A stretch of 48,435 nucleotides of DNA from Caryophanales bacterium (GTDB lineage Bacteria; Bacillota; Bacilli; Paenibacillales; CANHCR01), in NCBI GenBank assembly GCA_947459205.1, contig CANHCR010000017.1, positions 1 through 48,435 on the forward strand, given 5' to 3'. Under the pieces are notes generated by a model. That model was given only the letters and a program-made list of their open reading frames with translations, searched no databases and was not told the DNA's origin. This document shows, piece after piece, positions 1 through 48,435 of the stretch. Positions within the stretch are counted from its first letter, which is position 1. The number at the start of each line of letters is the position of its first letter. The translations under genes and the position numbers were made by a program.

Positions 1-124
1 AGATTTGCCGCTGGCTTCCTTCAGATTCCGCCTCACGACAGACACCCTTGCCTTAAGCTATGGCTACTACTGCCTTCACCATTCGGGACTTGAACCCTAT
101 AGATAGCGCCCATGCTGGGCGCAC
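1..124 (-). mobile_element. Group IIC intron, 5' end (runs off the window)
   Basis: Read on the minus strand from 124, the sequence opens with GTGCGCCCAGCATGGGCGC, then CTATAGGG, GTTCAAGTCCCGAA, GCAAGGGTGTC and GGAATCTGAAGGAAGC. This closely matches, from memory, the start of domain I of bacterial group IIC introns of the Oceanobacillus iheyensis type. The intron begins just after the rho-independent terminator downstream of yutD (hairpin, T run, TTGTTGTT, then GTGCG), the known insertion preference of class C introns. The reverse transcriptase/maturase and domains II-VI would lie outside the window, so activity cannot be judged. Only the 5' boundary is visible. Confidence 0.85.
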
Positions 125-128
125 AACA

Positions 129-168
129 ACAAAAAGTGGTCATCCGAAAACGGATAACCACTTTTTTG
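129..168 (-). terminator. Rho-independent terminator after yutD; intron 5' exon
   Basis: The near-perfect stem AAAGTGGTcATCCG / CGGATaACCACTTT has a four-base loop, with A and T runs on its two sides, so it could work in both directions. It ends the minus-strand yutD/lipA side and is the 5' exon into which the group IIC intron is inserted. Confidence 0.9.
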
Positions 169-176
169 ATGCAATA

Positions 177-491
177 TTATTCTTCGTCCGCCGCTTGCTC
201 GTCCTCATCGCTACCATTCGTCGCTACTTTTTCGACGAGGAAGTACGCGCAACCAAAATTACAATATTCGTTGATGTAGTCTTGAAAATACGTGATTGAC
301 GACTCTTTGCTCGCCTGCGGGTTGTCTTCTTTGAAGAAGCCACGCAAACGAAGTTGATTAAAACCCCAGTCACCGGCGATGTAATCGTACCTTCCCAACA
401 CATCGCTATATCGGTCGCGGAACATTTCGTAATTCCAACCATCGCGGTGCTCTAAACGCACCTCATACACTTTATTTCCGACAATATGCAT
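177..491 (-). CDS. yutD: YutD-like family protein
   Basis: A 104-aa protein of the YutD-like family (B. subtilis YutD), function unknown. The visible family signature is the GWN start of the conserved block, the RYDYIAGDWGFNQLRLRGFF segment around residues 34-54, and the YCNFGCAYF motif around residues 76-85 with two conserved cysteines. The C-terminus is acidic (DEDEQAADEE). It lies 19 bases downstream of lipA on the same strand, and in Bacillus yutD sits in the same lipA/yunA/yunB neighbourhood, so cotranscription with lipA is likely. The ATG at 491 overlaps nothing and gives the usual family N-terminus. Any role in lipoylation is only suggested by position. Confidence 0.85.
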   Translation of the reverse strand: MHIVGNKVYEVRLEHRDGWNYEMFRDRYSDVLGRYDYIAGDWGFNQLRLRGFFKEDNPQASKESSITYFQDYINEYCNFGCAYFLVEKVATNGSDEDEQAADEE

Positions 492-510
492 GTAGACTCC
501 TCCACTTCCA

Positions 511-1386
511 CTATTCGCCTTTCGCTGATTTCACCTGCTCATGCGCGTGATACGAACTGCGCACAAGTGGCCCCGATTCGACATGACTGAAACCGCGTTT
601 CATGCCCTCTTCTTTCAGCATAGCGAACTCTTCGGGTGTATAAAATTTCTCAACATACAGGTGATGTTTTGACGGTTGCAAATACTGACCGATCGTCATG
701 ATGTTGCAGTCCACAGCGCGCAAATCGTCCATCGCCTGCAAAATTTCATCCCATTGCTCACCGACGCCGACCATAATGCTCGACTTGGTCGGAATGTCTG
801 GCGCGATCTCTTTCGAGCGGCGCAGCAGTTCAAGCGAACGATCGTACTTCGCTTTCGAACGAACGCGGTCCGACAATCGTTCAACCGTCTCAATATTGTG
901 GTTCAAAATGTCAGGTCGCGCCTGCAACACGGTCTCTAGTGACGTGCGATTGCCGAGAAAATCGGGGATGAGCACCTCGACGCTGCATAGCGGCATGCGC
1001 TTGCGAATGGCTGTAATTGTCGCTGCAAAAATACTCGATCCGCCGTCCGCCAAATCATCGCGTGCGACCGATGTCACCACGACATGACGCAACCCCATCT
1101 GCTCTGTCGCCTCTGCTACGCGCTCCGGTTCCTGCAAATCGAGCTCCGTCGGCAACCCTGAAGTGACGGCGCAAAAGCGGCATGCACGTGTGCAAATGTT
1201 ACCAAGAATCATGAACGTCGCCGTACGATTCGACCAGCATTCATAAATGTTCGGACATTTCGCTTCCTCGCACACCGTATGCAATGTCTTGCCACGCATC
1301 ATCGATTTCAATTCACGAAAATGTTCGCCTGTCTCGAGTTTAATGTTCAGCCACGAAGGTTTGCGCAGCATCTCTTTTTTTGCCAT
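511..1386 (-). CDS. lipA: Lipoyl synthase (radical SAM)
   Basis: LipA inserts two sulfur atoms into octanoyl groups on lipoyl domains of 2-oxoacid dehydrogenases and the glycine cleavage H protein. At 291 aa it has the normal length. All signatures are visible: the auxiliary [4Fe-4S] cluster motif [12 protein letters not shown] (residues about 39-50), the radical SAM motif CTRACRFC (about 65-72), the GG motif in LADGGSS, and the C-terminal RSSYHA with the serine that ligates the auxiliary cluster. The ATG at 1386 follows an AGGCAGG ribosome binding site at a suitable distance. It is followed by yutD on the same strand and is divergent from lytH, with about 145 bases between the two starts. 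Confidence 0.97.
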
Positions 1387-1531
1387 TTGCTAAGCCTGCC
1401 TTGTCATCTGTTGATGCATGAATTATACCATAAAGCGTTACCGCCTGCATTATCCAAGTATAAAATGTATGGAGACATGCCACGCTACAGAGAATGTTTT
1501 AGATGAAACAAATAAGGAGGCGGAGTTTTGT

Positions 1532-2527
1532 ATGAAACGCAAATGGCTGCTCAGCTTGCTATGTTGTGCAATACTTTGTTTTTCGCTCAGTCCGCTGCAC
1601 GTCGCGGCGGCGAACACGGTGGAACAGCAAAATGCTGCAGACGAACGCATGCGGCTATACATCGGTGCGAGCGCCCTCAGCAATATTCCGTGGGAATATT
1701 TTGCCGCCATCGATCAATATGAGCGTACGATGAGCAAACTGCACAAACACGACCAAGACGAATCACTCATCGCCATCCGAGTTGCTGAACGCCGGTGGAG
1801 TGGTGCCTTTAATCCATCGGAAAATGACGAGAACGTGACCGCCATCCGTTTTTTTGACGGCTTCGGACGCGACGGAGACGGTGACGGACGTGCTGACCGC
1901 ACGAATGGTGCGGATACGCTGCAAGCGCTGGCCGAGTGGCTGATGCGTTACGGTGCCTCGGAGCAAGAACTGCGCATCGGATTATGGGACTATTACGAAA
2001 ATTTGCGCAGCGTACAGCGCATTATGCAATTTGCCGAAGTGTATCGCGCGTACCGGACGATCGACGTCCATGAGAGCGTATTTCCGTTGCCGGTCACGGC
2101 TCATTACACGTATCGGAGCACGTGGGGCGCGGCGCGCGGTTGGGGCGGCAGGCGCATCCACGAAGGCACCGACCTGTTTGCCCCATACGGCGTGCCCGTT
2201 CGCAGCACCAACTTCGGCGTGATTGAGACGATTGGTTGGAACAAATTTGGCGGTTGGCGCGTCGGCATTCGCGACATCAACAATGTCTATCATTACTTTG
2301 CCCATTTGTCCGGTTTCGAAAAAACGCTCGCAATTGGCGATACCGTCAAACCTGGGACAGTGGTCGGTTGGGTCGGCAGTTCTGGCTATGGACCGCCGGG
2401 CACTTCCGGCAAATTTCCTCCCCATCTGCACTACGGCACGTACCGCGACCACGGGATGAGCGATTGGGCATTTGACCCTTTTCCGAAGTTACGAGCGAGT
2501 GAGCGCGCTGAAAAGAGCAAGCGTTAA
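1532..2527 (+). CDS. lytH: M23 family peptidase, LytH/YunA-like
   Basis: A secreted M23 metallopeptidase of 331 aa. The gene context (yunB convergent, lipA/yutD divergent) matches B. subtilis lytH/yunA, whose product is a sporulation L-Ala-D-Glu endopeptidase that trims spore cortex peptides. The longer frame starts at 1418, but AAGGAGG at 1514-1520 places the start at ATG 1532, giving the signal peptide MKRKWLLSLLCCAILCFS. An alpha-helical N-terminal half carries a DGDGDGRAD loop. The C-terminal peptidase domain shows the Zn ligands HEGTD (H..xD) and, near the end, HLHYG (HxH). The stop lies 3 bases from the convergent yunB stop. Confidence 0.88.
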   Translation: MKRKWLLSLLCCAILCFSLSPLHVAAANTVEQQNAADERMRLYIGASALSNIPWEYFAAIDQYERTMSKLHKHDQDESLIAIRVAERRWSGAFNPSENDENVTAIRFFDGFGRDGDGDGRADRTNGADTLQALAEWLMRYGASEQELRIGLWDYYENLRSVQRIMQFAEVYRAYRTIDVHESVFPLPVTAHYTYRSTWGAARGWGGRRIHEGTDLFAPYGVPVRSTNFGVIETIGWNKFGGWRVGIRDINNVYHYFAHLSGFEKTLAIGDTVKPGTVVGWVGSSGYGPPGTSGKFPPHLHYGTYRDHGMSDWAFDPFPKLRASERAEKSKR

Positions 2528-2530
2528 CGA

Positions 2531-3217
2531 TTACTCGTTCGGGATAAACGGCACTGGCAAGCGAGTCGTTGGTTTTTGGTTCATGTAATATTGCGGCACC
2601 TCGCCATTAAACACGGCGTACGTAAGCGGAATGCGCGTCTCAATCTGTGCGCTGGCGGAATCAAACCCGACCAACACCCGCACCTCCGCTTGAACCGTCA
2701 CAAATACTTCGAGCATCATCGTATTGATGCCGGCTTCCTTCCACTCGCTGCCCATTTCCGCACGGACGATTCCCGCGGGCATGAGTGTCAACTTGATGCT
2801 CGGACCGAACTGGGCGATTAACGAACTGTCGAGCAACATGCCGAGCGGCACTTCTTCCGGCACTTGCTGCATCTTAGCGAGCGTCTGTTCGACGACGCGA
2901 ATGCAGTCTGCGGTCATTTGAGCGTGGGCGCGCCGATTGAACACGGCACCGCTGACGCGACCGTCCGGGTCGGTTTTCCATTCCATCAGTTCAGTGAAAC
3001 GTTCCGACTGCGCTACCTGCTGCGTAATCGCCAAGTTTATCGCTTGCGTCGCCATCTGCTTCAGTCGAATGGTCGCCACATAGCGAAGGGCTGGTTGCAA
3101 TGACTGATCAAACCAAAAGATCAAAGTCGCGACGACCAGCACCACCATAATGATGGCAAAAAAACGTTTGCGTACACGACGGCGTTTGGTCCCCCGCATT
3201 TTCTGTCGCACGGTCAT
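2531..3217 (-). CDS. yunB: Sporulation protein YunB
   Basis: YunB is a conserved membrane-anchored protein of spore-formers with a role in sporulation in B. subtilis; its biochemical role is unknown. A basic N-terminus (KRRRVRKR) is followed by one membrane segment (FFAIIMVVLVVATLIFWF) and an extracytoplasmic domain ending in PTTRLPVPFIPNE. The family feature ALRYVATIRLKQMATQAIN after the membrane span is present. The start is uncertain: ATG 3217 has GGGAG very close upstream, and ATGs at 3226 and 3241 are in frame; the open frame further upstream runs into a terminator, so it is not coding. From 3217 it is 228 aa. Convergent with lytH, as in related genomes. Confidence 0.82.
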   Translation of the reverse strand: MTVRQKMRGTKRRRVRKRFFAIIMVVLVVATLIFWFDQSLQPALRYVATIRLKQMATQAINLAITQQVAQSERFTELMEWKTDPDGRVSGAVFNRRAHAQMTADCIRVVEQTLAKMQQVPEEVPLGMLLDSSLIAQFGPSIKLTLMPAGIVRAEMGSEWKEAGINTMMLEVFVTVQAEVRVLVGFDSASAQIETRIPLTYAVFNGEVPQYYMNQKPTTRLPVPFIPNE

Positions 3218-3242
3218 CGCTCCCATAGGCCAAACTTTCATA

Positions 3243-3283
3243 AAAAACAAACAAAGCGCCATAACCGAAGTTATGACGCGCTT
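3243..3283 (-). terminator. Rho-independent terminator after the RNA methyltransferase
   Basis: Read on the minus strand, the hairpin AAGCGCgtCATAAC / GTTATGGCGCTT (two-base bulge) is followed by TGTTTGTTTTTT. It separates the ktr/methyltransferase unit from yunB. Confidence 0.75.
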
Positions 3284-3311
3284 CCGATTTTTATGAAAAA
3301 TTTGAACGCCG

Positions 3312-4106
3312 CTACAATGAACGCCGCTGACGATACGCCTCGTAAAGCAGCACGGTCGCAGCCATTGCCACATTCAGCGATTCCGTTTGACCGCTCATCG
3401 GGATGTACACATTTTGCGACGCTACTGCCACAATTTCAGGCGATACGCCGCTCCCTTCGTTGCCGACGACGAGCCAAGAGCGTTCTCGCCAATCGACATC
3501 ATACATGGTCGCACCACCCTCGAGAGCCGCAACCAATACCTGTGTCCCTGATGAACGCACCTGTTGTAGCAAATGTACCAACTCCGACGTCTTCGTCAGT
3601 TGCAACACCGGCACTTGAAACAGCGCCCCCATCGTCGCTCGCACCGTCTTTGGCGCATACAAATCAGCGCACCCCGGACCCAATATGACAGCGTCGACGC
3701 CGACAGCCGCCGCCGAGCGAATCATCGTACCTATGTTGCCAGGATCTTGCACGCCATCGGCGACAAGTACCCATGGTGCGCTCAACAGCGAATCGGCAAC
3801 GGGTTCAACCATGTGCGCAACGGCCACCACAGCTTGCGGCGTTTTCGTCGAACAGCATTTCGCTAGCACCGGCTCGCTTACCGCAATCCAGCGCCGGTCG
3901 TCTTTCCAAGGTGTCAACTCCGCGGGAATACCTCGTTCGAGCGAATAAAGAAGCGTTTCCAGTGGCACATCAGCGAGCAACGCCTCTTTGACGAGATGCA
4001 CACCCTCAAGTAGGTAGCGATGTTGTTCGTTGCGCCCCTTTTTTTCGAGTAACCCCGCCCAACTTTTTACACGCGGATTTTGTACAGATACAATCTCTCC
4101 GTTCAT
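3312..4106 (-). CDS. SpoU/TrmH-family RNA methyltransferase
   Basis: A SAM-dependent 2'-O-ribose methyltransferase of the SPOUT/TrmH family, probably acting on rRNA (like B. subtilis YsgA); the target nucleotide cannot be told from sequence. From ATG 4106 it is 264 aa. Residues 1-100 form the substrate-binding domain (NPRVKSWAGLLEKKGR, YLLEGVHLVKEAL). The knotted catalytic domain shows motif 1 (DPGNIGTMIRSAAA), motif 2 (WLVVGNEGSGVSPE) and motif 3 (IPMSGQTESLNVAMAATV). An upstream in-frame ATG at 4172 was rejected because ATG 4106 gives the typical N-terminus and lies 4 bases after the stop of the K+ regulator gene, suggesting translational coupling. Confidence 0.93.
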   Translation of the reverse strand: MNGEIVSVQNPRVKSWAGLLEKKGRNEQHRYLLEGVHLVKEALLADVPLETLLYSLERGIPAELTPWKDDRRWIAVSEPVLAKCCSTKTPQAVVAVAHMVEPVADSLLSAPWVLVADGVQDPGNIGTMIRSAAAVGVDAVILGPGCADLYAPKTVRATMGALFQVPVLQLTKTSELVHLLQQVRSSGTQVLVAALEGGATMYDVDWRERSWLVVGNEGSGVSPEIVAVASQNVYIPMSGQTESLNVAMAATVLLYEAYRQRRSL

Positions 4107-4110
4107 CGCG

Positions 4111-4821
4111 CTACTCCAAATCCAACATAAACGTTTCCAGCAAATCAATCTGTTCGTTACTTCCTGCCACAATCAACGAATGACTGACATCGATGAGTTC
4201 CTCGCCGCTCACCACCAACTGCACATTCGCCTGACTGCTGAGCGCAATCACGTTGCATTGGAACCGTTCGCGAATTCGCAAGTCGCGCACCGTACGCCCG
4301 ATGACTTTCGCTGTCGCTTTGATCGTCACAATCGCGCAATCACCGCTCAACTCGAGCGAGTTCAGCATGTTATCGCTACTCGTCAAACTGCGCACCAACT
4401 GGTAGGCAGCATCAAACTCAGGGAAAATCACGAGGTCAACGCCGATTCGCTCCAGCAAACGTCCGTGCAATGATGTTTGCGCCTTCGCAATCACCCGTGG
4501 GATGCCAAGTTCCTTAAGGTTGATGGCCGTCAAAATGTTGGCCTGTATGTCGCCGCCAATCGCTACAATCGCTACTTCTGCCTCTTTCACATCAATACTG
4601 CGTAACGCCACTTCGTTCGTTGAATCCACTTCATGAATGTGATTGAATTCTTCCACAACTCGGTCGGGCAAATTTTGCAAATGTCTGCGGTTGCTGTCGA
4701 CGAGAATGACGCTGAATCCCTTCTCGATCAACTTATCCGCCACTGCGGAACCAAACCGACCCAAACCGATGACGCAAACCGTCGTCCCTTCGGCAATCCG
4801 AAAATTGCTTATCACGTGCAT
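4111..4821 (-). CDS. KtrA/TrkA-type potassium uptake regulatory subunit
   Basis: A cytoplasmic gating ring subunit (RCK/KTN) for a Ktr or Trk K+ channel. The Rossmann fold nucleotide loop VIGLGRFGSAVADKL is near residue 16, followed by the acidic residue after beta-2 (ILVDSN), AIGGDIQANI and RVIAKA; the TrkA-C domain occupies about residues 150-235. Length (about 236 aa) fits KtrA/KtrC. No membrane subunit gene is next to it. The start is ambiguous: GAGGAG lies only 2 bases from ATG 4821 but 8 from GTG 4815, so translation may begin at 4815. It is coupled to the RNA methyltransferase gene (4-base gap). Confidence 0.9.
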   Translation of the reverse strand: MHVISNFRIAEGTTVCVIGLGRFGSAVADKLIEKGFSVILVDSNRRHLQNLPDRVVEEFNHIHEVDSTNEVALRSIDVKEAEVAIVAIGGDIQANILTAINLKELGIPRVIAKAQTSLHGRLLERIGVDLVIFPEFDAAYQLVRSLTSSDNMLNSLELSGDCAIVTIKATAKVIGRTVRDLRIRERFQCNVIALSSQANVQLVVSGEELIDVSHSLIVAGSNEQIDLLETFMLDLE

Positions 4822-4914
4822 CACTCCTCGTATTTTTCACGGCTATTATATCACAATCGTGGGAAACTTTTTCCTGTTAATTTCGTTATATATAGCAAAA
4901 GGAGCGTGAATGTG

Positions 4915-5409
4915 ATGAACAAGTCGAAAACGTTGTACCATACGGCTGTGGTGTTAAGCGTCACCGCCATCATTTTGCTAACGATGATGGCTTGCAGCGA
5001 GCAGCAACCCGCGATTGAAAAACCAGTAGAAAAAGAAAAATCCACGGAGACGCCGAAACAAGCAGGTACTCCAAAGGAATCGGCAAAAATAATGGCGCCC
5101 ATAATCATCAACGAACCCATCTATGACACAATGGTCGACGGCCCGTTCCTCGTCAAAGGCGATACGAACGATGCTGACGGCATGATCTACTACACGTTTG
5201 ACGACGGACACAACGTCTTGGCGAGCGGTAGCATCGAAGCCAAAGAATCGGCAGATGGGCGAAAAACGTTCGAATTTGCGTTAGCGTTCGAGAAGCCGAC
5301 CAGTCCTTACGGCATTTTGGCGATGTACGGTGAAAATCCTGATGACGGAAATGCAACCCCGCTGTTTGACACTAGGGTGCAGTTTCCGATGGAATTTTTA
5401 GCGGACTAG
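4915..5409 (+). CDS. Lipoprotein with Gmad2-like immunoglobulin domain
   Basis: A 164-aa predicted lipoprotein: N-terminal membrane segment VVLSVTAIILLTMMAC with the lipobox cysteine at residue 24, a Glu/Lys/Pro-rich linker, then a domain of about 100 residues (IIINEPIYDTMVDGPFLVKG, then FEFALAFEKP, then VQFPMEF) that resembles Gmad2, the immunoglobulin-like domain of spore germination and sporulation proteins. The upstream AAAGGAG (4898-4904) is 10 bases from ATG 4915; GTG 4912 is also possible. It is divergent from the K+ regulator and upstream of psd. The Gmad2 assignment rests on pattern only, so function is inferred. Confidence 0.78.
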   Translation: MNKSKTLYHTAVVLSVTAIILLTMMACSEQQPAIEKPVEKEKSTETPKQAGTPKESAKIMAPIIINEPIYDTMVDGPFLVKGDTNDADGMIYYTFDDGHNVLASGSIEAKESADGRKTFEFALAFEKPTSPYGILAMYGENPDDGNATPLFDTRVQFPMEFLAD

Positions 5410-5476
5410 TAGCAAAAAATCCGAGTATGTGGCAAAATATTGGCATGCCATTTTTGTCGGAGAGGACTTTGAACGA

Positions 5477-6298
5477 ATGACTGCATTTTTTAAGTTGCTG
5501 ACTGAATTATCATCACGAAAGACCGTTTCACGCCTGACTGGCCGTTTGGCAAAATCACGCTTGAGCAAGTTGCTGATCGCGCGCTTCGCCAAAACGTATC
5601 GCATCGATGTAAGCGAGGCTGAACGTCCGCTTGCGTCGTACCGCACCTTGAACGAATTTTTCACACGCCGTCTAAAGCCTAGGGCGCGCCCGCTTGATGC
5701 GACGCCGGATGCAATTCTCAGCCCGGTCGATGCGGTCATTACTGGGATTGGCCCGATTACCGACGGCATGATGCTCAGTGTCAAAGGTCAAGATTATACG
5801 GTTAGCGAGATGCTCCAAGACGAAAGCCGTGCGCAGCAGTTCCAAAACGGCTTCTTTTTCGTGCTTTACTTGAGCCCGCGCGATTATCACCGGATTCATG
5901 TGCCAGTGAGTGGTACGATTCGTGAGAAGCGCCATTTGCCAGGCAAAGTGTACCCGGTCAATGAGTTCGGCCTGACGAAAATGACGCGCGTGCTCAGCCG
6001 CAATGAGCGCCTCATTTCTTATATTCGTCCAGAGATTGATGGTGCTGAGGGATCGGAACTTGAAGTGGCTGTAGTCAAAGTCGGTGCGCTCAATGTCAGC
6101 AGCATCCAATACGTCACGCCATTGCCGGACAAAGTCGCAAGCGGCGATGAACTAGCTTATTTCGAATTTGGTTCGACGATTGTCTTGCTGATTGAAGGCA
6201 GTCGTTTTCAAGCAGACGCGTCGCTGCAAGTCGGTAGCGCAGTCAAAATGGGAGAACGTTTGGGTATTTTCATTCAAGAGGACAACCAACGCGCATGA
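5477..6298 (+). CDS. psd: Phosphatidylserine decarboxylase proenzyme
   Basis: Converts phosphatidylserine to phosphatidylethanolamine in the membrane. It is 273 aa from ATG 5477. The catalytic triad elements are visible: Asp in LSPVDA, His in YHRIHVP, and the self-cleavage site FEFGSTIVLL, where the FGST serine becomes the pyruvoyl group. The N-terminus MTAFFKLLTELSSRKTVSRL resembles Bacillus Psd. A longer frame opens at GTG 5429, but GGAGAGGA (5459-5466) supports 5477. The stop overlaps the MFS gene by 4 bases (ATGA), so the two are cotranscribed. No pssA is visible nearby. Confidence 0.95.
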   Translation: MTAFFKLLTELSSRKTVSRLTGRLAKSRLSKLLIARFAKTYRIDVSEAERPLASYRTLNEFFTRRLKPRARPLDATPDAILSPVDAVITGIGPITDGMMLSVKGQDYTVSEMLQDESRAQQFQNGFFFVLYLSPRDYHRIHVPVSGTIREKRHLPGKVYPVNEFGLTKMTRVLSRNERLISYIRPEIDGAEGSELEVAVVKVGALNVSSIQYVTPLPDKVASGDELAYFEFGSTIVLLIEGSRFQADASLQVGSAVKMGERLGIFIQEDNQRA

Positions 6299-7488
6299 AC
6301 AACGTCACAATTTATGGGATTTTATTTCTCATCAGCATCATCCATTTGTTAAATGATACGTTTCAGGCGGTAATTCCTGCGATTTATCCGATTTTGCAAT
6401 CGTCGATGACTCTTAGCAATACGGAGATTGGAATGATTGGCTTCGCTTTGAATATTACCGCATCACTTATGCAACCGGCAGTTGGCGCATATACGGACCG
6501 TCGTCCGATGCCCTATTCGTTGCCGCTCGGCATGGGGGCGACTATGGTCGGTATGGTTGGTTTGGCGTTCGCGCCGAATCTGCTGTGGGTCATTGTGAGC
6601 GTGATGTGCGTCGGCGTCGGTTCGGCGATTTTCCACCCGGAAAGCTCACGCGTCGTCAATCTTGCAGCCGGGCAACGGCGCGGTTTGGCGCAATCGATTT
6701 TTCAGGTGGGTGGCAATACGGGACAGGCGCTCGCGCCGGTACTGACGGTGCTCATATTCGTACCGTTCGGACAATTCGGTGCGATTGCTTTCGCTTTCGT
6801 CGCCGTGATTGCGATCCTCGGATTACTCCGTGTCGCGCGTTGGTACAAACAGGCGCTCGCGGCACGTAAGGCGGAACGAAAAAATGTGCAGTCGCATGTT
6901 CTGCAACCGCACATTACTCGAAAACTATATATCGCTCTCACAATCATCGTGCTATTCGTGTTCGCAAGATCGTTTTACTACACGGGCATCGCCGCGTTTT
7001 ATCCGCTTTATTTGCTTGATGTGTATGAGATTAGCGTCAGCCAAGTACAGCTCTATTCCTTCTTGTTTCTTGGTGCCGGCGCACTCAGTACGTTTCTCGG
7101 CGGACCGATTTCCGACCGCATCGGGCGCAAGCGTGTCATCGTCTTTTCGATGGTCGCAGCCTTGCCGCTCGCTTTTCTGCTACCATACGCCGGACTCGGT
7201 TGGGCAATCCCGCTCTGCTTTGTACTCGGCTTCACGACGCTCGCCAGTTTCTCCGTCACCGTCGTCTATGCGCAGGACTTATTCCCGCGCCACATCGGCA
7301 CGATGAGCGGGCTCGTCGTCGGCTTCGCCTTCGGCATGGGCGCCATCTCATCGTTGCTTTTCGGTTGGCTTGCCGATGTGTACAGTTTGCAGTTCGTCAT
7401 GCAACTCAGCAGTTGGTTGCCGTTGCTCGGTTCGGTCGCGCTCTTTTTACCCGCCGACGAAACGTTACGCCAATGGAACCGTTCGTAG
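6295..7488 (+). CDS. MFS exporter, fosmidomycin resistance (Fsr) family
   Basis: A 397-aa, 12-helix major facilitator of the Fsr type. Family-specific segments are HLLNDTFQAVIPAIYPIL in helix 1, FHPESSRVVNLAAGQRRGLA at the loop after helix 4, and FQVGGNTGQALAPVL in helix 5. A second MFS signature, GGPISDRIGRKRV, follows helix 8. Fsr proteins export drugs such as fosmidomycin in E. coli; the natural substrate here is unknown. It is translationally coupled to psd (ATGA overlap). There is a convergent 20-base gap to the next gene and no clear terminator between them. Confidence 0.88.
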   Translation: MNNVTIYGILFLISIIHLLNDTFQAVIPAIYPILQSSMTLSNTEIGMIGFALNITASLMQPAVGAYTDRRPMPYSLPLGMGATMVGMVGLAFAPNLLWVIVSVMCVGVGSAIFHPESSRVVNLAAGQRRGLAQSIFQVGGNTGQALAPVLTVLIFVPFGQFGAIAFAFVAVIAILGLLRVARWYKQALAARKAERKNVQSHVLQPHITRKLYIALTIIVLFVFARSFYYTGIAAFYPLYLLDVYEISVSQVQLYSFLFLGAGALSTFLGGPISDRIGRKRVIVFSMVAALPLAFLLPYAGLGWAIPLCFVLGFTTLASFSVTVVYAQDLFPRHIGTMSGLVVGFAFGMGAISSLLFGWLADVYSLQFVMQLSSWLPLLGSVALFLPADETLRQWNRS

Positions 7489-7508
7489 TGTGTGGAAGTC
7501 AACGATAA

Positions 7509-8492
7509 CTATTTCTTTACATCTATCACAAACGGAACGACCAGGCGTTTTCCTTGATGTTGGAACTCGCCCCACAGTTTGTATTTGCCTTCTTTCTCGA
7601 AGATGGCACTAAAACTGGCTTTCGGTCCGCGCTGTTTATCGTCAATGGGATGCGTATGAATGTACTCCGAAGTATCTTCGCTGACGAGAATCACATGTCC
7701 GACAGCACCTAAATACGGTTGTAAATCAGTAACATCAGCGCCGCTCGCCGCATCTTTAAAAGTAAACGTCAAGTTCGCCTCTTTGCCGACTTTTAAATCC
7801 GTCGCAGAGAGGCTTATTTTTTTGCCTTCCACTGTCATCGTTTCCTTGTCATTGACCACCAAGTTCGGCGGATCAAGCGGTGGTGCAGGTGGCGCCGTTT
7901 TCGGGTCTTTATGTTTTGCTACGACTTCCGGCTCACGCACGATCACTTCCGCATACTCGTTGATCCAACCTTGCGATTTGGAGCGAGCATCAACAAAAAT
8001 CTTGTACGTCGTCGCACGTTTCAAATCCATGTTGACGTTGAACATGCCGTCCGCCGCCATCTCCGGATGATAGTGAAAGAAATCGCGCAAATCTTTGCTG
8101 ACGACAATCGTGTGCATCTTTTTCTCATGATACAGTTCATAATCAGTAATTACTTCTTCCGTTTTGTGATCAGCGAAGCGGAAATTCAATCCGACCGGTT
8201 CACTAGTCACCGGCGGCGATTTCGTCAGGCGCCAGTATGGCTTGACGATTGTCGGTTGTTCCGGCTTCTTCACTTCGTCCTTTTTTTTGCTGTCACCGTG
8301 ATCGTGCTTGCTGTGGTCTTCGGTCGCTGCTTTCTCTTTCTTGTCAGTTCCTAGTCCGCCAAAATACCAAACACCGACTGCTAGACCCGCCAACAGCACG
8401 ACACCCAGCGGAATCATCCATTTCAGCCTACTACGACGTTTCGCCTTCGTCGTACGCAGTTCAGTGGTACCGCGTCTATTACTTTCTCCCAT
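7509..8492 (-). CDS. Membrane-anchored His-rich protein with two repeated metal-binding-like domains
   Basis: A 327-aa protein with a basic N-terminus, one transmembrane helix (WMIPLGVVLLAGLAVGVWYF) and an outside part. A His/Asp/Lys-rich linker (DHSKHDHGDSKKKD) is followed by two beta-rich domains of about 100 aa that repeat the same motif: KKMHTIVVSKDLRDFFHYHPE in the first and VGHVILVSEDTSEYIHTHP in the second. The xHxHP motif occurs in YtkA/FixH-like and copper-associated secreted proteins, which suggests metal (perhaps Cu) binding; that is inference. ATG 8492 lies 11 bases after AAGGAG; a GTG at 8504 overlaps the ribosome site and was rejected. No copper ATPase or CopZ is adjacent. Confidence 0.75.
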   Translation of the reverse strand: MGESNRRGTTELRTTKAKRRSRLKWMIPLGVVLLAGLAVGVWYFGGLGTDKKEKAATEDHSKHDHGDSKKKDEVKKPEQPTIVKPYWRLTKSPPVTSEPVGLNFRFADHKTEEVITDYELYHEKKMHTIVVSKDLRDFFHYHPEMAADGMFNVNMDLKRATTYKIFVDARSKSQGWINEYAEVIVREPEVVAKHKDPKTAPPAPPLDPPNLVVNDKETMTVEGKKISLSATDLKVGKEANLTFTFKDAASGADVTDLQPYLGAVGHVILVSEDTSEYIHTHPIDDKQRGPKASFSAIFEKEGKYKLWGEFQHQGKRLVVPFVIDVKK

Positions 8493-8581
8493 CGTTCGAA
8501 CCACTCCTTATGTAAATTTGCCACAATATGATTATACGTCACCAAGCACAAAAAAAAAATATCCAAGCGCACTGTTTTTCC

Positions 8582-8610
8582 ATGACGTCTACCTCGCAAA
8601 ATGTTATAAT
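8582..8610 (+). promoter_or_regulatory. SigA-type promoter for the aminotransferase
   Basis: The -35 box ATGACG (8582-8587), a 17-base spacer and a perfect -10 box TATAAT (8605-8610) lie about 50 bases before the aminotransferase start at 8659. Confidence 0.65.
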
Positions 8611-8658
8611 ATTCGATGGACTTTATCTCGCAAACACGTACATGGAAGGATGGACATA

Positions 8659-9954
8659 ATGAACAAACTCGCTCAACAATTAAATCAAACGATTCAGGCA
8701 GAAAATCCGCACGTGTTCGAAATGCTTTCGGACCTCGGACAAAAACTTTATTTCCCAAAAGAAGGGATTCTCAGCCAGTCGGCAGAAGCCGGCAAGAAGG
8801 CGACCAAATATAATGCGACAATCGGTACGGCGACAGAAGGCAAAGGTCCAATGTACCTTTCCGTCATTCAAGACACCCTCTCGGCGTACGCGCCGAAAGA
8901 CATTTACCCATATGCGCCGCCTGCCGGAAAACCAGAGCTACGCACGGCATGGCGTGAAAAAATGCTGATTGAAAATCCATCGCTCAACGGCAAGTCGTAC
9001 GGCAATCCGATTGTCACGAACGCACTTACACACGGTCTAAGTATCGTCGCCGACCTGTTCGTCGGTCCTGGCGACCGTGTCATCATTCCCGATAAAAACT
9101 GGGAAAACTATGAGTTGACATTCGGCGTCCGTAGAGGCGGCGAAATCGTCTATTATCCGCTTTACACTGCGGATCGCAAATTCAACGCACAAGCGATGTT
9201 CGACGCCATCATGGCACAAAAAAACGCTGGCAAAGTGGTGGTCGTACTCAATTTCCCGAACAACCCGACCGGCTACACGCCGTCTGTTGCTGAAGGTGAT
9301 GAAATCGTTGCCGCACTCGTAAAAGCAGCTGACGCTGGCATCAACGTTGTCGCTGTGCTCGACGATGCCTACTTCGGTCTATTTTTCGAAGATTCACTGC
9401 AAGAGTCACTGTTCGGCAAACTGGCCAACATTCATCCGCGTCTGCTCGCAATCAAGGTTGACGGCGCCACCAAAGAAGAATATGTTTGGGGATTCCGCGT
9501 CGGTTTCATCACCTACGCAGCGCCGACAGAGGCTTTGTTGAACGCGCTCGAACAAAAAACGCTCGGCTCGATTCGTGCCACCATCTCCAGCGGTCCGCAT
9601 CCGACACAAACGTTTATCTTGCACGCACTGAAGTCACCGCAATTCAATGAACAAAAAGCAGAAAAATTCGAAATCATGAAACGCCGCGCCAACCGCGTCA
9701 AAGCGATTCTCGACGGCAGCGACTATTCGCACGTTTGGGAATACTACCCGTTCAACTCTGGCTACTTCATGTGCTTGAAATTGAAAACAGTCAACGCTGA
9801 AGCGCTCCGTACGCATTTGCTCGACAACTACGGCGTCGGCACGATTGCGCTCGGCGAAACAGACCTGCGCGTCGCCTTCTCCTGCATCGAAGACGAGTAC
9901 TTGGAGGATCTATTCGCGATCATCTACAAAGGCGTGCAGGAATTAAGCAACTAA
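8659..9954 (+). CDS. PLP-dependent class I/II aminotransferase
   Basis: A 431-aa fold-type I aminotransferase. Visible features are NFPNNPTGYTP (substrate and PLP binding), VAVLDDAYFGLF (Asp/Tyr contacting PLP), a lysine in IKVDGATKEEYVWGFRVGF (Schiff-base lysine and the Arg that binds the substrate carboxylate) and, earlier, ALTHGLSIVADL. It lacks the signatures of well-defined aspartate or histidinol-phosphate enzymes, so the amino donor is unknown. ATG 8659 is 8 bases after GGAAGGA; the long upstream extension overlaps the divergent gene and is not coding. It has its own promoter and terminator, so it is a single-gene unit. Confidence 0.88.
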   Translation: MNKLAQQLNQTIQAENPHVFEMLSDLGQKLYFPKEGILSQSAEAGKKATKYNATIGTATEGKGPMYLSVIQDTLSAYAPKDIYPYAPPAGKPELRTAWREKMLIENPSLNGKSYGNPIVTNALTHGLSIVADLFVGPGDRVIIPDKNWENYELTFGVRRGGEIVYYPLYTADRKFNAQAMFDAIMAQKNAGKVVVVLNFPNNPTGYTPSVAEGDEIVAALVKAADAGINVVAVLDDAYFGLFFEDSLQESLFGKLANIHPRLLAIKVDGATKEEYVWGFRVGFITYAAPTEALLNALEQKTLGSIRATISSGPHPTQTFILHALKSPQFNEQKAEKFEIMKRRANRVKAILDGSDYSHVWEYYPFNSGYFMCLKLKTVNAEALRTHLLDNYGVGTIALGETDLRVAFSCIEDEYLEDLFAIIYKGVQELSN

Positions 9955-9976
9955 TTAAAAATCATTCGCTCAAGCA

Positions 9977-10008
9977 AAACTGTTCGCGCCATGCGGACAG
10001 TTTTTTTG
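9977..10008 (+). terminator. Rho-independent terminator of the aminotransferase gene
   Basis: The hairpin ACTGTtCGC / GCGgACAGT with a five-base loop is followed by seven T. Confidence 0.9.
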
Positions 10009-10036
10009 TTGTTGGACAAACACCACACAGCGTTCG

Positions 10037-10079
10037 CAAAAAAATCTCCGAACAAATGATGATTGTCCAGAGATTTTTT
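10037..10079 (-). terminator. Rho-independent terminator of the first amylase gene
   Basis: An imperfect hairpin AAAAAATCTC...AACAA / TTGT...AGAGATTTTTT with T runs on both ends lies 20 bases after the minus-strand amylase stop; it may act in both directions. Confidence 0.8.
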
Positions 10080-10098
10080 GTTCTATCAATTTGAAATG

Positions 10099-12012
10099 CT
10101 ATTTAAGCACAAGCGTCGTATACGGTGGCACCTTAAGCTTATTGTTGCTGAGCGTCGCACCGCTATTGGAGGAAAAGATGATGCTTGAGAACTTCGTGAT
10201 GTTGGCAGCAGTTGGCATGTTGACGACCGTTTCTGTATCCGACAAATTGTGCACAACGAGCACTTTCTGCGTTTTCGAAAAGCGCATGTACGACTCGATA
10301 TTGTACTCATTAAGCGGATAAGGCTTGATGTCGCCTTGATGTAAGGCAATTTCCTTTTTGCGCAGATGAATCAATTTCTTATATAAATTATATAGTGAGT
10401 TCGGATCGTTGCGTTGCACGTCGAGCGCATTTTCTTTATTTGTTTGCGAATAACTACCGTTATAACGCCAAGATGTCGTGCCGTCACCAAAGCCTTGCGA
10501 ATTCCAAGGAAATGGAAGACGGATATTTTCATCCGGTTTCTCACCGACCATACCAAGTTCTTCGCCATAGTACAAATACGGCGTACCAGGCAACGTAAGG
10601 TACATCCCCGCCGCTGTTTTCGCCTTGTTGACGTTCTCGCCAAGCACGCTCATCACGCGCGACTGATCATGATTCGTCAGAAATGGGGCGTCGACGAATT
10701 TGCCTTTCGATGCCTCCTGGTAGACAGCATTCATCTGCTGTACGGTACGCGCCACGTCGGTCGCTACTTCAGAGTCAGCGGCAGCAACGATTTTTTCGGC
10801 CAAATCGAAATTGAAAGCAGAATTGAATGACTTCTCGAGATAGGGAGCAATCACGTCTTTCGTATCCCAAATCTCACCAATCATATACGCATTCGGATTG
10901 ATCGTGTCGATATCGGCGCGGAACTGCTTCCACATCGACTGATTTTTTTCATTCGTTTGCGGATCGAGTTTGGACGACTGCAAATCATCGTAAATGTGTT
11001 TGGCCGCATCCATACGGAAGCCGTCAATCCCGACTTGCAACCAAAACTTGCCGATGTTGCCGATTTCCTTGCGCACAGCAGGGTTGTCGAGGTTTAGGTC
11101 AGGCATCCCATCCCAAAAAGCGCCCAAGTAGTTGCCGTTACGCGATCCGTGCCATGCCCGTCCGCCGACTGCGCTCCGTTCATTCAAGTTCGTATTGCTA
11201 TTCGCCCAAATATACCAGTTGCGGTACTGGCCGTTACGGTTGTTAACCGCGTCTTGAAACCATGGGTGTTCGCGGCTTGAATGGTTGAAAACCATGTCGA
11301 TTACCACTTTAATCCCGCGTTTCTTCGCTTCGCTCAATAATTTTTTGAAATCCGCCATTGTTCCGTACTGCGGATGTACATTGTAGTAGTCCGTGATGTC
11401 ATAACCGTGATAACTTGGGCTCGGATTGATCGGCATCAGCCAGATGCCATCGATGCCGAGATCGCTCGTCGTGTTCGGATTGCCGTCATTTAAGTAGTCG
11501 AGTTTTTGTGTGATGCCGTTGAAATCACCGATGCCATCGCCGTTGGAGTCTGCAAACGCACGCACGAAAATTTCGTAATAAACTCCGTACCGTGTATCTA
11601 CGGTCTCATTTACCGTGACCGGCGGTTTTACAGGTGGTTTTACTGGCGCCGTCAATGTTTTTGCCTGCAAAATGATGCTGGAACGCGACATGTTGCCAGC
11701 TGCATCGAGCGCACGGACTGTATACTGATAGGTTGTATTCGCCGCAAGACTGCGGTCAGTAAAATTCGTCGTTTTGTGCAATGCGACGATGCGTTTGCCA
11801 TTGCGATAGATGTGGTAACCGGTCACTCGAACATTGTCGCGCGAGGCCGACCAAGAGAATCCTATCGAAGAACTATCCCGAGTCAATAATTTCATATTAC
11901 CCGGAATCGAAGGTGCCACAGTATCACGTGTGGACGCAGCCGTACCAGAGATTGGTAGTGCCACCTGAATGACCATAATCAATGCCAACGCGAGTGTATA
12001 CCAGTATTTCAT
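10099..12012 (-). CDS. Secreted alpha-amylase, GH13, with N-terminal FN3 domain
   Basis: A 637-aa extracellular enzyme that hydrolyses alpha-1,4-glucan bonds. Layout: signal peptide (1-28), one FN3 domain (about 31-117), a PVKPPVKPP linker, and a GH13 (beta/alpha)8 barrel from about 132 to 560 followed by the C-terminal beta domain. The four GH13 regions are visible: DMVFNH; GFRMDAAKH with the nucleophile Asp; GEIWD with the acid/base Glu; FLTNHD with the third Asp. A Ca-binding-like DSNGDGIGD loop follows the first strand, as in GH13_36 and related subfamilies. It has no starch-binding module of its own. ATG 12012 follows TTGGAGG; the frame upstream (12051) was rejected. Lowest gene of the starch cluster, separated from the next by a terminator and a cre site. 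Confidence 0.95.
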   Translation of the reverse strand: MKYWYTLALALIMVIQVALPISGTAASTRDTVAPSIPGNMKLLTRDSSSIGFSWSASRDNVRVTGYHIYRNGKRIVALHKTTNFTDRSLAANTTYQYTVRALDAAGNMSRSSIILQAKTLTAPVKPPVKPPVTVNETVDTRYGVYYEIFVRAFADSNGDGIGDFNGITQKLDYLNDGNPNTTSDLGIDGIWLMPINPSPSYHGYDITDYYNVHPQYGTMADFKKLLSEAKKRGIKVVIDMVFNHSSREHPWFQDAVNNRNGQYRNWYIWANSNTNLNERSAVGGRAWHGSRNGNYLGAFWDGMPDLNLDNPAVRKEIGNIGKFWLQVGIDGFRMDAAKHIYDDLQSSKLDPQTNEKNQSMWKQFRADIDTINPNAYMIGEIWDTKDVIAPYLEKSFNSAFNFDLAEKIVAAADSEVATDVARTVQQMNAVYQEASKGKFVDAPFLTNHDQSRVMSVLGENVNKAKTAAGMYLTLPGTPYLYYGEELGMVGEKPDENIRLPFPWNSQGFGDGTTSWRYNGSYSQTNKENALDVQRNDPNSLYNLYKKLIHLRKKEIALHQGDIKPYPLNEYNIESYMRFSKTQKVLVVHNLSDTETVVNMPTAANITKFSSIIFSSNSGATLSNNKLKVPPYTTLVLK

Positions 12013-12100
12013 TGCGATTCCTCCAATGTTTCTAAGTTGATATGTATACACTCTACATTTTTAAGCGCTATAATACAACACTTGACCCATTTCGAATTCG

Positions 12101-12114
12101 CGAAAACGTTTACA
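12101..12114. promoter_or_regulatory. cre site (CcpA) upstream of the first amylase
   Basis: CGAAAACGTTTACA matches the catabolite-responsive element TGWAANCGNTNWCA at 13 of 14 positions. It lies about 90 bases before the amylase start, so glucose repression by CcpA is expected. Confidence 0.6.
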
Positions 12115-12146
12115 TCGAAGATGATTGTCATGAAATTGTCACAAAT

Positions 12147-12192
12147 AAAAACCGGGGTCCGGCTCCAACGATTTGGAGCGCGAACACCCGGT
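12147..12192 (-). terminator. Rho-independent terminator of the CBM scaffold gene
   Basis: A long stem, ACCGGGTGTTCGCGCTCC paired with GGAGCCGGACCCCGGT (with mismatches), is followed by TTTTTATTTG on the minus strand. Confidence 0.88.
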
Positions 12193-12212
12193 ATTGAAAT
12201 TCTAAAATATTC

Positions 12213-15200
12213 TTACTTTGCGCGATATTGAACGGTGACGCCTAATGACTCACCAACGAATCGCAACGGTACAAAGGTCGAGCCTTTAATGACAGTCGGT
12301 GCCGCATCAAGCGCAACGTTTTTGCCATTCAGTTTTGCTGTTTTGCTGTTGATCACTAATGTCAAAGCAAAGCCCGGCTTACTTGCGGCAATCGTTTTCG
12401 TTCTCGATGTCCAAGTTGCTTTTACACCGAACGGCTCGAAAATCGATTTGAACGGCAAATACATTCTGCCTTGAATGCTTTGTGGTTGGACTGAAGCTGG
12501 TAATTGTTTGCCGTTGATAAACACTTTCTTACCAACGACCAAAATCACATCATTCGGTGCCGATCCTTTCACGTTATTCGTTTTCAGACCGTCACCTGCT
12601 TCGTTATAGGCAGAAATCTGGAGGTTGTACGTTTTGCCTTTCGTCCATTTGGATGTATTGAACGTGTAGGAATTTACATCTAGCAATGTCGCAGTCAATT
12701 TTCCGTCAACATAAATCTTGTAACCAATCGCTTTCGCTACCGATTTCCAAGTCACTTTCGCGGAACCGCCTGTGTTGCTGAACACAACACCTGTCGGCAC
12801 GCCTGGCGCTACGATTAGATCAGTTGGAATGCCGGATACAATCTTACCCGCTCCTCCAGTGGTGCTCGGTGTGAACGTCCACGTTCCAATACCGAACGTA
12901 TAGTTTTTCATATTATCGCTATCCCAGCTGCTGCCACCGTTGTTGAATGCTGCGGTGATGGAAGTCGCTTCACCGATGCCAATCGTAATTTTCGAATAGC
13001 CAAAGTATTCACTTGCTACAAGCGCTTTGCCTGGCACAGCGGTCCATGCGCCGCCACCTGCAGAATAGTGGATATAAGGTGTGGCGAAACCTTTTTTATA
13101 GTAAATCGTGATTTGGTTGTTCGGTGCCTTCAATGTTGTAGCAGAAATCTCGTCCGTAGCTGGTGATTTGTTGCCCGATGCATCATAGGCTAGCACTTTA
13201 AATTTGAATGTCGTCTCTGCACTCAGCCCCGTAACATTGAACGTTGTCGTTTTCGAGGTTCCGATTTGGACGCCGTCTTGCCAAATTTCATAGCCTGTCA
13301 CTTCTGTGTTGTCTGTCGCTGCCGTCCATGTCAATGTCAACGCTTTATGTGTCACGGCAGACGAAGCCAAGCCAGTCGGTGCAGTCGGCACTTCATTGTC
13401 AACCACTGTGCTCGTCGTGCCCTCTACTGATGCACTTGCTTCCGATGCGTTGCCAGCGATATCGATTGTACGCACTTTAAACGAGTACGTTTTACCTGTT
13501 TCCAAACCGCTGAATGTGTAGCTATTCGTTTCGCTATCGGCAACTTTCTTGTCATCTTGCCATACTTCGTATTTTGCTACCGCGATATTGTCGCTTGAAT
13601 TGCTCCACGTGAGTGTCAAGCCAGTCGTCGTAATGCCCGAGACTTTCAAGTCTACTGGAACTGTAGGTGCCTCTGTATCTTTTCCTGATTTCGGTTCACC
13701 TTCTGCCACAAGTCCCCCGCCTGGAGCCGCTTCAGCCGTCCAAACGCCTTTTGTGAAACTATAATTTTTAGTATTATTGTTATCCCAAGTGCCGGAGCCG
13801 TTATTAAATGCTACTTGCACACTTGAAGACTGACCGAGGTCTATCACAATTTTGCTGTAGCCAACATATTCACTCAGTTTCATCGCTACGCCCGGTGCCT
13901 GTGTCCACTGACCACCAATGCCATAGTGAGCGTATGCCGTCTCAAATGCCCCACGCTTGTAGTAAATTGTCGCTTCATTTTTCGGAATCGCAATCGTCGT
14001 TACATCCAATGGATTTGACAATGCAGAAACGTTACCTGCAGCATCTTTGGAGCGGACAGTCACTGTATACTTCGTTTCTGGCGTCAAACCATTTAACTGT
14101 ACGGTTTCGGAACTACTTTCAGCCAGTTTCTTCTCACCCTGCAACACCTCGTAACCGACAACGCCGACATTATCCGTTGATGCCGTCCATGAAAGGATAA
14201 AGCTAGTTGCACTAATTTCCGAGGATGCCAATCCTGTCGGCGCAGTCGGTGCTTCCGTGTCAGCTGGCGGTGCTGCCAATGTCGTCACATCAATATTGTC
14301 TGTTGCTGCCGAGAAGTTGTTCGCCGCATCCTTCGCGCGAACTTTGAATTTGTACGTCGTCTCCGCTGTCAAACCGCTCACCGTATAGTTCGTGTCCGCT
14401 GTGTCAGCCACTTTCGCATCATTTTGCCATACTTCGTATCCTGTCACTCCGACATTATCGGTCGATGCCGTCCATGTCAACTTCACGCCGCTCGCAGTCA
14501 CATCCGAAGATGCCAAGCCTGTCGGTACGGTCGGTATTTCCGTGTCAGCAGGCGGTGCTGCTAATGTCGTCACATCAATATCTTCTGTTGCTGCCGAGTA
14601 GTTATTCGCCGCATCCTTCGCACGAACTTTAAACTTGTACGTCGTCTCCGCCGACAATCCACTCACCGTATAGTTCGTGTCCGCTGTGTCAGCCAGTTTC
14701 GCATCGTTTTGCCATACTTCATAGCCTGTCACGGCGACATTATCGGTCGATGCCGTCCAAATCAACTTCACGCTGTTTGCAGTCACATCCGAAGATGCCA
14801 AGCCTGTCGGTACGGTCGGACCTTCCGTGTCAGCAGGCGGTGTGTCTGGATTCGTATCGGACCATTTGGTCCCGTCAAACCAGCCTTCAGCAGTCCGAGT
14901 AAAGCCTACACTTGCTGGCAACTGATTTCCTGCTCCATCATGGAATAAAATCGTCGCTTTCGATGCGTATTCAATCGTATACACAAACCAACCGTTTGAT
15001 TCAGCTGTCATCTCAGGGGCTGTTCCCCATTGCACACCTGGCACATTCGCAGGCTCTTGTCCGTAGTAGTAGAGTTGTGCTTTCGCCCACGCTGCAGGCT
15101 TCTTGAAATGAATCGTCAAGCCTTCAGGTTGTGTAAACGCCGTTGTCGTTACTTTTTGTTCGGCAGATGCTGCAGAAATATTGCCTGCCGCATCCTTCGC

Positions 15201-15800
15201 TTTCACCGAGAATGAATACTCTGTTTCTGGTGTTAAGTTGATTGCAAAAAACGAGTTCGTGCTACTTTCCGTAAGTTTGCTGCCGTTCGCCCAAATTTCA
15301 TACCCGCTTACGCCAACGCTATCCGTGGAGGCCGTCCAGTTCAGCATGGCGCTTTTCGCCTTCACGCTCGAAACAACGAGATCGCTTGGCACTGACGGTG
15401 CTTCAGTATCCGGTGCTAAAGTGTCAGGGTTGCTGTTGAACCAATTGATTCCGTCGAACCAGCCTTCTGCCGTTCTAAGATAACCCTCACCATTTGGTAT
15501 TTGTAAACCCTGACCATTATGAAACATTACTCTAGCACTCGTTGCATTAGCAATGGTGTATACAAACCAACCATCACCTTCAGCGGTCATCTCAGGTGCA
15601 TTGTTCCAATCTGCTCCAGGAACTGTGCCTGGTTCTACACCGTAATAAAACATTTGAACCTTACTCCAAGACTCTGGCTTCTTAAAATGAATCGTCAAAC
15701 CGCTCACCGGTGCGGCGAGCAAGTTCATGTACGGCACCATCAACATGCTGATGACAATCAACAGCAACAGTGCACGCTTCCACATTTGTTTCACTACCAT
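12213..15800 (-). CDS. Non-catalytic multi-module starch-binding surface protein (CBM26/CBM25/FN3/stalk)
   Basis: A 1195-aa secreted protein with no glycosidase domain. Order, from pattern: signal peptide; CBM26-like (GLTIHFKKPESW...FDGINWF); FN3; second CBM26-like (GLTIHFKKPAAW...FDGTKW); three FN3; CBM25-like (ATIYYKRGAFETAYAHYG); two FN3; second CBM25-like (QITIYYKKGFATPYIHY); a further FN3-like domain; and a C-terminal copper-amine-oxidase-like stalk domain (VFINGKQL...RMYLPFKSIFEPFGV...STFVPLRFVGESLG). CBM25 and CBM26 bind starch. The presence of four such modules without an active site suggests a substrate-capturing or scaffolding role beside the two amylases. ATG 15800 follows AAGGAGAAGTGAGG; the 40 codons upstream are not supported. 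FN3 domains 2 and 3 are a recent duplication. Confidence 0.9.
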   Translation of the reverse strand: MVVKQMWKRALLLLIVISMLMVPYMNLLAAPVSGLTIHFKKPESWSKVQMFYYGVEPGTVPGADWNNAPEMTAEGDGWFVYTIANATSARVMFHNGQGLQIPNGEGYLRTAEGWFDGINWFNSNPDTLAPDTEAPSVPSDLVVSSVKAKSAMLNWTASTDSVGVSGYEIWANGSKLTESSTNSFFAINLTPETEYSFSVKAKDAAGNISAASAEQKVTTTAFTQPEGLTIHFKKPAAWAKAQLYYYGQEPANVPGVQWGTAPEMTAESNGWFVYTIEYASKATILFHDGAGNQLPASVGFTRTAEGWFDGTKWSDTNPDTPPADTEGPTVPTGLASSDVTANSVKLIWTASTDNVAVTGYEVWQNDAKLADTADTNYTVSGLSAETTYKFKVRAKDAANNYSAATEDIDVTTLAAPPADTEIPTVPTGLASSDVTASGVKLTWTASTDNVGVTGYEVWQNDAKVADTADTNYTVSGLTAETTYKFKVRAKDAANNFSAATDNIDVTTLAAPPADTEAPTAPTGLASSEISATSFILSWTASTDNVGVVGYEVLQGEKKLAESSSETVQLNGLTPETKYTVTVRSKDAAGNVSALSNPLDVTTIAIPKNEATIYYKRGAFETAYAHYGIGGQWTQAPGVAMKLSEYVGYSKIVIDLGQSSSVQVAFNNGSGTWDNNNTKNYSFTKGVWTAEAAPGGGLVAEGEPKSGKDTEAPTVPVDLKVSGITTTGLTLTWSNSSDNIAVAKYEVWQDDKKVADSETNSYTFSGLETGKTYSFKVRTIDIAGNASEASASVEGTTSTVVDNEVPTAPTGLASSAVTHKALTLTWTAATDNTEVTGYEIWQDGVQIGTSKTTTFNVTGLSAETTFKFKVLAYDASGNKSPATDEISATTLKAPNNQITIYYKKGFATPYIHYSAGGGAWTAVPGKALVASEYFGYSKITIGIGEATSITAAFNNGGSSWDSDNMKNYTFGIGTWTFTPSTTGGAGKIVSGIPTDLIVAPGVPTGVVFSNTGGSAKVTWKSVAKAIGYKIYVDGKLTATLLDVNSYTFNTSKWTKGKTYNLQISAYNEAGDGLKTNNVKGSAPNDVILVVGKKVFINGKQLPASVQPQSIQGRMYLPFKSIFEPFGVKATWTSRTKTIAASKPGFALTLVINSKTAKLNGKNVALDAAPTVIKGSTFVPLRFVGESLGVTVQYRAK
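14259..14828 (-). repeat. Tandem 285-bp duplication of an FN3 module
   Basis: Two adjacent, in-frame 285-bp units (14259-14543 and 14544-14828, 95 codons each) are nearly identical at DNA level; both contain GTCGTCACATCAATAT and the same segments further on. Together they form two consecutive FN3 domains of the starch-binding protein. Low divergence shows recent duplication. Confidence 0.85.
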
Positions 15801-15954
15801 AACCTCACTTCTCCTTATGTAAAATTCGTGTAAAAACCACACGTATGTAATTCTACAAATAATCCAAAAATCCTGCAACCAAAATTTTCTAATTGTATAT
15901 ACATTGATGGCGGCAGGCATGGCATTATGCTTGCCTTCCTCATCGAGTTAGGCA

Positions 15955-15988
15955 TAAAAAAGCCGAGTCAATGTTTGGACTCGGCTCA
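15955..15988 (-). terminator. Rho-independent terminator of the stalk lipoprotein gene
   Basis: The perfect stem AGCCGAGTC / GACTCGGCT is followed on the minus strand by six T. Confidence 0.9.
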
Positions 15989-16017
15989 TTTTCACCAGTA
16001 ATCGGTCGTACACTTTA

Positions 16018-17565
16018 CTATTTTCGTTGGATGACTACTTCTTTCGTTTGTGCTTTCCATTTGACTTGAGCATCAATGAGTTTGAATGTTGCACGTGCAG
16101 GCACGTACGTGACTCCATTTTTGTTGACTACTTTCATCCCCAAAAACTTCTTGTTACCGTCCAAATACACCGATTTGCTATCATGCGGCATCACAATTTT
16201 CTTGCCCTCATCAAACAACTCTACCTGTTTCGTTTGCGAGTTCCATGCTACTTTAGCGTCAAAATTCGCAGCTGCACTTCGTAAAGGTACCATCGATGTG
16301 CCGTTCACAATGTACGGTTGTGGATCGGAAGGAATACGAATGTCATACGGAACCATGACAAACGCAGCCGTTTGGCGCGTCATGTGCAAATCATTGCGTA
16401 AAATATCATATGCAAGGGAAGCCGCGTTCATCGAACGCATCATTTTACGAGGTCTCATGTCTTCATCGACAATGATCGCATTCGGTCCTACTGCAATTTG
16501 ATTTGCTACTACTGGACCATTCAAATTCCATTTTTCTTCTTCGATGATGACTTTGATTGATTTCAATTCCTCATTAACTGCAATATTGGCTTTCGGTGCA
16601 AGGAACAATTCATATTTTGCTTTACGCGTATTGAACTGCTCATCCACATATAAATCAACTTTCAAGGATGAATTAGGGTCAAGTTCCGTTGCATTCAGGG
16701 CAAACTCGGGATCTTCTTTTAAATTTTTATCAAGTTCATCATGAGCGCTCGTTACCATTTCCAAAATAGAGTCCACAATTTGTGTTTTTTCTGCTTTCAT
16801 GTCGGCTAACATTTGCTCAGCTGTTGTTGTGTCTTCTTCCATTTGCACCGTATAAATCGGTGCAATTAAATCGAATAATTGATCAATCAAAGCGTTAAGC
16901 CCGTCTTTATCCGCAATAATATTTGCCAAAAATTGCAGTACGTAATCAGCCGCTTCGCTCGCTTTCATCTCTGCTGTCACATGTTTTAGATTCAGCAATT
17001 CGGAGTTAATCTCAATGGTTGCATCCTGAACATCAATCGTATTCGGATTTGGCAATTGTTTCACTACGTAGTTCATTAGTGCATCGACAATCGAATCATA
17101 GGATTGCATCAGTTTTTTTGAAGCTTCTTCGTTCAAACCTGAGGTATCTTTATTGATTCCGCCCATGCCTAGCGTGCGGAATACGATTGGTTCACCGGCA
17201 CCGTCCAATTTGACGACCAATTGCTCATCATTCATCGAAACTTGAAATGGAACCGAGCCTTTACTGACTTCGATTGTTCCTTCCATCGACATTTTATTTG
17301 TATCTTCGACGCGCACTGAACGCATTACAATTTTTGCATTCTTGAACAATTGCATCATCGCTTGCTCTTCTGCATGATCTTCATCACGAGTAGTTTGTGG
17401 AACATAATCTAGTGCAAGCGAAATACTTGTCGTCCCCTCGTATGACTTTAAATCCGGATTATATAGCACCTTCGACATGTCTACACCCAAAATTGACTGA
17501 CAACCTGCAACGAACGCCATCACAAAAGCCAAACTGAACATCCACCATGCACGTTTTTTAATCAC
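16018..17565 (-). CDS. Lipoprotein with copper-amine-oxidase-like stalk domain
   Basis: A 515-aa predicted lipoprotein. Starting from GTG 17565, five bases after AAGGTGG, the protein opens MIKKRAWWMFSLAFVMAFVAGC with a good lipobox (VAGC). The central 300 residues are charged, helix-rich and unrecognised. The C-terminal 110 residues contain two half-repeats of the stalk fold (PYIVNGTSMVPLRSAAANF, KVAWNSQTKQV; GVTYVPARATFKLIDAQVKW), a domain common on Paenibacillus surface proteins. The gene starts 53 bases after the lectin gene stop with no terminator between, so the two are probably cotranscribed. No enzyme activity is implied by the stalk domain; a role in the surface amylolytic complex is inferred from context. 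Confidence 0.8.
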   Translation of the reverse strand: MIKKRAWWMFSLAFVMAFVAGCQSILGVDMSKVLYNPDLKSYEGTTSISLALDYVPQTTRDEDHAEEQAMMQLFKNAKIVMRSVRVEDTNKMSMEGTIEVSKGSVPFQVSMNDEQLVVKLDGAGEPIVFRTLGMGGINKDTSGLNEEASKKLMQSYDSIVDALMNYVVKQLPNPNTIDVQDATIEINSELLNLKHVTAEMKASEAADYVLQFLANIIADKDGLNALIDQLFDLIAPIYTVQMEEDTTTAEQMLADMKAEKTQIVDSILEMVTSAHDELDKNLKEDPEFALNATELDPNSSLKVDLYVDEQFNTRKAKYELFLAPKANIAVNEELKSIKVIIEEEKWNLNGPVVANQIAVGPNAIIVDEDMRPRKMMRSMNAASLAYDILRNDLHMTRQTAAFVMVPYDIRIPSDPQPYIVNGTSMVPLRSAAANFDAKVAWNSQTKQVELFDEGKKIVMPHDSKSVYLDGNKKFLGMKVVNKNGVTYVPARATFKLIDAQVKWKAQTKEVVIQRK

Positions 17566-17618
17566 AAAGACCACCTTCTCATCAGAAATAATTTTTGTAA
17601 ATTCATTATACACCAAAT

Positions 17619-19841
17619 TTACTCAACTACACGCATGATTTCTGAATAATTCCGATGAGTAGGAGGCACATCATGCCATACCGTTTTTCCAGAAATGGTG
17701 TTTGCGCTCAATTTTCGTTTGAACAACGCATTCATGATTTTTACAGTTTCCAATCTAGAAACTTTCAATGTATCGCGTTTCGTTTGAGCAGTCGCCGTAT
17801 TCGCTAACCACGAGACTTCACGAACGGCTTGCTTAAATCCATCAGTTTGGATGTGCTTCTTTTGTAGCAAACGTTGAATCACCATTCTCATTTCAAGACG
17901 AGTTAACGGACGGTTCGGTGCAAAGTTGCCTTTAAGGTCAGCACTCATGATTCGATGTGTGTGAACCGTTTCAATCTCGCGGTACATCCAATTTTGCATA
18001 CTCACGTCGACAAAGAGTGATTTCGCTCCGCTGCGCGTAGATCTTTCGTTTGTTTGTTGCATTTCAGTAAGTCGAACAATTGCCGCAGCCAATTCTCCGC
18101 GTGTAATCGCTTGTTGCGGTTTAAACAGCCCATCGCGGTAACCGTACATGTAAGCAATTCTCGGTGCGGCCTCAACGTTCAGCAATACTTCTGCTGGCGC
18201 TGACTCATAATCTCCTTCTTTGACAATAAAAGTGAAACGATCTTTACCAACAAAACCCTTATCGGAAATGTATTGGTAAGAGCCGTTTGGATTTAAAGTC
18301 AATGTACCGCTTGAGACTGATTCGACGATTGAAAATTTCAGAGATGATCGCAAACGATTAGTTGGCGCATAGAGAAGCATGTTTTCGTAACGAACAGCAG
18401 AAAGTACTTGTTCGAAACGGCTTAATGCATGAATAGGTTTGGGTGAGATGCTAATTTGAACAAGGACAGGAGAGCTGTTGCCAATCCCGTCGTTTGCGAT
18501 TACATAGAAACGGTCGTTCCCTTTCGATTCTTCATTTGCAATGTAACGAAATGTTCCAGTGAACTCATTCAACACGACGTTACCTTTGAGTGGCGCGGAA
18601 TGAACGGCAAATGACAATTCGTCATTATTTTTATCAAGACCCTTCATGATTCCATCTACCCCATCACCCGCAACCACTTTTACCTGTTGCGGCTCCAAAA
18701 CAGGCAATTCATTCGCGTTCAAGAGATTCAATGACTGCACCGACTCGTCTGATAGTAGTTTGCCGTCACTAACCTTCACTTTAAATGAATCCGCACCCTC
18801 ATAGCGATGATGTGCTGTGTAAACAAATGATCCTGTTTCATTATTCAGTTGTAGCGTACCATGTTTAGGTAACTCAGTAACGAAAAATTTGAGCGTATCA
18901 TTTTCAATATCATTTGCCACAATCTTGCCATTAACAAATCGCATTCCAACCTCATTCGTCCAATTCCCCGCCTCGACAGTAGGTTTTGTATTAATCGACA
19001 ACGAATTAGCAGAACCGCCTAACTGTATTTTCATAACATCATCCAATGGAATTCCGTGTTCATAATATCGGTTGTCAAAAAACAGTTTTCCGACCTTATG
19101 ACTTCCGTAAAATTTACCCGTAGCCGAAGTAAATCCAATATGAATCTCTGGTTGTTTCATGATTGTGTCAAGTCGGAATGAAGGCAGTTGTAATTGCGGG
19201 CTAGCCGGTCTTTTGCTATCACCAGCAACACGCACCTCCATGATTGAACGAGCGCCGTCGTACTCAATCCAAACGTGACGGAGTGCACCATCGTCCAGCA
19301 CGATTCCCTGTTGGTCTAGTTCTCCGATTCCCGTGATCGCCAGCGGTTTGCTGAGATCGCCATTCGCATTGATCGCGATATGGTTGCCATCTTTATCACC
19401 ATAAAGTGTTAGGTTATGAAAGGTATCAAATTCAACCGCCACACTGTTTCGCACCCCATGATAGCCGATACCGCCACCATTCTTGCCGGGCTCGTACGCT
19501 TGATCGGAAATGATAAACATCAAGCCATCGGCACCTCGCAACCCAGTATCACTAATCTTCATCGTGAAATAAGCGCTGAACGAGCGCGTTTTCGAGATGT
19601 CTAACGCTTCGCGATAAAAAGCGCTACCCGCAACATAAGGGACGGCTGGCGTCAATCTTAAGTAACCAGCCTCACTACCAGAATCCTGAACAGAAGCCGT
19701 CCCCTTCATAATCAAATCACTCGACTTAAATCCGTCCAACTTCACCTGAATTTCTGATGGTGGCAGTGCAGCGGCTTGGTTGACTGAAATGAATGCAAAA
19801 AAGACTGCCACTGCAAAAAATATGATGTTCAATTTTTGCAT
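17619..19841 (-). CDS. S-layer-anchored L-type (legume) lectin-like protein
   Basis: A 740-aa surface protein. After the signal peptide (cut near NQAAA), residues about 30-260 look like a legume/L-type lectin domain: FTMKISDTGLRGADGLMFII, GGGIGYHGVRNSVAVEFDTF, DGNHIAIN, HVWIEYDG, IHIGFTSATG, the usual order of lectin strands. Three cadherin/Big_9-like Ig domains follow, each ending like GTLQLNNETGSFVYT, GNVVLNEFTGTFRYI or GTLTLNPNGSYQYI. The C-terminus carries SLH domains (GYRDGLFKPQQAITRGELAAA; FVDVSMQNWMYREIE...GNFAPNRPLTRLEM) for binding cell-wall polysaccharide. ATG 19841 is 8 bases after AAGGAG; GTG 19850 overlaps the ribosome site. Sugar specificity is unknown; neighbours suggest alpha-glucans. 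Confidence 0.88.
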   Translation of the reverse strand: MQKLNIIFFAVAVFFAFISVNQAAALPPSEIQVKLDGFKSSDLIMKGTASVQDSGSEAGYLRLTPAVPYVAGSAFYREALDISKTRSFSAYFTMKISDTGLRGADGLMFIISDQAYEPGKNGGGIGYHGVRNSVAVEFDTFHNLTLYGDKDGNHIAINANGDLSKPLAITGIGELDQQGIVLDDGALRHVWIEYDGARSIMEVRVAGDSKRPASPQLQLPSFRLDTIMKQPEIHIGFTSATGKFYGSHKVGKLFFDNRYYEHGIPLDDVMKIQLGGSANSLSINTKPTVEAGNWTNEVGMRFVNGKIVANDIENDTLKFFVTELPKHGTLQLNNETGSFVYTAHHRYEGADSFKVKVSDGKLLSDESVQSLNLLNANELPVLEPQQVKVVAGDGVDGIMKGLDKNNDELSFAVHSAPLKGNVVLNEFTGTFRYIANEESKGNDRFYVIANDGIGNSSPVLVQISISPKPIHALSRFEQVLSAVRYENMLLYAPTNRLRSSLKFSIVESVSSGTLTLNPNGSYQYISDKGFVGKDRFTFIVKEGDYESAPAEVLLNVEAAPRIAYMYGYRDGLFKPQQAITRGELAAAIVRLTEMQQTNERSTRSGAKSLFVDVSMQNWMYREIETVHTHRIMSADLKGNFAPNRPLTRLEMRMVIQRLLQKKHIQTDGFKQAVREVSWLANTATAQTKRDTLKVSRLETVKIMNALFKRKLSANTISGKTVWHDVPPTHRNYSEIMRVVE

Positions 19842-19981
19842 CGCAGACACTCCTTCATCTTGATCTCATTGATAAGTGTATGTAGTCTCCACGATAAATT
19901 GAATAGCAAAAGATACACATTAACAGGATTGTCACAATTATTTTCACAAGATGTTCACAAATACTATACAAAAGTAACTAT

Positions 19982-22936
19982 TTAGTTTGGACGATACTGA
20001 ACTGCTGCTCCAAGAGAATCTGCAATGAAGCGAAGTGGCACGAATGTCGTTCCACGGATAATGACTGGCGGTGCATCTAAATTCAACGTTTTTCCATTCA
20101 ATCGAGCCGCACGACTGCCAACCTGCATCGACAAATCAATTCCCTCGCTCTTCGCTGACAGCGTCTTCGTGCGCAAATTCCAATTGACATTGACACCGAA
20201 CGATTCAAACAACACCTTAAACGGCACGACGATTCGTCCATTGACTCGGCGCGGTTGCATCGGCGTGTTTAGACGCTTACCGTTAAAAAATATTTGGTTT
20301 CCAACGACCAGCACGACATCTTTCGAAGAGACTGCATCGTTACTCTGATTGTTCGACGATGTGTTATTGGATGAAGAATTTACATTCGAAGTACTTGGAG
20401 CGCCGCTAACGATTTTACCCGCATTGCCATTCGCGTTCGGCAGGTAAGTGTATACACCCGCTGCAAAACTGTAATTCTTTCCGGAGTTGCTGTCCCAAAG
20501 ACCCGAACCGTTATTAAAACAAGCTGTAAGTCCATCGGCATTGCCAATCGGAACGGTTATTTTGTGATAGCCGTCGACCTCAGATGCGGCCATCGGTACA
20601 CCTGGCACATCCGTCCAGCTGCCGTCATTCGGGCGATAATGAATGTGCGGGATCGCGAACCCTTTTTTATAATAAATGGTCACAGATTTCACATTAGTGT
20701 TTGTTCCGTTCTCTTGATTCGCAGGCGGTTTCGGCTCCGGCTCCGGCTCCGGCTCAGGCGTTGGCACTACCGGTTGTGACGAAGTCGTCGGTTTGCCCGA
20801 TTTAATCGTACCCGGGCCACCATTCGCAGCTGGCACAAACGTCCAAACACCTGGCTTAAACGCATAATTCTGCTTGTTGTTCGAATCCCACTTAGAACCT
20901 CCATCGTTGAAACATGCCTCTAACTGCGACTGCTCACCGATATTGGTCGTAAGTTTGTAATATCCTGGCACCTCAGATCCACTCATCGCACGTCCAGGCG
21001 TAGCCGTCCATTCGCCGTTCGCTTGACGAAAATGAATATGCGGTTTCGCAAACCCTTTTTTATAATAAATCGTAACCGTGTTGGCGCTTTCCGTATTTGT
21101 TTTGCCGCTGATTGTTGCAGCTCCAGTCGAGCGATTGCCGGCCCCATCAACCGCCACAATCCGATAGGCATACGTCGTTTCTGGACTTAATTCCTTGTCA
21201 GTAAATGTGGTGCCCTCCACCGTATCAATCAGCACATTGTTGCGATACACTTCATAGCCGGAAATACCGAGATTGTCTGTAGCCGCTGTCCAAGTGAGGC
21301 TGATCGTACTGTCTGTTTTGCCGCTAACTGCAAGGTTTTGCGGGCTACTTGGTGCCACGCTATCCTGTACGGCCGCCTCTTTTTGCACATAAATCGAGAG
21401 CGATCGACTGTTCACCGGGAACGTCGCCCAACCATCAGCACCGATGCGAATCAAATCGGAGCGATTGCCTGTCATATCGTGCCAGCGCTCACCAGCATGT
21501 TGTTTGCCGACAAACATCTTTTTCGAACCTTGCTGTCCGTCGGAAATGACCGTCGCTAACCCAGAAATCGGCCTGCCTACTTCGCCTTCGCGCGTCCAAC
21601 CGACGACATCTTCATCGTTCAAATAATCGTGTTGCACCCCGTACGCATAGTCCTTGCGCGCTTTCAGAATCGGGTCGATTTTCGAGCGCAGTGCTGGCAA
21701 GTTATTGTTCGGAATACCGTAGTAATCGCCGTAAAAGACGCACGGCACACCCTCTTTTCGAGTGAGGATGAACGCATACGATTGCGGCTTGAACCACTCT
21801 TTGACCCATGATTGTAGCGCCTGACCTGGCTGCGTGTCATGATTGTCGACAAAGGTAATCGAATGATTCGGATGCAAATCGGTCAATGAGCCGTCGAGCA
21901 ACTGTCTCATGTCATAGTTGCCGTTCGCGTTTGAGGCTTTTTCAAAACGATGATGCAAATCGACGTCCAACACGGACATGGTTTTGTTGACCTTTGTCAA
22001 ATAGTTGGCCAGTAAGTCGGTGTTGCCACTCCAATATTCGCCAAACGTAAATAGCGGTTTGCCGGTCGCTTTGCGCACATTGGTCAGCCAATTTTTCATA
22101 AAATCGAACTTGATATGTTTCACCGCATCCAAGCGGAATCCGTCGAGATCGAGTTCTTTGACGAGCCATGTGCCCCAGTTCGTCATTTCGTTGACGACGT
22201 CAGGATTGTCGAAATCCAAATCGGCAAACATCAAGTAGTCGTAGTTGCCGTTTTCTTTGTCGACTTCGACGTCCCACGATTTGCCTTGAAATTTAAATAA
22301 CTTTTGTTGATTGCCTTGTCCGTCATAATCGACGCCGTTGAAATGGCTGGCATTCCATTGAAAAGATGAATGGTTGGAGCCGCGCCCTGGGAACCAGAAT
22401 CGTGTGTATGAGGTAATTTGGTACGCGCCGGACCGTTCGACGTTGCGGTTCTTTTTGTCGACCTCAATCGCATTCACTTGATCAGTGCCGTCCGCACCTG
22501 CTTTGTGATTCATAACGATGTCTGCGAATACCTGAATTTGATTGGATTTCAGTGTTGAAATCGCTTCTTTCAGTTCCCATTTTGTGCCGTATTTCGTGCG
22601 TACGCCACCTTTTTGATCGAATTCGCCGAGATCGTACCAATCGTAGACGCCGTAGCCCACGTCATTGATCGTTTGCCCTTTGTATGCGGGCGGGAGCCAG
22701 ATGGCGTTCACACCGACGTTGCGGAGCGCACCGGCCTCTGACTGTAAGCGTCGCCAATGATTGCCGTCGGCAGGCAAATACCACTCAAAATATTGCATAA
22801 CCGTCATGTTATCTTTGCTTGCTGCGACCGCCACCATCGGCTTGCTGACAGGGGTGCTAGGAAGTATGGGTAGGCATACGGCGAGCAAAGACATAATAAG
22901 GACTACCGAAATGATACGCTGAATGAAGACTGACAT
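19982..22936 (-). CDS. Secreted alpha-amylase, GH13_5-like, with FN3, two CBM25 and stalk domain
   Basis: A 984-aa endo-alpha-amylase of the Bacillus liquefying type. After the signal peptide comes the GH13 barrel (about 42-525): MQYFEWYLP start, region I DIVMNH, region II GFRLDAVKH (nucleophile Asp), region III FGEYW (acid/base Glu), region IV FVDNHD. Then one FN3 (about 535-620), two CBM25-like domains, each starting TIYYKKGFA, separated by a PEPEPEPEPKPP linker, and a stalk domain closely similar to the one on the starch-binding scaffold (TTFVPLRFIADSLGAAVQY versus STFVPLRFVGESLGVTVQY). ATG 22936 follows GAGGAGGG. A cre site and an extended -10 lie just upstream. First gene of the cluster; no clear terminator follows, so readthrough into the lectin gene 140 bases on is possible. 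Confidence 0.95.
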   Translation of the reverse strand: MSVFIQRIISVVLIMSLLAVCLPILPSTPVSKPMVAVAASKDNMTVMQYFEWYLPADGNHWRRLQSEAGALRNVGVNAIWLPPAYKGQTINDVGYGVYDWYDLGEFDQKGGVRTKYGTKWELKEAISTLKSNQIQVFADIVMNHKAGADGTDQVNAIEVDKKNRNVERSGAYQITSYTRFWFPGRGSNHSSFQWNASHFNGVDYDGQGNQQKLFKFQGKSWDVEVDKENGNYDYLMFADLDFDNPDVVNEMTNWGTWLVKELDLDGFRLDAVKHIKFDFMKNWLTNVRKATGKPLFTFGEYWSGNTDLLANYLTKVNKTMSVLDVDLHHRFEKASNANGNYDMRQLLDGSLTDLHPNHSITFVDNHDTQPGQALQSWVKEWFKPQSYAFILTRKEGVPCVFYGDYYGIPNNNLPALRSKIDPILKARKDYAYGVQHDYLNDEDVVGWTREGEVGRPISGLATVISDGQQGSKKMFVGKQHAGERWHDMTGNRSDLIRIGADGWATFPVNSRSLSIYVQKEAAVQDSVAPSSPQNLAVSGKTDSTISLTWTAATDNLGISGYEVYRNNVLIDTVEGTTFTDKELSPETTYAYRIVAVDGAGNRSTGAATISGKTNTESANTVTIYYKKGFAKPHIHFRQANGEWTATPGRAMSGSEVPGYYKLTTNIGEQSQLEACFNDGGSKWDSNNKQNYAFKPGVWTFVPAANGGPGTIKSGKPTTSSQPVVPTPEPEPEPEPKPPANQENGTNTNVKSVTIYYKKGFAIPHIHYRPNDGSWTDVPGVPMAASEVDGYHKITVPIGNADGLTACFNNGSGLWDSNSGKNYSFAAGVYTYLPNANGNAGKIVSGAPSTSNVNSSSNNTSSNNQSNDAVSSKDVVLVVGNQIFFNGKRLNTPMQPRRVNGRIVVPFKVLFESFGVNVNWNLRTKTLSAKSEGIDLSMQVGSRAARLNGKTLNLDAPPVIIRGTTFVPLRFIADSLGAAVQYRPN

Positions 22937-22958
22937 GAAAAACCCTCCTCTTCCAATT

Positions 22959-22972
22959 TGCAAACGCTTTCA
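22959..22972. promoter_or_regulatory. cre site (CcpA) at the second amylase
   Basis: On the minus strand TGAAAGCGTTTGCA is an excellent match to the cre consensus. It sits between the likely -10 box and the ribosome binding site, where bound CcpA would block transcription. Confidence 0.78.
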
Positions 22973-22984
22973 AATATATTCAAA

Positions 22985-22993
22985 ATAGTATCA
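22985..22993 (-). promoter_or_regulatory. Extended -10 promoter of the second amylase
   Basis: TGATACTAT on the minus strand is an extended -10 element (TGN-TACTAT) about 50 bases before the start codon; no good -35 is visible at the right distance. Confidence 0.45.
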
Positions 22994-23076
22994 GTCTTAC
23001 ACCCAAAAATCTGTGACAAACTCGTGAACTTTCGCAAAAATCGACCCGTCCGACAAATTCCGTCACAATTTGGACA

Positions 23077-23109
23077 CAAAAAAAGAGGCACCCTCAAGGC
23101 AGCCTCTTC
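23077..23109 (-). terminator. Rho-independent terminator before the starch cluster
   Basis: The stem AGAGGC / GCCTCT encloses a shorter CTT..AGG pairing and is followed on the minus strand by seven T. It ends the hypothetical gene at 23133. Confidence 0.78.
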
Positions 23110-23132
23110 AATCTCTTATTCATTTTGGAATA

Positions 23133-23543
23133 CTATAGCAACTTAAACGAAAACTCCTTTTTTTCCGACTCGCGATCGTGCATCCGCCAACCGAGTTTGA
23201 TCAACTCTTCCGTCAACTCAATGTAGGCGCGAATCGCTTTCGCCGACGGTTTGCCAAGCAACCATTCCCAGAAATTTCGCTTGTATGTAAATACGAATCG
23301 TGTACGCGGTTCCGAAAAAAACTCGACATACAACTCAGACGGCGCTCTCCATCCAACAATTTTCGTAGCGGTATCTTCCAAATCCGTCTCAGGAAAATCC
23401 GGCGACTCATTGACATAGCGCACCCAGTTGGAGCGGCACTCACGAAAGTTGATGTAACACTTCTGCTCGTTATAGCCATAATAATAAAATCCGTCTGCAA
23501 AAATTTCGATTATATTCCTGTGATGAAACGTACCACCATTCAA
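23133..23543 (-). CDS. Hypothetical protein
   Basis: I do not recognise this 136-aa protein. It has no signal peptide or membrane segment, is rich in aromatic residues and charges (FADGFYYYGYNEQKCYINF; RNFWEWLLGKP), and ends in a helical, lysine-rich tail. The likely start is TTG 23543, 8 bases after AGAGG; GTG 23552 is the alternative but overlaps the ribosome site. It sits between a lipoprotein gene and the starch cluster, with a terminator behind it. Confidence 0.6.
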   Translation of the reverse strand: MNGGTFHHRNIIEIFADGFYYYGYNEQKCYINFRECRSNWVRYVNESPDFPETDLEDTATKIVGWRAPSELYVEFFSEPRTRFVFTYKRNFWEWLLGKPSAKAIRAYIELTEELIKLGWRMHDRESEKKEFSFKLL

Positions 23544-23604
23544 GGCAAGCACCTCTTCTGTCTATGCTGCTACTAGCATATCACGTTTTACGCGCAATTT
23601 GTAC

Positions 23605-24096
23605 TCACCACTCCAACGAGTTGACTTTCCAACTTCCGTCTTTGAATACCAACGTCAGTTTTTGCGTGTGCGCAGGATACAATTCTTCAGGCACCTCATA
23701 GCGCACATTCACTTCGCCATCCACATCGCGCGGTGTAACGCGTACTTCCGCTTCATCCAACGGCGGAATAATCACTGTCCCCTCCAACGGCTCTGTGTCC
23801 TGAAAAGCAACCACCCATTTTCCATCATTCTGCATCAGATTCCCACCAGGAATAATGACTTCATCAACGTAACTTTTTGTAAAATACGGCTTGTAAAAAT
23901 CGTACAGTTGAGCCGTTGTCAAGCCGTCCTGATCATAGATACTTTTGTCCAATTCCGTTGCATCATTCAGCAACACTAAAACTTCTTTCGCAGACGGGGC
24001 TGGCAATTCGGCAGACTCCTCCGTGTCCGCTCCGCATGCTGTGAACAGCAAACTAACTAATAGCAAACATGTCACCATCAACCATCGTTTCCTCAT
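23605..24096 (-). CDS. Small lipoprotein, function unknown
   Basis: A 163-aa predicted lipoprotein with signal peptide MRKRWLMVTCLLLVSLLFTAC (lipobox LFTAC) and a spacer rich in E, A, P. The rest forms one small domain (KPYFTKSYVDEVIIPGGNLMQ; TLVFKDGSWKVNSLEW), whose end resembles the strand-helix pattern of NTF2-like or DUF3993-like extracytoplasmic domains; I cannot be more precise. AAGGAG lies upstream of ATG 24096 (11 bases) and GTG 24099 (8 bases); either may start. Confidence 0.7.
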   Translation of the reverse strand: MRKRWLMVTCLLLVSLLFTACGADTEESAELPAPSAKEVLVLLNDATELDKSIYDQDGLTTAQLYDFYKPYFTKSYVDEVIIPGGNLMQNDGKWVVAFQDTEPLEGTVIIPPLDEAEVRVTPRDVDGEVNVRYEVPEELYPAHTQKLTLVFKDGSWKVNSLEW

Positions 24097-24143
24097 CACC
24101 GATTACACTCCTTTCGTTTCTGCCGACCAAGGGCCAAATTAAC

Positions 24144-24182
24144 ACAAAAGCTCCCGTTAGCCTTTGCTAATCAGGAGCCTTA
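24144..24182 (-). terminator. Rho-independent terminator after mqnC
   Basis: The stem GGCTCCtgaTTAGC / GCTAAcgGGAGC is followed by TTTTGTGTTAATTT on the minus strand. Confidence 0.85.
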
Positions 24183-24217
24183 ACATTAGATGCTGATTTT
24201 CCGTTTCATATGCCAAA

Positions 24218-25354
24218 TTAGTTTTGCATCACAAAATCGTTTGCTACTTGCTGGTTTTCATCAAACACTTGCAAAATCTCATAGCGGGTGTTGCGCTGCG
24301 CCGGAATTTTGCCAGCCTCGCGAATCAACTGAAGGATGGAGGAGATATTGACTTTATGCGTCGCGCCCGCCGCCGACACCACATTTTCCTCAATCATCGT
24401 GCTACCGAAGTCGTTGCAACCATAGTGTAGCGACAACTTGCCAATCTCCGGCCCCATCGTCACCCAAGACGACTGGAAGTTTGGAATATTATCGAGCATC
24501 AAGCGGCTGATCGCCAGTGTCTTCAAATACTGATCGGGACCGACTTTGTCCGCCTTCAAGTTCGTATTCTCTGGTTGGAACGTCCACGGAATGAAAGCGA
24601 GGAAGCCGCGCGATGGGTAGCCCTCGCGAATGCATTCATCCTGACAATCGCGCACACGCAGCAAGTGCAAGACGCGCTCCTCCATCGTCTCGCCGAAGCC
24701 GATGACCATCGTCGCCGTCGTATGCATCCCGATTTGATGCGCCGTATTCATCACCTGAATCCAGTCGCGCCACGAGCCCTTTAACTTGCTAATTTTGAGA
24801 CGCGTCCGGTCGTCGAGGATTTCTGCACCGCCACCGGGCAACGAGTCGAGCCCCGCTTCGTGCAACTGACGAATGACTTCCTCAAGCGACAAGCCGTCCG
24901 ACACATCTTTCATTTTCCAAATCTCGGCTGGCGAGAACGAGTGCATATGGATGTTCGGAAAATGTTGTTTGATCGCACGCAGCAGATTCGTATAGTAACT
25001 GAATTTTAAATTCGGATTTGTGCCACCCTGCATCAAAATTTCCGTACCGCCGACATTGATCGTTTCTTGGATTTTTTGAAAAATCAGTTCGTCATCGAGC
25101 ACGTATCCTTCCTTCGAACCCGGCGCACGATAAAACGCACAGAATCGGCAATAGACGTCACAAATGTTCGTGTAATTGACGTTGCGCCCAACGACAAATG
25201 TCGTAATCGGATCCGGATGCCAGCGCAGCATTACCTGATTCGCCGCCGCCCCCATTTTTTCGATCTCATCCGAATCATAAAGAGCCAAGCCATCCTCAAA
25301 AGATAAACGCTCACCGGCTACTGCGCGGGCGAGAATTGCATCGATTGGACTCAT
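24218..25354 (-). CDS. mqnC: Cyclic dehypoxanthinyl futalosine synthase
   Basis: A radical SAM enzyme of the futalosine route to menaquinone; it cyclises dehypoxanthine futalosine. At 378 aa it has the family length. The radical SAM motif CDVYCRFC follows the family segment GRNVNYTNIC. Other MqnC-type segments are GGTEILMQGGTNPNL, HMHSFSPAEI, LPGGGAEIL, TTATMVIGFGE, and SSWVTMGPE near the end. The presence of MqnC rather than the classical Men pathway is informative about the lineage. Start ATG 25354 follows AAGGGTGG. It is a single-gene unit bounded by terminators, with a TATAAT element about 70 bases upstream. Confidence 0.95.
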   Translation of the reverse strand: MSPIDAILARAVAGERLSFEDGLALYDSDEIEKMGAAANQVMLRWHPDPITTFVVGRNVNYTNICDVYCRFCAFYRAPGSKEGYVLDDELIFQKIQETINVGGTEILMQGGTNPNLKFSYYTNLLRAIKQHFPNIHMHSFSPAEIWKMKDVSDGLSLEEVIRQLHEAGLDSLPGGGAEILDDRTRLKISKLKGSWRDWIQVMNTAHQIGMHTTATMVIGFGETMEERVLHLLRVRDCQDECIREGYPSRGFLAFIPWTFQPENTNLKADKVGPDQYLKTLAISRLMLDNIPNFQSSWVTMGPEIGKLSLHYGCNDFGSTMIEENVVSAAGATHKVNISSILQLIREAGKIPAQRNTRYEILQVFDENQQVANDFVMQN

Positions 25355-25423
25355 GTCATCAAGCCACCCTTCGCTGACTGCGACGCCTAGTAAGTGTTCC
25401 GACTAAATGCGTCATTTTTCTAC

Positions 25424-25429
25424 ATTATA
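25424..25429 (-). promoter_or_regulatory. -10 element of the mqnC promoter
   Basis: A perfect TATAAT on the minus strand lies 70 bases before the mqnC start, just after the upstream terminator. The -35 at 17 bases (TTTATT) is poor, so this is only a candidate. Confidence 0.4.
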
Positions 25430-25443
25430 ACGCAAAATTCGCG

Positions 25444-25482
25444 AAAAATAAAAGCCCACCGCAGTCTGCCCGCGGTGAGCCC
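25444..25482 (-). terminator. Rho-independent terminator after the DUF418 gene
   Basis: The stem GCTCACCGC / GCGGTGGGC is followed by TTTTATTTTT on the minus strand, directly after the stop of the DUF418 gene. Confidence 0.88.
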
Positions 25483-25485
25483 AAC

Positions 25486-26730
25486 TTATTCTGACGACCA
25501 TTTGCCGTACGTCATGCGGCGCCACAACCACTCCATCGGTCCAAAGGAATAGCGCGTTAACCACCAACGGCTAAACAAAACTTGAGCTACGAAGATTACG
25601 AAGGCAATCAACGCCAAGCCAGCGACGCCGATTTTGCCATACAAGCCAAGTCCGACATTGTAAAACAGCAAGCAGCAAATGACCGATTGTAGCAAATAAT
25701 TCGTCAACGCCATCCGCCCCGCCCACTGTAGCGATGATAGCAACGATTTCCAAGTTTCCATACGCGTCAAAGCGAGCAGCGCCGTCGCATAAAAACCAGC
25801 GAGTCCCAAGTCCCCAAAGAATCCGAATAGCGGTTGTACGGCATCGTACATGCTCGTTGCATCGAGCTTCATATTCGCGGAACTGTATTCCTTCAAAATT
25901 GTGAACACAACGCCTATACCGAAACTCCAAATCATCACTTTACGCAGCGTTGCGACTTCGGTCTGCATTCGCTGCAGTAGCCCGCTCCGAATCACATAGG
26001 CACCAATCAAGAAAATCGGCAAAATCATAAACGGCACAACGACCAAATTGGACAGCGTTTGCCCCCAGTCTGTCGCACGCTGTGCGAGAATGTCGGACAA
26101 TCCGCCCGCTCCATAATTGGCGATCGATTGCTCATACAGCTTCTGGTATTCGAGGTTCATCTCTGATTTTAGTGAACCTTCGCCTCCACCAGTTAACGAG
26201 TCAGCGACAAACATCAGCCCAGTCCCGACAATCATTAACAATGCAAAGGCAGCAAACAGACTACCCGCCCAAATGAGCAACGTGCGCGGTTTGCAATGAT
26301 AGAATAGCAGTAACAGCATGCCGCAAAGCGCATACATCACGAGAATGTCGCCCCACCAGAGAAACAAAGCATGCAAAATACCAATCACGAGCAAGATAAG
26401 CACGCGCCGGAAAAACAACTTACGCGGCGACTTCCCCTTTTTCTCCGCATTCATCATAAAAATGATGCAACCGATGCCGAACAGCAATGAAAATAGCGTA
26501 TAAAACTTTCCTTGCACCAGCCACGATGCGACATGAAAAACCACATCGTCCAGAGCGTTCCCAGGAATGTCTCGGTGCAACATCTCCGCATAGATCAACG
26601 GCCAGGCAAAACCAACGATATTGATAAGCAAAATGCCTAGCAAAGCAAAACCGCGCAACATGTCTAGCCAAACGATCCGATCCTTCGCGGCTACAGGGAC
26701 CGCAGCCTCATTCATTTCTACTGGATTCAT
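25486..26730 (-). CDS. DUF418 domain membrane protein (YeiB-like)
   Basis: A 414-aa polytopic membrane protein. The N-terminal pattern RIVWLDMLRGFALLGILLINIV and FSLLFGIGCIIFM, followed by several further helices and a C-terminal DUF418 domain with FGPMEWLWRRMTYGKW, is characteristic of DUF418/YeiB proteins, related to acyltransferase-like membrane proteins with unknown substrate. Start ATG 26730 is 8 bases after AGAGG; the ATG at 26763 overlaps the stop of the AlkD-like gene (ATGA) but lacks a close ribosome site. It follows the AlkD-like gene with no terminator, so it may be the last gene of that operon. Confidence 0.88.
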   Translation of the reverse strand: MNPVEMNEAAVPVAAKDRIVWLDMLRGFALLGILLINIVGFAWPLIYAEMLHRDIPGNALDDVVFHVASWLVQGKFYTLFSLLFGIGCIIFMMNAEKKGKSPRKLFFRRVLILLVIGILHALFLWWGDILVMYALCGMLLLLFYHCKPRTLLIWAGSLFAAFALLMIVGTGLMFVADSLTGGGEGSLKSEMNLEYQKLYEQSIANYGAGGLSDILAQRATDWGQTLSNLVVVPFMILPIFLIGAYVIRSGLLQRMQTEVATLRKVMIWSFGIGVVFTILKEYSSANMKLDATSMYDAVQPLFGFFGDLGLAGFYATALLALTRMETWKSLLSSLQWAGRMALTNYLLQSVICCLLFYNVGLGLYGKIGVAGLALIAFVIFVAQVLFSRWWLTRYSFGPMEWLWRRMTYGKWSSE

Positions 26731-26759
26731 GACTTGCACCTCTTTATTTAAGATAAGTG

Positions 26760-27440
26760 TCATACGAGATGTTTCAGAGCCTCTCTCTTGCTTAACGGCT
26801 TTAACTCACAGGAGTGCACGAATTGCAACACGGATTGCGGTTGAACGCGAGCGTATTGGCGTAGCGCCCAGCCAATCGCTTTTTGCACAAAAAACTCATT
26901 GCTAGCCGCCAAATTCTCTATGTATCGATACAACAATTGCTCATTGGTGCGCGACTTTGCAGACAGTTGAAAAAGAATCGACGTACGTTGCAACCAGATG
27001 TTATCGCTGCGATTCCACTTTTCGAGCACATTCGAGATTTCGTTCGTGACTTCGGGCGGTTGCGATACATACAGGAAGCCAATGACATTCGGCGCAATCG
27101 TATCGACCGTGTCCCACCAAGATTTCGTCGTGATCAGTTGTTCGATCCAAGCGATATCGTCAAACGTCAACTGTTTGCGCCAAGTATCGAGCAAATCCAG
27201 TGCAACGCGCTGATATTCACGTTCCGGCAATCCCCAAAAATACTGGACTCGTTCCCGTAATTGTGATCGACTTGGCTTATCGATTGTTTTCACCCAGGCC
27301 TTAGTAAGTTGACGTTGCAACGGTACAGGGACGCCGATAAACTCAAACTGACCGCGCATATATTGCTTGCACCAACTTGCATAGACTGGGTCACTGTGTT
27401 TCTCCATCTCGCTCATTAGCCGTTTGCATTCGAGATTCAT
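26760..27440 (-). CDS. DNA alkylation repair protein, AlkD-like
   Basis: A 226-aa all-helical HEAT-like-repeat protein of the AlkD glycosylase family, which removes bulky or positively charged alkylated bases. Family pattern: DPVYASWCKQYMRGQFEFIGVP, ALDLLDTW, TTKSWWDTVDTIAPNVIG, WLQRTSILFQL, FVQKAIGWALRQYAR. The tryptophan-aspartate pair in KSWWDTVD corresponds to the base-binding and catalytic region. The gene lies 18 bases downstream of the HNH endonuclease gene, so it belongs to the NERD-HNH-AlkD operon. The weak GGGGAT upstream suggests translation may be coupled. Confidence 0.9.
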   Translation of the reverse strand: MNLECKRLMSEMEKHSDPVYASWCKQYMRGQFEFIGVPVPLQRQLTKAWVKTIDKPSRSQLRERVQYFWGLPEREYQRVALDLLDTWRKQLTFDDIAWIEQLITTKSWWDTVDTIAPNVIGFLYVSQPPEVTNEISNVLEKWNRSDNIWLQRTSILFQLSAKSRTNEQLLYRYIENLAASNEFFVQKAIGWALRQYARVQPQSVLQFVHSCELKPLSKREALKHLV

Positions 27441-27458
27441 GTTCGTTTGATCCCCATT

Positions 27459-28340
27459 TCAATACGAGTAGCGCTTATTGCCGCGAAACACTTCCTTAAA
27501 GTGCCATTGCAAATAACGATCTTTCGGCTGATAGTCAGGCGCAATCGGCATTCGAATCGATCGACCGTGATATTTCATCAACCACTCCTCGAACCCGCCG
27601 TTCCCATTCGCCTGATCGGACACGAGAAAGCGTCGCGTGTCATGATCAATCGTGAACACCCCGCGATCAAACAACTTGTGATGCATCGAACACAAAGCGA
27701 GACCATTGTTTTCGTCATCCGGACCGCCTGCCTGATGCCACTGAATATGTGCCGCCTCCACGCCAACCAAGATGTGACCGAGACGCACTTGGAAATCACA
27801 GACAGCACATTTGTATTCATACGCCCGCAAAATGTGTTCTCTGAATTTCGGATCCCTAGCACGCGATTTGACGAGACGCACATTCGGATTCAGTCCGACA
27901 TCATTGAGAATGTCCTCATGCATCGTCTCGGGAAAATGCTCATTTAAAATCAGCAGCGCCAGTTCGGTGATCAACGCAGGATTTTGCTCCAACAGCGCTT
28001 GCACATCTGCACGAAAGCGACCTGCAAATCCTTCCTGCAAAAGATAGCGATCCTTAATCTCGCGGTTGTCAATCGGCAAATTCAGTTCCCAAATACCACC
28101 GTCATTGCGCAGCCTAACAAACGGTTCTTCGGGATGGTACGTCTTGCGTGGTGGACCATACTCACGCAGTAAATAAGCAAGACGCTCTCGCACTTCATTG
28201 TAACTGAATTCACTCACTTTGTCTGTCTGAACGCGACCAAGCGCATACAAAAGTAGCAGCGGTTTGTGCGGCGCTCGCTGCTGTCCTTTTTTCCAAATAC
28301 TTAGATTCATGATTTGTCGCTTTAATTGGTCAGCGTTCAA
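27459..28340 (-). CDS. HNH endonuclease of the phosphorothioate-DNA-binding (ScoMcrA-like) restriction family
   Basis: A 293-aa type IV-like restriction nuclease. The N-terminal half (RAPHKPLLLLYALGR, REYGPPRKTYHPEEPFVRL) matches the sulfur-binding domain of phosphorothioate-dependent enzymes such as ScoMcrA. The C-terminal half is an HNH domain: CAVCDF, VEAAHIQWHQAGGPDDENNG, LCSMHHKLFDRG, with the two Cys and the AAH, N and HHK positions present. Such enzymes cut DNA bearing Dnd-type sulfur modification. The start is TTG 28340, 5 bases after the NERD gene stop; ATG 28310 is the in-frame alternative but would remove the usual N-terminal helix. No dnd genes are nearby, as expected for a restriction-only system. 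Confidence 0.85.
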   Translation of the reverse strand: MNADQLKRQIMNLSIWKKGQQRAPHKPLLLLYALGRVQTDKVSEFSYNEVRERLAYLLREYGPPRKTYHPEEPFVRLRNDGGIWELNLPIDNREIKDRYLLQEGFAGRFRADVQALLEQNPALITELALLILNEHFPETMHEDILNDVGLNPNVRLVKSRARDPKFREHILRAYEYKCAVCDFQVRLGHILVGVEAAHIQWHQAGGPDDENNGLALCSMHHKLFDRGVFTIDHDTRRFLVSDQANGNGGFEEWLMKYHGRSIRMPIAPDYQPKDRYLQWHFKEVFRGNKRYSY

Positions 28341-28345
28341 TGGAA

Positions 28346-29038
28346 TCAGCTCTCATTCGTTTGCGTGACGATACGCTTTCTGATTTCTGGATCAACAATA
28401 TTAGCACGCCTAATTGTGCTCTCAATCACCTCGAGACTAGACATAGACAATGGCGACACACCGCCTTCCATCTTCATTCTAAAACATTTTCGGGTGACAA
28501 ACTCGCTAAATTCGGTATCATAGACGACCAATTCGTTCGACTGGATATTCCGAAGTTCAGCGTCAACTTGAAATGTGCAACGCCGATTAAACGAAACAAT
28601 CGATACAAACGGTACTAATTTGTGATCAGATAGAAGTCGCTCGAGCGCTTTAATATGTCCGTAGTTTTGGCGAATGGGACTGTACATTTTGAACCGTTTG
28701 TTGACATACCAGTTCGCTTGTTCCTTTTTACCACTTATGTAACCGCTATAGTTCTTCGTTTCAACAACAAAAATAGCATACGGTGTTAGTACAATGTGAT
28801 CGATTTGCGAATATTGAGTCCGCGATTTCGGATTGGCAATCATTATATCGCTCATATGTATGTATTCCTGTGGCAACTGGGACAATTGTATTTCAATTTT
28901 GTACTCGCCTAATGCTCCGATTCGTGCAGCTTTAATCTTTTGTTTCGGTTTTTCATTGGGCTTCGTATCACTGAAAAACATGCGTAATTTATCAAGCAAC
29001 CATTTCAACTTCTTCCAACTCCTAGGCCAAATGATCAC
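28346..29038 (-). CDS. NERD domain protein (nuclease-related)
   Basis: A 230-aa protein. A basic N-terminus is followed by the NERD domain (about 45-170): GALGEYKIEIQLSQLP, then SQIDHIVLTPYAIFVVETKNYSG, WYVNK and PIRQNYGHIKAL. The D of QIDH and the E-x-K of ETKNY fit a PD-(D/E)XK-like active site, so a nuclease function is plausible. GTG 29038 is the start of the open frame but lacks a good ribosome site; TTG 29008, about 10 bases after AGGAG, is possible. It is first of the NERD-HNH-AlkD genes, 5 bases from the HNH gene. Confidence 0.82.
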   Translation of the reverse strand: MIIWPRSWKKLKWLLDKLRMFFSDTKPNEKPKQKIKAARIGALGEYKIEIQLSQLPQEYIHMSDIMIANPKSRTQYSQIDHIVLTPYAIFVVETKNYSGYISGKKEQANWYVNKRFKMYSPIRQNYGHIKALERLLSDHKLVPFVSIVSFNRRCTFQVDAELRNIQSNELVVYDTEFSEFVTRKCFRMKMEGGVSPLSMSSLEVIESTIRRANIVDPEIRKRIVTQTNES

Positions 29039-29052
29039 TTCGTTGTTGCCGT

Positions 29053-29460
29053 TTAAGACTTAACAAATGCCGGATCCATCCACGCCACTTCCCATTGGTG
29101 TCCGTCAAAATCAGCAAATGAACGTTGATACATAAATCCGTGATCCGCCGGCTCTGCATAAGAAGTCGCTCCAAGTGCTAGCGCTTGATCAACCAATCGA
29201 TCGACCTCCTCACGGCTTTCTGCACTGAGCGCAATCAACACTTCCGTCACTTGATGGGCATCGGCAATCTTTTTCTTCGTAAAAGTCGCAAAATGCTCGT
29301 GTGTCAATAACATTGCATAAATGTTGTCGTGAATGATCATGCACGCCGCGGCATCGCTCGTAAATTGTGGATGGAATGAAAATCCTAACTTTTCAAAAAA
29401 GGTTTGCGTTCTCTTCAAGTCTGAAACAGGCAGGTTCACAAAAATGTGTTTAAGAATCAT
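29053..29460 (-). CDS. VOC family (glyoxalase/bleomycin-resistance-like) protein
   Basis: A 135-aa beta-alpha-beta-beta-beta metalloprotein fold, with two module halves: HIFVNLPVSDLKRTQTFFEKLGF and the end MYQRSFADFDGHQWEVAWMD. It resembles the YaeR/glyoxalase-like VOC proteins common in Bacillales; substrate unknown. ATG 29460 follows GGGAGGAAAG. It is divergent from the hisK-like pseudogene. Confidence 0.87.
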   Translation of the reverse strand: MILKHIFVNLPVSDLKRTQTFFEKLGFSFHPQFTSDAAACMIIHDNIYAMLLTHEHFATFTKKKIADAHQVTEVLIALSAESREEVDRLVDQALALGATSYAEPADHGFMYQRSFADFDGHQWEVAWMDPAFVKS

Positions 29461-29555
29461 AATCTGACACTTTCCTCCCAAAATAGTTGTTATGTACATA
29501 TGCGTTATCGATAGCATCATTATACATCAATCATAGAAAAGGAGTCGATTAACTG

Positions 29556-30304
29556 ATGAAATTCGACATGCACACCCATCACCAACGTTGCGGTCACGCA
29601 AGCGGCACGATTGAAGACTATATCAGAGAGGTTCTCCGACAAGGAGCGCCCATAACACCTATACGGCATCATCATGCGACAAAATTAAGGTGTTGCAGAG
29701 CGTTGAGGCTGACTACTATCCGCAACTCGAACAGCGATACCGAAGCAAACTCGCCCAGTTCCCGTTTGACTATGTCATTGGGTCCGTGCACATCGTCGTT
29801 CCCGGGGCAACTGTCTTTCGCACACAAAATTGGATTGGTCGCTCGGACGAAGAAATCATCATGCTCAAAGAACGCTACTACCGTTATATCCAAGGTTCAA
29901 TCCTCAGTGGCATGTATGACATCATCGGACACATGGACGCACTGAAAGTTTCGTATCAAAAGTGTGTAGATACACTTCCGTCACCGAGTTTCGCTACGTT
30001 CGCCGACATTCCTACAACCGAGGTTGATAACACACTGAAATTACTTGCGGAGTCCGAACAGGTCATCGAAGTAAACAGCGCGTTTAGTTACAATTTTTCC
30101 AATGGCACGGCGAACTGGTATCCAAGTCATGAGTTGCTGGAGAGAGCCTGCCACTACGGCGTGCGCGTCACGTTCGGCTCTGATGCACATGATTCATATT
30201 ATGTAGCGTGGCAACGCGAAGAAGTGAAAGCGGCGCTGCGAGACATCGGCTATAAAGAATGGTACTTCTTCCGCGGGCGCAAACCAGTAGCCTGTCCGTT
30301 TTGA
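29556..30304 (+). pseudogene. HisK-like histidinol-phosphatase (PHP), internally deleted
   Basis: The first 31 codons (MKFDMHTHHQRCGHASGTIE...LRQGA) are a normal N-terminus of a PHP-domain histidinol-phosphatase, with the metal-binding HTH and HRCGH-like region. The remainder (DKIKVLQSVEADYYP...YVIGSVH...MYDIIGHMD...VTFGSDAHDS...RKPVACPF) is also conserved but in another frame. Between them about 40 expected residues, including the DHS metal ligand segment, are missing. The reading frame from the start therefore runs into unrelated residues (to 29945), and the downstream part is open only from GTG 29690. Loss of part of the metal site and the frame make it a pseudogene. AAAGGAG precedes the ATG. 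Confidence 0.87.
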
Positions 30305-30397
30305 CTCGAGAAAAAATCTTTAACACATGGACACTTTCCGTACAACCTCTTTCGTTACGCTAGATTTGCAACAAAAATCTAATGAGAGGTGATAGAA

Positions 30398-30769
30398 ATG
30401 AAGAAGAAAAAGACAGGTCTCATTTTCGGACTGGCGTTGATGTTGATTTTGACCAGTGCTGTGCTAATCGGATGTTCGAGCGAAAATCCGCTGCAGGCAA
30501 AACTGTTGGGTACCTGGTCGAATGTAGCTGAAGACGGTTCCACGGGAAAAATGGAGTTTTACGATGACAATACGTTTCTGTTTAATGCAGACGGAGATGA
30601 GAAAACCTTACAATACAAGATTATCGGCGAAGATTATCCAGCGATGATTCTGATTTCTGACATCGGCGATGATGAAAACTTCTATAAATCAGAGTTTTCA
30701 TTCGAGAGTGACGAGCAGCTCATCTTCAAACTTGAAGATGGCTCGGAAGTCACGATGACGAAGAATTAA
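30398..30769 (+). CDS. Small lipoprotein, DUF5640-like beta-rich domain
   Basis: A 123-aa lipoprotein: signal peptide KKKKTGLIFGLALMLILT, lipobox LIGC, then about 95 acidic residues (LLGTWSNVAEDGSTGKMEFY, FKLEDGSEVTMTK) of the small 'GTW...' type of eight-stranded lipocalin-like domain seen in several Firmicutes lipoproteins. Function unknown. Start ATG 30398 follows GAGAGGTG; GTG 30389 overlaps this site. It has its own terminator. Confidence 0.75.
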   Translation: MKKKKTGLIFGLALMLILTSAVLIGCSSENPLQAKLLGTWSNVAEDGSTGKMEFYDDNTFLFNADGDEKTLQYKIIGEDYPAMILISDIGDDENFYKSEFSFESDEQLIFKLEDGSEVTMTKN

Positions 30770-30800
30770 TTGAATTTCAGTTTATTCAGCATTCACCGCA

Positions 30801-30841
30801 CAAAAAAACGAGTCCTCCATCCAAGGTGGACTCGTTTTTGC
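30801..30841. terminator. Bidirectional terminator
   Basis: The stem AAAACGAGTCCtCC / GGTGGACTCGTTTT has A and T runs, between two convergent genes (lipoprotein and HtpX). Confidence 0.92.
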
Positions 30842-30857
30842 TAATTGCACAAATTAC

Positions 30858-31745
30858 TCATGTACCAAAATCGTCCATCGCTCGCAAGCGCGCTATTCTT
30901 CGCTCCAATGAAGGGTGTGTCGAAAAGAGATCGAGTATCGATGGGCCCGCGTTTATTTTAAAAGCAGCATACGATTGTTGTTGTTTGATTGTGATGACGG
31001 GTACCTGCCGTAACGATTCAAGCGCATGAATCATCGATTGTGGATCGACTAGTTGGGCGGCCAACTGATCGGCTTTAAACTCGCGATGGCGCGAGAATGC
31101 TTTCGCAACTAAACTCCCAAGAAACACAAGGAATACGGTAATCAAAAATTTGGCAATCGTAATGAGCCAGAACGCCAACGCACTCACTTGATCGGAGAAA
31201 AATGCTGTCCACTTAATCAGCCACAATGGTATCGTGATGATGTAGATGACCGTATTGATTACACTTTGGACAAGCGCCAACGTCACCATGTCGCCATTCG
31301 CAATATGCGCAATTTCATGGGCAGCCACTGCAGCAATCGCATCTTCGTCTAACGTTTCCAACAGCCCCGTACTAAAAGCGACCATCGAGGATGACCGCGT
31401 GGCACCAGTAGCAAACGCATTCACATCGGCACTTTCGTAAATCCCCACTTCAGGCACACGTTGCAAGCCAGCACGTTGACTGAGTGTCTCAATCAAGCGA
31501 TACAGATTGCGCTCTGTTTCGTTGTTAAAATGATTGGGCTCAATCACATAGATGCCATGCGCTCTTTTGGCTGACCACTTCGAAAAAAGCAGTGAAAAGA
31601 ATGGAATCGTGCAACTAAAGAGCAGCAAGTACGGCGCGAGCGACAATGCAGCGCCACCAGTAATAATGGCAAGCGAAACGACTACGGCAGCATTCGCCGC
31701 TAGAAACCACGAAAAGCGTTTCAACCAACCACTTCGAATCTCCAT
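30858..31745 (-). CDS. htpX: HtpX-like M48 zinc metalloprotease
   Basis: A membrane-embedded protease of the M48B family that degrades damaged membrane proteins. Signature: HEIAHIANGD with the zinc-binding HEXXH, and the third ligand in SRHREFKADQLAA. Transmembrane segments occur near the N-terminus (two) and after the HEXXH (two). From ATG 31745 it is 295 aa, the usual length and with a typical N-terminus (RSGWLKRFSWFLAANA). A GTG start at 31796 following a near-perfect AGGAGG would add 17 residues and cannot be excluded. Divergent from the small basic protein gene; bounded by a terminator at its end. Confidence 0.9.
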   Translation of the reverse strand: MEIRSGWLKRFSWFLAANAAVVVSLAIITGGAALSLAPYLLLFSCTIPFFSLLFSKWSAKRAHGIYVIEPNHFNNETERNLYRLIETLSQRAGLQRVPEVGIYESADVNAFATGATRSSSMVAFSTGLLETLDEDAIAAVAAHEIAHIANGDMVTLALVQSVINTVIYIITIPLWLIKWTAFFSDQVSALAFWLITIAKFLITVFLVFLGSLVAKAFSRHREFKADQLAAQLVDPQSMIHALESLRQVPVITIKQQQSYAAFKINAGPSILDLFSTHPSLERRIARLRAMDDFGT

Positions 31746-31921
31746 TGGCGGTTTCCTCGCCAAGGTTCCCGTTACAGAAACTAACCAATTTGACACATCC
31801 AACACCTCCTAAGTGAATAAATCCACGATAACAAAGAAGGATGGTCAATTGTTGTCTAGCATCTCACACACACTATGTAATATACTAAATGAGAACTACA
31901 TTTTTATACGAGGTGTCGACC

Positions 31922-32143
31922 ATGACTGAACACACAAACAATTCCGCGGAAAACAAAGAGACGAAGCCACTATCCGCTGCAGAAATTGCCAAACAGTTGC
32001 TCGCTCGCAAAAAAGAAGCGCAGGCGCGGGCGAAATCAAACGGACAATCTTTTAGTGGGGCACAATCGTCCGATGGCATTCCCACTATGAAAAACCAAAA
32101 CAACAAAAAACCGAATAATCAGCGCAAACGAATGGGTGTCTGA
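31922..32143 (+). CDS. Small, basic hypothetical protein
   Basis: A 73-aa hydrophilic protein rich in K, N, Q and A: an N-terminal acidic/polar part, a charged helix (LSAAEIAKQLLARKKEAQARAKS) and a tail ending KNQNNKKPNNQRKRMGV. ATG 31922 is preceded by GAGGTG. I recall similar small proteins in Paenibacillus-like genomes with this tail, but no function. No signal peptide or domain. Confidence 0.55.
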   Translation: MTEHTNNSAENKETKPLSAAEIAKQLLARKKEAQARAKSNGQSFSGAQSSDGIPTMKNQNNKKPNNQRKRMGV

Positions 32144-32438
32144 ACCTAGATCAGACATCCTCGGATTCTACAATCCCATGTATTCGGTTACTTGATACGC
32201 ATGTCCCCGCATACTACGAAACGCCAATCTTGGTCAACTTATTCCACGGCATTCGACCAGCACCTGACTGATTTCAGCGATATTATATCATCTATCCTTA
32301 AATGACTAAAAAATAACGATGGCGCGTTTCATGATCAACATCACCTTACATCATACAACTATCAAATTCAATCAAGAATTGTATTCACCAAAAAGAAACT
32401 TCCCCTGTTTTTTTCGCTGATTCGAGTCCGCTTTGACA
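32144..32438. other. Intergenic region with no feature recognised
   Basis: About 295 bases after the small protein gene. I see no hairpin-T terminator for the upstream gene, no promoter boxes of good quality and no conserved coding segment on either strand; both strands have frequent stops. Confidence 0.6.
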
Positions 32439-32468
32439 CTAAAAAACGCCAACAAAAGCCGACGTTTT
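32439..32468 (-). terminator. Rho-independent terminator behind a 43-codon frame
   Basis: On the minus strand AACGTCGGC pairs fully (with G-U pairs) with GTTGGCGTT across a TTTT loop and is followed by TTTT. Confidence 0.6.
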
Positions 32469-32508
32469 ATCAATGTATAACCTATTGTGTTTATTTGTTT
32501 CATTTCTT

Positions 32509-32640
32509 TTATTGTTCGCTCAATTTCTCATCTGCTGACACTGCAGGCAGCGATTCATAGTATTTGTTTAAAGCGTTAATTTTCTCGGTAATCAACACCC
32601 AGATCAGTTCGGTGTCGCTCAACGATGACTCTCGTTTCAC
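32509..32640 (-). CDS. Possible small protein (43 aa)
   Basis: An uninterrupted frame starting at GTG 32640 (AAGGAA 3-4 bases before it, so spacing is tight) reads KRESSLSDTELIWVLITEKI... and ends SADEKLSEQ-stop. The next codon upstream is out of frame with a stop close by, so the frame is complete. A full hairpin terminator (32439-32468) follows 40 bases downstream. It looks like one amphipathic helix with charged ends. I do not recognise the family. The terminator and an AAGGAA make expression plausible, but proof is lacking. Confidence 0.38.
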   Translation of the reverse strand: MKRESSLSDTELIWVLITEKINALNKYYESLPAVSADEKLSEQ

Positions 32641-32760
32641 ATTTCCTTTTTATTTACCGTAATCATCTTCCGCATTGGGTATGCTTTCGATAAAAACACT
32701 AACGGTGCTTGTGAACAAAAACTTTATACTCCGCTCTCTTCGGTCCACCTCCCAACGCTT

Positions 32761-34407
32761 TTAATGATTGGTTAGCATACTGTACGACTTGTAGCCACCC
32801 GATATATTTTTCACCCGCTGAAAGCCATACTGTTGTAAAATCCGCGATGCCACATAGCCGCGAAAGCCGACTTGGCAATAGACCCACACTTCATCGACGG
32901 CATGAAGTTCATCCAATCGATCGCGCAATTCATCCACTGGAATGTTTAGCGAATGCGGAATCGCTCCACGACTATGTTCTGCGGCACTTCGCACGTCTAC
33001 CAATAAGACTCCCTCCGGCAATTGCTGAAGTAACGTTTCTGGCATAACGACTGCAACTAATCCTACGAGAATATTTTGTGCGGCGAACCCTGCTAGATTG
33101 ACTGGATCTTTGGCCGATGAGAACGGAGGCGCATAACACAATTCCAGTTCGGTCAAATCATCGACTGTGCCCCCCATTCTGATGACCGTCGCAATCACAT
33201 CAATCCGTTTATCTACGCCTTCTTTGCCCATAGCTTGAGCACCATAAATTTCGCCGTTTTCCCCGAATATCAGTTTCAATGACAATTGAGAAGCACCGGG
33301 ATAATAGCCTGCATGTGAGTTCGGATGAACGTGTACAACATGGTATTTCATCCCAGTCGCCTGAAGTGCGCGTTCGTTGAAACCGGTCGAGGCCGCCGTC
33401 AACTCAAACACTTTGATAATCGCCGTGCCCTGCGTTCCTTTGTATTTCGAATCGAGCCCACAAATGTGATCAGCAACAATTCTTCCTTGCTTATTTGCCG
33501 GTCCGGCGAGCGGAATGGCAGTCTTTTGTTGATTGATATAATGCACGACTTCGACGGCATCGCCCAACGCATAGACACCGTTCTGATTGGTTTGCATATG
33601 CTGATTGACGAGAATATGTCCGCGCGGTCCTAATTCTAGTCCGGAATCTTGCAAAAATGCAGTATCTGGTTGCACGCCGATTGCTAATATCACCAAGTCT
33701 GCAAAAACTTGACGGCCACTCTTCAAAGTAACAAAATTTTCTTCAAACGCAGTCACACTGTCTCCCAAAACAAGTTCGACACCGTTTGCTTGTAATTCCT
33801 GCTCGGCAAACACAACCATGTCTGTATCAAACGGAGCCAAAATGTGTGGTGCAGCTTCGACGACGGTCACTTTCAAACCGCGATGGGCAACATTTTCCGC
33901 CATCTCAATCCCAATATAACCACCGCCAACCACAACCACTTGCTGCGCGTCCGATTGATCAATCACCTGTTTGATGCGATCCATGTCGGCTAGATTTCGC
34001 AAAGTCATGATGCGCGATGACTCAATGCCAGGAATCGGTGGCCGCAACGGCTTTGCTCCAGGCGAAAGCACGAGTGCATCATATGCTAGCTCATATGACG
34101 AAGTATTCGTGTTGCGAACTGTCATCGTTTTGTTAGCAAAATCAACGCCAATCACTTCGCTAAATACGCGCACATCCAGATTAAATCGATTTTTCATCAA
34201 CTGAGGGGTGACAACTAGCAATTTCTCGCGTTGCATAATCGTCTCACCGATATAATATGGCAAGCCGCAGTTCGCGAAAGAAATGTGTTCATCACGTTCA
34301 AAAATAATAATCTCCGCATGCTCATCTAAACGACGCAAACGCGCTGCCGTTGACGCACCTCCGGCAACACCGCCAACGATGCAAATTCGTTTTCTTTGTT
34401 CTGTCAT
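32761..34407 (-). CDS. CoA-disulfide reductase with C-terminal rhodanese domain
   Basis: A 548-aa flavoprotein of the pyridine nucleotide-disulfide oxidoreductase class. FAD-binding GGVAGGASTAARLRR is near residue 12, the catalytic single cysteine SFANCGLPYY near residue 47, NADPH-binding VVGGGYIGIEMAEN near residue 160, and the FAD-contacting VYALGDAVE near residue 295. The dimerisation domain runs to about 450, followed by a rhodanese domain (ILVDVRS..., active-site VYCQVGFRGY). Such CoADR-Rhd enzymes handle CoA persulfide and polysulfide reduction. GGAGGAACGACCC precedes ATG 34407. It lies 26 bases after the cstR-like pseudogene and presumably shares its promoter and operator. Confidence 0.93.
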   Translation of the reverse strand: MTEQRKRICIVGGVAGGASTAARLRRLDEHAEIIIFERDEHISFANCGLPYYIGETIMQREKLLVVTPQLMKNRFNLDVRVFSEVIGVDFANKTMTVRNTNTSSYELAYDALVLSPGAKPLRPPIPGIESSRIMTLRNLADMDRIKQVIDQSDAQQVVVVGGGYIGIEMAENVAHRGLKVTVVEAAPHILAPFDTDMVVFAEQELQANGVELVLGDSVTAFEENFVTLKSGRQVFADLVILAIGVQPDTAFLQDSGLELGPRGHILVNQHMQTNQNGVYALGDAVEVVHYINQQKTAIPLAGPANKQGRIVADHICGLDSKYKGTQGTAIIKVFELTAASTGFNERALQATGMKYHVVHVHPNSHAGYYPGASQLSLKLIFGENGEIYGAQAMGKEGVDKRIDVIATVIRMGGTVDDLTELELCYAPPFSSAKDPVNLAGFAAQNILVGLVAVVMPETLLQQLPEGVLLVDVRSAAEHSRGAIPHSLNIPVDELRDRLDELHAVDEVWVYCQVGFRGYVASRILQQYGFQRVKNISGGYKSYSMLTNH

Positions 34408-34433
34408 GGGTCGTTCCTCCGAAACATATATTT

Positions 34434-34599
34434 TTACTTGCTCTTCATTAAAAGATCAACAGCTTCTTGAACCACCTTGCGCGTGTCGCCACCTCTAGCC
34501 TGCTCTTCAAGAATGCATTGTTCCAAATTGAGCGCCACGAATCTGGTCCTCAATCCGTTCCAAACGTTTCATCACATCTGCCTCATAGTTGGTTTTCAT
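34434..34599 (-). pseudogene. CstR/CsoR-family repressor, internally deleted and frameshifted
   Basis: The start MKTNYEADVMKRLERIEDQIRG is a typical DUF156 (CsoR/CstR) N-terminus; the frame then hits stop after a few codons. In another frame of the same DNA the conserved end (ALNLEQCILEEQARGGD...VVQEAVDLLMKSK-stop) is intact. About 40 codons between them, including the first sensing cysteine, are missing, so no functional repressor can be made. The gene precedes the CoA-disulfide reductase, and the ATACCC-type operators of this family remain in front of it. At the junction CGTGGCGCTC, both ends read GTGGCG. Confidence 0.85.
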
Positions 34600-34622
34600 C
34601 TCAAAAACACCTTTTTATAAAT

Positions 34623-34638
34623 ATACCCTATAAGGTAT
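34623..34638. promoter_or_regulatory. CstR-type operator
   Basis: ATACCC-TATA-AGGTAT is one base from a perfect ATACCC-N4-GGGTAT inverted repeat, the known operator pattern of persulfide-sensing CstR. It overlaps the -10 of the promoter for the cstR/reductase unit. Confidence 0.75.
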
Positions 34639-34665
34639 CATACGATTCTATTGTAAAGAGTGCAA
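34637..34665 (-). promoter_or_regulatory. SigA-type promoter of the cstR/CoA-disulfide reductase operon
   Basis: On the minus strand the -35 box TTGCAC (34660-34665), 17 bases, then the -10 box TATGAT (34637-34642), whose end overlaps the operator at 34623-34638. Confidence 0.7.
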
Positions 34666-34702
34666 GTGATATTTCAAATCTTATGTTTCGGTACTCCGAC
34701 CG

Positions 34703-34731
34703 TTGAGGAACAACTTTTTCCAGATTATAAT
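34703..34731 (+). promoter_or_regulatory. SigA-type promoter on the plus strand, with no gene downstream
   Basis: The -35 box TTGAGG (34703-34708), a 17-base spacer and a perfect TATAAT (34726-34731). A CstR-type operator follows from about +8. No coding region is evident downstream on this strand. Confidence 0.6.
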
Positions 34732-34744
34732 GAAACCTAAATAA

Positions 34745-34760
34745 ATACCCAAAAGGGTAT
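34745..34760. promoter_or_regulatory. CstR-type operator, perfect palindrome
   Basis: ATACCC-AAAA-GGGTAT, a perfect inverted repeat of the CstR operator type, just after the plus-strand promoter at 34703-34731. Confidence 0.78.
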
Positions 34761-34902
34761 AAACGGACTTGAGAAATTGAGTAGTTTTATTCAGTCTATT
34801 TTTGAGAATAAAAGTTGTCCTATTTTTCTATAATAAAACCCCTTTTCCCTCACCCGCGAGTCCCATGAGCTTAACGGTACAAAAGCATAACTTTTTGTCA
34901 TT

Positions 34903-34930
34903 TGAAAAAAGCAACCACGCAGGCTGCTTA
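34903..34930 (-). terminator. Terminator behind the toxin-antitoxin remnant
   Basis: The stem AAGCAGCC / GGTTGCTT is followed by TTTTT on the minus strand. The same terminator form follows the related locus at 46172. Confidence 0.75.
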
Positions 34931-34933
34931 TCA

Positions 34934-35092
34934 TCAAAAATCTTTCATTGGCAGTTGATATTCTGTCTCCACTGCTTCAATCGTGTTCTTATGAAAATCC
35001 ACGATGACTTTGTTTCGCCACATACTCATTCCAAAAAAAACTGTCCACAATTGTGCGCAAGTTTCATCATCTAATTTTCTTGAAATCGCCAT
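34934..35092 (-). pseudogene. Collapsed VapBC-like locus: antitoxin start fused to toxin end
   Basis: An open frame of 52 codons. Its first 39 residues (MAISRKLDDETCAQLW...VIVDFHKNTIEA) match the N-terminus of the antitoxin gene at 46540-46773; the last 12 (VETEYQLPMKDF) match the end of the PIN toxin at 46199 (VETQYQLSMKDIL). Roughly 650 bases, containing the rest of the antitoxin and nearly the whole toxin, are missing. The terminator region behind it is also similar to the other locus. The fused frame contains neither a functional antitoxin nor toxin, but it is still open and could be translated. Confidence 0.8.
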
Positions 35093-35263
35093 AAAACATC
35101 CGTCCCAAACACATCATACCGTTTTTGATTTACGAATGAACTTTTACTTGATTGTTGCTATTTTTCATAAGGATTTTAAAACTTCTTTACTCAGTTCAAA
35201 AAAAATTACAAGCTACTTGTTCGGAAATAAATACGAATCCTCTGGGATATTGGATTTTTTGCG

Positions 35264-35301
35264 TTAAAAAGAGGCAGGCATTCGCCCGCCTCTTTTTTTG
35301 T
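35264..35301. terminator. Rho-independent terminator of the giant gene
   Basis: The stem AGAGGCaGGC / GCCcGCCTCT with an ATTC loop has A and T runs on both ends, just after the giant gene's stop. Confidence 0.9.
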
Positions 35302-35323
35302 TGTTGGAAAATGGTCAAACTTG

Positions 35324-38300
35324 CTACTGTAAGGTTGTCACACTCAACGCAGTCGTTGGTACGGACAAGTTTTTCTCTGCATCGACTGCACGAATCGTGA
35401 TACTGCTGGTCGTATTAGCTGTCATATTTTTAAATGTATAGTTGTTCACAATCCCTGCCACGGTAGCAACATACGTACCGTTTCGATATATGTTGTAATG
35501 TGTAACTGCTACGTTGTCCGATGCCGGCGACCAAGTAATTCGGAAACCTGTAGATGTGATGAGACTGCTGTTTACTGTCGTCGGTGCCGTTGGTGCGATC
35601 GGATCTACCGTGTACGTTGTTGCAGCGTTCAAGACGATCGACTGATCAGAACGATTTCCGGCATTGTCAATCGCTTGGACACGGATTTGATGCGACAAGT
35701 TAAACGGTAATCCGCTAAACGTATAGTTAGTACCCAGTACAGTTTGAACATACACACCATTACGATAAACGTTGTATTTGGCAACAACTTGATTGTCCGT
35801 GGATGCGTTCCAACTCACACGGAATCCGGTCTTCGTTACATTACTTAAAGTAAGACCTGTTGGAATCGTCGGCGCAATCCCATCGAGCGTCGTTGCACTG
35901 ATTGCATCTGTCATACCCGAACGATTTTTCGCGGCATCAACTGCCTGAAGACGAATCGAATACGCTGTGCTACTGGCTAAACCAAGGAACTCAGTCTCTG
36001 CACGCGGTACTGTTTTTACATACACACCGTTCAAGAAAACATTGTATCCAGTAACACCGACATTGTCTGTCGATGGCGTCCATGTCACGAAAATTTTATC
36101 TTTTGTCACCTGTGTCGCAGTGACGTTTGTCGGAACTGTTGGCGGTGTCATGTCAATCGTTGTCACATTACGCAAAGCCTTCGCCGAGCGATTATTTGAA
36201 GTATCAACTGCCATCACTTCAATATTATAGCTCTGCAATTCAGTCAGCCCCGCAAAGCGGTACGTTGTGGTTGTCACAGTATCGATCAGTACTCCGTCGC
36301 GATAAATATTGTATCCTTTTACAGCCACGTTATCTGTAGATGCTGTCCAGTTCAATCGGAAGCCTGTCGCAGACAACAATGCAACTGTTAAATTAGAAGG
36401 TGTTGTCGGCGGGATGATATCAGGCGTAGATACACTAATCGGTGCGCTCAATGCCGAGACATTGTTTTTCTTGTCAAAAGCCAACACTTGAACTGAGAAA
36501 TTCGCACCGGAAGTGAGGCCGAACAATTCGACTTCGAGCACATTGGCAGGCAATGTGCGCGTAACGACGCCGTTCACAAATACTCGATAGCCGGTCACCG
36601 CGACGTTGTCTGTCGACGCATTCCAACTGACTTTAAACCCGGTTGGACGGGCATTGCTGACCGCTACACCAGAAGGCACAGTCGGTGCAAGTCGATCACC
36701 GCCGAGCACCGCCGGAATGAGCGTATCAACTGGTTGCAATGCAATCGTCGTTTCTACCGTTTGATTACTGTTCAAATACATCGTGTACGTGGCGCCACCG
36801 GCAATATCCAGAATATTGCTCAAAGCGCTAACACCGGCTACTTGATTGTTCGTGTTTCGGCCCCAGGCAACGACCGTTCCATTCGATTTCAGGGCAATCG
36901 AATGTTGCCCGCCCGCAGCGATGGCACTGACGCCGTTCAAAGTACTCGGCACGTTCGTTTGTCCGGACTCGTTCGCGCCCCAGGCAACGACCGTTCCGTC
37001 CGCTTTAAGCGCCAAGGAATGGTTGCCGTTGGCGGCAATCGCCACGACGCCACTCAAGCCTTCTGGAATCGTCACTTGACCGTTTGTATTCAAGCCCCAG
37101 CCAACGACCGTTCCGTCCGCTTTTAATGCTAAAGAGTGGAATGTGCCAGCGGCAATCGCCACGACATTTTCTAAATCGCTTGGTACAGTAGCGACGGCGG
37201 CGTTCGTCGTTTCATTGCCGTTAAAACCCCAAGCAATGACCGTGCTGTCATAGCGGAGAGCCAATGAATGGTATCCGCCAGCAGCAATCGCGACGATATC
37301 TTTGAGACCGTTAGGAACATTCGTTTGCCCGTCCCCGTTGCGACCCCATGCGACGACTGTGCCGTTCGTTTTCAACGCAAGATTATGGAAGCGACCTGCC
37401 TTCACAGCGACAACATCGCTCAGATTTTGCGGTTTGCCCAACTGATTCATCGTGTTGGAGCCCCACTCTTCAACCGTTCCATTCCCCATGGTTGCAACAC
37501 CATGCTGCCAACCAGACGAAATGAGACGCACGTCATCAGCGCTCGGACGATACATATAGGTGTTATTACTGAGCGAACCTTCAACCCCATCGACAACCGC
37601 ACTCACTTGCGCATAATACAGCTGATCCCATTTCCACGCGGAGGTCGTGAACGTGTACGTTCGCGAGGTCAATCCGGAAGCCACCAACTGTCCGTTCAAA
37701 TACACATTATACGTCGTCGCACCCTCAAACTCATCCCAACCGAGATCAATCGTGTTGCCCGAAATTTGCGCCGTCGGGATGACGACACGTGCCCATTTTG
37801 CATACAACGTCAGGTCACTAGAGACTGTAGTCCAGTTCAAGGCGCCTGCGCGATATTCGACGAACGGTGTGGTCAACGCAACATCCGTAAACCAACCTTT
37901 GAACACATAGTTCGCTGCACGCCAAGGCCACGCATATTCAGATGAATAACCACGATAGAGCGTAACTCTACCTTGTGTGTCCGCTTGGATTGGAGAAAGC
38001 GCTGTTCCACCATTGGACTCAAACGAGACCGTTCGCCCAGAAGTCATTTTATACAAAAGATTTTGACTATCCGGCATTAACCAGATGCTGTCCCCCGCGA
38101 AGATGAGGCGGTTAAACGGTTTCGTACCGACAAGATCATTATTAATTACGGTTGTCTTATTGTAAGCCGATAATTGACCGTTCGAAATCCGATAACGCAA
38201 GAGCGCACTCTGCATATTAAAGTTTGATTGTCCGTAAGACACCCAAATATCGCGACCATCATATGTCGCATCGATAATCCCGTAAGATGTCGGTCCATGC

Positions 38301-41300
38301 TCGATATGAATGGCAGATGCCCAGTTGCTCACTTCTGATACGGTGCCATCGGCAACGGTAATCTTCACCAGCGGCTTAGCCGTGGAATTCGGTACCATCC
38401 AAATGTGCGAGCCGTCGAACAAGGCCGACACGTAAAACGTCAAAGAATTTAAAGCGGTCCGTTCGGAATAGGTCGTCATGCTGTGCGTAACCGTATTGAA
38501 CTTGACAATCGAACCGTTATTATGGGCCGCTGGAATAAGCCAAATGTTAAGTCCATCATAAACGCCGTGTGAGTAGTTTGCAGCATATTCCGCAGCTTGC
38601 ACACTCGCCGGCCAACTCGTATATTTGTTGATTGCATTGGTGTTCGGATCAATCCGCAAAAATCCGTTCGCATGACTGTAGAAACGGTCCGATTTCGGGA
38701 ACAGCCAAACATACTGACCGTCATAAATGCCGCCGGCAAAATATAAATAGCAACTCGACAGGCAACCCGGAATCGTTGTAATCGTCACGATTTCATGCGT
38801 GGTAGCATTCACTTTATAGATTTTGTTGGTACCGTCAGGAATAAGCCAGATACTCGTACCGTCATAAACCGCACCGGAAAAATCGTCAATCCATGTTTCA
38901 TTGATTTCAAGGTCGATGGTGGTCATTGTACCGTTCGCTTTGTTCACTTTCAGCAGTTGATCAATTCGCCCTTGCGGAACGAACCAGACATGCGTGCCGG
39001 TATCCACCGCATCGACAAAACTACTTTGCCATATACTCATCCCTGTGGATGTCAAAATATTGTAAGACGCCAACGTCGGTTCAGTAATTTGACTGTACGA
39101 AGTCGTAAAGCGGCTATACGAATTACCGTTTTGCAAAATAATTCCGTTGGTCGATAACAACCACTTCGCGTATAGCGTAAACCCGGCACTGACCGGCGTA
39201 GAAAAGTCGTAAGCGTTGTTTAATTCCGCATCGCTATACCATCCGACAAACTGGTACCCCGCACGAGTCGGAGCGGTCGGTTCGCTGACTGTTGCACCCG
39301 CTGCCAGTAATTGAGTCGTGACTGCCGACCCACCACGTGTATCAAACGTAACGCTAGCCGTCCATTTTGCATAGAGAGTGAGCGGCCCGTTGACTGCTGT
39401 AGAGAATGAATGTGCGCTCGTCAGTCCACTATCGGAGAACCAACCGCCAAATGTAAATCCACTGCGTGTCGGGTTCGCAGGTTGCGTCACCGTTTGGCCG
39501 AACGCGCGCGCTTGCGAGGCGACAGCACTGCCGCCGTTCGAGTTGAACGCCACTGTAAATGTCGGTGTCAATTTAATGACGCGATCCGCCTCATATGGAA
39601 TCACCCATCCGGCGCGACCATCGTAGAGAAGATCGGTAAATGCATCTCCGAACGGATTCGAATTGAAACCACTCGGCCAACTGTTGAACGTACTCATCGA
39701 GCCATCGCTAACATCGACACGGACCAAACAACTGTCGCGGGCGGCAACCCACAAATACGTTCCGTCAAAAACACTTCCTGTCGTACCCAAATATGCGCCG
39801 ATGCTGCAGTTGTTCGGCCAATTTGTAAAAGCGGTCATCATGCCGTTGGTCGGATTCAATTTGACGAGCGCATTGTGATCGCTAAGCGAACCTGCTCCAG
39901 GTACAAGCCATATATTTTGCCCGTCATAAGCAGATGAAGCAAATTTCATCGCAGAATAGTCGCTCGGCCATTGGTTGTAACCGGTAAACGAGCCTGTCTG
40001 TGTATTCATTTTATACACCCGATTCAATGGATGAGACAACCCTGCCGGCGTCAGCCAGAGATGAATACCGTCATATAAGACGCTTGAGAACATCGGCAAA
40101 TTAGTAAAACTTGCAATCTCACTCGGTAAGGCAAAAGACTTCACGGAGTTATCCGCCGGATCGAAGCGCAAAATCGAATTTTCATAATGCGGTGCCAACC
40201 ACACATAGCGACCGTCAAACACGCCGCCGGCAAAACGATTGCTCGATTCGAATGAAGTATAACTGACCGAGCTCATCGAACCGGTGGAGGCATCCACTTT
40301 TACGATTTGGTTCGCGTTGGACGGAATCAACCAAACATGTGTGCCGTCAAATACACCGCCGGCAAAATTGTTGCCGAATCCGGACCAAGTAAAGCCCGCC
40401 GGCCAGCTACTGTATGCCGTCATCACACCTGTCGATTTGTTCATTTTCACCAACGATTTCGAACTCTTGTTCGGTATAAGCCACAAGTTCGTGCCATCGT
40501 CAACTGCACCAGTGAAATCATCAGTACCTTTCGTGAACCCGCTCGGCCAACTGTTAAACCCGCTCGCCGTCAGATTGACAAGTGGCGCCGGCGTCACCAC
40601 AGTGCCGGTGAAACTCGTTCCATTTTGCAAATAAAATTCGTTCCATTTCGCATAAATCGCCACATCATCCGTAACTGGCGTGCTGAAGTCATACGCTCCT
40701 TGGGAGGTATACCATCCTTGGAATGTGTACCCTGCTTTCGTCGGTTGCGTCGGTTGCGTTGCCGTCTGCCCGTAGGTTAACATTTGCGTCGCCACCGAAC
40801 CTGCGCCATTCGTATGGAACATCACATTGAACTTGCGCTCGCTGATTTTAACCAGCAAATTGTTGTCCTCCGGGATAAGCCACAAATTGGCGCCATCATA
40901 CGTTGCCCCGGCGAATCCACTCGAAATGGTACCGCCATGTATGTTACTAAACGCACTCATCGCTCCGGTCGTCGGATGAATACGAATCATCGCATAGTTG
41001 TTCACGTTCGGAATGAGCCAAACGTGCGCACCGTCATAGAAGGCTCCTTTAAATTTGTCAAAGGTCGATTTCGTGTAACCGGTCGGCCAACTGCTGTATC
41101 CGGTCATTTCGCCCGACTGTACATCGACTTTGACGACGATTGTTGTATGATCTGCCGGCGCCAACCAGAGGTGTGTACCGTCAAACGTACCGCCGGCAAA
41201 TCCGGTAAGCGTCGTTTTCGTAAAACCTGCCGGCCAAGTGCCGTGTGACGTCATCGAACCGTCTGCCGGGTTGAATTTCACCAATGAACTTCCGGAATCC

Positions 41301-44300
41301 GGAATGAGCCAGATATGCGATCCGTCATAGATAGCTCCGGAGAAATTATCGGAGTAATAGTTTGCAAGGGAAGGCCAATCGCTGTATGACGTCATCGCGC
41401 CATCAGCCGGATTTATGCGAATGATGCGATTTGCACCCGTGCCGGTCGGAATCATCCATACATAGCGACCGTCATACACGCCGCTCACAAACGTGTTCAT
41501 CGTCGATGACTGCTTGTTAAAGCCGGACGGCCATCCGTCGTAATAGGTAATTGCCTCAGTCGTGACATTCACTTTCACAACTTTCTCTGCTTGTTGCGGA
41601 ATCAACCATACGTTTTCACCGTCAAATACACCGGCACTGAACTTTGGATTGCCGGAATTGTTAATCAAAAGATGATAATGCTTTAGTTCGCCTGTTGCTT
41701 CATTCACTCTGACTAAATACGGGTGGTCCATCGGCACAAGCCATAAATACGTTCCATCCGACACGGCAGCGGAAAAACGATCATCGGAACCGTAAGTAAA
41801 CGGCAACGTGTAACTCGTCATTGACAAATGACTGAGTGGCGTCAATCCGCTGACTCCGATTGAAAAACCGAATCCGTCTTGTACCGTTGTGCCGCTTGTC
41901 GTCCATTTTGCATACAACGTTGTATTGGACGTTACAGGTGAACTGAAATCAAACGGTTGCGTCAAACCGGCGTTGGTAAACCAACCGATAAACGTGTGCG
42001 CATTTTTCGTCGGCGCAGTCGGAGCCGTCGCCAAACTGCCGATATCGAGCGTTTGCGTCGCAATCGAGGTGGTGCTGTTTGTGACAAACGTAACGGACAC
42101 TTGCCATTTTGCATACAGTGTCAAGTCATTCGGTACCGGTGCGCTAAAGTTATAAGGAGTTGTCAACGAGACATCACTAAACCACCCGGAAAATACGAAA
42201 CCGGAGCGTGTCGGTGCACTCGGTTGAGCCACCGCAACATCAGGATTGACATACGCAGTTGACACTGCGCTGCCGCCGTTACTATTGAATTGCACGGCAT
42301 AGCGTGTGCTTGCTTTCACTAACTGGCTGGCATGATTCGGGATGAGCCAAATATTCGTACCGTCATAGACGGCACCACCCGCTTTCGGACCCGGAGACCA
42401 ATCACTATAGGCATACCCGCCGGAACCGCCTGTCGGCCAACCTTGATGAGAAGTCATCGCGCCCGTTGCAGGATTGACTTGCACCAAATGATTACTGCGG
42501 TCCGGGATGAGCCAAATGCTATTACCGTCGTAAACAGCCCCACCAAAGTCTGAACCGGTCGAAGTTTTGTTGTATCCTGCCGGCCACGAATTATAGCCCG
42601 TCATTGTTCCGGTGAATCGGTTCACTTTCACGACCATATTGCCGTTCGACGGCGCCAGCCACAAGTTGTCTCCTTCAATTACACCGCCGGCAAAGGCGTA
42701 CGTGTTGTGCACAAAACCGGCCGGCCACGAATTGTATCCAACCATCGCACCGGTCGCGGGATCGAAACGAACCAAAATCCCGCTTTGCGAATAGACAAAC
42801 ACTTTCGGGATGAGCCAAATATACGTGCCGTCAAACACGCCGCCCTTGAATGAACCTGCGTATTTTGTGAAACCAGCCGGCCACGAATTATAGCCGACCA
42901 TTGCGCCGGTCGATGGCGTGACGCGAATGATGCGGTCCGCATCCTCCGGAATGAGCCATACATAGGTACCGTCGTAGACGGCCCCGGAAAATGCATCGGA
43001 ACCTTTTGTAAATCCACTCGGCCACGTGTTGTAGCCGGTCATTACCCCGGTCGTTGCGTGTACGCGAATGACACGGTCCGCATTGTACGGAGCCAGCCAA
43101 ATGTACGTGCCGTCGTACGCACCCCCTGAGAACGCCTCAGCACCTTTTGTGTAACCGCTCGGCCACGAGGAAAAACCGGTCATCGCGCCAGTCGACGGAT
43201 TGACGCGCACGACTTGATTACCGGTCGATGGAACCATCCAGATGTTTGTACCGTCGTATACGCCGCCGAAAAACGAATCGAAGCCTTTCGTGAATCCGCT
43301 CGGCCACGTATTGTAGCCAGTCATTAACGGATTATTTACCGATTTGGGGTTGGCAACGATACCGCTGTAGCCGTATCCGTCTTGACCGAACACGCCGTTC
43401 GGACGCCATTTCGCGTAGAGAGTCAAGTCACTGTTGACCGGTGTCGCAAAGGAAAACGCTTGGGTGAGCGCACTGTTGGTATACCAGCCTTCCAACACAT
43501 AGTTGCTACGTGTGACCGCCGGTGCAGTTGCGAGTTGATTCGGCAAAACCAGTTGACTGCTTGCAGCATTTCCGCCATTTGAAACGAAACTGACCGTATA
43601 GGCGACCCACTTCGCATAGAGTGTCAGATTGCCGGTTACCGGTGCGGAAAAACTATACGCACTCGTTAAGCCCGCGTCGGTAAACCATCCCATGAATGCG
43701 TAACCGCTTTTGCTCGGCGCAGCCGGCTCAGTCGCCGTTTGTCCGGCGCGTACCGTTTCACTGTTCACGAGACTTCCACCGTTCTCCTCGTAATCTACGC
43801 TCAACGTGCGATACACTTCGACTTTTGTACTTAATGAAGCTGTGGCCCCGCTATATTCGACATAGTAGTTTGCCGGGTTGTTGTCATTCGTTCCGGTACA
43901 CGTACCTAAATTTAAAAACCCGCATCCATACGTATAGGTACTTGTATTGTTTTCCTTACGGTCAACCCAACCCCCGGAAACATACTCAACGAAATGTTCA
44001 CTGGAAGTGTTGTTCGGCTCACCGTTCGCCCAACGTGCGAATTGATTCTGCGGGACCGAAACATTCGGCGAATTTCCGTCGGAAAAATTTGCACCGCGTT
44101 CCGCTGCAGGTCCCGTTACCCAATAGTATTTCCCTTCCGAAGCGCCTTGGTTAGCAAACAACGTCGAACCGACGGCACTATTGATTCTAGAAAATTCATC
44201 GCTACCGCCCAACCAACCTTGCACGCCGAAAAAGCGCGCCAGGTGATTGTCTTCTGCCTGCGTATTTAATGTCGCCAAGTAGCCGCTCAAAACCCCCGCC

Positions 44301-44887
44301 GTCTGACGACCTTCGGCTGCTGAACGGGCATTATTCCAAGTCATTTTAGTATTAACGACTTCGTAATAATTAACTTGTCCGGAGGACAACTCGAGCGGAA
44401 TCGCATGGCCCAACGTAAAACGGACGGTACGCACCGCATTGTTCGTTGAAGTCGTCGTATAACGAACCGTACGCAACAATGCTTGCCAGTTCGCCGGTGT
44501 CGTCGAACCATTAAAGCGCAACACTCCCGTCGATGTGTTGAATGCAGTCACACTCACGCCGGACGGCAAACTGCCCGTATACGACAAAGAATCCTTGCCC
44601 GAGTCAAAATTGGTGCTGATGACGACCGTAGCACCATTTATGCTCGATGACGAGTTGATTGGCGCAACATTCGTCTCCACCGTCAAACTCGGCGCAATCG
44701 CTGCACCGGATGCCGCCACCGAATTTTCTACAATATTGGCATTGATGTATTGCGTCACACTTGGTGATGTGTTGGCCAACGCTTCGTAATCCTCTAATTG
44801 GAAAATCCCGCTTGGCACAACACCGCTTACAAGCAATAAAAATGCAAGTAGCGTTGCAAAAGTCCCTCTCATTTTCACTCTTGCCAT
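35324..44887 (-). CDS. Giant secreted protein: C-type lectin, four 7-repeat propeller blocks, RCC1 block, FN3 domains
   Basis: A 3187-aa secreted protein with an uninterrupted frame. Layout by residue: signal peptide (1-38); an Ig/cadherin-like part (60-165); C-type-lectin-like domain (172-346; WNNARSAAE, WLGGSD, FARWANGEPNN, HFVEYVSGGWVD); two InlB-type B repeats (362-500); repeat block 1 (522-861); two B repeats; block 2 (1023-1350); one B repeat; block 3 (1441-1776); two B repeats; block 4 (1939-2284); one B repeat; an FN3-like domain; seven RCC1 repeats (2452-2722); five FN3 (2731-3187). Each block has seven repeats of about 47 aa with the core YDGTxIWLIPxxxxxLVRVNPxTG. I read each as a seven-bladed beta-propeller. 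No SLH, LPXTG or stalk anchor was seen. AAAGGA lies 10 bases before ATG 44887. Function unknown; adhesion or glycan binding is inferred. Confidence 0.93.
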   Translation of the reverse strand: MARVKMRGTFATLLAFLLLVSGVVPSGIFQLEDYEALANTSPSVTQYINANIVENSVAASGAAIAPSLTVETNVAPINSSSSINGATVVISTNFDSGKDSLSYTGSLPSGVSVTAFNTSTGVLRFNGSTTPANWQALLRTVRYTTTSTNNAVRTVRFTLGHAIPLELSSGQVNYYEVVNTKMTWNNARSAAEGRQTAGVLSGYLATLNTQAEDNHLARFFGVQGWLGGSDEFSRINSAVGSTLFANQGASEGKYYWVTGPAAERGANFSDGNSPNVSVPQNQFARWANGEPNNTSSEHFVEYVSGGWVDRKENNTSTYTYGCGFLNLGTCTGTNDNNPANYYVEYSGATASLSTKVEVYRTLSVDYEENGGSLVNSETVRAGQTATEPAAPSKSGYAFMGWFTDAGLTSAYSFSAPVTGNLTLYAKWVAYTVSFVSNGGNAASSQLVLPNQLATAPAVTRSNYVLEGWYTNSALTQAFSFATPVNSDLTLYAKWRPNGVFGQDGYGYSGIVANPKSVNNPLMTGYNTWPSGFTKGFDSFFGGVYDGTNIWMVPSTGNQVVRVNPSTGAMTGFSSWPSGYTKGAEAFSGGAYDGTYIWLAPYNADRVIRVHATTGVMTGYNTWPSGFTKGSDAFSGAVYDGTYVWLIPEDADRIIRVTPSTGAMVGYNSWPAGFTKYAGSFKGGVFDGTYIWLIPKVFVYSQSGILVRFDPATGAMVGYNSWPAGFVHNTYAFAGGVIEGDNLWLAPSNGNMVVKVNRFTGTMTGYNSWPAGYNKTSTGSDFGGAVYDGNSIWLIPDRSNHLVQVNPATGAMTSHQGWPTGGSGGYAYSDWSPGPKAGGAVYDGTNIWLIPNHASQLVKASTRYAVQFNSNGGSAVSTAYVNPDVAVAQPSAPTRSGFVFSGWFSDVSLTTPYNFSAPVPNDLTLYAKWQVSVTFVTNSTTSIATQTLDIGSLATAPTAPTKNAHTFIGWFTNAGLTQPFDFSSPVTSNTTLYAKWTTSGTTVQDGFGFSIGVSGLTPLSHLSMTSYTLPFTYGSDDRFSAAVSDGTYLWLVPMDHPYLVRVNEATGELKHYHLLINNSGNPKFSAGVFDGENVWLIPQQAEKVVKVNVTTEAITYYDGWPSGFNKQSSTMNTFVSGVYDGRYVWMIPTGTGANRIIRINPADGAMTSYSDWPSLANYYSDNFSGAIYDGSHIWLIPDSGSSLVKFNPADGSMTSHGTWPAGFTKTTLTGFAGGTFDGTHLWLAPADHTTIVVKVDVQSGEMTGYSSWPTGYTKSTFDKFKGAFYDGAHVWLIPNVNNYAMIRIHPTTGAMSAFSNIHGGTISSGFAGATYDGANLWLIPEDNNLLVKISERKFNVMFHTNGAGSVATQMLTYGQTATQPTQPTKAGYTFQGWYTSQGAYDFSTPVTDDVAIYAKWNEFYLQNGTSFTGTVVTPAPLVNLTASGFNSWPSGFTKGTDDFTGAVDDGTNLWLIPNKSSKSLVKMNKSTGVMTAYSSWPAGFTWSGFGNNFAGGVFDGTHVWLIPSNANQIVKVDASTGSMSSVSYTSFESSNRFAGGVFDGRYVWLAPHYENSILRFDPADNSVKSFALPSEIASFTNLPMFSSVLYDGIHLWLTPAGLSHPLNRVYKMNTQTGSFTGYNQWPSDYSAMKFASSAYDGQNIWLVPGAGSLSDHNALVKLNPTNGMMTAFTNWPNNCSIGAYLGTTGSVFDGTYLWVAARDSCLVRVDVSDGSMSTFNSWPSGFNSNPFGDAFTDLLYDGRAGWVIPYEADRVIKLTPTFTVAFNSNGGSAVASQARAFGQTVTQPANPTRSGFTFGGWFSDSGLTSAHSFSTAVNGPLTLYAKWTASVTFDTRGGSAVTTQLLAAGATVSEPTAPTRAGYQFVGWYSDAELNNAYDFSTPVSAGFTLYAKWLLSTNGIILQNGNSYSRFTTSYSQITEPTLASYNILTSTGMSIWQSSFVDAVDTGTHVWFVPQGRIDQLLKVNKANGTMTTIDLEINETWIDDFSGAVYDGTSIWLIPDGTNKIYKVNATTHEIVTITTIPGCLSSCYLYFAGGIYDGQYVWLFPKSDRFYSHANGFLRIDPNTNAINKYTSWPASVQAAEYAANYSHGVYDGLNIWLIPAAHNNGSIVKFNTVTHSMTTYSERTALNSLTFYVSALFDGSHIWMVPNSTAKPLVKITVADGTVSEVSNWASAIHIEHGPTSYGIIDATYDGRDIWVSYGQSNFNMQSALLRYRISNGQLSAYNKTTVINNDLVGTKPFNRLIFAGDSIWLMPDSQNLLYKMTSGRTVSFESNGGTALSPIQADTQGRVTLYRGYSSEYAWPWRAANYVFKGWFTDVALTTPFVEYRAGALNWTTVSSDLTLYAKWARVVIPTAQISGNTIDLGWDEFEGATTYNVYLNGQLVASGLTSRTYTFTTSAWKWDQLYYAQVSAVVDGVEGSLSNNTYMYRPSADDVRLISSGWQHGVATMGNGTVEEWGSNTMNQLGKPQNLSDVVAVKAGRFHNLALKTNGTVVAWGRNGDGQTNVPNGLKDIVAIAAGGYHSLALRYDSTVIAWGFNGNETTNAAVATVPSDLENVVAIAAGTFHSLALKADGTVVGWGLNTNGQVTIPEGLSGVVAIAANGNHSLALKADGTVVAWGANESGQTNVPSTLNGVSAIAAGGQHSIALKSNGTVVAWGRNTNNQVAGVSALSNILDIAGGATYTMYLNSNQTVETTIALQPVDTLIPAVLGGDRLAPTVPSGVAVSNARPTGFKVSWNASTDNVAVTGYRVFVNGVVTRTLPANVLEVELFGLTSGANFSVQVLAFDKKNNVSALSAPISVSTPDIIPPTTPSNLTVALLSATGFRLNWTASTDNVAVKGYNIYRDGVLIDTVTTTTYRFAGLTELQSYNIEVMAVDTSNNRSAKALRNVTTIDMTPPTVPTNVTATQVTKDKIFVTWTPSTDNVGVTGYNVFLNGVYVKTVPRAETEFLGLASSTAYSIRLQAVDAAKNRSGMTDAISATTLDGIAPTIPTGLTLSNVTKTGFRVSWNASTDNQVVAKYNVYRNGVYVQTVLGTNYTFSGLPFNLSHQIRVQAIDNAGNRSDQSIVLNAATTYTVDPIAPTAPTTVNSSLITSTGFRITWSPASDNVAVTHYNIYRNGTYVATVAGIVNNYTFKNMTANTTSSITIRAVDAEKNLSVPTTALSVTTLQ
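36698..37534 (-). repeat. RCC1-like seven-repeat block (fifth propeller)
   Basis: Seven units, most of about 40 aa, with the core VVAIAAGxxHSLALKxDGTVVAWGxNxxGQ (residues 2452 to about 2722 plus linker). This is a bacterial RCC1 propeller; the last unit is degenerate. Confidence 0.85.
38036..39073 (-). repeat. Propeller block 4: seven YDG-IWLIP repeats
   Basis: Residues 1939-2284, the most diverged block: repeat cores include SGAVYDGTSIWLIP, AGGIYDGQYVWLFP, SHGVYDGLNIWLIP, SALFDGSHIWMVP and LIFAGDSIWLMP. Confidence 0.82.
39560..40567 (-). repeat. Propeller block 3: seven YDG-IWLIP repeats
   Basis: Residues 1441-1776. Seven cores can be counted, from TGAVDDGTNLWLIP to TDLLYDGRAGWVIP, each followed by a LVKxNxxTG strand. 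Confidence 0.85.
40838..41821 (-). repeat. Propeller block 2: seven YDG-IWLIP repeats
   Basis: Residues 1023-1350. Seven cores can be counted, from SAAVSDGTYLWLVP to AGATYDGANLWLIP, ending directly in the next B repeat. Confidence 0.85.
42305..43324 (-). repeat. Propeller block 1: seven YDG-IWLIP repeats
   Basis: Residues 522-861. The most regular block: units start MTGYNTWPSGFTKG and contain GGVYDGTNIWMVP or similar, then VVRVNPSTGA; exactly seven are present. Confidence 0.88.
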
Positions 44888-45102
44888 ACAAAATCAATCC
44901 TTTCTACTCGTAGACTACTGAATTTATAAATATATACACACTATTTTATAATAATCATTTATTCAACGATTGCATAGTTACAAAGTGTCATATTTTTATC
45001 AAAATGCAATTTTCTCAGCAAAGTTGGATTTTTCATTACGGCCTCGACTGTTGCACTCAACTGTTGATTCAAATCAGTTTGTATCATCGCTCGTTTTACT
45101 TT

Positions 45103-45506
45103 GCATGACAAACGGACTGGCGCGAAATGTTCATCACAGCCAATCGGAGGAGGTTCCCGTCCTCAGTTGTATGCGATATTGCCTGAAAACTTCATCTTGT
45201 GCAACTGCCTGAAGATCGGTTCGTGGCCATATCCAGCGTCCATGGTGGCGAATGCCAACTTGAAATCTGGATTTCGTTGTTGAACTGCTTGAGTAACGGG
45301 ATGACTGCCTTGACGTCGTTCATGTTAGCGGAAGAGAGTATCGCGCCCAAGATATACTGGTGCTTTGTGCTAAATCACGCGCGAGTAGGAATGACGCTTC
45401 GGACGGCGAACCAGGTCTTTAAACGTCGGAATCCGCTCGATGATGCGTGCGAATAACGAGTACAGCATGGCGACATGGTCGTTGCGGATCGGAGCACCTG
45501 ACAAAC
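45103..45506 (-). pseudogene. Transposase relic
   Basis: On the minus strand three frames in succession give segments of a DDE transposase: GAPIRNDHVAMLYSLFARI and IPTFKDLVRRP, then KHQYILGAILSSANMNDVKA, then FATMDAGYGHEPIFRQLHK and IAYN-stop-GREPPPIGCDEHF. The order matches transposases of IS1182/IS4-like type that I recall; the exact family is uncertain. At least three frameshifts or stops and missing ends make it a decayed remnant. No terminal inverted repeats were found. Confidence 0.75.
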
Positions 45507-45542
45507 CAAAAAATCGCCTTACATTTTTTAAGGCGATTTCGT
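45507..45542. terminator. Rho-independent terminator of the ParDE-like unit
   Basis: The perfect stem AAATCGCCTT / AAGGCGATTT has A and T runs on both sides. Confidence 0.88.
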
Positions 45543-45589
45543 TGCAAGTTATGGATTCAATTGACTACCGTAATGAAAAATGCGCACGG

Positions 45590-45835
45590 TTAAATGGTGT
45601 CATTCTTGACGCGATAAATCAGTCTATAATTTTGATACGTGCGTTCTCTCACTTGCTCATCTTGAATTTCAGGAACCACTCGAACTAATTGCAGAAAATC
45701 AGGAATACGTTCAATTTGATCTACGATCTTGCGAACAAAGATTTTAGCATAATCCTCCGAATCCATTGCGATGAAATTCGCAATGTCATCCAGATCATCG
45801 ATAGCAAGTTGTGACCAGATCAGTTTGAGAGCCAC
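45590..45835 (-). CDS. RelE/ParE-family toxin, C-terminus lost to a frameshift
   Basis: An 81-aa toxin-like protein (LKLIWSQLAIDDLDDIANFI, FVRKIVDQIERIPDF, GTG start 45835, overlapping the antitoxin by 16 bases). It ends ...LIYRVKNDTI-stop. In the next frame the DNA continues TVRIFHYGSQLNP-stop (to 45549), which is the expected end of a ParE toxin (VRIFHGSR-like). A one-base loss in ATT TA(T) ACC would explain the shift. The last beta-strand and basic C-terminal residues are lost, so toxicity is doubtful. Confidence 0.75.
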   Translation of the reverse strand: MALKLIWSQLAIDDLDDIANFIAMDSEDYAKIFVRKIVDQIERIPDFLQLVRVVPEIQDEQVRERTYQNYRLIYRVKNDTI

Positions 45836-46005
45836 TTACCCAAACGCTTCTTGGCTGCTTCATGTTCGATTCCTTCTCCGGCATCTAATTGTTTCAGACC
45901 CGCTTCAATTTTCATTCGAACATACAACTCAGCCATGATTTCTTCCAGCGATACGTTTTCCGGCAAACTTTGAATCAGACGTACTACCTCTTCTCTCGGG
46001 CTCAT
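45820..46005 (-). CDS. Antitoxin of the ParDE/RelBE-like module
   Basis: A 61-aa protein: MSPREEVVRLIQSLPENVSLEEIMAELYVRMKIEAGLKQLDAGEGIEHEAAKKRLGKWLSN in short segments; the GLKQLDAGEGIEHEAAKKRL pattern is typical of antitoxins paired with RelE/ParE toxins. AGGAGA lies before ATG 46005; the upstream open frame from 46146 is rejected. It overlaps the toxin gene by 16 bases, so the pair forms an operon. It appears intact, unlike its toxin. Confidence 0.82.
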   Translation of the reverse strand: MSPREEVVRLIQSLPENVSLEEIMAELYVRMKIEAGLKQLDAGEGIEHEAAKKRLGKWLSN

Positions 46006-46171
46006 GGTAATCTCCTCCGAATCGGAAAAATAATAATCCTTAATTTTATTATACCTAATATTGAATGAGTTGGACTCGAAAAATTCACCTGATTTACAGC
46101 CTTCAAGTTCTCTTTTCCACACCCACGAGCCCCGTGAGCTTATCACTCCAAATGCATAACTTTTTTCGTTT

Positions 46172-46197
46172 GAAAAAAGCAGCCTCTCGGCTGCTTC
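46172..46197 (-). terminator. Rho-independent terminator behind the VapBC-like locus
   Basis: The perfect stem AAGCAGCC / GGCTGCTT with a four-base loop is followed by TTTT on the minus strand. Confidence 0.88.
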
Positions 46198-46198
46198 A

Positions 46199-46538
46199 TT
46201 ATAAAATGTCCTTCATTGACAGTTGATACTGCGTCTCGACAAACTTCATGTCTTGATCTCTCGACACAAGCGTAAACCCGTGTTCTATGGCAGTTGCAAT
46301 GATTAATGCATCTGGCGTTTTGAGTTTTCGCCCTTTGTTTCTCTGTTCTCTTCTCATCGTTCCCGCACGATTGGCGATAGCCGACGTAACTTCCAGGCAT
46401 CGAGAACTATTAAAAAGTTTGATTTGAACCTGCATCTCCTCGGAACGCAATCTGCTCACTACTTCGCATTCGGTAATCATCGAAAAATAGATCGGAATCT
46501 TCTGTTGAGCAGTTTCAAAAATAAAATCCACTAGTCAT
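46199..46538 (-). pseudogene. VapC-like PIN toxin, N-terminus missing and frameshifted
   Basis: The C-terminal 110 residues (DFIFETAQQKIPIYFSMITECEVVSR, then IANRAGTMRREQR, then LKTPDALIIATAIEHG, LVSRDQDM, VETQYQLSMKDIL) are a PIN domain toxin with the DA and D acidic motifs. The expected start is ATG 46538 overlapping the antitoxin stop, but it reads MTSGFYF-stop. The part carrying the first catalytic aspartate (DTN-like motif) is missing, so the protein lacks a key active-site residue. An alternative GTG at 46531 gives only a truncated product. Confidence 0.78.
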
Positions 46539-46539
46539 A

Positions 46540-46773
46540 TCAGTCCCAATCTTCTTCTCTATTTTTTTTGATATCCGCCATCAACTGATGACCTTGATCA
46601 GGTATTAATATGCCTGCCGATGCTATGATGTCATCAATACTATAATCATCCTCAACTTCAATCGTTTTCTTCTGAAAATCAACAACCACTTTGTTTCGAC
46701 TCATATTCATTTTCGAGAAAATACTCCACAACTGCGCATACGTCGCATCATCTAATTATTTAGAGATTGCCAT
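46540..46773 (-). pseudogene. VapB-like antitoxin with a stop at codon 6
   Basis: From ATG 46773 (AAAGGAGA before it) the gene reads MAISK then TAA, then the conserved rest (LDDATYAQLWSIFSKMNMSRNK, ending NREEDWD-stop). The paralogous remnant at 34934-35092 has AAA at this codon, so a single A-to-T change created the stop. Reinitiation at TTG 46731 could give 63 residues without the N-terminus. Confidence 0.83.
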
Positions 46774-46885
46774 GATAACATCTCCTTTCGGCGAGCTTTG
46801 TAAAGATTGATTCTACATTCATTATAAAATGTAAACTCAAGATTTAATATAAATACTTTTCGATAGAATTTGATATTTTTTACAT

Positions 46886-47305
46886 TCACTGAAGCCCTTC
46901 TTTTGCCCGACGCTCCGCAATCCATTCGAACGGGAACGAAATTTTCTTGGCCACCGATGACTTTGCATCGATCACGCGCCACACCGGAGTCAATTGTTCC
47001 TCTGGAACCCCTTGCAAAAATTGTTCATACGTAGCCTCCGCAACAATTCGCACAAACATGCCGGTTGTCACCGGACAAGTATGATCGGCGATATACTCAC
47101 GCGCCAAGTCACTGCGTATTTCCTTAAGCGAAACTGATTTTCCGTACGGAATGGCACGAATATAGTCCTCAAATATTTGCGGATTTGCAACAAGCATCCT
47201 ACTGTTTTCAGGAATATCAACAAACTTCTTATCCAATTTCTTCACATGATGGGGTTTACCATCAGTCAGTTTGTCATTCCAAGTCTTCATCTTTTTGTTC
47301 GCCAT
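46886..47305 (-). CDS. MGMT-family-like protein (alkyltransferase-like fold)
   Basis: A 139-aa protein. The pattern YIRAIPYGKSVSLKEIRSDLA, then CPVTTGMFVRIVAEA, then TPVWRVIDAKSSVAKKI resembles the MGMT/alkyltransferase-like family, but the canonical PCHRV active-site motif is absent: TCPVTTGM takes its place, keeping a cysteine before proline. Such proteins occur in Bacillales without assigned function. ATG 47305 follows AGGGAGGA. It is 13 bases downstream of the AraC regulator gene, so both are one operon. Confidence 0.75.
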   Translation of the reverse strand: MANKKMKTWNDKLTDGKPHHVKKLDKKFVDIPENSRMLVANPQIFEDYIRAIPYGKSVSLKEIRSDLAREYIADHTCPVTTGMFVRIVAEATYEQFLQGVPEEQLTPVWRVIDAKSSVAKKISFPFEWIAERRAKEGLQ

Positions 47306-47318
47306 GAACGAGTCCTCC

Positions 47319-48143
47319 CTAATTTAAAATCGGTATGTATATCACTAGTTTTTCTGCATCATAGGCTTCCATCAATGGGAAATCGGCAAGTTTCCATTGC
47401 TGTGGCAAAATGAATAAGGAATAGATTCCATCATAGACATCTGATAAGTCCAACAGATCGCCGCGAAACTCGAATCTTAATGTTTGAAAAGAGGGGATGC
47501 TTTTTGAATAGAGTGGTGGTTCTGCAAGCTGTTCGCCTGCATATTCAACCGCCAAATCAACACGCATCTCTGTCGGCGCAGTCCAATTCGGGTGATCAAG
47601 ATGCAACATCCATGTTTGACGAACATCACAATCAAGTTCCTGCTTCATTATCTCACGTAGAAACCAAGTCCACCCTTCATGAAGGTTATCATAAAGCCCT
47701 GTATACCTGTAAGTCAGCATGTTTAGCGGATGAAAAGTCATTTGAACAGGTCCGGACAACTCATATTCTTTTTGAAAATCCGACCACGTATTCGAACAAA
47801 ACGTCTTACATTCGATATGATGTTGCTTGCGAAATATACCTGGAGTCAGTTCAAATTCCTTCTTAAATGCTCGGGTAAAGCTTTCTTGGCTGTTGTAACT
47901 GACGCTCAGGGCAATATCTAAGACAGATTTTCTTGTATATACCAGTTGAAACGCCGCTCGATGAAGCTTATGTTTTCGCAAATAATCAGCTGGAGATATA
48001 CCAAATTGGGCTACGAACATACGATGAAAATGAAACTTCGAGATATGCACTCTTTTTGCCAATTCACCAAGGTCTTTGAAACGCTGGAACTCCGTTTCAA
48101 TGAGATAAGCAACCTCAGCCAATCGTTCGGAAATGGTTGTCAT
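47319..48143 (-). CDS. AraC-family regulator with GyrI-like effector domain
   Basis: A 274-aa regulator: two HTH motifs in the N-terminal AraC domain (LGELAKRVHISKFHFHRMFVAQFGISPADYLRKHKLHRAA; VLDIALSVSYNSQESFTRAFKKEFELTPG) and a C-terminal SOUL/GyrI-like effector domain (about 145-270; YRYTGLYDNLHEGWTWFLREI...). Start ATG 48143 follows GGTGG; ATG 48221 is upstream but unsupported. It is followed by the MGMT-like gene. Confidence 0.87.
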   Translation of the reverse strand: MTTISERLAEVAYLIETEFQRFKDLGELAKRVHISKFHFHRMFVAQFGISPADYLRKHKLHRAAFQLVYTRKSVLDIALSVSYNSQESFTRAFKKEFELTPGIFRKQHHIECKTFCSNTWSDFQKEYELSGPVQMTFHPLNMLTYRYTGLYDNLHEGWTWFLREIMKQELDCDVRQTWMLHLDHPNWTAPTEMRVDLAVEYAGEQLAEPPLYSKSIPSFQTLRFEFRGDLLDLSDVYDGIYSLFILPQQWKLADFPLMEAYDAEKLVIYIPILN

Positions 48144-48353
48144 TGATGGACCACCCACTAAAGCATTTATAATGATATGATAGCAAAATAAATCCATTCT
48201 TTTTTGACTTTTCTTGCTCATTCTTTGTATAAAAAAATTCGGATTCCTTGTAATTCTTCAATAAATCCATGATTTTTATACGTTATTTATGATACACATG
48301 AGCTTGTCATTCTTAACGAATAACTTTTTAACGGAAAAACCCGCAAAAATCAA

Positions 48354-48435
48354 TCACCATACCCACTCATCCAGGCATTGTTTTGCAATAAATTCGTTAA
48401 CTAATTTTTTAAAGTCGCTTCCCTTATTGCTTTCA
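48354..48435 (-). CDS. C-terminal end of a gene cut by the window edge
   Basis: Minus-strand frame reading ESNKGSDFKKLVNEF, then IAKQCLDEWVW, then stop at 48354. Only 26 residues are visible and I do not recognise the family. A 212-base gap separates it from the AraC gene start. Confidence 0.45.
   Translation of the reverse strand, partial: ESNKGSDFKKLVNEFIAKQCLDEWVW

What the first reader, a model, noticed from the sequence alone, without database searches (positions are those of the whole stretch)
26760..29038. NERD - phosphorothioate-type HNH - AlkD operon as a possible defence unit
The three genes are on one strand with gaps of 5 and 18 bases. A restriction enzyme for sulfur-modified DNA beside a NERD protein and an alkyl-base glycosylase is an uncommon set. 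AlkD enzymes can act on phosphate-adjacent or bulky lesions and the related AlkX has backbone interest, so DNA-modification-targeted defence is possible but unproven.
Basis: partly seen in the sequence, partly recalled or inferred. Interest (0 to 1): 0.58.

Follow-up and report, generated by a model that had tools for sequence, protein, structure and literature searches.

The report
Sulfur-DNA restriction enzyme with NERD nuclease
A bacterium carries a known type of enzyme that should cut sulfur-marked foreign DNA, with a second predicted nuclease gene beside it that in related bacteria often sits next to many different anti-phage systems; the DNA-repair gene next to them looks like an unrelated bystander.

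Summary
The three genes are real, on one strand, with the stated gaps. The trio is not a unit. AlkD lies in none of the 83 other loci I examined around relatives of the HNH gene. No NERD or HNH gene lies in the 29 loci around its own best relatives. The directon also holds a glyoxalase-like gene upstream and a DUF418 gene overlapping AlkD.

The HNH protein is an SBD-HNH phosphorothioate-dependent restriction enzyme by sequence (NF045808, 364 bits against a cut-off of 180). Its predicted fold agrees (Z 19.1 to the ScoMcrA sulfur-binding domain). The sulfur pocket is kept except for its lid, Glu72, which all seven Bacillota rows share.

The NERD gene is the more interesting part. In its order, close relatives sit directly upstream of several unrelated restriction systems (27 of 60 regions; 39 of 60 have one nearby, against 0 of 18 arbitrary regions). 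Elsewhere in its class one precedes Gabija. Many relatives stand alone, so the link is frequent, not obligate.

Best reading: a two-gene module, a PT-DNA restriction enzyme plus an accessory PD-(D/E)XK nuclease, with AlkD incidental. Cleavage of PT-DNA and any action of NERD are inferred.

The parts
28346..29038 (-). NERD protein, 230 aa; PD-(D/E)XK-type nuclease domain at residues 41-150; N-terminal basic/hydrophobic helix
   Evidence: PF08378 93.7 bits; D80, E93, K95 invariant in 14 close relatives and in 14 diverse NERD rows; AF2 pLDDT 88.1; best fold matches are McrC nuclease domain and Cdn1 (Z 8.1 each) and Can2 nucleases. GTG start as listed; a TTG some codons downstream has a better-placed AGGAG, so the start is unsure.
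27459..28340 (-). SBD-HNH restriction endonuclease, 293 aa: sulfur-binding domain (about residues 1-155), linker, HNH/zinc domain (about 161-290)
   Evidence: NF045808 363.8 bits, cut-off 180; AF2 pLDDT 92.6; Z 19.1 to SBD of ScoMcrA (5zmo), Z 15.3 to TagI HNH part; pocket H25 K26 E72 P73 R76; C178 C181 H198 N212 C217 H220 H221
26760..27440 (-). AlkD alkylpurine DNA glycosylase (neighbour; judged not part of the module)
   Evidence: PF08713 202 bits; 193 bits to 3jxz, with W109, D113, R148 and W187 of that chain aligned to identical residues (their catalytic role is recalled)
25486..26763 (-). DUF418 membrane protein (YeiB-like), overlaps AlkD by 4 bp; bystander
   Evidence: PF04235 152.9 bits
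29053..29520 (-). VOC/glyoxalase-like protein, ends 14 bp upstream of NERD; bystander
   Evidence: PF00903 30.2 bits
25452..25482 (-). Terminator-like hairpin after DUF418
   Evidence: 13-pair stem followed by T-rich tail

Best explanation
The functional unit is the pair NERD-HNH. The HNH protein is a phosphorothioate-dependent (type IV / IIM) restriction endonuclease. Its N-terminal sulfur-binding domain grips an Rp-phosphorothioate in incoming DNA (plasmids or phages from dnd+ donors), and its HNH domain cuts a few bases away. The host shows no DndC, so its own DNA should be unmarked. NERD, made from the same message, is an accessory PD-(D/E)XK nuclease that does not read the mark itself. 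It most likely degrades or nicks the DNA opened by its partner, possibly near the membrane through its N-terminal helix. This would explain why close relatives are coupled to restriction systems with quite different sensors. AlkD, DUF418 and VOC are co-directional housekeeping or repair genes. Shown here: family, fold, pocket residues, gene order, recurrence of NERD beside defence genes. Inferred: PT-DNA cleavage by this protein, nuclease activity and role of NERD, co-transcription, membrane placement.
For: HNH: NF045808 at twice the cut-off. Foldseek ranks 1-9 are all chains of the SBD proteins SprMcrA and ScoMcrA; Z 19.1, 2.3 A over 150 residues to 5zmo. H25/K26/P73 match ScoMcrA H116/R117 (Lys in most homologues)/P165. 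Published SBD-HNH motif and CxxC/CxxH zinc ligands are present. DndC absent in own genome, 0 of 1, while the model rang in 5 of 14 controls below its cut-off. NERD: 27 of 60 regions in the order have a restriction-family gene directly downstream on the same strand (ORF edges at most 122 bp apart), 39 of 60 have one in the region; 0 of 18 arbitrary regions and 0 of 29 AlkD loci do. Partners include the AAA_5 + DUF2357/PDDEXK_7 pair, Mrr_cat, McrBC, another HNH_2 protein, SLFN-g3 helicase and, outside the order, GajA-GajB. The partner label changes at least 27 times on the NERD tree of 75 rows, where 10 is the least possible. NERD beside an SBD-HNH gene is seen again in L039, L060 and L079.
Against: From the HNH side NERD is a rare partner: a NERD-like hit lies in 8 of 83 regions (4 strong, 4 weak; two of the 83 are duplicates), with the direct same-strand neighbour in 3 (the profile was built partly from these sequences). 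Genome-level co-occurrence is not enriched: NERD in 7 of 22 genomes with HNH over cut-off against 154 of 392 overall (read). 21 of 60 NERD regions had none of the nine families; outside the order only 2 of 11 had one (4 of 11 with PADLOC hits), and the g15 clade 0 of 3. The nine profiles were built from the NERD loci themselves, so the 39 of 60 is partly circular; many of the M26 cases are one syntenic lineage. Lid residue Glu72 is acidic where the SBDs ScoMcrA and SprMcrA have Tyr; the E. coli relative has Met. No experiment.
Confidence: 0.6

Rival explanations
1. The HNH enzyme works alone as a PT-dependent restriction enzyme; NERD is only a neighbour, a gene that marks or seeds spots where defence genes gather, not a working partner.
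For: Characterised SBD-HNH enzymes (EcoWI, Bsp305I) cut without a partner (PMC7461809, abstract and passages). NERD is absent from most SBD-HNH loci. In one genus the genes upstream of NERD are fixed while the downstream cargo varies, as at an insertion hotspot. Eight of 11 close NERDs outside the order lie in loci with no family of the profile set and no Gabija.
Against: NERD keeps company with restriction genes in many unrelated loci with different upstream genes, often first in the row and a few bases from the partner; NERD itself is a conserved nuclease with invariant D-E-K.
Confidence: 0.27
2. NERD is a back-up suicide nuclease that attacks cell DNA if the restriction enzyme is blocked by the invader.
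For: Proposed for stand-alone NERD genes at the edges of Dnd loci (PMC10853773, passages) and for NERD in PglW (PMC12839542, passages).
Against: No test here; in the window NERD is the first gene of the pair, on the same strand and 5 bp away, not at a boundary on the other strand.
Confidence: 0.2
3. One reading: NERD, HNH and AlkD act together, AlkD removing bases or processing lesions in PT-modified or otherwise modified DNA.
For: Tight spacing (5 and 18 bp) in this genome. DNA glycosylases can be anti-phage enzymes (Brig1, Brig3; PMC13160076, passages), though those are uracil-glycosylase relatives.
Against: AlkD absent from 83 of 83 other HNH loci and 60 of 60 NERD loci; HNH and NERD absent from 29 of 29 AlkD loci. 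AlkD overlaps DUF418, not HNH. AlkD is a standard AlkD and the only one in this genome.
Confidence: 0.04
4. The Bacillota branch with a Glu lid no longer reads phosphorothioate but another mark or structure.
For: Glu72 in all 7 Bacillota rows of the 35-row alignment and in 1 other row (L078); Tyr164 in ScoMcrA lines the pocket and its isoleucine mutant lost 89% of binding (PMC6224610, passages).
Against: Lid residue is only conserved in 7 of 23 homologues and is tied to sequence context; the Met mutant binds better. Other pocket residues are kept.
Confidence: 0.1

Closest known systems
SBD-HNH phosphorothioate-dependent restriction endonucleases (EcoWI, Bsp305I, SprMcrA; NF045808)
   Same: Same two domains, same profile, predicted SBD fold, pocket His-Lys-Pro, CxxC/CxxH zinc ligands, HNH residues, no DndC in host
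   Different: Glu in place of the Tyr lid of ScoMcrA and SprMcrA; directly preceded by a NERD gene
E. coli 'phosphorothioated DNA-binding restriction endonuclease' WP_044066756.1 (L254)
   Same: 42.5% identical over 98% of the protein; lies near Dsr1 and a type I S subunit
   Different: No NERD gene annotated beside it in the 12.9 kb shown; lid Met
NERD domains in PglW (BREX type 2), DndF, MADS MAD6, Mokosh MkoA
   Same: NERD nuclease domain tied to a defence system
   Different: PglW and DndF carry NERD fused to kinase and other domains; here a stand-alone 230-aa protein whose scores to those models are far below their cut-offs (MAD6 52 of 460 bits, PglW 18 of 990)
Bacillus cereus AlkD (3jxz)
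   Same: Whole-length match, 193 bits, key residues kept
   Different: Nothing that suggests a defence role

Membership tests
SBD-HNH PT-dependent restriction endonuclease | Score above the curated NF045808 cut-off | tested here: met
   363.8 bits against 180
SBD-HNH PT-dependent restriction endonuclease | Sulfur-binding-domain fold | tested here: met
   Predicted model, pLDDT 92.6; Z 19.1 to 5zmo, 18.0 to 7cc9
SBD-HNH PT-dependent restriction endonuclease | Pocket residues His, Lys/Arg, Pro | tested here: met
   H25, K26, P73, invariant in A1; counterparts H116, R117, P165 from PMC6224610 passages
SBD-HNH PT-dependent restriction endonuclease | Tyr lid (ScoMcrA Y164); not a strict criterion, conserved in 7 of 23 homologues per that paper | tested here: not met
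   Glu72; alignment to SprMcrA chain 7cc9
SBD-HNH PT-dependent restriction endonuclease | HNH domain with CxxC and CxxH zinc ligands | tested here: met
   PF13391; C178xxC181, C217xxH220, H198, N212
SBD-HNH PT-dependent restriction endonuclease | PT-dependent cleavage | not testable with these tools
   Needs purified protein or transformation assay
SBD-HNH PT-dependent restriction endonuclease | Host without a PT-modification cluster | tested here: inconclusive
   DndC 0 of 1 in own genome; DndE 0 of 1 but that search rang in no control; Ssp genes not searched
NERD nuclease (PF08378) | Profile above cut-off and D-ExK catalytic residues | tested here: met
   93.7 bits against 22.1; D80, E93, K95 invariant
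NERD nuclease (PF08378) | PD-(D/E)XK fold | tested here: inconclusive
   Best Z 8.1 to McrC nuclease domain (3.7 A, 129 residues), just at the level where chance arrangements occur; no Foldseek match under E 0.001
AlkD | Whole-length match with active-site residues | tested here: met
   193 bits to 3jxz, W109 D113 R148 W187 aligned
Conserved three-gene defence unit NERD-HNH-AlkD | Same three genes together in other genomes | tested here: not met
   0 of 83 HNH loci and 0 of 60 NERD loci hold AlkD
NERD-bearing systems PglW/BREX, MADS | Model over its curated cut-off | tested here: not met
   MAD6 52.4 of 460, PglW 17.8 of 990 bits

The most novel reading that the evidence does not exclude
The short NERD protein is a shared, plug-in nuclease of Bacilli: one stand-alone PD-(D/E)XK enzyme, perhaps held at the membrane by its N-terminal helix, that serves many unrelated defence systems (SBD-HNH, another HNH_2 protein, Mrr, McrBC, the AAA_5/DUF2357-PDDEXK pair, SLFN-g3 helicase, Gabija) by destroying DNA that these have recognised or cut. 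In this window it has been paired with a PT-DNA restriction enzyme of a branch with an acidic lid and so perhaps a new sequence context.
Probability: 0.25. Interest if true: 0.65.

Novelty: new variant of a known kind. Interest (0 to 1): 0.42.

Why it matters
If NERD is an interchangeable helper, one small protein would raise the power of several defence systems at once, and tests of Mrr-, McrBC- or Gabija-type systems that left it out would have missed a part. It also gives stand-alone NERD proteins a testable job. The Glu-lid branch offers PT-dependent enzymes of possibly new sequence preference, useful for mapping sulfur marks.

Tried and rejected
AlkD as a defence member: rejected for lack of linkage in 83 HNH, 60 NERD and 29 AlkD loci. 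AlkD with phosphorothioate in print: 0 papers; AlkD with anti-phage and defense: 1 paper, in which AlkD occurs only in the reference list.

NERD within a known NERD system (BREX, MADS, Mokosh): scores far below the curated cut-offs; PADLOC gives only partial matches of 12-29 bits.

Conservation among close relatives: not testable; the family of this genome holds only itself. Phage carriage of the HNH gene: 3 records of 50,697, one covering 80% or more. Plasmids: 99 of 72,556 records. NERD in viral contigs: 10 loci, all distant, 31-43% identity. NERD by sequence in solved structures: no credible match.

Print searches on NERD with restriction, phosphorothioate, Gabija, McrBC or Mrr. None of the titles or abstracts listed, nor the passages I opened, describes the NERD partner swapping; subscription papers are not in that library. 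A search for AlkD active-site residue names in PMC8282808 found no passage.

Full report
WHAT IS THERE. The three ORFs are at the stated places on the minus strand, NERD 28346-29038, HNH 27459-28340 and AlkD 26760-27440, with gaps of 5 and 18 bp. They are part of a longer close-packed row: a VOC/glyoxalase gene ends 14 bp before NERD and a DUF418 gene overlaps AlkD by 4 bp. A terminator-like hairpin follows DUF418 and a promoter-like match precedes VOC; matches of this kind are only slightly above the shuffled mean in this region. G+C is 0.407 for NERD and 0.432 for VOC, 0.489 for HNH, 0.477 for AlkD and 0.476 for the window.

THE HNH PROTEIN. It scores 363.8 bits to NF045808, 'phosphorothioated DNA-binding restriction endonuclease', cut-off 180. 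A 35-row alignment of relatives fetched from named genomes gave a confident model (mean pLDDT 92.6). Foldseek ranks chains of the sulfur-binding-domain proteins SprMcrA and ScoMcrA at places 1-9. The second aligner gives Z 19.1 (2.3 A, 150 residues) to the ScoMcrA SBD with PT-DNA and Z 15.3 to TagI over the HNH part. By comparison with ScoMcrA and SprMcrA (PMC6224610 and PMC7470945, passages read; alignment) the pocket is H25, K26, E72, P73, R76 against ScoMcrA H116, R117, Y164, P165, A168. His, Lys and Pro are invariant in the alignment. The lid position is Glu in all seven Bacillota rows and in L078, Tyr in most others, with Phe, Leu and Asp in a few; the E. coli relative has Met. The 2018 paper states that Tyr164 is conserved in only 7 of 23 homologues and contacts bases, and that the Met mutant binds better. 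So a changed lid points to a changed sequence preference rather than loss of sulfur binding; this is inference. Motifs named for SBD-HNH enzymes (KP-LL ... PF-L-W; CxxC and CxxH) are present. The genome has no DndC match; the DndE search is uninformative because it rang in no control. Ssp genes were not searched.

ALKD. It matches Bacillus cereus AlkD over its length (193 bits to 3jxz) with W109, D113, R148 and W187 of that chain aligned to identical residues; that these are active-site residues is recalled. It is the only PF08713 protein in the genome. Of 83 other HNH-relative regions (63, 20; two pairs are the same gene) none holds AlkD or DUF418. Of 29 AlkD-relative loci with 1.5-kb flanks none holds HNH, NERD or DUF418. 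Among 392 genomes of the order, AlkD occurs in 115 and in 5 of the 22 that have HNH over cut-off (read from the lists). There is no sign of a link.

NERD. The protein has the NERD profile (93.7 bits). D80, E93 and K95 are invariant both in 14 close relatives and in 14 diverse NERD rows. The model (pLDDT 88.1) matches best the McrC nuclease domain and Cdn1 (Z 8.1 each) and Can2 nucleases, scores that by the tool's own note can be chance. Close relatives (over 200 bits) gave 65 hits in the 392 order genomes, own included. I fetched regions around 59 of the other 64 plus one partial hit. In 39 of these 60 regions at least one of nine restriction-type families is found; in 27 it is the next gene downstream on the same strand with ORF edges at most 122 bp apart. 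The families, named by Pfam and PADLOC, are an AAA_5 protein with a DUF2357/PDDEXK_7 partner (PADLOC PDC-M26), Mrr_cat (PDC-S02), McrB/McrC, an HNH_2 protein with another N-terminal part, SLFN-g3 helicase and a DEAD/PLD helicase (mREase_IV). Regions counted as empty include some with other defence genes: HsdM in L210, Hhe/PDC-S37 in L198, PD-Lambda-1 in L232. The same profiles found nothing in 18 arbitrary 10.6-kb regions of the same genomes (one search gave 18 of the 20 asked) or in the 29 AlkD loci.

LIMITS OF THE NERD RESULT. The nine profiles were made from the NERD regions and the HNH set, so 39 of 60 is partly circular although the controls are not. Many M26 cases are one lineage with the same upstream genes. 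On a tree of 75 NERD proteins the partner label needs at least 27 changes (10 is the least possible; shuffled mean 38.5), with starred branches forcing at least 7 for M26, 3 each for Mrr, McrBC and DEAD/PLD, and 2 for SBD-HNH. For that tree I labelled some loci by a partner that lies upstream or on the other strand (L180, L190, L193, L194, L202) and left L188 and L215 as none although a DUF2357 piece lies upstream; the window row has a long branch. Outside the order, 11 close relatives were examined. By the nine profiles 2 of 11 have a partner (L299, L300); PADLOC adds GajA-GajB directly downstream in L298 and a DrmD-like helicase further off in L297, 4 of 11 in all. Three of three relatives from another genus of the order sit beside ordinary genes without any of these families. 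From the HNH side, a NERD-like hit is in 8 of 83 regions, four of them weak; direct same-strand neighbours are L039 (a close NERD, HNH reading frame broken), L060 and L079. Genome-level co-occurrence is not raised (7 of 22 against 154 of 392; read).

MECHANISM. Shown: families, folds, residues, order, recurrence. Inferred: the HNH enzyme cuts PT-marked incoming DNA, as EcoWI and Bsp305I do (PMC7461809, abstract, introduction and passages); NERD processes that DNA or acts as a back-up. For stand-alone NERD genes beside Dnd clusters, a suicide back-up role was proposed (PMC10853773, passages). I put the helper role somewhat higher because NERD in the window is first, close and on the same strand, not at a boundary. 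Several viral-contig NERD proteins start with an apparent membrane helix (read by eye) while this subfamily starts with a short basic/hydrophobic helix; a place at the membrane is a guess.

VERDICT. HNH: known kind, with a lid variant. AlkD: bystander. NERD: a frequent companion of defence genes whose function is open. In the papers searched I saw no description of this partner swapping.

Noticed in passing
L099 (G073:C1:2559128-2573958): An SBD-HNH gene lies in a row with a second HNH_2 gene, a MazG-like gene, a SLFN-g3 helicase and, further up, a NERD-HRDC protein; MazG-like and SLFN-g3 genes recur beside NERD elsewhere.
   Followed up: partly
L195, L229, L231 and others of one genus: Two small genes (81-82 aa HTH-like by eye, and a 165-aa protein with no Pfam match) lie upstream of NERD while the downstream defence genes vary, as in an island hotspot.
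   Followed up: partly
window 29556-30304: A PHP-type phosphatase gene (by eye) appears split between two frames (ORFs 29556-29945 and 29690-30304), which suggests a frameshift or sequencing error.
   Followed up: no
window 10099-22963 and 35324-44887: Several large, apparently secreted proteins with fibronectin-like and amylase-like parts (by eye), and one 3187-aa repeat protein, fill much of the window.
   Followed up: no
L064 6156-8828: Three SBD-HNH-like genes lie in tandem in one gammaproteobacterial contig.
   Followed up: no
L039 8001-8871: The SBD-HNH gene beside NERD in Paenibacillus sp. 2.1 is in two overlapping frames and so probably broken, and the SLFN-g3 helicase next to it looks shortened.
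   Followed up: no

Follow-up and report, generated by a model that had tools for sequence, protein, structure and literature searches.

What kind of protein is encoded by a single, very long bacterial gene in which groups of short repeats alternate with spacer domains, and what might such a protein do? The window (i.e., the whole 48,435-nt stretch of DNA that was analyzed) is from a Paenibacillus-like bacterium, and it contains an intact ORF on the (−) strand (35324–44887) with an ATG start, an RBS-like AGAAAGG 5′ of it and a predicted product of 3187 aa. This product is a putative giant exported protein, with a leader (Table 1) resembling those present in its paralogs. Neither Pfam nor inspection of the sequence detected an SLH, LPxTG or other anchor after its C-terminal FN3 domains, and Pfam scans found no anchor in the same-genome paralogs; SLH proteins and a sortase are encoded in the genome. 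The protein is probably either anchored by other means or released into the matrix.

Elsewhere in the window, a cluster on the (−) strand (12213–22963) encodes secreted modular carbohydrate proteins, namely, an alpha-amylase with two CBM25 domains and a CBM25/CBM26/FN3 protein, both ending in Cu_amine_oxidN1, as well as a third protein with a terminal Cu_amine_oxidN1 and an SLH-anchored legume-type lectin. These amylase, CBM and lectin genes fit a polysaccharide-oriented organism. Just upstream of the giant gene (45590–46731, (−) strand) lie two toxin genes: one for a ParE-type toxin, which has a small ORF upstream of it, and one for a PIN-domain toxin, accompanied by an ORF for a possible antitoxin.

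Domain layout of the 3187-aa protein

The chain was described in an earlier note as holding five propellers, and this count stands: four are of one uncatalogued type and the fifth is an ordinary RCC1 domain (Table 1). Pfam returned no match on the four stretches of the uncatalogued type or on the N-terminal beta-sandwich module, and NCBIfam added only partial B-repeat- and FN3-type matches. As also described, InlB-type B repeats separate the propellers, one or two per spacer; eight stretches exceeded the PF09479 cut-off, with scores ranging from 35.7 to 76.1 bits. The RCC1 region scored 168 bits against PF13540 (cut-off, 22) and 149.2 bits against PF25390, just below the cut-off of 150. Of the seven RCC1 repeats claimed, six were delimited by Pfam as RCC1_2 stretches and the seventh was recognized by eye. 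The five FN3 domains reported at the end of the chain were recovered as five PF00041 stretches, and a sixth one, before the RCC1 domain, had been overlooked.

Table 1. Predicted domains of the 3187-aa protein, from N to C terminus, with their positions in the window
Feature	Position	Strand	Evidence or remarks
Sec-type signal peptide region (residues 1–39)	44771–44887	(−)	Positive N-terminus, hydrophobic core, ALA-N site read from sequence
Beta-sandwich module, cadherin-like by eye (residues ~46–160)	44408–44752	(−)	Conserved along with the lectin-like head; six ORFs of the genome have both
C-type-lectin-like domain (residues ~168–350), WANGEPNN...GGWVDR	43838–44386	(−)	phmmer versus PDB; Lectin_C match of a paralog
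Two InlB-type B repeats (Flg_new / List_Bact_rpt)	43610–43798 and 43409–43600	(−)	PF09479
Propeller 1 (residues 502–868), seven Vgb-like blades, QDGYGYSG and velcro strand before	42284–43384	(−)	Profile, AlphaFold2
Two B repeats after propeller 1	41906–42301	(−)	PF09479
Propeller 2 (residues 1003–1357)	40817–41881	(−)	Seven blades by profile; end-to-end alignment with family
One B repeat after propeller 2	40646–40831	(−)	PF09479
Propeller 3 (residues 1421–1781)	39545–40627	(−)	Seven blades by profile; aligned with family
Two B repeats after propeller 3	39164–39559	(−)	PF09479
Propeller 4 (residues 1919–2289), most divergent	38021–39133	(−)	Seven blades by profile; AlphaFold2
One B repeat after propeller 4	37796–38032	(−)	PF09479, 35.7 bits
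Sixth FN3-like domain, before RCC1 (residues ~2366–2448)	37544–37792	(−)	By eye; lies in the part shared with paralog L036
RCC1 domain, seven repeats by eye (residues ~2451–2714)	36746–37537	(−)	PF13540, 1.7e-50, six stretches
Five C-terminal FN3 domains	35327–36685	(−)	PF00041, five stretches

Blade count and ring closure

An HMM built from the 28 blades of the 3187-aa protein located seven full blades of ~47 aa in each of four regions (residues 535–876, 1034–1365, 1454–1789 and 1953–2297). The blades scored from 33.6 to 78 bits, compared to a best chance score of 2.6 bits in 200 shuffles of the protein, which bears out the claim of 28 repeats in four groups of exactly seven. An additional 5.5-bit match at residues 522–533 was rejected as an eighth blade, as it corresponds to the leading strand of propeller 1 (P1).

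Structures were predicted with AlphaFold2 for P1, the most conserved propeller, and P4, the most divergent one, and propellers 2 and 3 were assessed by alignment only. The P1 model (single sequence; mean pLDDT of 70, pTM of 0.78) is a closed seven-bladed ring of 28 strands, and the P4 model (six-row alignment; pLDDT of 76.5, pTM of 0.82) likewise has 28 strands, with 1+3 closure. In both models, one leading strand is followed by six blades of four strands each (24 strands) and then by three strands, giving a velcro closure. Specifically, strand D is missing from the last blade of each of the four propellers, which runs straight into a B repeat, and in the two models this fourth strand comes from the N-terminal side. 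The sequence score of the leading strand was clear for P1 and P3 only.

When applied to relatives, the blade profile found seven blades in 9 of 12 other Paenibacillales proteins (four of the 12 come from the genome of the 3187-aa protein) and in one Verrucomicrobia MAG, six in two same-genome paralogs and eight matches in P. pinisoli, the latter aligning as seven blades. When propellers from 13 other proteins were aligned with the four studied here, seven blades stayed in register, save for the shortened row of the paralog L036. QDGFGYSG or a variant precedes most propellers of the family, including that of the Verrucomicrobia MAG. The assignment of the four stretches as seven-bladed beta-propellers is, therefore, supported at the level of sequence and model, with closure of the ring, as proposed earlier, predicted structurally for two of the four and backed by alignment for all four.

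Relationship to virginiamycin B lyase

The nearest solved structure to both models was that of virginiamycin B lyase (Vgb), with a Z score of 31.1 for P1 (rmsd of 2.2 Å over 291 residues; YncE, 27.2) and 26.7 for P4 (next, 24.8). Since many propellers score near those Z values, structure alone is no proof of descent. At the sequence level, the Vgb family PF24684 (curated cut-off, 50 bits) did not match the 3187-aa protein, a direct search of the PDB with propeller 1 gave no match, and searching the PDB with a profile built from 17 propellers produced nothing meaningful. PF24684 did match 2 of the 17 members of the propeller family, the best of them, L042, falling below the cut-off: its full protein matched Vgb_lyase with an E-value of 1.5e-10 and 40.8 bits, i.e., less than the required 50. 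The same relative matched 2z2n (Vgb) with an E-value of 3.6e-6, and its propeller aligns with the family. Moreover, a single comparison of the family profile with ten true Vgb sequences of the order gave probabilities of 72–79% and E-values of 1.5e-5 to 3.4e-5. Based on the structural comparison, the profile comparison and the bridging relative L042, we place the four propellers as a distant and divergent Vgb-like kind, with a fold that is not new, and, as far as sequence and models indicate, they are no Vgb lyase. The earlier note stated that, by eye, the blades do not closely match Kelch, WD40, NHL or YncE. A lack of close matches to known families holds for direct Pfam and PDB sequence hits but not for the fold, the profile comparison and L042, all of which tie the blades to Vgb, a link that the note had overlooked along with the same-genome paralogs.

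Vgb (streptogramin lyase; PF24684; PDB 2z2n, 2z2o and 2z2p) is seven-bladed like the propellers of the 3187-aa protein, and blades of both share the signature DGxxWF/L, then I/VxR/KI/V, then G-I/M and F/Y..P. Identity between them is only 15–17%, and the family consensus has a recurring Trp-Pro where strand D ends, which Vgb lacks. In addition, Vgb is a single-domain enzyme, whereas the window propellers are embedded in a giant exported chain.

With Vgb as the closest fold, the propellers could be enzymes, of the streptogramin-lyase type or related, that act on extracellular polymers or cyclic peptides, and CylK offers a precedent for a Vgb-like propeller with other chemistry at other sites (PMC8916777). 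However, the Glu/His pair at the positions of Vgb E268 and H270 was absent in all 26 in-register window blades (blades 1962 and 2262 are out of register and were left out) and in 80 blades of relatives, and the columns that are invariant across the family hold G, W, P, D and F but neither a conserved His nor a conserved Glu. By comparison, the EPHG motif is invariant in the ten true Vgb sequences of the order, and the title of the 2z2p entry reads "catalytically inactive H270A". Lyase activity is unlikely, given that the catalytic E268 and H270 have no counterpart in the propellers, and we regard an enzymatic function in the broader sense as very improbable, too.

Distribution of the propeller family

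Using a cut-off of E ≤ 1e-15 and scoring five candidates per genome, we found the propeller in 22 of the 395 genomes sampled from the order and, in a class-wide sample of 399 that overlaps the order sample, in two genomes from other orders. This cut-off catches three full propellers of the 3187-aa ORF, the fourth being recovered by BLAST and profile. Each of the ORFs found has one propeller, with several present only in the 3187-aa ORF; no other multi-propeller chain of the Vgb-like kind was found in these two samples, which overlap and comprise about 400 genomes each. Phage and plasmid collections yielded no propeller of this family, and a viral structure search returned only generic propellers. 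The data point to the QDG-YDGxxIWLIP propeller as a domain family that has no entry in Pfam.

Outside the class, locus L020 (2304–3344) on a 6244-base contig of the Verrucomicrobia MAG encodes a propeller that is 42% identical to propeller 1 and has the same QDG motif; this occurrence in another phylum is due either to horizontal transfer or to mis-binning of the contig. Patescibacteria MAGs (L024, L026 and L031) also encode exported proteins, whose YDG..W repeats are distantly similar; in L024, three paralogs lie side by side.

Of eight relatives scanned in other genomes, six have SLH triplets, which suggests that the propeller domain is located on cell surfaces in those species, and in relatives the single propeller follows the signal peptide directly and forms the distal domain. 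Conceivably, the propellers of the 3187-aa protein are mainly mechanical or organizing parts, i.e., stiff discs that, together with B repeats and FN3 domains, would form a long stalk or an S-layer-associated coat presenting the lectin head, without ligands of their own. The regular alternation of propellers with spacer domains, their divergence to about 30–47% identity with the fold kept and the SLH coupling in relatives are all compatible with such a role, but a distal position behind the signal peptide makes poor sense for a pure spacer, and the blade motif is strongly kept across genera (A2 mean column identity of 49%). We, therefore, consider a purely mechanical role unlikely.

Paralogs and origin of the chain

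The propeller is present in five ORFs of the 2.5-Mb genome that holds the 3187-aa gene. Among them, L036 (2023 aa) has the same head and one Vgb-like propeller, along with a weak DUF6273 stretch and one B repeat, and its C-terminal ~1000 residues are 53% identical to residues 2196–3186 of the 3187-aa protein. Given this shared head and C-terminal thousand residues, the 3187-aa protein looks like a version of L036 in which four propellers and B repeats, strung together, take the place of the single propeller. The paralog L035 (G000 contig C32, 416–13681; 4422 aa) comprises two lectin-like modules, one Vgb-like propeller, DUF6273 repeats, a cadherin domain and eleven FN3 domains, and two neighboring paralogs in L057 (G000 contig C36, 4998–10613 and 11674–17061; 1872 and 1796 aa) have the order DUF6273, lectin-like module, cadherin and FN3. 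A 7TMR-DISM histidine kinase gene precedes the giant paralogs of L057. Across the paralogs of this genome, the modules of the 3187-aa protein recur in reshuffled form.

The four propellers are about 30–47% identical to one another (P4, 30–32% to the other three), and a weakly resolved tree does not group them (p-AU of 0.29 for one clade). Given the tree and these identities, neither a recent tandem duplication nor an assembly artefact accounts for them. Blades of the same index are more alike than blades of different index in 6 of 6 propeller pairs, which argues for descent from whole propellers and not for independent blade amplification. Thus, whole propellers appear to have been copied or shuffled into the chain long ago.

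C-type-lectin-like head

The domain described earlier as a C-type-lectin-like domain standing first in the chain was matched by phmmer, over its EPN...W.D stretch, to collectin-11 (E-value of 0.013) and DC-SIGN (0.015–0.05) in the PDB. Aligned to these two proteins, it shows the EPN/QPD and W-D calcium-site motifs, including an EPN-type calcium/mannose motif. Pfam gave no match on this domain, and the copy in L035 had a weak Lectin_C match under the cut-off (E-value of 0.0047). The description is borne out by the motifs, but the match is weak even at its best.

The beta-sandwich and lectin-like module occurs in six ORFs of the genome (4422, 3187, 2403, 2023, 1872 and 1796 aa), its copies being 48–67% identical to that in the 3187-aa protein. 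This spread would accord with an adhesin directed at other bacteria or a host, with the lectin-like domain, diversified among the paralogs, as its sole binding part. We think this quite unlikely: relatives carry the propeller without a detected lectin head, and no diversity-generating retroelement was found next to any copy of the module, reverse-transcriptase hits falling only on contigs C10 and C71.

Proposed role

Our preferred reading, to which we assign a probability of roughly 55%, is that the 3187-aa protein is an exported multivalent glycan- or matrix-binding protein, i.e., a modular surface or matrix adhesin. Glycans or matrix polymers would be bound by the lectin head and by the faces of the propellers, the candidate targets being the matrix made by the organism itself, other cells or a polysaccharide that serves as substrate; the four propellers may give avidity or reach, and the B repeats and FN3 domains may serve as spacers. 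A cell-surface setting is likely, since the same propeller occurs on SLH-anchored proteins in other Paenibacillales. A binding role is also supported by the company of modules, the neighboring carbohydrate-active and lectin genes and the precedent of Bap1/RbmC (see below). On the other side, a propeller of the Vgb-like kind can also act as an enzyme or serve simply as a scaffold, and we know of no extracellular role assigned to the RCC1 domain.

It is possible, if doubtful, that the propellers are non-catalytic Vgb-like lectins in which the Trp-Pro loop of each blade contributes to a ring of glycan sites, the four-propeller chain having up to 28 similar sites and gripping a polysaccharide in a ladder-like manner. 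The Trp-Pro at the end of strand D as a candidate ligand-contact position is a guess.

Comparison with known systems and significance

The adhesins Bap1 and RbmC of V. cholerae are a parallel to the 3187-aa protein, in that they are secreted and modular, with a propeller that binds the exopolysaccharide of the biofilm matrix and other domains facing the environment (PMC10102183). Their domain set appears to differ, with neither a run of four propellers nor InlB B repeats nor an RCC1 domain mentioned for them (PMC10102183). Exported proteins of the VCBS supercluster have a signal sequence, several propellers per chain and immunoglobulin-like and lectin domains (Pereira and Lupas 2021, PMC8023676) and thus resemble the 3187-aa protein in combining several propellers with binding domains in one exported chain. 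However, DxDxDG in the AB loops is typical, though not universal, of VCBS propellers (PMC8023676), and the window blades have YDGT there, with DxDxDG absent from loop AB. With InlB-type B repeat proteins (PF09479/TIGR02543), the 3187-aa protein shares the B repeats, eight of them canonical; unlike in internalin, no leucine-rich head was detected, and the B repeats are spacers between propellers.

The earlier note knew of no described protein with this order of domains, and none was found in the order- and class-level genome samples or the literature searched. The claim is tempered by the same-genome paralogs, which have almost the same module set, and by the multi-propeller VCBS precedents. 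The propeller kind and the exact domain order are new to the literature and genomes searched, and the building blocks are largely known.

The 3187-aa protein and its relatives suggest that an enzyme-type propeller fold is used in giant exported proteins, apparently without catalytic residues. If the propellers do not bind glycans, the protein would be one more large modular surface protein; if they do, the chain would be a natural multivalent binder with exchangeable discs.
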